29,642 nt of DNA, from positions 1 through 29,642 of IMG/VR virus record IMGVR_UViG_3300012204_000085, one strand, 5' to 3'. The DNA is from a virus. Under the pieces are notes generated by a model that saw nothing but the letters and a program-made list of their open reading frames with translations, was not told the DNA's origin and searched no databases. The position numbers and the translations under genes were made by a program. Each line of letters begins with the position of its first letter. The first letter of the stretch is position 1. Shown here piece after piece: positions 1-29,642 of this stretch.

Positions 1-134
1 CCTTATCTTTTCTTAAAAGCGGCCTGACGTATCTGATGGGGTCGCTGCACGCATTGAATGACGTCCATATATGGCGTGGTCGCCAGAGCCGCCGAACGGG
101 GTCCCCGATCGTATGCGATCGAGAACCCGCTGCG

Positions 135-181
135 AGCCGCCTGTCGGAATCGAACCGACGACCTGTGCTTTACGAGAGCAA
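135..181 (-). other. 3' half of a tRNA-Thr(CGT) gene: attachment-site core (att scar)
   Basis: Read on the minus strand, this gives an anticodon loop CTCGTAA (anticodon CGT, plus-strand 172-174), the 3' anticodon arm, a five-base variable loop, a perfect T arm (GTCGG, TTCGATT, CCGAC) and the 3' acceptor strand AGGCGGC. The D arm and 5' acceptor strand are absent: the sequence past 181 does not fold into them. A tRNA 3' half standing alone is the usual product of tyrosine-integrase insertion, which leaves a copy of the core at the far end and restores the intact tRNA at the other end. For a minus-strand tRNA this places the element to the right of 181 and the chromosomal flank at 1-134. The intact tRNA should lie beyond the right end of the window. 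Confidence 0.82.
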
Positions 182-186
182 AGATC

Positions 187-288
187 CAGGTTGCCCGCAG
201 TTGCCCTGACCTGCCCAGGGCCATGATCGAGGGTTGCAGACAGGCCCAGCCAGGCCCCGCAGTGCAACCCTCGCTGCAACCCTGATCA
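187..288. repeat. Repeated TGCAACCC motifs beside the att core: probable integrase/excisionase arm sites
   Basis: GGGTTGCAG occurs at 231-239 and its inverse TGCAACCC at 263-270 and 275-282. Two looser copies (GGTTGCCC, AGTTGCCC) lie at 189-206. TGATCGAGGGTTGCAG (224-239) and CTGCAACCCTGATCA (274-288) form an imperfect inverted pair. Clustered short repeats on the element side of a tRNA core are typical of arm-type binding sites. The assignment rests on position and pattern only. Confidence 0.5.
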
Positions 289-306
289 TCCACAGTGGAG
301 CGCCAC

Positions 307-357
307 GCATTTCCATCCGTCGCTGCGTATTCGATTTCGCATTTCCATTACGCAGCG
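307..357. promoter_or_regulatory. Operator-like nested repeats upstream of the XRE regulator
   Basis: CGCATTTCCAT occurs twice (307-317 and 338-348), 31 bp apart, about three helical turns. Interlaced with it is a perfect 9-bp inverted repeat, CGCTGCGTA (321-329) and TACGCAGCG (349-357). The cluster sits 110-160 bp before the XRE/TPR gene. It is a good candidate for autoregulation, or for extra recombinase binding because the att site is close by. No protein assignment can be made from sequence alone. Confidence 0.45.
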
Positions 358-465
358 TAACCGGCGCCCCCGCTCGGCACCTCCAGGCAAGCGCAGACAG
401 GCCGGGGTACCCTTGGGGCGTTCGGGGGGCGACACTTCCGCGACCCCGGGGATGGTGAGCAAGCA

Positions 466-1671
466 ATGCCACGCAGGCAGAGCCCAGACACGACGATCGG
501 CGAACGCATCCGTACCCGCCGACAGCTGCGCGGCTGGAGCGTCCGGCACGCGGCCAGCCGAGCCGGCATCTCTCACGCCACCTGGTCGCGAATCGAGAAC
601 GGCCGGCAGGCGGCCGACAATCGTTTCGTGGTGGCTGACATAGCGGCGGCGCTGGAGTGCGCCCCTGCGGACCTGACGGGTACGCCGATGCCGGCCGCCG
701 ACCGGGAGACCATGGCCGCGCAGGCGAGCGTCTACGCGATCCGTCAGGCGCTGGTCGACGTCGACCTCGCCGAGCCCGCCACGCCGCGGGCGCGGCCGCT
801 ACCCGAGCTGGAGCGCGACGCGGCGCTCGTACGGGAACTGTGGGGCCGCTGCGACTACGCCGGCGCGGGCCGGCTGCTGCCCCCGCTGCTACGTGAGATC
901 CACAGCGCGACCGGCGGACCGGATCGGTTGCGGGCCCTGCGGCTGCTCTGTGACGCCGCGTACCTCGCCGCCGCCACCGTACGGCCGCTGGGATACCCGG
1001 CTGAGGCTTGGCTCGCCGCAGAGCGCTGCCGCGACGCGGCTGAAGCCACCGAGGACCCAGTGCTCCTCGGGCTGGCCGCGTTCGCCCGGGCCCAGGCCGC
1101 CGCCGCGTGCGGCTCCTACGGCCGCGGCCTCGTGGTCGGCGACCGTGCCGTCGATGACCTCCAGGCGCACGCGGACGCGCACGGCGGTATGGAGATGCTC
1201 GGCATGCTCCACCTCACCGGGGCGTACTCCGCCCGTGGGCTGAAGCGGACCGACGACAGCGAAGCCCGGCTCGCCGAGGCGGCTGCGATCGCCGAACGCA
1301 CGGGCGAGACGACCACCCTCGGCCTGTGGTTCGGCCCGACCAACGTCAATCTCTGGCGGATCTCTTTGGAGACCGACGCCGGGGAGCCCGGCCGGGCCGT
1401 CGAGGTCGCCAAGGGGACCAACCCCGCGGCGATCGACGCCAACGTCCGTCAGGTCGCCTTCTATGCCGACACCGCCCGCGCGCTGGCCCGGGTGCGCAGG
1501 GACCGCGAGGCTGTCCGCTACCTGCTGACCGCCGAGCGGCTCGCGCCGCAGCACGTCCACTCCTCCGCGATGGTCCAAGAGACCGCCCGGGCCCTGTTGG
1601 AGCGCTCGCAGCGTCAGGCTGGCGGGTCGGAGCTGCGCGGCCTGTGCGACCGGATGGGGCTGTCCGCCTGA
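466..1671 (+). CDS. XRE-family transcriptional regulator with TPR-like C-terminal region (401 aa)
   Basis: Residues about 10-70 form a helix-turn-helix of the XRE type: GERIRTRRQLRGWSVRHAA, then GISHATWSRIENGRQ as turn and recognition helix. The remaining 330 residues are alanine/leucine/arginine-rich helices in TPR-like pairs (for example DYAGAGRLLPPLLREIH and RCRDAAEATEDPVLLGLAAFARAQ). Actinobacteria carry many XRE-TPR regulators of this length, often on integrative elements, where the TPR part may sense a peptide or partner protein. The ATG at 466 is chosen because the HTH starts about ten residues in; the ribosome site is weak. It is the first gene inside the att scar and has repeat-rich DNA upstream. 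A role in controlling the element is inferred; the ligand and target are unknown. Confidence 0.85.
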   Translation: MPRRQSPDTTIGERIRTRRQLRGWSVRHAASRAGISHATWSRIENGRQAADNRFVVADIAAALECAPADLTGTPMPAADRETMAAQASVYAIRQALVDVDLAEPATPRARPLPELERDAALVRELWGRCDYAGAGRLLPPLLREIHSATGGPDRLRALRLLCDAAYLAAATVRPLGYPAEAWLAAERCRDAAEATEDPVLLGLAAFARAQAAAACGSYGRGLVVGDRAVDDLQAHADAHGGMEMLGMLHLTGAYSARGLKRTDDSEARLAEAAAIAERTGETTTLGLWFGPTNVNLWRISLETDAGEPGRAVEVAKGTNPAAIDANVRQVAFYADTARALARVRRDREAVRYLLTAERLAPQHVHSSAMVQETARALLERSQRQAGGSELRGLCDRMGLSA

Positions 1672-1924
1672 CCCCGGTGGTCCGTAGCCGTACCGGTGCG
1701 TTGACGTACCAACCCGCGTAGCGGCGGCCGTACGGTCTGTTGCACGGGGTGCGGTGGCCGGATGACCTCAAGGGCCCGGCTTCCGCGCCCCCTGCCACAA
1801 AAGGGCGTAGTGGTCGCGACCTCGGGGCGTTCACGCCATCATCCGATCCGACCTACCGCGCCCCCGTTCAGTGGGAGGCGGGAAAGTACCTGTGGGCCGG
1901 CGAGGGTCAACCGTTCGTATCGAA

Positions 1925-2149
1925 TTATGGACGGGCAGTGGCGACGAAGACGCCCTTGCCCTGGTGGCCCTCCAGCACACCTCGATCCTTAAGCAGATCG
2001 ATGGCCTTCCGTACCGTTCCGACGCTCACCCGATACTGTTCTGCCAGCTCGCGGGCGGATTGCAGACGGTGGCCGGGCGGATACTCGCCCGACCGGATGC
2101 GCGCGACGATGTCGTCCAGAACGCGCAGATAGTCAAAATTGACGGACAC
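1925..2149 (-). CDS. Short GntR-family regulator, KorSA/TraR-like (about 74 aa)
   Basis: This is a winged-helix DNA-binding domain of the GntR type and little else: DDIVARIRSGEYPPGHRLQS, then ARELAEQYRVSVGTVRKAID and the wing GVLEGHQGKGVFVATARP. The usual effector-binding C-terminal domain is missing. I choose the GTG at 2149 because GGTGGGAG lies about 7 bases upstream; an ATG at 2185 is in frame but has no comparable site. Streptomyces conjugative plasmids and integrative elements use small GntR repressors (KorA/KorSA/TraR) to hold transfer genes silent. The divergent position next to the 2.2-3.3 kb operon and a promoter at 2213-2241 fits that role, but it is inferred. The 253 bp between the XRE gene and this one (1672-1924) show no convincing gene or site. 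Confidence 0.85.
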   Translation of the reverse strand: MSVNFDYLRVLDDIVARIRSGEYPPGHRLQSARELAEQYRVSVGTVRKAIDLLKDRGVLEGHQGKGVFVATARP

Positions 2150-2212
2150 AGTGACACTCCCACCTTGGCCCGTCAATCCGATCATGAGTCCCCGCCGACT
2201 TCAAGAGCAACC

Positions 2213-2241
2213 TTGTCTTCGCTATCAATGTTAGCTAAGTT
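2213..2241 (+). promoter_or_regulatory. Putative promoter of the small-gene/cas side, divergent from the GntR gene
   Basis: TTGTCT (2213-2218) and TAAGTT (2236-2241, fits TANNNT) are 17 bp apart. TTAGCTAA (2231-2238) is an 8-bp palindrome overlapping the -10 box and could be a repressor half-site. The stretch 2186-2536 has no convincing protein gene apart from a possible leader ORF (2379-2540). It holds this promoter and a strong hairpin at 2469-2508. Confidence 0.4.
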
Positions 2242-2378
2242 CCGGACTCGGGGCCGCTCCCACCTTGGCAACGGGAGGCGGGCACCCAAGGTCGGTCGTG
2301 GGGGCCCGGCGCGGCACTCGCGCGTCACCCCCGCGCCGGCAACCCAATAACCCCCGGCGAGGAAAAGGCGGGCGATCG

Positions 2379-2540
2379 ATGGGGAACGCGAACGCAGCAA
2401 AGACAGCCAGGCCCCCCCGGCGCTGTGCGCGCGTTTCCTTCCACCTTCAAACGTCGGGGCGCCCGATAGGGCGCGGCGGCCGGAGCTGCTCCCCCGGCCG
2501 CCGCGCCCCCCTACTTTTCCCCAAGGGGAGGTCAGTGTGA
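2379..2540 (+). CDS. Possible leader ORF (53 aa), doubtful
   Basis: An ATG at 2379 opens a 53-codon frame rich in Arg, Pro and Ser (starting MGNANAAKTARPPRR). It runs straight through the strong hairpin at 2469-2508, and its TGA overlaps the GTG of the next gene at 2537 (GTGA). No domain is recognisable. The composition could simply reflect GC-rich non-coding DNA. The geometry would suit a translated leader that governs the hairpin, and that is the only reason I list it. Confidence 0.2.
   Translation: MGNANAAKTARPPRRCARVSFHLQTSGRPIGRGGRSCSPGRRAPLLFPKGRSV
2469..2520 (+). terminator. Strong hairpin plus short T-run in the operon leader: terminator or attenuator
   Basis: A perfect 15-bp stem pairs GGGCGCGGCGGCCGG (2469-2483) with its complement at 2494-2508 across a 10-base loop. 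CCCTACTTTT follows. It lies 29 bases before the next start codon, which has its own strong ribosome site. A terminator inside a leader, between a promoter and the first firm gene, suggests attenuation; it could also simply end upstream transcription. Confidence 0.55.
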
Positions 2541-2767
2541 CGCGGACCGAGGTGGACGACTTAGCCAGCCGTCGGCTCGTACCCGAGCTCGTTGCTCGCG
2601 TCGGCAACGGGTGTCAAGGCGGCGGCAGCGGCCTGTACCGCAGCCGGGTGGCGCCGGGGTACGACCCACGACACGCGGCGGCTGGGCTGTCGCGGATGCG
2701 GGTGCCGCTATGGATGCCCCTGATGCCGGTGTTCGTGCCAGCCAAGGTCCTCGGAGCAGTGGCCTGA
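2537..2767 (+). CDS. Small unknown protein (76 aa)
   Basis: The GTG start at 2537 follows AAGGGGAGGTCAGT, a strong ribosome site at good spacing, so the start is well supported. The product begins MTRTEVDDLASRRLVPELVA and has a proline/methionine-rich hydrophobic C-terminal stretch (VPLWMPLMPVFVPAKVLG) that might touch the membrane. I recognise no family. Its TGA overlaps the ATG of the next gene (TGATG), a sign of translational coupling. Small genes of this kind, often transfer or spread proteins, fill this position in actinomycete integrative elements. That is context only. Confidence 0.5.
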   Translation: MTRTEVDDLASRRLVPELVARVGNGCQGGGSGLYRSRVAPGYDPRHAAAGLSRMRVPLWMPLMPVFVPAKVLGAVA

Positions 2768-3000
2768 TGAGGTTGAAGCTTCCGCTGCCGTGCGGGATAT
2801 GGGGCAGCAGCGCGGCGGCGGTCCCCGGGGGGAGGGGGGAAACGCTGGCGTGGGCGTCGCAGGCAATCCGAGCAGCCGCGACGTCCACGCCAGCCCCGGC
2901 GGTCCCCCTCGCTGCGTTGATGTTCGACGTGGACGACGAAGACCTCGATGACGCGGCCTGGGCCCAGTGCGCGCCCGGGCTGATTGGCGGTCGTCGCTGA
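2767..3000 (+). CDS. Small unknown acidic-tailed protein (77 aa)
   Basis: It starts at the ATG overlapping the previous stop codon. The product opens MRLKLPLPCGIWGSS, has an alanine-rich middle and an acidic segment FDVDDEDLDDAAWAQ near the C-terminus. No domain is recognised. The overlap with the upstream gene and the non-random acidic tail support real coding. It precedes a small membrane protein and then the cas genes on the same strand, so one transcript could cover all of them. Confidence 0.45.
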   Translation: MRLKLPLPCGIWGSSAAAVPGGRGETLAWASQAIRAAATSTPAPAVPLAALMFDVDDEDLDDAAWAQCAPGLIGGRR

Positions 3001-3127
3001 CGTGCGGGGGCCCGTCAGCGACGTAACCGAGGGGGATGATCCTGCGAACTTGTTTGGGCTCCACGGGAGGGACGCGGCCGCCGTGCCCTCAAAGTCCCCA
3101 GAAAACGGGGAAGGGGGGAAACGTCCG

Positions 3128-3313
3128 GTGGTTGACAAGCGTGTGCGGTACGTCCTCGGGGCGCTCGTGTTGGCGACCCTGGCGATGTGCGTGGTGATCG
3201 CAGGCGTGGCCGTCGCCCAGTCATGGTCGACACCGAGGCCGGCGTGGTCTCCGATGAGCCGGTTTGAGCCCGGGCCACAGCAGCCTGCCGGTGGTAATTG
3301 CCCAGGCCGATGA
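3128..3313 (+). CDS. Small single-pass membrane protein (61 aa)
   Basis: I place the start at the GTG at 3128 because AAGGGGGGAAACGTCC lies directly upstream; the frame is open earlier but without a ribosome site. After a short basic N-terminus (VDKRVRY) there is one clear membrane helix (VLGALVLATLAMCVVIAGVA), then a proline-rich tail ending GGNCPGR. It ends 29 bp before the Cas12m start and is probably co-transcribed. No family is recognised. A small membrane protein beside a CRISPR effector could be an accessory, but such proteins are also common in integrative elements, so I draw no functional link. Confidence 0.5.
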   Translation: MVDKRVRYVLGALVLATLAMCVVIAGVAVAQSWSTPRPAWSPMSRFEPGPQQPAGGNCPGR

Positions 3314-3342
3314 CGGCAGTTGTCTTTCGAGAGGTAGCAATC

Positions 3343-5343
3343 ATGGCGACGTTGGTGTACCGCTACGGCGTTCGCGCGCACGGGTCAGCGCGGCAGCAGG
3401 ATGCCGTGGTGTCGGATCCAGCGATGTTGGAGCAACTGCGGCTCGGCCACGAGCTCCGCAACGCCCTGGTGGGGGTGCAGCACCGGTACGAGGACGGCAA
3501 ACGCGCGGTGTGGTCGGGGTTCGCGTCGGTGGCCGCGGCGGATCACCGGGTAACCACCGGCGAGACCGCCGTGGCCGAACTGGAGAAGCAGGCCCGCGCT
3601 GAACATTCCGCCGACCGCACCGCCGCCACGCGGCAGGGCACGGCCGAAAGCCTCAAGGCCGCCCGGGCCGCGGTGAAACAGGCCCGCGCCGACCGCAAGG
3701 CCGCAATGGCAGCCGTGGCCGAGCAGGCCAAGCCGAAGATTCAAGCGCTGGGCGACGACCGCGATGCTGAGATCAAGGACCTGTACCGGCGGTTCTGCCA
3801 AGACGGTGTCCTCCTTCCCCGGTGTGGCCGCTGCGCAGGAGACCTACGCAGCGACGGCGACTGTACCGACTGCGGCGCCGCCCACGAGCCGCGCAAGCTG
3901 TACTGGGCCACCTACAACGCCATCCGGGAGGACCACCAGACCGCCGTGAAGCTGGTCGAGGCCAAGCGCAAGGCCGGCCAGCCGGCCCGGCTGCGGTTCC
4001 GCCGCTGGACCGGCGACGGCACACTCACCGTGCAGCTGCAACGCATGCACGGCCCGGCCTGCCGATGCGTGACCTGCGCCGAGAAGCTGACCCGACGCGC
4101 CCGCAAGACCGACCCGCAGGCGCCCGCGGTCGCCGCCGACCCCGCCTACCCGCCCACCGACCCGCCCCGCGACCCGGCGCTCCTCGCCTCGGGGCAGGGC
4201 AAATGGCGCAACGTGCTGCAGCTGGGCACCTGGATACCCCCGGGCGAATGGTCGGCGATGAGCCGCGCCGAGCGGCGCCGCGTCGGGCGCAGCCACATCG
4301 GCTGGCAGCTGGGCGGCGGTCGCCAGCTGACCCTGCCGGTCCAGCTGCACCGGCAGATGCCCGCCGATGCAGATGTGGCCATGGCGCAGCTGACCCGCGT
4401 CCGTGTCGGCGGCCGGCACCGCATGTCGGTCGCGTTGACCGCGAAACTCCCCGACCCGCCGCAGGTGCAGGGCCTGCCGCCGGTGGCCCTGCACCTGGGG
4501 TGGCGGCAGCGGCCCGACGGGTCGCTGCGGGTGGCAACCTGGGCCTGCCCGCAGCCCCTCGATCTGCCACCGGCCGTAGCCGACGTGGTCGTCAGCCACG
4601 GCGGCCGCTGGGGTGAGGTCATCATGCCCGCCAGATGGCTGGCCGACGCGGAGGTTCCGCCGCGGCTGCTCGGCCGCCGCGACAAGGCCATGGAACCCGT
4701 CCTGGAGGCCCTCGCGGACTGGCTGGAAGCACATACCGAAGCGTGCACCGCCAGGATGACCCCGGCGCTGGTGCGGCGCTGGCGCTCCCAGGGCCGCCTC
4801 GCCGGGCTCACCAACCGGTGGCGCGGCCAACCGCCCACCGGTTCGGCCGAGATCCTGACCTACCTGGAGGCGTGGCGAATCCAGGACAAGCTCCTGTGGG
4901 AGCGGGAAAGCCACCTCCGTCGCAGGCTCGCCGCCAGACGCGACGACGCCTGGCGCCGCGTCGCTTCCTGGCTCGCGCGCCACGCCGGCGTCCTGGTCGT
5001 CGACGACGCCGACATCGCCGAGCTACGCCGCCGCGACGACCCGGCCGACACCGACCCGACCATGCCCGCCAGCGCCGCCCAGGCCGCCCGCGCACGTGCG
5101 GCCCTGGCCGCCCCAGGCCGCCTGCGCCACCTGGCCACCATCACCGCGACCCGCGACGGCCTCGGCGTACACACCGTGGCCTCGGCCGGCCTGACCCGGC
5201 TGCACCGTAAATGCGGCCACCAAGCCCAACCAGATCCCCGCTACGCCGCCTCCGCCGTCGTGACCTGCCCGGGCTGCGGCAACGGCTACGACCAGGACTA
5301 CAACGCGGCCATGCTCATGCTGGACCGGCAGCAGCAGCCATGA
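3343..5343 (+). CDS. cas12m: Type V-M CRISPR effector Cas12m (666 aa), RuvC-I Asp replaced by His
   Basis: This is an RNA-guided DNA-binding effector. I choose the ATG at 3343 (MATLVYRYGV) because GAGAGG lies just upstream; open codons at 3298 and 3310 lack a site. It closely resembles what I recall of Mycolicibacterium Cas12m: LRLGHELRNALVG near the N-terminus, LYWATYNAIREDHQTAVK, GDGTLTVQLQR, VALHLGWR and a C-terminal zinc ribbon (RKCGH, then CPGCGNGYDQD). RuvC-I reads HLGWR with His384 where nucleases have Asp. RuvC-II reads VVDDADIAEL with Asp554 where Glu is usual. RuvC-III keeps DQDYNAA (Asp650/Asp652). Cas12m is known to bind DNA and silence transcription without cutting, and the His fits that. 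Compared with the about 596-aa protein I recall, this one carries two cysteine-rich insertions (161-177 and 240-245). Its stop overlaps the cas4 start (ATGA). Confidence 0.9.
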   Translation: MATLVYRYGVRAHGSARQQDAVVSDPAMLEQLRLGHELRNALVGVQHRYEDGKRAVWSGFASVAAADHRVTTGETAVAELEKQARAEHSADRTAATRQGTAESLKAARAAVKQARADRKAAMAAVAEQAKPKIQALGDDRDAEIKDLYRRFCQDGVLLPRCGRCAGDLRSDGDCTDCGAAHEPRKLYWATYNAIREDHQTAVKLVEAKRKAGQPARLRFRRWTGDGTLTVQLQRMHGPACRCVTCAEKLTRRARKTDPQAPAVAADPAYPPTDPPRDPALLASGQGKWRNVLQLGTWIPPGEWSAMSRAERRRVGRSHIGWQLGGGRQLTLPVQLHRQMPADADVAMAQLTRVRVGGRHRMSVALTAKLPDPPQVQGLPPVALHLGWRQRPDGSLRVATWACPQPLDLPPAVADVVVSHGGRWGEVIMPARWLADAEVPPRLLGRRDKAMEPVLEALADWLEAHTEACTARMTPALVRRWRSQGRLAGLTNRWRGQPPTGSAEILTYLEAWRIQDKLLWERESHLRRRLAARRDDAWRRVASWLARHAGVLVVDDADIAELRRRDDPADTDPTMPASAAQAARARAALAAPGRLRHLATITATRDGLGVHTVASAGLTRLHRKCGHQAQPDPRYAASAVVTCPGCGNGYDQDYNAAMLMLDRQQQP

Positions 5344-6083
5344 CCGGGCCGCGGGACGTGCCGGCGCTGGTGCCGGCCAGGATGCTCACCGAGTACGCCT
5401 ACTGCCCGCGGCTGTTCTTCCTCATGTGGGTCGACCGGCTCATGGCCGACAACGCCGACGTCGCCGAGGGCCGACGCCGCCACCTGAGGGTAGACAAGCC
5501 CACCGGCAAGGTCCCACCACCCGGCGGCGACCTGAAGATCGCCCGCTCGGTGGAGCTGGGCAGCGAAGAGCTCGGCATCATCGCCAAGCTCGACCTCCTC
5601 GAAACCACCCCCGGCGGCACCGTGACGCCGGTGGAGTTCAAGAAAGGGCGACCGGCACCCGCCGGCGGGGCGTGGGAACCCGACACGGTCCAACTCTGCG
5701 CGCAGATCCTGCTGCTTCGCGACCACGGCTACGACTGCGACTACGGCTACCTGTACTACGCCGCGACCCACCAGCGCATCCAGGTCGAACCCACCGAAGA
5801 GCTGATCGACAAAACCCTGGCCATCGTGCACGCCGCACGCACCACCGCCGAGCGACTCAAGCCGCCGCCACCCCTGGTCGCCAGCCCAAATGCCCCCGCT
5901 GCTCGCTGGTGGGCATCTGCCTCCCCGACGAGATCAACGCCCTCCGCCAGCGTGGCACACCCACTCCTCGGCGGCTACTGGCCTCCAAGCCCGACAGCCA
6001 GCCCCTGTACGTCACCGAGCAAGGCACCATGGTCGGCGTCAGCGGCGGCCGCCTTGTCGTCACCCGCAAGGGTGAGCGGCTGA
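5340..6083 (+). CDS. cas4: Cas4 domain of a Cas4-Cas1 fusion, zero-frame reading that loses the last Fe-S cysteines
   Basis: Cas4 is a RecB-like nuclease that trims prespacers and selects PAMs with Cas1-Cas2. Seen here: AYCPR (first Fe-S cysteine, about residue 21), GIIAKLDLLE (metal-binding Asp), VEFKKG (Glu and Lys of the active site) and TVQLCAQILLLRDHGYDCDYG (Gln motif). The ATG at 5340 overlaps the Cas12m stop. Family members end with three more cysteines in a KCPRCSLVGIC-like motif. Here that motif is present but in the -1 frame, from 5891 on. The frame listed runs on to a TGA at 6083 as unrelated sequence. Either this is a broken gene, a sequencing slip in CCCAAAT, or a programmed frameshift. 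With the shift, one protein of about 550 aa spans 5340-6991. Confidence 0.85.
   Translation: MTGPRDVPALVPARMLTEYAYCPRLFFLMWVDRLMADNADVAEGRRRHLRVDKPTGKVPPPGGDLKIARSVELGSEELGIIAKLDLLETTPGGTVTPVEFKKGRPAPAGGAWEPDTVQLCAQILLLRDHGYDCDYGYLYYAATHQRIQVEPTEELIDKTLAIVHAARTTAERLKPPPPLVASPNAPAARWWASASPTRSTPSASVAHPLLGGYWPPSPTASPCTSPSKAPWSASAAAALSSPARVSG
5885..5891 (+). other. Cas4/Cas1 frame junction: heptamer C CCA AAT
   Basis: In the Cas4 frame the codons are agC CCA AAT. A -1 slip turns CCA AAT into CCC AAA and continues TGC CCC CGC TGC, giving PKCPRC, exactly the missing Cas4 motif and then Cas1. The heptamer has the X XXY YYZ form of -1 slippery sites. Against programming: the zero-frame stop is far away (6081-6083), AAT is not a favoured slip codon in bacteria, and homopolymers are common error sites. 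Confidence 0.6.
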
Positions 6084-6991
6084 CCACCGTCCGCCTGCTT
6101 GACGTACTGCAACTCTGCCTCTACGGAGACGTGCAGCTGACCGCCCAGGCCATGCGCACGCTCCTCGACCTCGGCATCGAGGTGTTCCACTTCTCCTACG
6201 GCGGCTGGCTGCAAGCCGTCACCACCGGCCTACCCGGCAAGAACGTCATGCTGCGCATCCGCCAGACCACCGCCGCCGCCCGCGCCGACCTCACCGCCCC
6301 CCGCCGGATGATCGCCGGAAAGATCCGAAACCAGCGAACCATGCTGCGCCGAAACGGTGGCGAGGTCTGCGCCAGGGTCGTCGGCCAGCTCGGCCAGCTT
6401 GCCGATGCCGCCGAGCACGCCGAAGACGCGGCCGAGCTGCTCGGCACCGATGGGGTCGCGGCACGCCTGTACTTCGACGCTTTCCCCAGCCTGGTCCCGC
6501 ACGCCACGGGCCTGCCCGGTCCGGCCTTCAGTGGCCTACGTAACCGGCGACCACCGACAGACGCCGTGAACTGCCTCCTCAGCTTCTGCTACGCCCTGCT
6601 CACCAAAGAGATCATGGCGGCGGCGGTCACCGTCGGTTTCGACCCCTACATCGGCCTGTTCCACCGGCCGCGCTTCGGCCGGCCAGCCCTCGTCCTAGAC
6701 CTGGCCGAAGAATTCCGGCCACTGGCCGCCGACTCCACCACCATTACGCTGATCAACACCAGGCAACTCGGCCGCGACGACTTCGTGGTGCGCGCCGGCG
6801 CGGTCAACCTCACCCCAGCGGGGCGCAGGATCGTGATCCGTGCCTGGGAACAGCGCATGACCACCGAGCTGCGCCATCCGGCCTTCGGCTACCAGGTCTC
6901 CTACCGGCGCGCAATGGAGCTACAGGCCCGGCTGCTGGCAGCCGCCCTGATCGGTGACGCACCCCGCTACGACCCGTTGACCACCCGGTGA
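5891..6991 (+). CDS. cas1: Cas1 integrase domain of the Cas4-Cas1 fusion (in the -1 frame to Cas4)
   Basis: This begins with the Cas4 Fe-S tail (CPRCSLVGICLPDE), then a linker, then Cas1 from about 5960: LYVTEQGTMVGVSGGRLVV, a conserved DVLQLCLYGDVQLT strand and the helical domain. Cas1 inserts spacers with Cas2. His (6662-6664, LFHRP) and Asp (6698-6700, LDLAEEF) of the metal site are present. The usual Glu of the EGxxAxxYF motif is Asp here (TDGVAARLYFDAF, codon 6449-6451). There is no convincing independent start: GTG at 5909 is in frame but lacks a ribosome site, so production probably depends on frameshifting or on the true frame being continuous. The TGA is 7 bp before cas2. Cas4-Cas1 fusions are known from types I-G and V-B. 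Confidence 0.88.
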   Translation, partial: CPRCSLVGICLPDEINALRQRGTPTPRRLLASKPDSQPLYVTEQGTMVGVSGGRLVVTRKGERLTTVRLLDVLQLCLYGDVQLTAQAMRTLLDLGIEVFHFSYGGWLQAVTTGLPGKNVMLRIRQTTAAARADLTAPRRMIAGKIRNQRTMLRRNGGEVCARVVGQLGQLADAAEHAEDAAELLGTDGVAARLYFDAFPSLVPHATGLPGPAFSGLRNRRPPTDAVNCLLSFCYALLTKEIMAAAVTVGFDPYIGLFHRPRFGRPALVLDLAEEFRPLAADSTTITLINTRQLGRDDFVVRAGAVNLTPAGRRIVIRAWEQRMTTELRHPAFGYQVSYRRAMELQARLLAAALIGDAPRYDPLTTR

Positions 6992-6998
6992 GCCGGCC

Positions 6999-7283
6999 AT
7001 GGCCCGGCGCCGCTACCTGCTCGCCTACGACGTCCGAGACCAACGCCGCCTCCAGTTGGTCGCCCGCTGCGCCGAAGGCTTCGGCGACCGCGTGCAGTAC
7101 TCCGTCTTCGTCTGCGACCTGTCCGAGGTCGAGCTGATCAAGATGAAGACCAGCCTCGAACTGTTGATCGACAGAGGGCAGGACAGCATCATGGTCATCG
7201 ACCTTGGAAGCGAGGACGCCTCCCGCTTCACGTTCATGGGCCAACCACTGAAGCTGCCCAACAACTCGGCGCTGATCATCTAG
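6999..7283 (+). CDS. cas2: CRISPR adaptation protein Cas2 (94 aa)
   Basis: The length and pattern are normal for Cas2: RRRYLLAYDVRDQRRLQLV with the conserved Asp after the first strand, then QYSVFVCDLSEVELIKMK and SIMVIDLGS. The C-terminal FMGQPLKLPNNSALII fits the strand that docks on Cas1. It starts at ATG 6999 just after the cas1 stop and ends 186 bp before the first repeat. Cas2 dimers bridge two Cas1 dimers to form the integration complex. The intact state of cas2, with a young-looking array, suggests that acquisition worked recently. Confidence 0.93.
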   Translation: MARRRYLLAYDVRDQRRLQLVARCAEGFGDRVQYSVFVCDLSEVELIKMKTSLELLIDRGQDSIMVIDLGSEDASRFTFMGQPLKLPNNSALII

Positions 7284-7468
7284 CGGACCGCGAGCGGCAC
7301 ATCGAGCAGAACCGCCAGCGTGGCCGCTCGCAACAGCAGAACACCAGGTGAAGGCCACTGAACCACAAGACCGAGACCCCACCAAGTTCCTTGACACCTC
7401 CACACAGGCCAGGCCGCTCGCGAGCTCAGCCAACATCGCAGCTCACGGCTGCTTCACCAGAGCGAGCC
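7284..7468 (+). promoter_or_regulatory. CRISPR leader with hairpin and a consensus -35 box
   Basis: This is the non-coding stretch between cas2 and the first repeat. A hairpin at 7290-7331 (GCGAGCGGCAC with GTGGCCGCTCGC, one bulged G) may end the cas mRNA; there is no T-run. TTGACA at 7391-7396 is a perfect -35 hexamer, though I see no good -10 at the usual distance. Repeats at the far end of the array are the degenerate ones, which supports the leader being on this side. Confidence 0.6.
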
Positions 7469-9710
7469 GTCGAAATGCCCGCGCGGGGGCGTCGTACCCG
7501 CGACCGCGTGGCCGCCGGTGCGCAGGTCGGTGATCTTGGCCGTCGAAATGCCCGCGCGGGGGCGTCGTACCCGCGACAACTGGTCGTGACCTACCTACCG
7601 CCGACCAACGAGGTCGAAATGCCCGCGCGGGGGCGTCGTACCCGCGACGTGTCGGCGGCGCCAGTTCGACCAGTGCAGCCAAGTCGAAATGCCCGCGCGG
7701 GGGCGTCGTACCCGCGACCGCTGCTGTCGATCTGGCGGCGGGCCGTTCGTATAGTCGAAATGCCCGCGCGGGGGCGTCGTACCCGCGACTCGGCCTCGGT
7801 CCGGCCGATCCCGCCGGCGGCCGAGTCGAAATGCCCGCGCGGGGGCGTCGTACCCGCGACTGATCTCCATCATGGTCTGGCCATCGCGGGATCGGATGTC
7901 GAAATGCCCGCGCGGGGGCGTCGTACCCGCGACGGAACCCCGGGCGAGGTGATGTCGCAGGTCAGCACCTCGTCGAAATGCCCGCGCGGGGGCGTCGTAC
8001 CCGCGACGGTACTCCTGGTCCGGCGACCTCGACCGCAGCTTCGGTCGAAATGCCCGCGCGGGGGCGTCGTACCCGCGACCAGAAGGCCGTGTATCCGGTG
8101 ACAACGACCCACGTCGAAATGCCCGCGCGGGGGCGTCGTACCCGCGACCCGAAGCGACACTACGCCGCACCCGCAGTGGCACCCGTCGAAATGCCCGCGC
8201 GGGGGCGTCGTACCCGCGACCCTGAAACGAGCTGCGAGGAGCACAACCGCTTCCTCGTCGAAATGCCCGCGCGGGGGCGTCGTACCCGCGACGGATGAGG
8301 AGTTCGCCGGCGAGGTTGGTGGCATCCTGTCGAAATGCCCGCGCGGGGGCGTCGTACCCGCGACATCAAGCACGACGAACCCTGGCCGCCTGTCCGGCCG
8401 TCGAAATGCCCGCGCGGGGGCGTCGTACCCGCGACCATTTGGGTAACTTTGGTGAGGCTTGCTATGGCCCTAGTCGAAATGCCCGCGCGGGGGCGTCGTA
8501 CCCGCGACCGGTGGGCCGTGACGTTGCTTCGCTTACGCGGCAAGTCGAAATGCCCGCGCGGGGGGCGTCGTACCCGCGACTCCGCCATCGTGTGGAATTC
8601 ACCACCTCACCGTGGTCGAAATGCCCGCGCGGGGGCGTCGTACCCGCGACTGAGTCTCCACGACTCACGCCGGTCCGGATTCCGTCGAAATGCCCGCGCG
8701 GGGGCGTCGTACCCGCGACGGGATATCTGAATACCAAGATACTCACATGCGACCAGTCGAAATGCCCGCGCGCGGGGGCGTCGTACCCGCGACAGGATCT
8801 TGACCATGAGCACGTTCTGGGCAGGCGGGAGTCGAAATGCCCGCGCGGGGGCGTCGTACCCGCGACCTCTGCACTCGGGCCGAGATCAAGGACTTCGAAG
8901 AGCGTCGAAATGCCCGCGCGGGGGCGTCGTACCCGCGACCGGGGCAACAGGTTTTCGTCGCGCTGGCCCTCCGGCGGGTCGAAATGCCCGCGCGGGGGCG
9001 TCGTACCCGCGACGTGGGCAGGCACATGGTGTGGTTCCCCGCGCGGGGGCGTCGTACCCGCGACTGGGCTGATGTCGTCAGCTTCTCGGTGCCGCGGCGA
9101 GGTCGAAATGCCCGCGACGGATGGCGCGTTACCGGTTATGCGCGCGGTTAGGGCGGTCGAAATGCCCGCGCGGGGGCGTCGTACCCGCGACTGGCCCCTG
9201 TTCTCGGTCGCGCGGTCGGGTCGACTTGTCGAAATGCCCGCGCGGGGGCGTCGTACCCGCGACGTGATGCAGGTCGACCTGCGGGACATGAAGGCCGCGG
9301 AGTCGAAATGCCCGCGCGGGGGCGTCGTACCCGCGACGAGGACATCGGTATCCATCCTTCGGTGGCGTCGCACGGTCGAAATGCCCGCGCGGGGGCGTCG
9401 TACCCGCGACACCAACAGTGTCGGTAGCGCAGTCGCGATCGACCTGTCGAAATGCCCGCGCGGGGGCGTCGTACCCGCGACCTGTATCGCCCGTCCCCTC
9501 TCGATCAATGTCGACGGGTGTCGCAATGCCCGCGCGGGGGCGTCGTACCCGCGACTGGGAACCGGTCGGCAGGGGTCCCGTCCCCACCGCACCGCGAGCG
9601 TCGCAATGCCCGCGCGGGGGCGTCGTACCCGCGACGGCGCCGGGTACCGCACCCCGGCCGCCATGCGCGGAGGTCGAAATGGCCCCGCGCGGGGGCGTCG
9701 TACCCGCGAC
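7469..9710 (+). CRISPR. Type V CRISPR array: about 32 repeats of 36 bp, 31 spacers
   Basis: The repeat starts GTCGAAATGCCCGCGC and ends GTCGTACCCGCGAC. Most copies are identical. Spacers are 33-38 bp, with one of 44 (9556-9599). The repeat can fold as CGCGGG/CCCGCG with a 9-base loop, leaving AC before the spacer, a plausible 5' crRNA handle. Variants: 8544-8580 has one extra G; 8756-8793 an extra CG; 9038-9064 lacks the 5' end; 9102-9118 is an internally deleted 17-mer; 9520-9555 and 9600-9635 have A-to-C at base 5; 9673-9710 has two extra bases. Decay towards 9710 and clean repeats near 7469 place the newest spacers at the cas2 side. No tracrRNA-like anti-repeat was seen, as expected for V-M. 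The first spacer (7505-7541) matches 16401-16437 perfectly. Confidence 0.98.
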
Positions 9711-9832
9711 ACCCTGCCATGGCGGCTCCGAGGTTGGCGCGGCCACCTCGCGCGGGAATGGCTGTCCTCTTCCACTTCCGCGTCAAGGATGTGCCGGCTG
9801 GCAAAGGGTTTCTACGGCATCGAGCGGGCGAC

Positions 9833-10078
9833 CTAGAACTCTCGCTCGGCTGAGAGCTGTCGCGGGCGGCGGAGGTTGGCGCCCTTGCCCGGCCGGCCCC
9901 TCAGCGCGGCGCGTAGCGGGACGGCAGCGTAAAGCGGCGTTCGTTCGTCGAGGTGCGCGACCGGCTCGATGCCGAGTCGGCTGATCTCTCGGCGCAGTGA
10001 GGCGCTGGACAGGCCCGTTTCGGCGGCTGCCTGCCGGGTGGTCAGGGCAAGCCTGCCGTCAACTGTGATCCGGATCAT
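9833..10078 (-). CDS. Small helix-turn-helix protein, excisionase/MerR-like (81 aa)
   Basis: The N-terminus MIRITVDGRLALTTRQAAAE continues into TGLSSASLRREISRLGI, a helix-turn-helix, followed by a short wing-like segment (EPVAHLDERTPLYAA) and a basic tail. The pattern LTTRQAAAETGLSSASLRR resembles excisionase/MerR-type first helices. I choose ATG 10078; a GTG at 10096 is in frame and would overlap a half-copy of the neighbouring operator. It is divergent from the DUF2637-type gene across a palindrome (10133-10156), so repression of that promoter or of its own is likely. An excisionase role for the element is possible but unproven. Positions 9711-9832 before it hold no recognisable gene. Confidence 0.65.
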   Translation of the reverse strand: MIRITVDGRLALTTRQAAAETGLSSASLRREISRLGIEPVAHLDERTPLYAAVPLRAALRGRPGKGANLRRPRQLSAEREF

Positions 10079-10128
10079 TGGCCCCACGCCCGCCACGCTA
10101 GCGCGGCAAGCCAGCCCCGTCTACCCCC

Positions 10129-10157
10129 TTGCGTATGCCGCGCTAGCGCGGCATACT
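10129..10157 (+). promoter_or_regulatory. Promoter covered by a perfect 24-bp palindrome (operator)
   Basis: GTATGCCGCGCT (10133-10144) is followed directly by its exact reverse complement (to 10156). TTGCGT (10129-10134) and CATACT (10152-10157) are 17 bp apart, so the palindrome fills the spacer and touches both boxes. A 13-bp piece, CGCTAGCGCGGCA, recurs at 10096-10108 next to the divergent HTH gene. The predicted RNA start falls at or next to the ATG at 10165, allowing a leaderless message. Confidence 0.65.
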
Positions 10158-10233
10158 AAGGGGCATGACAGCGATCCGCGTAGAGCGCGACACCCGCAGC
10201 TCCGCGTCCCCCAGCTTCGTCCAGGAGGACACC

Positions 10234-10914
10234 ATGACCGTAACCAACCCCACCGTTATCGAGCTGCCCCGCCTGCGCCGGGTCCGCTGGGCCGTGCGCG
10301 CGACCCTAAGCCTCGGCGTGGCCGCCTCGGTCGTGGCCAACGTGCTACACGCCGTGGACAACCCCATCTCGCAGGCGATCGCCGCCTGGCCGCCCCTCGC
10401 CTTGCTGCTCACCGTCGAGCTCATCTCACGGGTGCCGGTGCACCGCCGCTCCCTCGCGGCCGCCCGGCTGGTCGCCACCGCGGCAATCGCCGGGATCGCC
10501 GCCTGGATCTCCTACTGGCACATGGCCGGCGTGGCGGCCCGCTACGGCGAGACCGGCGCCTCGGCGTACCTGCTGCCGTTCTCCGTCGACGGGCTGATCG
10601 TTGTGGCCAGCGTCTGCCTGGTGGAGCTCGCCGGCCGGATCCGCGACCTCGAGGTCGCGCCGGCCGTCCTACCGGTGCCAGCGGTGGCCGAGCCGGCGCC
10701 GGAGCTGCCGGCCGAGCTGCTGGCTCGGGCGACCGAGGCCGCGCGCAGGTACCTGGCCGACACCGGCAAGCCGATCAACCGTGACGCGCTTGGCCGGGCA
10801 CTGCGCGTGCGCAACGAGGTGGCAACCCGTCTGGTGCGCCCCGCCCGCACCGCGGCCGCGACGACCAACGGCACTCCGATGCCCGAGTTGCTGGCGGCGG
10901 TCAGCGCCTCCTGA
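10234..10914 (+). CDS. DUF2637-type membrane protein with C-terminal HTH-like domain (226 aa)
   Basis: Four hydrophobic segments lie in the first 150 residues: TLSLGVAASVVANVLHAV, QAIAAWPPLALLLTVELI, LVATAAIAGIAAWISYWHM and ASAYLLPFSVDGLIVVASVC. The pattern of a transmembrane pair with NVLHA, SYWHM and PFSVDGLIV is that of the DUF2637 family, common on actinomycete integrative elements, plasmids and phages. After a proline/alanine linker, the C-terminal RYLADTGKPINRDALGRALRVRNEVATRLV looks like a helix-turn-helix. I choose ATG 10234 for its strong AGGAGG site; ATG 10165 is in frame and could serve a leaderless transcript. The function is unknown. The linked DNA-binding-like tail suggests tethering of DNA or of a regulator to the membrane. 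Confidence 0.82.
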   Translation: MTVTNPTVIELPRLRRVRWAVRATLSLGVAASVVANVLHAVDNPISQAIAAWPPLALLLTVELISRVPVHRRSLAAARLVATAAIAGIAAWISYWHMAGVAARYGETGASAYLLPFSVDGLIVVASVCLVELAGRIRDLEVAPAVLPVPAVAEPAPELPAELLARATEAARRYLADTGKPINRDALGRALRVRNEVATRLVRPARTAAATTNGTPMPELLAAVSAS

Positions 10915-10958
10915 ATGTGACCGGTTCCTGGGGAGGCTCCGGTACGACCCAACAGGCC

Positions 10959-10996
10959 GGGCCCCGGCCGTGCGACGTCACCGCCGGCCGGGGCCC
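10959..10996. terminator. Hairpin between the DUF2637-type gene and the next gene
   Basis: GGGCCCCGGCC (10959-10969) pairs with GGCCGGGGCCC (10986-10996) over a 16-base loop, followed by TTGATC. It has no real T-run, so it may be a partial terminator or an RNA-stabilising structure. Confidence 0.45.
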
Positions 10997-11022
10997 TTGA
11001 TCAGGATCGGAGGTCCTGACCC

Positions 11023-11367
11023 ATGAGCACGGTACCTACCCATCAGACGCCGCGCGGACGCGAGCCGTCCGCGGCGGATCTGCTGGCCGCGGAGATCGAG
11101 GGGATGCGGCTGGTCGCTGCTGAGGACCTGGCCGCCGGCGGCACTGGGACCACGGCGCGGCTGGTGCAGTACACGCGAGCTGCCGCGATCGTCGAGTGGC
11201 ACCTGGACAGCGCCGCACCCGGCATGGTCAAGTTGGCCGCGATCCGTCGTGTCGTCGTCGCCCTGGACGCCGCCAAGGACGCGGCGTGGGGTGGCCGTGA
11301 CGACCCGGAGACCGGCGTGCCGCTGCCGCCCGGCATCGAGGGGTACGCGCCCCGCGCCGGTTCCTGA
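11023..11367 (+). CDS. Small unknown soluble protein (114 aa)
   Basis: It starts at ATG 11023 behind a GGAGG-containing site (ATCGGAGGTCCTGACCC). It is mostly helical: PSAADLLAAEIEGMRLVAAE, then TARLVQYTRAAAIVEWHLD and KLAAIRRVVVALDAAKDAAW, ending in a flexible DDPETGVPLPPG tail. There is no signal peptide or membrane segment. I do not recognise the family. It follows the DUF2637-type gene on the same strand and is closed by a strong terminator, so the two probably form one unit under the palindromic operator. Confidence 0.65.
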   Translation: MSTVPTHQTPRGREPSAADLLAAEIEGMRLVAAEDLAAGGTGTTARLVQYTRAAAIVEWHLDSAAPGMVKLAAIRRVVVALDAAKDAAWGGRDDPETGVPLPPGIEGYAPRAGS

Positions 11368-11374
11368 GACGAGC

Positions 11375-11409
11375 GAAGCGCCCCCGCCCGTCACGGGCGG
11401 GGGCGCTTC
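11375..11409 (+). terminator. Strong intrinsic terminator hairpin
   Basis: A perfect 16-bp stem, GAAGCGCCCCCGCCCG with its complement, closes over a three-base loop (TCA), followed by TTCC. It ends the 10.2-11.4 kb plus-strand unit and separates it from the lipoprotein gene. Confidence 0.8.
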
Positions 11410-11526
11410 TTCCTGGTCTGGTCCGCCAACCTAGTTAGCTCGGCCCTACCGGCAGTTGCTCACGGCTCCTACCCTTGGGCCCCATCGAAGGCCCCATCGA
11501 AGAACAAAGGTAGGAGCCAACCGACC

Positions 11527-11859
11527 ATGAGAAAGATCCTTCCCATCGTGAGCATCACCACTGCCGGCCTCGTCGCCGCGCTCGTGGCGTGCGCCGCGCC
11601 GGGCAGCCCCGACAAGCCCGGACCCGCGCCGAGCCGTCCCGCTGCCGTCACGACCTCGGCGGTAGAGCGTCCGGGCAGTCCCGCCGTGTATGCCAGCATC
11701 GCCGCCGAGACCGACTGCGTGAAGCTACAAACATCCTTCGACACCGCCGCGGCGGCCCACGACCGGGACAAAGCCCGCAGCCGCCTGGACCTCATGGAGA
11801 TCGACACCGCATATATGCAGGCCATCGATGCTCGAATGCGGGAGCTGAAATGCTACTGA
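11527..11859 (+). CDS. Small secreted lipoprotein (110 aa)
   Basis: It has a type II signal peptide: a basic start (MRKILPIVS), a hydrophobic core (ITTAGLVAALVA) and a lipobox with Cys22 in LVACAAPG. A proline/serine-rich linker follows, then a small helical domain with two cysteines (DCVKLQTSFDTAAAAHDRDK and a C-terminal RMRELKCY) that could pair. It would be anchored outside the membrane. It has its own terminator upstream (11375-11409) and downstream (11880-11913), so it is probably transcribed alone. Lipoproteins expressed singly from a prophage are often superinfection-exclusion or host-modifying proteins. That role is only a guess here. Confidence 0.75.
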   Translation: MRKILPIVSITTAGLVAALVACAAPGSPDKPGPAPSRPAAVTTSAVERPGSPAVYASIAAETDCVKLQTSFDTAAAAHDRDKARSRLDLMEIDTAYMQAIDARMRELKCY

Positions 11860-11879
11860 CCGTGGGCACAGAAGATGCC

Positions 11880-11913
11880 GGCCCGCCGTCCGGGGCGCCC
11901 CGGGCGGCGGGCC
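11880..11913. terminator. Bidirectional terminator hairpin between convergent genes
   Basis: A 17-bp stem with one G-U-type mismatch and almost no loop (11880-11896 with 11897-11913) lies between the plus-strand lipoprotein gene and the minus-strand late-gene end. It probably stops transcription from both sides. The T content on either side is low. Confidence 0.7.
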
Positions 11914-11931
11914 TCTCATTGTTGGGGCGAT

Positions 11932-12417
11932 CTACATGCGCGGCGGCACGCTGCCGGGCGGGATCGGTGTCCCGGTGCGGCGGGCCTGCTGCTCGCGGAG
12001 GTGCTGTACGGCCTCGGGCGGCTTCCTCTGGGCGTTGTTGCGCAGGCCCCAGACCCCGATGGCGCCCAGCGCGCTGCCGAGGATGATCTGCCACTCGTCC
12101 GGGGTGATCTGGTTGTCGGTCACGGCCGCTTGCATCGCGACGCCGCCGGCGGCCAGGGCCGCGACGATCAGCTTGCGGTACCCGCTCAGCGGCGGCCGGG
12201 GGCCTCGGCGAGCGTAGGCGTCGGCGAAGTGCTTGGGCAGCCACGCGGTGAGGACGGCGATCGCGGTGACGGTGATCTCCTGCGGGACGTAGCCGGCGAT
12301 CAGCTCGGTCCATGGCACGGTGTTCGGGTTCCGGTCGAGGCCGGCCACGAACTCCAGCAGGATCGCGATCGCCGTCGGTACCAGGATGAGCGCGTTGGAC
12401 ACGCCGCGTTTGGTCAT
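11932..12417 (-). CDS. Holin-like phage membrane protein (161 aa), last late gene
   Basis: ATG 12417 overlaps the previous stop. Hydrophobic segments: GVSNALILVPTAIAILLEFV (residues about 5-24), PQEITVTAIAVLTAWLP (about 45-61), KLIVAALAAGGVAMQAAVTD (about 83-102) and QIILGSALGAIGVWGLRNNA (about 110-130). The tail is charged, RKPPEAVQHLREQQARR, ending in prolines. The size, the several membrane segments and the position at the end of the late operon fit an actinophage holin, which times membrane opening at lysis. There is no sequence signature beyond topology. Transcription towards it comes from the right and would cross the self-targeted site at 16401-16437. Confidence 0.65.
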   Translation of the reverse strand: MTKRGVSNALILVPTAIAILLEFVAGLDRNPNTVPWTELIAGYVPQEITVTAIAVLTAWLPKHFADAYARRGPRPPLSGYRKLIVAALAAGGVAMQAAVTDNQITPDEWQIILGSALGAIGVWGLRNNAQRKPPEAVQHLREQQARRTGTPIPPGSVPPRM

Positions 12418-12725
12418 GACGGTCCTTCCGTGGTCGCGGGCAGCATCGCCCGCACGAAGGCATCTTTGGCCTCGATCAACCGCTGGAGGCCGGTGAGGAG
12501 CTGGTCGACGTCGCCGCCGGCCGGAAAGCGTCTGGCCATCTCGTGCGCCAGGTCGTGGCACATCTGGCTCGTCGGTCGCGGGTACGGCGGCAGCTGCTTG
12601 TACTCGAACCAGCGCAGCCGGGCGGCGACCGCCGGGTGTCGCTCGATGATGCTCTGCGCGTCGCGGGCTCGGTGGCACACGGCCGGGTCACACGTCGAGT
12701 GGTCCAGGTCGTCGGGCAGCGGCAC
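12414..12725 (-). CDS. Small helical phage protein (103 aa), function unknown
   Basis: It begins MPLPDDLDHSTCDPAVCHRA, with two cysteines. The core is FEYKQLPPYPRPTSQMCHDL, then AHEMARRFPAGGDV and LLTGLQRLIEAKDAFVRAML. The layout (aromatic start, loop with a proline run, long helix, P-A-G-G turn, second helix with L..L.EAKDA.VRA) recalls the small helical-hairpin proteins grouped with Acb2/Tad1 nucleotide sponges in phages. The resemblance is loose and from memory. It overlaps the holin-like start by four bases and is surely co-translated with it. Such proteins are frequent in actinophage late regions. Confidence 0.6.
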   Translation of the reverse strand: MPLPDDLDHSTCDPAVCHRARDAQSIIERHPAVAARLRWFEYKQLPPYPRPTSQMCHDLAHEMARRFPAGGDVDQLLTGLQRLIEAKDAFVRAMLPATTEGPS

Positions 12726-12731
12726 CCGGGC

Positions 12732-13091
12732 TCAGCCTCCGACCATGTAGGTCTGGACGGTCGGCGCTGGGCCGGTGGCGGTCATCGTGGTACTCGGGTG
12801 CACCGCCGCGCCCTGCCCGATGACCGGCATCGGGGGCTCGCTGTGGGCCGGCTTGGCTGCGGGCTCGTCGAGGACCAGGTGCACGGCGGTCACCTTGATC
12901 TCGCAGCTGGCCCAGACCTTGTCGTGGTGGCCGGAGGCTTCGACCCGCACCCCGTTGGTGGGGACCTCGTCGACGAGCTCGGCGATGGCCCGCTTGGCGA
13001 GCTCGCCCTGGGCCTGGCCGTAGACGTTGGCCTCGGCGACGGCCCGGCGGACGGCGTCCTTGGTGCCGGTTGCGCTGATGTGCCAGCTCAC
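12732..13091 (-). CDS. Unknown small phage protein (119 aa)
   Basis: I choose the GTG at 13091 because GGAAGGA lies 7-8 bases upstream, giving MSWHISATGTKDAVRRAVAE. The protein has a short alpha/beta N-terminal half (AKRAIAELVDEVPTNGVRVEASGHHD shortened here as AIAELVDEV and VRVEASGHHD), a strand-rich VWASCEIKVTAVHLVLDE and a proline-rich, low-complexity C-terminus ending TVQTYMVGG. No family is recognised by name. The frame stays open far upstream, but only because of high GC. It lies in the post-fibre part of the late operon. Confidence 0.7.
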   Translation of the reverse strand: MSWHISATGTKDAVRRAVAEANVYGQAQGELAKRAIAELVDEVPTNGVRVEASGHHDKVWASCEIKVTAVHLVLDEPAAKPAHSEPPMPVIGQGAAVHPSTTMTATGPAPTVQTYMVGG

Positions 13092-13117
13092 GCTCGTGTC
13101 CTTCCTGTTTTGGCGGG

Positions 13118-13759
13118 TCAGTTGAGGTGGTCGGCGAGCACCCCGTTGCTGAGGTGCCCGTGGTAGTAGCCCGCCGTGCCGGGTGTGCCGATGGCGATCG
13201 ACGGCGTGACGCTCACGTTGGCCTGCCGCGGGTCGCCGGACCGGGTCCAGAAGCCGCCGGTGGAGGAGGGTTCGTCGACCGGCCAGTCGTGGTCCATGCC
13301 GGGCGTACCGTCCGGGCGTGGGCAGCGCACCATTAGCGCGATGCCGTCGGGGCCCTTGCGGGTCAGCCAGTGCGCGTCGAACGTGGCGCCGGCTTCGGCG
13401 GTGGGCGCGTCCGGTGGGGCGTGCCGCCAGTGCAGCACCCGCAGCTGGCCGGTGTCGGCGCGCCGGTACAGCCGCTCGGACCAGGTCTGCCAGGCGTCGC
13501 CCTCGACGAACCGGTAGCCGCAGCCGTTGGCGCATTCGGTGGGCCAGCGCGGGTCGTCGTGCGGCGGCGCCGGCCGCCAGGACAGGTCGTGGTAGCCGCG
13601 CTCGTTCCAGGCGGTGTCGACCTCCTCGCCGGTCCAGGCGAGGGCCTCGTGCCAGCCGCCGGCGCAGGTGAACGCGCCGCCCTGGTACCTGCTGGTGTAG
13701 CGGCGCAGGCCGCGTCGGTCGCGGCCGACCGGTTCCAGCCAGAACGTCTGCCAGCTCAC
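13118..13759 (-). CDS. Unknown phage protein with repeated Trp/Gly-rich segments (213 aa)
   Basis: I prefer GTG 13759 (MSWQTFWLEP) because GAAGGAG lies 8 bases upstream; ATG 13780 is in frame but its ribosome site is poor and it would sit inside the SOS box. The protein is rich in Trp, Asp and Gly. It contains a cysteine pair in WPTECANGCGYRFVEGDAW, suggestive of a small zinc or disulphide site, and segments such as HDLSWRPAPPHDDPRWP and GMDHDWPVDEPSS. The C-terminal NVSVTPSIAIGTPGTAGYYH looks like a beta structure. No membrane segment. It is probably a virion or late protein; the function is unknown. Confidence 0.7.
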   Translation of the reverse strand: MSWQTFWLEPVGRDRRGLRRYTSRYQGGAFTCAGGWHEALAWTGEEVDTAWNERGYHDLSWRPAPPHDDPRWPTECANGCGYRFVEGDAWQTWSERLYRRADTGQLRVLHWRHAPPDAPTAEAGATFDAHWLTRKGPDGIALMVRCPRPDGTPGMDHDWPVDEPSSTGGFWTRSGDPRQANVSVTPSIAIGTPGTAGYYHGHLSNGVLADHLN

Positions 13760-13763
13760 GCCC

Positions 13764-13797
13764 TTGACTCCTTCGAACATTTGTTCGGTACGGTGTG
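13764..13797 (+). promoter_or_regulatory. SOS box (LexA operator) over a plus-strand promoter
   Basis: CGAAC-ATTT-GTTCG at 13774-13787 is a perfect match to the actinobacterial LexA core CGAAC-N4-GTTCG. It lies between TTGACT (13764-13769) and TACGGT (13789-13794, fits TANNNT), a 19-bp spacer, so bound LexA would block the promoter. The next plus-strand start codons, GTG 13795 and ATG 13798, are where a leaderless message would begin. It also covers the 5' end of the minus-strand gene. Confidence 0.7.
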
Positions 13798-14080
13798 ATG
13801 GTGGAGGACGACGAGCGGCAGCTGGTCGACCAGCTGGTGGAGGTGACCAACCGGCACCAGCAGCCACCAGCCGGACGGCTGGCGCGCCCGGGCGCTCGAG
13901 GAGATCCGGGCCATGACAACGGATCCGCGGCTGTTGACCGAGGCCGCGGTCTACCACTGGCGGGGCGGGGCCTGGTGGCGTCATGTCGCGGCCGAGCTGC
14001 TCGTCGAGGCGGGCGCCGACCGGGCGCGGGCGCTGGAGGAGGCGAAGGCCCGGGGCCACCGCTACGCGGGACAGCGCTGA
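13798..14080 (+). pseudogene. Small SOS-controlled gene in two frames (possible frameshift)
   Basis: From ATG 13798 the frame reads VEDDERQLVDQLVEVTNRHQ and then loses protein-like character. From about 13847 another frame (+1 relative to the first) reads HQPDGWRARALEEIRAM, TTDPRLLTEAAVYHWRGGAW and WRHVAAELLVEAGADRARAL, ending at TGA 14080. Joined, they would give about 90 aa of helical, Trp-containing protein. Alternatively ATG 13913 starts a separate 55-aa protein. Both parts look more protein-like than the antisense frame. No family is recognised. The SOS box directly upstream suggests expression on DNA damage, against the direction of the late operon. Confidence 0.4.
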
Positions 14081-14092
14081 CGGCCTGGCGAC

Positions 14093-14542
14093 TTAGTGTG
14101 CCGGGGTGCCGCCGAGCTGGGTTTGGGCGTGCTCGGTCAGGCCGCGCAGGGTGGCGATCTCCCGGTCGCGGGCGTCGATGGTTGCCTGGGCGGCGACCAG
14201 CTGGGTACGCAGGACGGCGGCCTCTTCGCCGAGCCGGCGTTCGTTGCGGTCGTACTGGTCGATGCGGGCGCGCAGCTCGGCGACCTCGGTGCGCAGCTGC
14301 GCGATGTCGGCCTCGGCGGCGGCGGCGCGCTCTTCTGCCGCCCGCGACCGTCGCTCCGCGGCGGTCCACGTGCGGTCGATCTCCGCCCGGGCGTGCTCCA
14401 TCGTGGTGGCGGCGACCTGCTGAGCCAGGCCGGCGATGTCGAGGGCCGGCTTGCGGCGGTAGCGCCAACGGTCCAGCAGGTGCACGGCGCCGCCGGCGCC
14501 CAGGATCAGGGTGGCGTAGCCGGCCAGCGCCGCGAGGTCCAT
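14093..14542 (-). CDS. Membrane-anchored coiled-coil protein, possibly spanin/holin-like (149 aa)
   Basis: One N-terminal membrane helix (LAALAGYATLILGAGGAVHL) is followed by a basic stop (DRWRYRRKP) and a long coiled coil (residues about 45-135: RSRAAEERAAAAEADIAQLR, then TEVAELRARIDQYDRNERRL and further heptads). This is the shape of Rz-type inner-membrane proteins. In a Gram-positive host a true spanin is not expected, so it may instead be a lysis-cassette or virion-associated membrane protein. It lies 3 bp after the stop of the preceding zinc-peptidase-like gene, in the lysis-like end of the operon. Confidence 0.7.
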   Translation of the reverse strand: MDLAALAGYATLILGAGGAVHLLDRWRYRRKPALDIAGLAQQVAATTMEHARAEIDRTWTAAERRSRAAEERAAAAEADIAQLRTEVAELRARIDQYDRNERRLGEEAAVLRTQLVAAQATIDARDREIATLRGLTEHAQTQLGGTPAH

Positions 14543-14545
14543 CGG

Positions 14546-15517
14546 TCAGCTGTCGGCCGGCCGGTCGCCGCGGGCGGCGTCGGCGGCGTGTTGGAGCGCG
14601 TCGGCGACCTCGCCGCGGCTGCCCTCTTCGGCGCCTTCGCGGGCGGCCGTGGCGGCGGCGTCGATGACGGCCTGCCGCTGCTCGGCCAGCTGCTGCAGCA
14701 GGGCGGCCCGGGTCTGCTGCTCCTGTTCGGCCAGGGCGGCCTGCAGCTGGGCGAGGTCGTCGGGGCTCATGCTGTTGCCGGGGTCCTGCGCGGCGAGCTC
14801 CAGCAGCTTGTCCACCTTGGAGCCCAGCACGGTCAGCGCCGCGGCGTGCTCGACGATGCGTTTGTCGGTGGCGGCCTGCCACGCCTCGTCGCGCATGCGC
14901 CATTTGACCGGCTCGACCGGGGTCTTGTCGGCGATGGTGGATACGCCGAGCCGCCACGCCTGGATGATCTGGTCGGTGAGCTCGCTCACGTCATCTCCCA
15001 GGAGCTCGGCCACCGGGTCGTACCCGGCGGCGACGTCGGAGAGGTGGTAGTCGGTGCGGCCGGACAGGTGCAGGTGGCCGCGGTCGCTGGTGGGGCTGGT
15101 GGTGTGGTTGGGTTTCCACGACTCGTGGCGGGCGGCGCCCTGCTCGTCGGTCCAGTTGAGGTACTTGACCCAGGCGACCTCGCGGCGGCCGGCGTTGCGG
15201 TCGGCGATGAGCTTGCGGGCCAGCTGGGCCAGCGTGGGCGCGCCGGGCGGTACCTCCACCGCGACCGACAGGCGCATCACGTCCACGGCCAGGACGTAGG
15301 GGTAGGGCTGCGGCCCGGGCCACGGGGTGGCCGAGTAGGGGCAGTGGTCCTGCGGCGGGTCGGCCAGCAGGTGCCGCTCGTCGCCGAGGCCGATGACGTC
15401 GAGGCGGCCGACGTTGTACCCGTAGCGGTGCAGGGTGAGCGCGAGGTCGCGGACCGGGCGGGCGGTGGCGGCCGGCTGCTCGTCCTGCAGCCAGCCCCGG
15501 TACGTGGTCACCGCCAT
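14546..15517 (-). CDS. Possible zinc peptidase (M15/Hedgehog-like fold) with coiled-coil tail: candidate endolysin or tail protein (323 aa)
   Basis: The first 175 residues contain three features in the order expected of M15-like zinc enzymes: DHCPYSATPWPG (His), YPYVLAVDVMRLS (Asp) and RGHLHLSG (His-x-His). Before them, RLDVIGLGDERHLLA matches the lead-in of related actinophage proteins that carry a DHxP...AxDI motif. The C-terminal 100 residues form a Gln/Ala/Glu-rich coiled coil (AQLQAALAEQEQQTRAALLQ). If real, it would cleave peptide cross-links of peptidoglycan, either at lysis or from the virion. No other endolysin is visible in the window, which supports the idea. The motif spacing is unusual, so this is inference. 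Confidence 0.55.
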   Translation of the reverse strand: MAVTTYRGWLQDEQPAATARPVRDLALTLHRYGYNVGRLDVIGLGDERHLLADPPQDHCPYSATPWPGPQPYPYVLAVDVMRLSVAVEVPPGAPTLAQLARKLIADRNAGRREVAWVKYLNWTDEQGAARHESWKPNHTTSPTSDRGHLHLSGRTDYHLSDVAAGYDPVAELLGDDVSELTDQIIQAWRLGVSTIADKTPVEPVKWRMRDEAWQAATDKRIVEHAAALTVLGSKVDKLLELAAQDPGNSMSPDDLAQLQAALAEQEQQTRAALLQQLAEQRQAVIDAAATAAREGAEEGSRGEVADALQHAADAARGDRPADS

Positions 15518-15522
15518 GGCCG

Positions 15523-15810
15523 CTACGCGGTTCCGGTGAGCAGCTTGGCGAAGGTGCGGAAGTCGTACGCCGATGGTTGTGCCTGGGTACCCTCGTAGAC
15601 GCTGACGAGCCTGGCGAGGTCGACGAAGGCTGACCTGAGGGTGTTGATGTCACCGGCGGTGTAGCCGAGCGCGGTGAGGTCCCCGTCGGGCTTGGAGTCG
15701 AGGAAGATCTTGAAGTTGCGGATCTCGTCCGTGGTGTTGCGCAGGCTCAGGGCCAACCCGCCGCTACGGCTGTCGATGTCGGCCTTGGTTGCCGAATATC
15801 CGACTGACAA
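15523..15810 (-). CDS. Small conserved-looking phage protein with TTG start (95 aa)
   Basis: I choose TTG at 15810 because AAGGAAGGAG lies 7 bases upstream; no ATG or GTG fits. The product begins SVGYSATKADIDSRSGGLAL, then SLRNTTDEIRNFKIFLDSK and a helical C-terminus (INTLRSAFVDLARLVSVYEG). The N-terminal SATKADID pattern recurs, as I recall, in small actinophage proteins encoded after tail fibre genes. It may cap or chaperone the fibre, but the function is unknown. It is 26 bp from the preceding gene. Confidence 0.75.
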   Translation of the reverse strand: MSVGYSATKADIDSRSGGLALSLRNTTDEIRNFKIFLDSKPDGDLTALGYTAGDINTLRSAFVDLARLVSVYEGTQAQPSAYDFRTFAKLLTGTA

Positions 15811-15836
15811 TGGGGGTCTCCTTCCTTTGTGGACGG

Positions 15837-16946
15837 TTAGGCGGGCTCGTACTCGAGGTCCCAGCGGATGATGTCGGTCTGCGCCCAGACGTGCGGGTTG
15901 TTGTTGGTGACGTCCCCACCCGCGGCGGCGATCAGCAGCAGGTTGTTGGCGTCGGCGAAGATGCAGATGCCGGCCTTGTTCTGGGTGCCGACGTCGGCGA
16001 GGTACGCCGAGCCGACGGCCCGGCCGATCGCGTTGGCGCTCGCGGCGACGGGTGCGGTGACGCGGTAGCTGCCGGTGCCGAAGGTGGTGCTCGAGCCGAA
16101 GGTCATCGCGCCGGCGACCTTGACCATGCCCTTGTCGAGGCTGGAACGGCGCCAGTAGCCGCCGATGGTTCCGTTGCCCAGCGCGGGTGCGGTGCCGGTG
16201 GTGGTCCACACCGGCACGTAGGAGGTCCAGTCGCCGTTGAGCCAGGCGCCCGCGGTGACGTCATAGACCTCGATGCGTTTGAGGTCCATGCGCCAGATCG
16301 TCATGCCGTCGTACTGGACGATGAGGTCCCGTTGCGCCTGGTTGGCCACCGGCAGGATGCCGCCGACGGCCACGCTGTACAGGCCGCCGATGAGGCTTTT
16401 CGCGTGGCCGCCGGTGCGCAGGTCGGTGATCTTGGCCGCGGTGATGGTGTTGGCGTTGGCGTCCACCCGCACCCGGGCCAGGGCGACGTAGTCCTGCGAC
16501 CCGGTCACGGTCGGGTCCGACGGCGTACCGGACGGGGCGCCGACGACCTGCCGGACCTGGAAGGGGCTTGACGCGTCGCCGTAGAACGTGTCCGACTGCT
16601 GGGCGATGATCAGGTCGTCGCGGGGGTTGGTCGGGTCCGCCGGCGTCGAGAGAACGTTGATGTCTTTCTGGGCGTCCAGGCACGCCTGGTACACCCCGGC
16701 GACGCTCGCGCGGCCCGACTGCAGCATCAGCTGGAACGGGGCGACGTGGACGAACGCGTCGGGGGTGCCGGTGGCCGTCACCAGGCCGGGGCTGGTGCCC
16801 GGGCCGGGCCGGAAGCCGCTCTTGGCCTTGACGATGCTGGCGCTGGAAGGCGTGACGAGCGCGCCGATGGCCACGCGGCATTCCTCGACGTCGAGGAGCC
16901 CGGACGGGCCGGAGGCTTGCACCGCCCACGAGTCGCGCTCGGCCAC
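15837..16946 (-). CDS. Tail fibre/minor tail protein (369 aa), carries the self-targeted site
   Basis: The N-terminal half has the pattern of baseplate-linked fibre proteins: MAERDSWAVQASGPSGLLDV, VHVAPFQLMLQSGRASVAGV and PRDDLIIAQQSDTFYGDAS, followed by YVALARVRVDANANTITAAK, then the common tail motif ITDLRTGGHA. The C-terminal half is strand-rich (WTTTGTAPALGNGTIGGYWR, then KVAGAMTFGSSTTFGTGSYR) and looks like a receptor-binding or trimeric domain. It lies among tail genes in usual order. The codons for AKITDLRTGGHA correspond exactly to CRISPR spacer 1 (7505-7541). Confidence 0.8.
   Translation of the reverse strand: MAERDSWAVQASGPSGLLDVEECRVAIGALVTPSSASIVKAKSGFRPGPGTSPGLVTATGTPDAFVHVAPFQLMLQSGRASVAGVYQACLDAQKDINVLSTPADPTNPRDDLIIAQQSDTFYGDASSPFQVRQVVGAPSGTPSDPTVTGSQDYVALARVRVDANANTITAAKITDLRTGGHAKSLIGGLYSVAVGGILPVANQAQRDLIVQYDGMTIWRMDLKRIEVYDVTAGAWLNGDWTSYVPVWTTTGTAPALGNGTIGGYWRRSSLDKGMVKVAGAMTFGSSTTFGTGSYRVTAPVAASANAIGRAVGSAYLADVGTQNKAGICIFADANNLLLIAAAGGDVTNNNPHVWAQTDIIRWDLEYEPA
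16401..16437 (+). other. Protospacer perfectly matching CRISPR spacer 1, with 5' TTTT PAM
   Basis: All 37 bases equal spacer 1 (7505-7541) in the same orientation. The site is preceded by GAGGCTTTT, so TTTT lies directly 5', as type V effectors (TTN for Cas12m as I recall) require. The array copy is preceded by the repeat end GCGAC instead, so self-recognition flanks are absent at the target. The crRNA would pair with the minus strand, the coding strand of the tail gene. Confidence 0.95.
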
Positions 16947-16957
16947 GGGCTACTCCC

Positions 16958-17566
16958 TCACGATCCGATGCCGATGGCGTAGACGACGAGCACGGCGATG
17001 GTGTTGGCGCCGGCGGTGATGCGGGCCTCGACGTCGACCTTCATCGGCGCCCCGGTTCCGGTGAGGGCGGGCGCGACGAGGGTGCGGTCGAGGTTGGTCT
17101 CCACGGTGGCGGCGGTGCCGACCACCAGGATGGCGCCGAGGACCTGGCCGGTGGCCCGGTCCCGGAGGCGGACCTCGCCGGCGGTGCCGGCGCCGGTGAC
17201 CGCCCGGATGCGGACCCGGATGCGCGGGTGCTGCGGTTCGGTGGCGCAGGTCAGCAACGCGACGAAGGCGCCCGAGGTGGTGGAGGTGACGGGCGCGGCG
17301 CCCGGCGCGGTCTCCAGGTTGGTGGCGTAGACGTTCCACGGCAGGTAGGGCCGGTTGAGGCCGAAGCCGGAGGCGTCGTTGGTGACCAGGTTGGTGCCGG
17401 ACTGGTCGCGCACACTCTTCTGGTTGCGTTTGGCGGCACGCCGGGACCGGGCGGTGGAGCGGGTGCGGCTGCTGCCCCCACTGGTCGTGGAGCGGGCCAC
17501 CTGGGCCGAGCTGGCGAAGCTGATCGCCGGTGAGGACGGCAGCCGGATCTCGGCGATGAGCCCCAT
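16958..17566 (-). CDS. Unknown tail-region protein, beta-rich C-terminus (202 aa)
   Basis: The basic, Ser/Arg-rich N-terminus (ARSTTSGGSSRTRSTARSRR) is followed by a compact strand-rich domain: SGAFVALLTCATEPQHPRIR, VRIRAVTGAGTAGEVRLRD and KVDVEARITAGANTIAVLVV. It lies between the Gp37-like tail protein and the fibre, each with 1-12 bp gaps, so it is likely a minor tail or baseplate component. I do not recognise a named family. Confidence 0.75.
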   Translation of the reverse strand: MGLIAEIRLPSSPAISFASSAQVARSTTSGGSSRTRSTARSRRAAKRNQKSVRDQSGTNLVTNDASGFGLNRPYLPWNVYATNLETAPGAAPVTSTTSGAFVALLTCATEPQHPRIRVRIRAVTGAGTAGEVRLRDRATGQVLGAILVVGTAATVETNLDRTLVAPALTGTGAPMKVDVEARITAGANTIAVLVVYAIGIGS

Positions 17567-17567
17567 G

Positions 17568-18701
17568 TCAGGCCACCTCCTGGACCGACTGGCAGATCAG
17601 CTTGACGGTCTCCTGGCCCTGGTCGTCGATGTCGACCTCGATCGCGAGGATCCGCACGGTGAGCTCGATGCCGTCGCTGAAGAGCAGGTCGCCGGCGGGG
17701 ATGACCATGTGGGCGTCGTCGCCGACGCTGACCTCGCCGAGGGTGGGTGCCAGCTCGGCGCGCACCCGCAGCTCGGGGGTGACCACGGGAAGCTTGCCGC
17801 CGGCCAGGAGGGTGTCGGCGTGCTGCTGCAGGGTGGCCGGCACGGTGACGTCGGCGAACACGTCGTCGGTTTCCAGCAGCGGCCAGCCGTCGCCGTAGCG
17901 GCTGGCGTCCTCGGCGACCGCGAAGAGGGTGCCGCGCTCCTCACCGTCACCTTCGGCGAACGCGCGGGTGGCCATGACCCCGGCGGCGGAGCTCCACCGG
18001 TAGGACAGCAGGTTGCCGCCGGCGTCGAAGCGGTGCGGCGAGCCCTGCTGGCCGAGCTTGGGCATCCCGGTGCGCATCAGCCGCGTGGGGCGCCCGTTGG
18101 CGTCGAAGGTGCCGACGTCGAAGACGACGTCGGGCCCGTTGCTGACGCCGGCGAGCTCGCGCAGCGCCTCGCCGACGTCGACCAGGTCGTAGCCCTGGTA
18201 GGTGCGGTCGCGCAGGATCCCGGACAGGGCGGCGTCGACGACGATGCCGATGTCGCCGCCGGTGTGCGACTGGGCGAGGGTGACCAGGCTGCGGGCGATC
18301 GTGTTCTGGTCGAGGCCGGTGTACACGGTGGACAGTCCGGCGACGTAGCTGGGCGCGGCCGGCAAGGTGAGCACCGGCAGCATCTTGCGATGGTCGAAGT
18401 AGGACCAGAAGTCGGCACAGCCGAGCTCGAGGACGCGGGTGTCGGAGTCGTAGTCGGAGGCCCAGATGATGCCGCCCCACCAGGGGCGGTTGTCGCGGAC
18501 CGCGTACACCACGCGGCGGGCGGGGCGGGTCATGTCGTAGACGTTGCGGGCGGCCAGCTTCGCATCGCCGAGGGTCGTCTGCGCGCGCAGCTGCCCGGAC
18601 CCGTTGAGGACCTTGCTCATCCGCACGCCGCCGGACAGGGGTAGCTCGCCGATGATGACGCCGGAGCCGAGCGCGGCGATCAGGTAGGTCCAGGCGGCCA
18701 T
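17568..18701 (-). CDS. Siphovirus Gp37-like minor tail protein (tail hub region, 377 aa)
   Basis: The features recalled for the ReqiPepy6 Gp37-like family are seen: an N-terminal GSGVIIGELPLSGGVRMSKV, VVYAVRDNRPWWGGIIWASD, then LELGCADFWSYFDHRKML, and a late LPVVTPELRVRAELAPTLGE with GLxV-type ending (VRILAIEVDIDDQGQETVKL). It follows the distal tail gene immediately, the usual place of the tail hub/baseplate protein that forms the tip and holds fibres. There is no enzymatic motif. The stop codon is one base from the next start region, so translation is tightly coupled. Confidence 0.8.
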   Translation of the reverse strand: MAAWTYLIAALGSGVIIGELPLSGGVRMSKVLNGSGQLRAQTTLGDAKLAARNVYDMTRPARRVVYAVRDNRPWWGGIIWASDYDSDTRVLELGCADFWSYFDHRKMLPVLTLPAAPSYVAGLSTVYTGLDQNTIARSLVTLAQSHTGGDIGIVVDAALSGILRDRTYQGYDLVDVGEALRELAGVSNGPDVVFDVGTFDANGRPTRLMRTGMPKLGQQGSPHRFDAGGNLLSYRWSSAAGVMATRAFAEGDGEERGTLFAVAEDASRYGDGWPLLETDDVFADVTVPATLQQHADTLLAGGKLPVVTPELRVRAELAPTLGEVSVGDDAHMVIPAGDLLFSDGIELTVRILAIEVDIDDQGQETVKLICQSVQEVA

Positions 18702-18702
18702 G

Positions 18703-19614
18703 TCAGGTCCAGGCGTCCTTCCATGTCCCGGTGAGCTTGGCCGCGGCGTCGAACCCGGAGGCCGAGCCGAATGCGATGACCGTCGATCCCGGCGTCAGCG
18801 GGAACCATTGGGCGGTGAACAGCCGGTCCCGCCGCGACACCCCAGCCAGCAGCACCGTCTTCGCATCGGTGTCCACGGTGACCGTCTGTCCAGCCGGGAC
18901 ACTGAAGGTGGGGTCGAAGGCGAGCTGTTTGCCGGTGTTGCCGGTGTCGGTGACGAACGGGCCTGTCACCGGCCCGAGAATCTGCCAGGTCGGCCAGGTG
19001 GCGCGGGTGCCGGAGTTGGTCAGGGTCATCTGCCCGCCGGACTGGCCGGCGCCGAAGACCAGCGGGAACACCAGCGGGAAGAGCAGGCCGCCGGACGGCT
19101 GGGGCAACCCGACGAGCTGGGACTGCGCCGGCCCGTACCGGCGTGGGTCCGGCGCCACGAGCAACAAGGACCAGCTGAACGCGTTGCCGTGCACCGGGCT
19201 GGTCTTCGTCTCCCCCGAGCGGCGCACGCCGATGGTGCGGGTGGGCCGGCCGGGTTCGCTGACCTGCAACGTGTACAGCAGCGCGTCATCGCTGCAGACG
19301 CTGGCGACGATGTCACGCGCCCGCAGCGCCGAGGCCAGGTCCACGGCGATGGCGGTGCCCTCCACGGCGAGCACCCGCGGTGTGAGGAACGCGGGGCCGT
19401 CGAATGCGCCATGCTCTCCGGGCCGGTCGGTGAGGCTGGTACGCGGTGGCGGGGCGGCGTGCCAGCCGTCGAAGCGGCTGAGGATCCACTCGGTGCCCTG
19501 GGCGTCGATGACGCCGGCCGCGGCCCCGGAGCTGCCCGCACCCCACCCGTCGAGGGCCACCATGGCGTCCACCGTGGAGGTCAGCGTGGGCCGGTACTCG
19601 GCTGGCAGCGGCAC
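18703..19614 (-). CDS. Distal tail protein (Dit-like, 303 aa)
   Basis: It lies directly after the tape measure, the standard place for Dit. Near the N-terminus is GTEWILSRFDGWHAAPPPRT and a beta-rich segment ending in RRYGPAQSQLVGLPQPSGG, the typical APDPRRYGP junction of Dit proteins between the N-terminal ring domain and the C-terminal galectin-like domain. The latter half (MTLTNSGTRATWPTWQILG, then VDTDAKTVLLAGVSRRDRL) is strand-rich as expected. It would form the hexameric ring joining tail tube and tip. Confidence 0.85.
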   Translation of the reverse strand: MPLPAEYRPTLTSTVDAMVALDGWGAGSSGAAAGVIDAQGTEWILSRFDGWHAAPPPRTSLTDRPGEHGAFDGPAFLTPRVLAVEGTAIAVDLASALRARDIVASVCSDDALLYTLQVSEPGRPTRTIGVRRSGETKTSPVHGNAFSWSLLLVAPDPRRYGPAQSQLVGLPQPSGGLLFPLVFPLVFGAGQSGGQMTLTNSGTRATWPTWQILGPVTGPFVTDTGNTGKQLAFDPTFSVPAGQTVTVDTDAKTVLLAGVSRRDRLFTAQWFPLTPGSTVIAFGSASGFDAAAKLTGTWKDAWT

Positions 19615-19617
19615 CGC

Positions 19618-21768
19618 TCAGCCCCCCGTCTCCCACAGCAGCTCCCGCTTGACGGCGGCCACCAGCTCGGCCAGCGACTGCCCTGGCGTGCCGTAGATGT
19701 TCTGGGTGATGCCACCGGCGGCGGCGCTCGCAGCGGAGGCGGCGGGGGCGTATGCGCCGGCAGGGGCGGGCGGCGGGGCCGGCACCAGCGCCGCCATGGC
19801 GGCTGCCACCCCGGCCCGGCTGCGTTCGATGCCCAGGATGAAGCCAGCCACCGTCAGCCGGCCGTAGCGTTCGAACAGTTTCGATGGTGAGGCGAGGCCG
19901 ATCTTGCCCGCGAACTGCTTGAGCGGCCCGGGCAGCAGGTCGAGCAGGGCGTCGCGGACCTTGCCCGGCATCGTGCGGATGCCGTTGATGAAGCCCTGGA
20001 TCAGGTCGCGGCCCTTGTCGTACAGCGCGGCACCGAGGTCGGCGATCGACCGGGGGATGCCCCTGATGAAGTCGACGACCTTGTCCAGGTTGGCTTTCCA
20101 GCTGCGGTACACGCCGACGGCGAGGCCGGACACCTGTTCCCAGGTGCGTTTCAGCCACGGCCAGGCGGTGCCGACCACCCAGGTGACGAAGGCCCGGACC
20201 GCGGCCGTGCTGAAGCCGAACGCGGCCGTGACCACCTTGCGGAAGGTCTCCGAATGCTTCCAGGCCAGCACGAAGCCGATGACCAGCAGCGCGATCGCGG
20301 CCACGATCAGCCCGATCGGGTTGGCCGTCAGGGCGACGTTGAGCAGCCACTGGGCCACGGTCCACGCCTTGGCGGCTGCGGCGACGGCGATCGAGGCGAC
20401 CCGGTGGGCGATCATGCCGGTGGTGGCCCGGGCCCGGGCGAAAAACCCGACATTGGTCGCTGCGGTGTCGGCGACGGTGGCGGCGGTGCCGACCCGGCTG
20501 GCGGCAGTGTTGGCGATCAGCGCCGCGGTGTGGGCGCGCAGGGCCACGTTCTGGCGGTGCTGGATGACCAGCTCGGCCACCCGCAGCGGCATCCGCACCG
20601 CCGCGACCGCGGTCTCGGACGCCTGTGCGGTCTTGACCAGCAGGAACCCGGCGGCCAGGTAGGGCAGAGCCTTGGCGAGCAGGTCGGCGTGTTCGGCGGC
20701 GAACTGCATCACCACGGCACCGACATGCAGGGTGTCGACGAAGCCGGTGCCGGCGGCCTCGCCCAGCGTCTTGAGCTGCGGGCCGAGCTTGCCGAAGGCG
20801 GCCCCGACGTCGGCGCCGAAGCCCTTCCAGTCGAAGCTGGCCAGCTTGTCCACCAGCGGCCCCGCCTTGGCCGCCGCCTGGCTCAGCCACGCGGTCACCG
20901 CCGGGCCGTGCTGAGCCCATAGCGCGTTGAGGGCTGGCATCAGCTTGGTGTTGAGCGTGGCGACGAACTGCGTCACCACGGGCAGCAGGGCGGTGCCGAT
21001 GCGGACCTTGAAGTCGCCCCACTGGGCGGACAGGATCCGCGCCTGGTTGGCCAGCCCGCCGCTGGTGCGGGCGAAGTCGCCCTGCGCCGCGGCCGTGTCC
21101 TTCATCAGGATCTGGTACGTGGCAAGGGCTTTGTCGGCCGCCGTGAGGTCCTTGGCGCTCCTCTTGTGGGTGAGCCGCAGCGCCTCCTGCTCGACCCGGG
21201 CGGCGTTGATGGCCGGCACGTACCGCTGCAGCGAGTCGTACTCGCCGCGGAAGGCGGCCGCCTGCGCGTCGAGCACCTGGGTGATGTCGGCGTTGTGGAA
21301 CGAGGCAAGGTCGGTGGCGAGGTTGACCAGACCGGTCGACATGTTCCGCGACAAGGCCGGCGCGATCTTGATCTGCTGGAACATGTCGCCGAACGAGGCG
21401 GCGTTCTCCAGCGCCTGCCGGCGCGTCAGGCCCATGCTGGTGTTCGCGGTCGCCGCCCACGTCTGCACGGCCCCGGCGTTGGCGCCGAAGATGACACCGG
21501 TCTTGCTGATCGTCTCGTTGAGGTCCGATGCCGGCATGACCGTGGCCTTGAGCCCGGCGATCACGCCGCGGAAGAGCAGGACCCCGCCAGCGGCGATGCC
21601 CGCGGCGACGACGGCGGTGAACCGGCCCACGAACGAGCGGCCCGACGCCTCACCGGCCGAGCGGCTGGCCCCCACCGCATCGGCGGTGATCTCCTGCTCC
21701 ATCTTGCCGCGCAGCCCGCGCGCGGACGGGATGATGGTCAGGACTGCGGACCCGACCTCAACGGACAC
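19618..21768 (-). CDS. Tape measure protein (716 aa)
   Basis: GTG 21768 follows AGGAGGTGACCG, a strong site. The N-terminus AVLTIIPSARGLRGKMEQEI is typical of actinophage tape measures. A hydrophobic segment (AVVAAGIAAGGVLLFRGVIA, about 50-70) and a second set around 490-515 (PIGLIVAAIALLVIGFVLAW) may enter the host membrane at DNA injection. The centre is long alanine-rich helix. The C-terminal ASPSKLFERYGRLTVAGFIL is a common tape-measure motif. At roughly 1.5 A per residue the tail would be near 100 nm, an estimate from the general rule. No lytic domain is visible. Confidence 0.9.
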   Translation of the reverse strand: MSVEVGSAVLTIIPSARGLRGKMEQEITADAVGASRSAGEASGRSFVGRFTAVVAAGIAAGGVLLFRGVIAGLKATVMPASDLNETISKTGVIFGANAGAVQTWAATANTSMGLTRRQALENAASFGDMFQQIKIAPALSRNMSTGLVNLATDLASFHNADITQVLDAQAAAFRGEYDSLQRYVPAINAARVEQEALRLTHKRSAKDLTAADKALATYQILMKDTAAAQGDFARTSGGLANQARILSAQWGDFKVRIGTALLPVVTQFVATLNTKLMPALNALWAQHGPAVTAWLSQAAAKAGPLVDKLASFDWKGFGADVGAAFGKLGPQLKTLGEAAGTGFVDTLHVGAVVMQFAAEHADLLAKALPYLAAGFLLVKTAQASETAVAAVRMPLRVAELVIQHRQNVALRAHTAALIANTAASRVGTAATVADTAATNVGFFARARATTGMIAHRVASIAVAAAAKAWTVAQWLLNVALTANPIGLIVAAIALLVIGFVLAWKHSETFRKVVTAAFGFSTAAVRAFVTWVVGTAWPWLKRTWEQVSGLAVGVYRSWKANLDKVVDFIRGIPRSIADLGAALYDKGRDLIQGFINGIRTMPGKVRDALLDLLPGPLKQFAGKIGLASPSKLFERYGRLTVAGFILGIERSRAGVAAAMAALVPAPPPAPAGAYAPAASAASAAAGGITQNIYGTPGQSLAELVAAVKRELLWETGG

Positions 21769-21791
21769 CGGTCACCTCCTGGCGGCGGGGA

Positions 21792-22450
21792 TCACATCGG
21801 CCGGAGCCGGTCGAGGTAGGCGCGCACCTCCTGCGGGTCGCGGTCGGTGCGGCCAAGTCGCCGGCCTGCCGTGCCGGGCCGCCGTATCGGCTGAGGTCGG
21901 CGGCCCTTGCCGCCGCCGCGCTGCCAGTTGGCCGTGCGTAGCGTGTCGATGACGAGGGCGAGCAGGTGCGCATCCAGCGACCAGCTCGCCTGTTCGCCGA
22001 GAGCGGCGTGGGCGTACGCCGAGTCGATCGGGGTGTGCAGGACCATCGCGCGCAGCCGGCGCAGGCTCAGCGCCGGCGTGCCGACCTGGGCGAGCGAGAG
22101 GCCGCAGCGCGCGAGGTCGACGTCGATGGCCTCCCCGTACTCGTCGAGGAGTTGGAGGAGGCCGCGGATTCCCCCGAGCTCGTACCGGCGTGCGCCAGCC
22201 AGGCTGTGACGAGCTGCTCGATGGCGTACCCCGGCAGGTCCACCATGAGATCGGCGACGGTGGTGTCGAGCTCGTTGATGACTGCGGCCAGCTCGCCCGC
22301 GTCGATGCGTTCGGCCTGTCGCAGCGTCAGGCAGGATGCGTGCGGCAGCCTCAGGTCTTCGCCGTTGGGGCCCTCGAACTCGAACGGCTCGCGGGCGGTC
22401 TCGGCGACCGCGGTGCGCAGCGAGAACCTCGCGGGCTTCGCACTGGCCAC
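21792..22450 (-). CDS. Tail assembly chaperone, frameshifted long form (G-T type)
   Basis: After the short form's conserved part, a -1 shift near GGGGGAA (minus strand, 22169-22175) enters a frame that reads GIRGLLQLLDEYGEAIDVDL, then ARCGLSLAQVGTPALSLRRL and ALGEQASWSLDAHLLALVID, ending at 21792. The frame is open continuously from the shift point and is protein-like. The zero frame turns into Ser/Thr/Arg-rich junk after LAHAG. Siphophage tail chaperones use a conserved -1 frameshift just before the tape measure, the position here. The long form would bind the tape measure and the short form the tube protein. Confidence 0.75.
22067..22450 (-). CDS. Tail assembly chaperone, short form (127 aa)
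   Basis: The conserved part is residues about 1-92: SLRTAVAETAREPFEFEGPN, LRLPHASCLTLRQAERIDAG and MVDLPGYAIEQLVTAWLAHA, with the typical small alpha/beta start followed by helices. The last 35 residues (SSGESAASSNSSTSTGRPST) are low-complexity and arise if the ribosome does not shift. It lies between the tail terminator-like gene and the tape measure. Confidence 0.75.
   Translation of the reverse strand: MASAKPARFSLRTAVAETAREPFEFEGPNGEDLRLPHASCLTLRQAERIDAGELAAVINELDTTVADLMVDLPGYAIEQLVTAWLAHAGTSSGESAASSNSSTSTGRPSTSTSRAAASRSPRSARRR
22169..22175 (-). other. Probable -1 frameshift site of the tail chaperone genes
   Basis: On the minus strand GGGGGAA is read as g GGG GAA in the short-form frame. 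Slipping back one base gives GGG GGA and opens the long form. The P-site pairing is fully kept; the A-site pairing is imperfect, so it is a sub-ideal heptamer. It falls where the protein-like character changes frame. Confidence 0.6.
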
Positions 22451-22463
22451 TGTGGACCTTTCG

Positions 22464-22886
22464 TCAGGCGGCGGCGCCGCGGAGTCGGATCTCGACCGTG
22501 AGCATGGTCACCGTGCGGCTGTCGTTGAGCGGATCGGGCATGTTGATGGGGCCGGTGAGCTCGCCCACTCGGTAGACCGGTGTTCCGTCGACCAGGTGGC
22601 CGGGCAGCGCCAGGAGCTGGCCGCGGGCGAACTGGGCCAGGCCCATGCGGGCGTCGTCGGTGTCGTGCCACGCCATGATGTCGATGCGCGGCGCGTCGAC
22701 CACGGTGGAGGCTCGTGTGCCGCCGACCCGACGCACCAGCAGGTACCGGCCCGGCGTGGTCGCCGGCGGCATCCGGGTAGCGACGTTGACCTCCTGGAGG
22801 TGCGGGTCGACCCGCAGCCGCAGCGTGGCGCGTAGGTGGACGACGACCAGGCGCTCCGCGTCGGGGAAGAGCATCGCCGGCTGCAT
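22464..22886 (-). CDS. Tail terminator-like protein (140 aa)
   Basis: ATG 22886 follows GGGGAGGGGCG. The pattern is that of siphophage tail-completion proteins: MLFPDAERLVVVHLRATLRL, then VATRMPPATTPGRYLLVRRV, VVDAPRIDIMAWHDTDDARM and a C-terminal NDSRTVTMLTVEIRLRGAAA. The P-x-I-D-I-x-x-W segment is typical. It would cap the tail tube and join it to the head connector. It lies between an HK97-gp10-like gene and the chaperones. Confidence 0.75.
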   Translation of the reverse strand: MQPAMLFPDAERLVVVHLRATLRLRVDPHLQEVNVATRMPPATTPGRYLLVRRVGGTRASTVVDAPRIDIMAWHDTDDARMGLAQFARGQLLALPGHLVDGTPVYRVGELTGPINMPDPLNDSRTVTMLTVEIRLRGAAA

Positions 22887-22899
22887 CGCCCCTCCCCGG

Positions 22900-23190
22900 T
22901 CAGGCGCTGGCGTCGATGCTGCGCAGCAGCAGCCGGTGCTTGGCCTCCACGGCGGCCCCGGCCGGGTGCGCCAGCACGACCAGCGCCCGGGCCCGGCCGC
23001 CGTCGGTGTGCACGTGCACGTCCACCGGCAGCGGGATGTCTCCCGGCTCGTGCTCCACCCGGATGCCGGCCGAGCGCACCCGGTCGGCGATGCGGTCGGC
23101 AACCTGCCCAAGCGCTGCGGCAACCTGGGCACTGGTGAGCAGCCGCCGCACACCGGCCCGGTTCAACGTGACCCGCACCCCGTCAGCCAT
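22900..23190 (-). CDS. HK97 gp10-like head-tail/tail completion protein (96 aa)
   Basis: ATG 23190 overlaps the previous stop (TGATG). The product begins DGVRVTLNRAGVRRLLTSAQ, then VAAALGQVADRIADRVRSAG and ends in a strand-rich VDVHVHTDGGRARALVVLA. The helix-then-strands layout, with a basic N-terminal helix, is that of small gp10-like proteins. It sits before the tail terminator-like gene, the usual order. Confidence 0.7.
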   Translation of the reverse strand: MADGVRVTLNRAGVRRLLTSAQVAAALGQVADRIADRVRSAGIRVEHEPGDIPLPVDVHVHTDGGRARALVVLAHPAGAAVEAKHRLLLRSIDASA

Positions 23191-23534
23191 CAGCCTTCCA
23201 CCAACCTCAGCCGGCATTGCAGGTGCGAGGTGCCGCCGGCCGGGTCCGGCCAGCGCTCCACCGGGCCGTCGACCTCGTAGGTGTCCCGGCCGTGCTCGAT
23301 GCGGTCCACGCCCTCGATGAGCGAATGAGCCGGCGCCAGGAGCAGCAGAGCGACGGTGAGCGCGTCCCGACCGGTTGGCTGCTGCTCGTCGCCGGTCAAC
23401 GGCTGCACGGAGCAGCCTTCGACGGTGGTGGGGACTGCGCTGCGCCAGTCGAGCACCATGTTGCCGTAGGCGTCCTGTGTGGACGGTGCGTGCCAGACCA
23501 CGATCGTCTGCGCGCCCAATGGCCCGGCCGGCAT
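23190..23534 (-). CDS. Head-tail joining (stopper-like) protein (114 aa)
   Basis: Seen: QTIVVWHAPSTQDAYGNMVL near the N-terminus, typical of head-closure proteins that begin with an R-x-x-D-x-Y-G-N motif, then CSVQPLTGDEQQPTGRDALT and a closing GRDTYEVDGPVERWPDPAGG. ATG 23534 has only a weak ribosome site. It would plug the connector after DNA packaging. Its place after the tail tube gene rather than before it is slightly unusual. Confidence 0.7.
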   Translation of the reverse strand: MPAGPLGAQTIVVWHAPSTQDAYGNMVLDWRSAVPTTVEGCSVQPLTGDEQQPTGRDALTVALLLLAPAHSLIEGVDRIEHGRDTYEVDGPVERWPDPAGGTSHLQCRLRLVEG

Positions 23535-23545
23535 GGGGGGTGCCC

Positions 23546-24055
23546 CTACGCGCTGGCGCCGATGATGACGAGGTCGTAGCTCACGACCGAGCCGCCGCCC
23601 GAGTTGGTGATCCGTAGGATGTCTGCGGTCCCGGCGGTGACCGCGTAGGCGGTCGCGTCTGGCGCCCACAGGGCGAGGAAGCCGCCCGGCCGGATCGTCA
23701 GGGTGTGGGCTGCGGCGCCGACCCAGGAGATGAACCCGTTCGCGGCGGCGTTGCCGACGACCAGGTTGTTGGTGTTGCCCGGCGCGGCCGATATGAACAG
23801 GCCCTTGACGCGCAGGAGGTTCACGGCCGCGCCGAACGGGTCGGTCAGGCTGCCGTTGAGGTCGATGTCGGCGAAGCTGGAGGCGGCGATCTGCCCGCTG
23901 CTGTGCCAGATCCGATCGGCCTGGTTGGCGGCCGTGCCGTTGTCCAGAGCAACTCCGCGCTCGAAGGTCAGCGGCACCTCGCCGACGGCGAGGGGCAGCA
24001 CGGTCGTGAGCCGGGACCGCACCGAGACCGACATCCGCGTGTCGTTGAGTGGCAT
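23546..24055 (-). CDS. Unknown beta-rich phage structural protein (169 aa)
   Basis: ATG 24055 has AAGGAG at the right distance and overlaps the previous stop. The product is rich in short strands and small residues: SVSVRSRLTTVLPLAVGEVP, LVVGNAAANGFISWVGAAAH and LTIRPGGFLALWAPDATAYA. This is the look of a decoration or tail-surface protein with an immunoglobulin- or jelly-roll-like fold. I cannot name the family. It lies between tail-tube and stopper genes. Confidence 0.7.
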   Translation of the reverse strand: MPLNDTRMSVSVRSRLTTVLPLAVGEVPLTFERGVALDNGTAANQADRIWHSSGQIAASSFADIDLNGSLTDPFGAAVNLLRVKGLFISAAPGNTNNLVVGNAAANGFISWVGAAAHTLTIRPGGFLALWAPDATAYAVTAGTADILRITNSGGGSVVSYDLVIIGASA

Positions 24056-24297
24056 CACGTCTCCTTGGGGTCGGCCGGCGCCCCGGCGTCCACGTTGATG
24101 GGGGTTGGTGGCGCGGCGGGCTCGTCGATGACCTCGATGCGGCCGGCCGGCAGCGTGAGTCGCAGCGTGGGGCCACGGCCCTCGCCCATGACGGTCTCGA
24201 CCAGCTCGACCAGCCAGGGGAAGTGCTGCCCGTCGAGGGTGAGCGAGAACCGGTTGCCCTTGCGGACGACGCGAATGACGTCGGGCAGTGCGGCCAT
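24055..24297 (-). CDS. Small unknown phage protein (80 aa)
   Basis: ATG 24297 overlaps the tail tube stop (TGATG). It begins MAALPDVIRVVRKGNRFSLT, continues LDGQHFPWLVELVETVMGEG and PTLRLTLPAGRIEVIDEPAA, and ends in a proline-rich tail. The strand-rich core is compact. There is no recognised family. Tight coupling to the tail tube gene suggests a tube-associated or chaperone role, which is only inferred. Confidence 0.7.
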   Translation of the reverse strand: MAALPDVIRVVRKGNRFSLTLDGQHFPWLVELVETVMGEGRGPTLRLTLPAGRIEVIDEPAAPPTPINVDAGAPADPKET

Positions 24298-24848
24298 CAG
24301 GCCGCGGCCCACGCGGCGTCGTCGGAGTACTTGATGGCGACGAGCTGGTTGGCGTCCGGGTAGCCGGAGATGGTCACCTCGTAGCCGATCTCCTCGTCCG
24401 AGGAGTACTTGATGCTGCCGCGCTCGGACACCTCGGCCAGGGGCACGATGACGCGGTAGTGCTTGGTGCCGTCCACGATGTCCAGGCCCAGCATCCGCGG
24501 GTCCGGCCCGGGGGCCTTGACGTCGAGCCGGTACGGCGGTGTCGCGGCCGGGGTGTTGCCGCGGTGGTACAGGCTCAGCGTCGTCTTCTTCGTCTCGATC
24601 AACGTGAACTTCCACTTGATCTCGGAGCTGGAGATCACCCGCCGGACGACGACGGCGTTCTGCCACGCCTTGACCTCCTCGGTGTCCTCGTCGGGCTCCT
24701 CCTCGACCCCGTCGTCGGAGACGTAGCCGCAGTCGAGCCAGCCGGTCGGCCACGCGCTGGTCGCATCGGTCGGCTGCGTGGTGCCTCGTGGTGCGGTCAT
24801 GACGGCGCCGGTGACGGCGACGCGTACCTGGTCGGCGTTGAGCGCCAT
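24297..24848 (-). CDS. Major tail (tube) protein (183 aa)
   Basis: The sequence has the typical siphophage tube pattern: QVRVAVTGAVMTAPRGTTQP, WLDCGYVSDDGVEEEPDEDT, KAWQNAVVVRRVISSSEIKW and FTLIETKKTTLSLYHRGNTP, ending LGLDIVDGTKHYRVIVPLAE and ISGYPDANQLVAIKYSDDAA. Hexameric rings of it stack to form the tail tube. Its position is upstream of the stopper-like gene, while many siphophages place it just before the chaperones. Confidence 0.88.
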   Translation of the reverse strand: MALNADQVRVAVTGAVMTAPRGTTQPTDATSAWPTGWLDCGYVSDDGVEEEPDEDTEEVKAWQNAVVVRRVISSSEIKWKFTLIETKKTTLSLYHRGNTPAATPPYRLDVKAPGPDPRMLGLDIVDGTKHYRVIVPLAEVSERGSIKYSSDEEIGYEVTISGYPDANQLVAIKYSDDAAWAAA

Positions 24849-24871
24849 CGGTCAGTTCCCTTTCCGGTGCT

Positions 24872-25252
24872 TCAGCTCGAGGTGAGGGTCGTCGGGGGCG
24901 TGGCCTTCCACGACCAGTCAGGCTCGGGGAACGAGCCCTGCGGCTTGGCGCCCGCGTTGTAGGCGAGCCGCGCATCTTCGAGGATCTTGTCGCGGCGTAG
25001 CCGGTCCCACGTCATGGACACCGCGCCGCTGGTGGACACCGCGAACCCGGCCGGGTTGCGTAGCGCGATCACGGCCAGCTCGAAGCCCCACGCGAACAGG
25101 TCATCGGGCAGCGGGTCCGGCCATGCGGCGAGGCCGGTGGCGTCTTTGAGCCAGCCGGCGGCGACGCGGCGAGCGGTGGCCTCCCGCGCCTGCGTGACCT
25201 GGGGGTCCTGCAACCACTTGGACAGGTCCCCCAGGTCGAACAGCTCGGCCAT
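24872..25252 (-). CDS. Head-tail connector (gp6-like adaptor, 126 aa)
   Basis: A helical protein: LFDLGDLSKWLQDPQVTQAR, EATARRVAAGWLKDATGLAA and LPDDLFAWGFELAVIALRNP. The four-helix layout, with a central ALRNPAG segment and a C-terminal tail rich in P and W, matches the connector proteins that bind below the portal. It sits two genes after the capsid gene as expected. Confidence 0.78.
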   Translation of the reverse strand: MAELFDLGDLSKWLQDPQVTQAREATARRVAAGWLKDATGLAAWPDPLPDDLFAWGFELAVIALRNPAGFAVSTSGAVSMTWDRLRRDKILEDARLAYNAGAKPQGSFPEPDWSWKATPPTTLTSS

Positions 25253-25258
25253 CGCCGG

Positions 25259-25852
25259 CTAGCTCGCCGGCGTGGCGTACTGCGCGATCAGGTCCGCCTT
25301 GGACAGGATCCCGGCGGCGTTGCGGGCGTCCTCTTCGGACACTCCCTCATCACGTTGCGACACCGCGTAGTCGACCCACGCGGCCTTGGGTGCCGACTGG
25401 GGTGGCGGTCCTCCGGCGTCGGGCTCCTGGCCGGCCGCGCGGGCATCCTCCGCCGCCGCCCCGTCCTCGATGAGGACGGCGAGGCCCACGTCGAGCAGGT
25501 GCCGCGCCTTCCCGGCGTACACGTCGCCGGGCAGCACCGCACCCTGCATCAGGCCGCGGATCTGCCGGCCGTCCGGGGTGTCCATCTCCACCGGCACATA
25601 CGGGCCAGTGACCTTGACGCGCTGGCCGGGTGCGAGCACCTCGCGCAGCGGGCGCCGCTCATCGACGTCGAGCGTTGCGACCCGCTCACCGGTCAGTGGG
25701 TCGAGCCGGGTCGCGGCGAACCCTTGCGGGTGCTGGGCGTTGAGCGCGTCGACGATCTGCCCGGCGAACCCGGCGTCAAGGGCGAAGGCCACCGTACGGT
25801 CGCCGTCCGCCGTGGCCTGGATGATCGAGGTTCCGTCGTTGCGGTAGCTCAT
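25259..25852 (-). CDS. Unknown head-region protein (197 aa)
   Basis: ATG 25852 follows GAGAGGGG at good distance; the frame is open further but has no site. N-terminal half: SYRNDGTSIIQATADGDRTV, FALDAGFAGQIVDALNAQHP. Middle: strand-rich VLAPGQRVKVTGPYVPVEMD. The C-terminal WVDYAVSQRDEGVSEEDARN has a helical shape that recalls Rho-N or connector-like ends of actinophage head proteins. It lies between capsid and connector genes. I cannot name the function. Confidence 0.7.
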   Translation of the reverse strand: MSYRNDGTSIIQATADGDRTVAFALDAGFAGQIVDALNAQHPQGFAATRLDPLTGERVATLDVDERRPLREVLAPGQRVKVTGPYVPVEMDTPDGRQIRGLMQGAVLPGDVYAGKARHLLDVGLAVLIEDGAAAEDARAAGQEPDAGGPPPQSAPKAAWVDYAVSQRDEGVSEEDARNAAGILSKADLIAQYATPAS

Positions 25853-25863
25853 GTCGGCCCCTC

Positions 25864-26784
25864 TCACGTGCCCGAGTTGGTCAGCCGGATACCAGCGCCG
25901 GGCTCCTGCGGCGCGGGCACGGTGACCCGGCGGCCCTGCAGCCACCAGCCGTCGATCTCCGGGTCGATCCACGCCTTGACCTGGATCATCATCTCGTCGA
26001 CCGTGTACCCGGGGTCGACCTCCTGCTCATCGGCCATCGACCCGAGCTGCGTCGAGTCGAAGATCCAAGGGTCGGCTGGCGCGTTCGGGCTGTGCAGGAT
26101 GGTCAGCCCGCCGACCACCTCGATCTCGCCGGTGTAGATCGGGTTGGTGGTGGTCTCCCGCTGCAGCGCGTTGGTGACCTTGTCGTCGGACATGAAGTAG
26201 GCGTACGCCGAGTCGGTCAGCAGCAGCGTGTCGGGGGTGTAGCCCAGCTTGAGGTTCGCGATGCTCGCCTTGGCCCGCAGCACGTCACGCAGCATGGTGG
26301 GCGAGGCCGCGACCCACTGCGTGGTGATGGCGAAGGTGGCGGTCACCGCCGCGGCGACCGCGGACAGGGTCACCGAGTCGACCTGGCTGATGACGGTGTT
26401 GACCACCTTCCGCAGCGCCCGGGACACCTCCTGACCCGGGTACTGCGACCGCTTCGCCTGCTCGAAGGTCAGCTCGACCTTCTGGCCCCACTTGGACACC
26501 GCGGCCAGGCCGGCGGTACCGGCCGGCATGTTGGCGATCGGGTACTCGCCGCCAGCCTGCACGGCCCGCACCGGCCGGTCCGTGACGAACGGCTCGCTCA
26601 TCTCGTACAGGACCGCGCCACCGGAGGAGCGCAGCCGGCCAGTGAGCACCTGGTCGGAGACGAACCGCAGGTCGCGGAAGTCCCGCAGCCGCCGCCGAAT
26701 GTAGGTCGGCGACTGCAGCATCCGGTCGATGGTCAGCAGGTTGCCGGTCAGCGTCGGCGCTGCCGGCGGGTAGGTACCTGGCAT
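25864..26784 (-). CDS. Major capsid protein, HK97-fold (306 aa)
   Basis: The pattern is that of actinophage capsids without a long scaffold arm: TIDRMLQSPTYIRRRLRDFR, VLTGRLRSSGGAVLYEMSEP, GGEYPIANMPAGTAGLAAVS, KVELTFEQAKRSQYPGQEVS and PDTLLLTDSAYAYFMSDDKV, ending TNPIYTGEIEVVGGLTILHS and LQGRRVTVPAPQEPGAGIRL. These are the N-arm, E-loop, spine helix and P-domain features of HK97-type capsids. It is flanked by decoration and connector genes as usual. Confidence 0.9.
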   Translation of the reverse strand: MPGTYPPAAPTLTGNLLTIDRMLQSPTYIRRRLRDFRDLRFVSDQVLTGRLRSSGGAVLYEMSEPFVTDRPVRAVQAGGEYPIANMPAGTAGLAAVSKWGQKVELTFEQAKRSQYPGQEVSRALRKVVNTVISQVDSVTLSAVAAAVTATFAITTQWVAASPTMLRDVLRAKASIANLKLGYTPDTLLLTDSAYAYFMSDDKVTNALQRETTTNPIYTGEIEVVGGLTILHSPNAPADPWIFDSTQLGSMADEQEVDPGYTVDEMMIQVKAWIDPEIDGWWLQGRRVTVPAPQEPGAGIRLTNSGT

Positions 26785-26792
26785 GAGTCAGC

Positions 26793-27170
26793 TCACCGAC
26801 CAATCATCTGGAGCTTGATGCCGGCGCCGGCGGCGGCGGTCGCGGCGACGCCGATGAGCTGACCGAAGGTGCCGGCGCCGATCGCGCTGACCTGGCCATT
26901 GGCGGCCGTGGCGAGGTTGTCGCCGACCGCGACCGCGGCGGAGGCAGTCACCTCATGCGTGACACCGGGCAGCGGCCACACCGTGACCGGGGTGCCGATC
27001 GCCGCGTCATGTCCGGCGACGCCGACCGCGGCGGTGGAAGCGGCGCCGGCGGGGATCACTGTGTCTGCCGCGGACAGGGCGACGACCTGGCCACCCACGA
27101 CGGCTGTAGCACCGACGGTGAACGAGCGCGGCCGCAGGCCCGCGCCGAAAATCGGCGTGTAGTCAGCCAC
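26793..27170 (-). CDS. Capsid decoration protein (DUF2190-like, 125 aa)
   Basis: This is a small strand-rich protein of Ala, Gly and Val: FGAGLRPRSFTVGATAVVGG, QVVALSAADTVIPAGAASTA, VTVWPLPGVTHEVTASAAVA. It has the DUF2190 style of an N-terminal entry followed by VGVAGHDAAIGTPVTVW. It would trimerise at capsid three-fold axes as cement. It lies between the protease and the capsid gene, the standard place. Confidence 0.78.
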   Translation of the reverse strand: MADYTPIFGAGLRPRSFTVGATAVVGGQVVALSAADTVIPAGAASTAAVGVAGHDAAIGTPVTVWPLPGVTHEVTASAAVAVGDNLATAANGQVSAIGAGTFGQLIGVAATAAAGAGIKLQMIGR

Positions 27171-27173
27171 CGG

Positions 27174-28577
27174 TCACTGCCCCTTTCCCGCGTAGCGCAT
27201 CGAGGGTGGGAACAGGTTGTCGAACATGGCGTCCTCGGCCGCCTCGTCCGATGTGACGTCCCCGCCGTGGCCGAGCTCGGCGACCGCCAGCGCGGTGTTC
27301 TTCTGCAGGCTCGCGATCAGCGTGCGGGTGCCCTCAGGGTCGGCGTCCCACAGCTTGGCGAAGTGGTCGCGCTGCGCCGGGGTGAACTTGCCGTCCCGCA
27401 CCGCCTGCGCGACGACCTGGTCGCGCTCCTCGCGCTCTCGACGCGCCTCGCGCGCCTCCAGCCGCTTGATGGTGTTCTGCATCTGCTCCCAGGCCGAGTC
27501 CGACACCAGGCGCATCCCGGCCGGGACCGCCCCGTTCGGCTTGACCACCGGCGGGGCCGGCTCGTTCTGGTCGCCGGGCGGGTTGGCGGGCGGTCCCGCC
27601 TGTCCGAGGCCGGCCGCGGCCAGCGCCGCGGTCACCTCGGTGTCGGGGGCGTCGGATGCGAGACCCAGCGCCTCCCGGATCTTGGCTGCGTCCACTGACG
27701 CCTCCTTCGGGTTCGGATCGACCACCGTCGGGTCGGCGGTGGTTGTCTTCGTGGCCTCGCCGCGGATGCGCTGGGCCGCCTGCGCGGCTGCGGCCAGCGC
27801 GGCATCCGGCGGCGCCGACGATCGCCCGGCCTTGCGGCCGGCCAACGTCGGGGCCGGCGCATTTTCCCGCCCCTGGTACACGAACGGCGACAGGTCCAGG
27901 CGGTCCTGCGAGCGCAGCGTGTCCCACATGTCCCACAGACCGGCCTTACGGCCCGGCGTGACCTTGCGGCCCGTCGCGGTGCCCTTGTCCTCGTCGGTGG
28001 CGACCCGGTCGGCCAGCCCCGCCTTCACCGCCTCCTCGGCCGAGTACCAGGTCTCGGCCTTCATCAGCTCCCGCCACTCGTCGACGGTGCCGCCGGCCTT
28101 GGCCGCGTAGGTGGAGGCGATCGCCTCGGCGGTCGACTCCAGCTGCCGGGCCACCTTCTGCATCTCGTCGACGTCACCGACCGCCCAGGTTCGCGGGTTG
28201 TGGACCATCATCTGGCTGCCGAGGCCCATGACGACCTCGTCGCCGGCCATCGCGATGACGCTGCCGGAGCTGGCCGCCATCCCGTCGACCATCACCCGCA
28301 CGTCGGCGCGGTGCTGGCGGAGCATGTTGGCGATCGCCACCCCCTCGGAGACCTCCCCGCCGGGGGTGTTGAGGTGCAGCACGATGTGGTCGACGTCCAG
28401 GCCCGCGACGTCGCGGACGAAGTCGTCGGCGCTGAGCCCCCACCAGCCGCCGACGACGTCGTACAGGTACACGTCCGCGGTGGTGCGCTCTGGCCCGTCG
28501 CCGTCGGCCTCGGCGACCACCGGGCCGACGTGGTACCAGGGTCGCGGCCCGGCCGGCGCGTTCGGGGGTTGCGGCAT
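27174..28577 (-). CDS. ClpP-like head maturation protease with scaffold-like C-terminal domain (467 aa)
   Basis: The N-terminal 200 residues are a ClpP/S14-type protease: DVDHIVLHLNTPGGEVSEGV, DGMAASSGSVIAMAGDEVVM with the nucleophilic Ser in AASSG, and SQMMVHNPRTWAVGDVDEMQ with the catalytic His. A proline-rich linker follows, then a helical C-terminal domain: NTIKRLEAREARREREERDQ and FTPAQRDHFAKLWDADPEGT, which resembles internal scaffolds fused to proteases in other phages. The protease would cut itself and the scaffold once the shell has formed. It lies just after the portal gene. Confidence 0.88.
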   Translation of the reverse strand: MPQPPNAPAGPRPWYHVGPVVAEADGDGPERTTADVYLYDVVGGWWGLSADDFVRDVAGLDVDHIVLHLNTPGGEVSEGVAIANMLRQHRADVRVMVDGMAASSGSVIAMAGDEVVMGLGSQMMVHNPRTWAVGDVDEMQKVARQLESTAEAIASTYAAKAGGTVDEWRELMKAETWYSAEEAVKAGLADRVATDEDKGTATGRKVTPGRKAGLWDMWDTLRSQDRLDLSPFVYQGRENAPAPTLAGRKAGRSSAPPDAALAAAAQAAQRIRGEATKTTTADPTVVDPNPKEASVDAAKIREALGLASDAPDTEVTAALAAAGLGQAGPPANPPGDQNEPAPPVVKPNGAVPAGMRLVSDSAWEQMQNTIKRLEAREARREREERDQVVAQAVRDGKFTPAQRDHFAKLWDADPEGTRTLIASLQKNTALAVAELGHGGDVTSDEAAEDAMFDNLFPPSMRYAGKGQ

Positions 28578-28589
28578 CGTGTGTTCTCC

Positions 28590-29642
28590 TCAGTGGTCGA
28601 GGCCGGGGATCGGCGGCTGGAGCGGGGCCGGCAGGCGGCGTCGAGCCCGGGCCGCTGCGGGTGGTGCCGCGGGCGGCTCGTCGGCGGGCGCCGGCTCGTA
28701 GTCCGGTGTCGGGTCGGGGTTCGGCGGTAGGCCGTGCTGCTGGCGTGCCGCCTGCTCCAGGACCGGATCCGGCCGCAGGATGCCGGCGTCGACGAGCATC
28801 TTCAGCGCCGCCGCGGTCGCCGTCTGCCGGCTGCCGATCTCATCGAAGACGATCTTCGGGGCGGGTTCGTCCACGCCGAAGTTGACGTCGACCAGGTCCT
28901 CGACGATGTGTTGGCTCGCGGTGTCCGCGACCGCCTGGGCCAACGCTTGCAGGCTCAGGGTGAAGAAGTCGGCGAACGTGGCGCCCAGCGCCCACGAGCC
29001 CGTCTGGGTGCCCAACGTGAGGAAATGGGCGAGGACACCCTTGGCGATCTGCTCGTCGTGGTAACGGATCGCCGGGTTCGCGTCCGGCAGGTCCCCCTCC
29101 ACACCGACCAGCCGAATCTTCGCCCCGTTCGGGATGGCCGCACCGGCCGCCTCCCCGGACCGCCACGAGGTGGCGATCTCCTGGCCCTTGTCGAGGCTCT
29201 TCTCCTTCTCCGCCGCCTCATAGACCGGGATGCCCATGCCGTTGCGCTCGATCGTCTGCGCCTGCACCCGCAACAGCCGATCCTTGATCAGCCAGTTCTT
29301 GTACCCCGCCCGCAGCAGCGACCGGCCGACCCAGTTACCGGCCTCGCGCTCATGCACGTACCCCACCAGCCGGTTGACCGGCATCGGCCGCGCCCGCGGC
29401 CCCGCCATGGTGCCCCACTGGCTGACCGAGACGAGGCCGCCGTCCTCCGCAACGTCGATCTTCTCGATGGTCTTCGGCATCCGCGGCGCCAGCTTCCGCA
29501 GCCGCGCCCGCCGGCCGTCGTCATCGACGCGGTACACCTGCTCGAAGTACATGTGCCCGTACACCAGCATCAGCAGGGCGTGCCGCAGATGCTCCGGCCA
29601 GGAGAACCGGTCCCGGGTGCGCGGTGCCGGCCTGGGCGTGGC
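28590..29642 (-). CDS. Portal protein, 5' end outside the window (partial, at least 350 aa)
   Basis: The frame is open to the right edge without a start that fits, so the gene continues beyond 29642. Seen: FSWPEHLRHALLMLVYGHMY, FEQVYRVDDDGRRARLRKLA, VGYVHEREAGNWVGRSLLRA and GYKNWLIKDRLLRVQAQTIE, typical of the portal family related to Mu gp29 (DUF935-like). The C-terminus is a proline-rich tail ending PLQPPIPGLDH. The portal forms the DNA channel and binds the terminase, which should lie to the right. Confidence 0.87.
   Translation of the reverse strand, partial: ATPRPAPRTRDRFSWPEHLRHALLMLVYGHMYFEQVYRVDDDGRRARLRKLAPRMPKTIEKIDVAEDGGLVSVSQWGTMAGPRARPMPVNRLVGYVHEREAGNWVGRSLLRAGYKNWLIKDRLLRVQAQTIERNGMGIPVYEAAEKEKSLDKGQEIATSWRSGEAAGAAIPNGAKIRLVGVEGDLPDANPAIRYHDEQIAKGVLAHFLTLGTQTGSWALGATFADFFTLSLQALAQAVADTASQHIVEDLVDVNFGVDEPAPKIVFDEIGSRQTATAAALKMLVDAGILRPDPVLEQAARQQHGLPPNPDPTPDYEPAPADEPPAAPPAAARARRRLPAPLQPPIPGLDH

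Follow-up and report, generated by a model that had tools for sequence, protein, structure and literature searches.

Can a phage carry a CRISPR array that is aimed at its own genome, and how would it tolerate such a match? This question is raised by a virus record of 29,642 nt (IMGVR_UViG_3300012204_000085), which was analysed over its entire length and is referred to below as the window. A CRISPR array of 31 repeats of 36 nt and 30 spacer intervals occupies positions 7469..9710 of the plus strand, and its first spacer (7505..7541, plus strand) is, as the first-pass annotation had claimed, identical in all 37 bases (37/37) to a second plus-strand stretch at 16401..16437. The match runs one base further, the 38th base being the first G of the next repeat, and has an E value of 7e-14; there is no third copy of the 37-mer within the window. 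The 5' flank of the target reads GGCTTTT, thus the type V PAM reported earlier, TTTT (16397..16400, plus strand; it contains 5'-TTN), does lie directly 5' of the protospacer, and the flanks of the target have no resemblance to the 36-nt repeat, again as annotated. In the window from position 9711 onward, counted on both strands, TT begins at 1.6% of the positions, TTTT at 0.015%. A complete match beyond the array, within one replicon and next to a PAM, qualifies spacer 1 as a self-targeting spacer.

Following a proposal in the first-pass annotation, the spacers were compared with the whole phage: 28 spacers of 25-50 nt (the intervals of 15 and 91 nt were left out) were aligned on both strands to the window with the array masked and to the extension provided by a sister record, ten shuffles being made of each spacer. 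Only spacer 1 of the 28 matched (0 mismatches); its ten shuffles had 12 or more. The other 27 had 10-17 mismatches to the phage; four of them (spacers 3, 12, 21 and 27) were one mismatch below their best shuffle, the rest were not below it. A chance origin of the spacer 1 match was rejected on the combined basis of the 37/37 identity, the E value and the shuffle comparison.

The sister record (IMGVR_UViG_3300012532_000100, 45,616 b) spans window positions 58-29642 (29,585 b) with three single-base differences (6451, 8233 and 8246), contains both copies of the 37-mer and all sequence between them, and extends 16 kb past the window end. It bears directly on the condition that the first-pass annotation named as refuting its claim, namely that array and prophage come from separate molecules joined by misassembly. 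The two records are database virus contigs and possibly not independent samples, they may represent one population, which leaves some room for an artefact; their agreement over 29,585 b and the attachment-site signatures framing the whole element (see below) argue against it. A misjoin at the repeated 37-mer is unlikely, because each copy retains its own flanks and the second record contains both. All in all, we regard an assembly artefact as extremely improbable.

The ownership of the array follows from the limits of the prophage. The extension of the sister record encodes both terminase subunits (TerL, TerS) and a ParB-like protein, and it ends with the gene of a tyrosine integrase (phrog_1, E 4.8e-50) adjoining a tRNA-Thr(CGT) gene. 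The 3' 47 bp of this tRNA gene occur as an exact repeat at window positions 134..180, with zero extra matching bases on either side; this left copy of the attachment site, a 47-bp core made of the 3' part of tRNA-Thr(CGT), is identical to the sister-record stretch L016 17419-17465. An integrase together with an att repeat at a tRNA gene is the usual mark of phage integration into the tRNA gene. From window position 134 the prophage reaches as far as sister-record position 45,464, a length of about 45.3 kb; the array with its cas genes (3298-9710), being flanked by both att copies, the tRNA-Thr gene and the integrase, is therefore within it. Phage-family genes are found on both sides of the CRISPR-Cas locus: on the left a helix-turn-helix transcriptional regulator (466..1671, plus strand; phrog_5823, E 8.5e-58; HTH_31), on the right, between the array and the structural genes, a phage excisionase-family/DUF2637 protein (10165..10914, plus strand; phrog_733, E 7.7e-11; DUF2637, E 3.1e-11). 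A GntR-type regulator is encoded on the minus strand at 1925..2185 (Pfam GntR, E 3.7e-17). Portal, protease, capsid, major tail, tape measure, TerL and TerS genes are all present, in addition to the integrase and the tRNA-derived att repeat at both ends, and by its gene content the element is a temperate, siphophage-like phage carrying a subtype V-M CRISPR-Cas system between the left att site and the structural genes. The closest relative of TerL is that of Streptomyces phage Chymera (63.6%), and the tRNA-Thr region matches 277 of 394 Actinomycetes genomes, although among the matches listed it is mostly the tRNA itself that matches. We infer an actinobacterial host for the phage.

These limits overturn the model of the first-pass annotation, in which a host chromosomal array is directed at a neighbouring prophage. 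What had suggested it, an array that adjoins structural genes and a spacer that matches one of them, is real, but the model is contradicted by the position of the array, cas12m, cas4-cas1 and cas2 between the prophage's own att copies, with phage-family genes on both sides, and we give it almost no credence. The accompanying idea that the host had acquired the spacer from a related phage before lysogeny was set in the wrong frame: it is the phage itself that carries the spacer.

A cutting CRISPR system with a spacer against its own carrier should destroy the carrier, and a non-cutting effector would let the phage keep and use such a spacer. The effector gene, cas12m (3298..5343, plus strand), encodes a 681-aa protein, which was matched by phmmer to 8pm4 (E 1.6e-101; PDB label 'Transposase'), presumably the Gordonia Cas12m, and to Cas12m2 (8hio/8hhl, E 3.4e-87), and by PADLOC to Cas12u1 (E 3.3e-132). 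In MmCas12m2 a 5'-TTN PAM is read via Y141, W152, N156, Q195 and Q197, and the protein, with the RuvC site H317-D485-D579, binds DNA without cutting it (PMC10442227; here and below, papers are cited for those parts of their text that were accessible). In a hand count on the phmmer alignment, covering ten residues, the PAM-reading residues correspond to Y163, W203, N207, Q246 and Q248 of the phage protein, all five conserved, the RuvC residues to H399, D569 and D667, and the crRNA-binding residues H269 and R270 to H351 and R352; all ten are conserved here and also in the Gordonia protein. The 5'-TTN PAM is that of the Mm and Go proteins, other Cas12m enzymes differ in this respect. The earlier suggestion that the RuvC His points to binding only is borne out by the H399-D569-D667 triad, and the phage Cas12m is predicted to be non-cutting. 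By binding DNA, without cutting it, the H-D-D enzyme GoCas12m stops transcription and gives protection from phages and plasmids, and silencing of integrated prophages is suggested as an advantage in the discussion of that work (PMC11013384).

Aligned in the same orientation, this repeat and the one of the G. otitidis Cas12m array share 27 of 36 positions. A putative pseudoknot stem has the pairs CGCGGG/CCCGCG here, CGCGGA/TCCGCG in Gordonia and CGTAGA/TCTACG in the actinomycete genome G185 (see below); in this comparison of three repeat sequences the pairing was kept despite changes on both sides. Cas12m homology along the length of the effector, the H-D-D RuvC site, the pseudoknot stem and the TTN-type PAM assign the system to subtype V-M. 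It shares with the V-M systems of Mycolicibacterium mucogenicum and Gordonia otitidis the effector homology, the H-D-D triad and the PAM-reading and crRNA-binding residues, and with that of Gordonia also the repeat sequence and the putative pseudoknot stem. Unlike the M. mucogenicum and G. otitidis systems, it is located within a prophage and carries a newest spacer that matches its own carrier; its locus includes cas4-cas1 and cas2, its array has 31 repeats, that of Gordonia six, and its Cas12m contains two Cys-rich stretches that are extra in comparison with three plasmid-borne Cas12m proteins.

Repeats 1-15 of the array are identical, and the six changed repeats (16, 19, 23, 29, 30 and 31) are all in the distal half. 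The stretch that separates cas2 from the first repeat (7284..7468, plus strand), on the side of the unchanged repeats, is a putative leader. Since the repeat changes are all distal and cas2 is beside repeat 1, spacer 1 is likely to be leader-proximal, which agrees with its description as the newest spacer in the first-pass annotation.

The remaining spacers had few recognizable targets. At E 0.1 the array matched none of 50,697 phage records; it had two partial matches (spacers 25 and 3) in 72,556 plasmids and matches at E 1e-4 or below in ten of the 394 Actinomycetes genomes. Six of the 11 listed places in the latter were inspected (L067, L068, L070, L071 and L074 were left out), and three of the six were spacer matches, two of spacer 25 in genome G020 and one of spacer 19 in G243. 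At the three others inspected (L069, L072, L073) the match lay across the boundary of the repeat and spacer 1, with 9-11 mismatches in the spacer 1 part, and we set these aside as noise. Spacer 25 comes close to a plasmid-borne gene of Streptomyces (35/38; the mismatches, at 3, 12 and 36, all fall in one codon phase; 5' flank CTG), which adjoins E1-E2 and JAB genes of a kind found in the PADLOC list. Spacer 19 is similar to the stretch in G243 at 34/37 positions, with a TTG flank, and for spacer 3 a partial match of 30 nt lies within an IS701 transposase gene (29/34 over the spacer; flank CTG). The CTG flanks of the spacer 25 and spacer 3 matches, as far as the sequences go, lend no support to a TTN PAM at these places.

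The protospacer of spacer 1 lies in codons 170-182 of a minus-strand gene (15837..16946) that encodes a virion structural protein of 369 aa (phrog_3398, E 1.4e-21). The gene had been described as tail fibre-like; it is a phage structural gene, but the tail fibre part of the description is loose, the best PHROG being 'virion structural protein' and a minor tail match being weak. The crRNA has the plus-strand sequence and the gene is on the minus strand, thus crRNA 1 would be antisense to the target mRNA. Minor tail, tape measure, major tail, capsid, protease and portal genes (16958..29642, minus strand; PHROG matches) precede the target gene, and downstream of it in its own direction profile searches left four open frames without confident family (11932..15517, minus strand: 14546-15517, 14093-14542, 13118-14059 and 11932-12678). 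A roadblock at 16.4 kb would affect the remainder of the target gene and perhaps the open frames after it.

This arrangement invites the thought that spacer 1 is retained by selection to restrain the late genes, in the service of stable lysogeny or of timing. The target is indeed within the late gene block, with further same-strand open frames behind it, silencing is within the reach of a Cas12m of this type (PMC11013384), and the spacer is retained in both records. On the other hand, the site is at codons 170-182 and not at a promoter, a second self-spacer was absent among the 28 tested, and close relatives from which a series of conservation could be built were not found, the two records possibly representing one population. 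Evolved autoregulation therefore seems unlikely to us, even if phage-encoded self-silencing, that is a system holding the prophage down, may still be a role of the locus.

Where did the spacer come from? In the viral contig collection, which is incomplete, the 37-mer was found in no record besides the sister record. Relatives of the target protein do exist in other viral contigs, the nearest two having 48-56% aa identity, both of them shorter at the protospacer (by 8 and 10 residues) and lacking its PAM-proximal part. The presence of the 37-mer solely in the sister record, together with the lack of the PAM-proximal part in the relatives, makes the phage itself, or else a very close sibling, the more likely source. 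These data also bear on a different interpretation, in which a distinct but related phage with the same 37 bases was the donor of spacer 1 and the spacer serves competition between phages, the self-match being collateral and tolerated in the absence of cutting. Virus-borne spacers of SPV1 and SPV2 do target related viruses (PMC6858448), the target gene has relatives in other phages, and an undiscovered sister phage could be the source; but the 37-mer is confined to the sister record, the two nearest relatives are without the PAM-proximal stretch, and the array as a whole matched nothing in the phage records. We think inter-phage competition a rather unlikely explanation, if one with some claim to attention.

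Cas4 and Cas1 are encoded on the plus strand as a cas4-cas1 fusion (5211..6991; NCBIfam cas4g_cas1g) that is split between two frames, a Cas4 frame (5211-6083) covering positions 1-179 of the profile and a Cas1 frame (5426-6991) covering positions 176-546. Cas2 follows at 6999..7283 (plus strand; Pfam CRISPR_Cas2, E 6.1e-19). A heptamer search located a slippery-type CCCAAAT, in phase, at the frame switch (5885..5891, plus strand); it is the sole heptamer of the form X_XXY_YYZ (Y = A or T, Z not G) within 5343-7283, and at this site the window and the sister record have no base difference. As the switch coincides with the in-phase CCCAAAT, the two possibilities, a mutation and a programmed -1 frameshift, are equally plausible. 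Given the split frame, present-day spacer acquisition is uncertain. The frame switch, the six changed distal repeats and a damaged stretch at 9014-9155 could also be read as signs of a decaying system, whose self-match has no effect. Against this stand the intact cas12m and cas2, the 25 of 31 repeats that are intact and the possibility that the frame switch is programmed; in our estimate an inert system is improbable.

Is the tolerated self-match a peculiarity of this phage? A search of the 394 Actinomycetes genomes at E 1e-20 found Cas12m in two, Gordonia and G185. The G185 array (nine repeats, eight spacers) and its cas12m are located just past genes of a tape-measure protein, a tail fibre and an endolysin, and further upstream this region also encodes terminase, portal and head protease; a tRNA scan of this region for an att context found no tRNA. 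Spacer 5 of G185 matches another contig of G185 at 36/36 positions, in an unassigned open frame beside a type I-E cas3/cse1 locus (the gene call is uncertain, there is an overlapping frame on the opposite strand), and spacer 7 matches a third contig of G185 at 35/37, within a csx10-like gene that belongs to a type III locus. Read in the cas12m orientation, both targets are preceded on the 5' side by TTG; the other six G185 spacers had no such match. Thus all three self-matches, the one in the window and the two in G185, have a TTN PAM (3/3), against a TT background of 1.6-2.8% of positions, and all three self-matching spacers are antisense to their open frames. The G185 effector has kept the PAM-reading residues, but R replaces the RuvC His and the protein ends before the last Asp; being C-terminally short and having lost the His, it may belong to a nonfunctional system. 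The contigs of G185 could also be wrongly grouped, should this genome be a metagenome bin.

Self-matches were found in two of the five arrays searched, those of the window phage and of G185. The Gordonia array of six repeats had no self-matching spacer, neither had the array of the Bifidobacteriaceae bin L029 (query 9440-10110; a repeat cluster at 15204-15312 was left out), and the jumbo phage L032, which encodes a distant Cas12m, yielded two solitary repeat units, other hits at E 0.02 or worse and no spacer. In 13 further Cas12m loci scanned for arrays, L018, L024 and L031 had one repeat pair each and ten had none. We also observed that L025 has the same repeat pair as L024 and that L021 carries repeats. 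Among the viral contigs, pattern-based scans, which can reach few distant relatives, detected Cas12m solely in the sister record and in one distant jumbo phage, and the 'phages' collection had none at E 1e-5.

It is instructive to compare the phage system with related ones. V-M systems are known from plasmids and 'some prophages' (PMC11656645) or, in another account, from 'plasmids and some viral genomes' (PMC13232261). The system described here shares with these a non-cutting effector on a mobile element; the first of these papers assigns V-M a role in competition between plasmids, and in its accessible text targeting of the carrier itself is not mentioned, whereas the window phage targets itself. 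The virus-borne mini-arrays of SPV1 and SPV2 contain spacers against related viruses, and superinfection exclusion was proposed for them, a likeness to the present case. They differ in that the SPV arrays are without cas genes and the carrier's own locus is mutated or deleted, which averts self-targeting (PMC6858448); in the window phage the own target is intact, 37/37 with a PAM, thus heterotypic exclusion of the SPV type, with an altered own locus, does not describe it. Vibrio phage ICP1 likewise carries a complete CRISPR-Cas system with adaptation genes, but that system is type I-F and directed against a host anti-phage island (PMC11656645), not a non-cutting type V system directed against the phage itself. 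Self-targeting spacers that match an integrated prophage in the same cell are well reviewed (PMC6990116); in the cases covered there the array is owned by the host, here by the prophage. Loss of adaptation genes was suggested to spare a provirus from self-targeting (PMC12596717), and in a large survey acquisition genes were absent from 250 of 299 phage CRISPR-Cas systems, the single phage Cas12 being a Cas12a (PMC12676247). In the accessible parts of the literature searched (including PMC12669027, PMC12607003 and PMC11127173), which comprised few subscription papers, we found no account of a V-M array that is carried by a phage and has a spacer against this same phage.

The explanation we lean towards is that the phage-borne V-M system carries a self-derived spacer, the self-target being tolerated by virtue of the non-cutting Cas12m, with the result that late genes are dampened and siblings silenced. 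The newest spacer would have been acquired from the phage's own genome or from a near-identical sibling. The array would then be expressed and crRNA 1 would guide Cas12m to 16401-16437, where the effector, binding without cutting, would block transcription of the structural gene and perhaps of the genes after it. In a lysogen the likely net effect would be dampened late expression combined with silencing of incoming siblings, i.e. homotypic superinfection immunity. Against this, a lone self-match may be a mere accident that serves no function. Spacer 1 can persist because a non-cutting effector makes self-targeting survivable, and G185, with two self-matching spacers of eight, both with a TTG PAM, may by analogy provide a precedent for tolerated self-matches.

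More tentatively, and with doubt prevailing, one may ask whether prophage-borne V-M systems are mainly programmable repressors of DNA in the same cell, of their own late genes and of host defence loci. The examples would be the csx10-like type III gene and the open frame beside the type I-E cas3 in G185, both with TTG, and in the present phage possibly the E1/JAB-linked gene that spacer 25 resembles. If this were true, the lost cutting activity would be an adaptation that permits a self-aimed array, and the array would act as an RNA-guided regulatory network encoded by the phage rather than as an immune memory. The case described here is relevant to the handling of self-acquisition by phages that possess adaptation genes of their own, and it makes testable the idea that V-M systems on mobile elements are silencers of co-resident DNA as much as they are immune memories.

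Two spacers of the array have close matches outside the record. Spacer 25 (window 9264-9301) agrees at 35 of 38 positions with a gene (L036, 4001-4038) that adjoins E1-E2 and JAB genes on a Streptomyces plasmid, and two further copies of this match were found in an Actinomycetes genome (G020). Spacer 19 (window 8794-8830) matches genome G243 at 34 of 37 positions (L066, 1501-1537); the matched sequence has TTG directly on its 5' side and lies within a long open frame, to which the spacer is antisense.

In the Actinomycetes genome G185 a second V-M system (L060 12666-15872, corresponding to G185:C1:88665-91871) is located in a phage region, at its tail/lysis end, and two of its spacers match the genome that carries them, both with a TTG PAM. 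One match (35/37) is in a type III csx10-like gene, the other (36/36) is beside a type I-E cas3.

A damaged segment within the array of the window (9014-9155) consists of a 15-nt interval, a repeat with six changes and a 91-nt interval, the last of which contains a repeat fragment. Spacer 11 carries two of the three differences between the window and its sister record (8233 and 8246).

The 372-kb jumbo phage record G396, which has a distant Cas12m and an array, contains two lone repeat units elsewhere in its genome, at about L053 1501-1549 (G396:5994-6042) and about L054 1501-1536 (G396:349118-349153). Shortly after the Cas12m array of Gordonia otitidis there is a stretch (L022 12312-12420) that, judged by eye, resembles the 3' part of a tRNA; ARAGORN found no complete tRNA, and the stretch is possibly an old attachment site.

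Alignment with three plasmid-borne Cas12m proteins revealed two Cys-rich insertions in the window Cas12m (3298-5343), at about residues 172-200 and 252-286, whereas the three plasmid-borne proteins have neither. The Cas4-Cas1 fusion is split into two frames, and at the split there is an in-phase CCCAAAT heptamer (window 5885-5891). It is possible that a programmed -1 frameshift at this heptamer would yield Cas4-Cas1.
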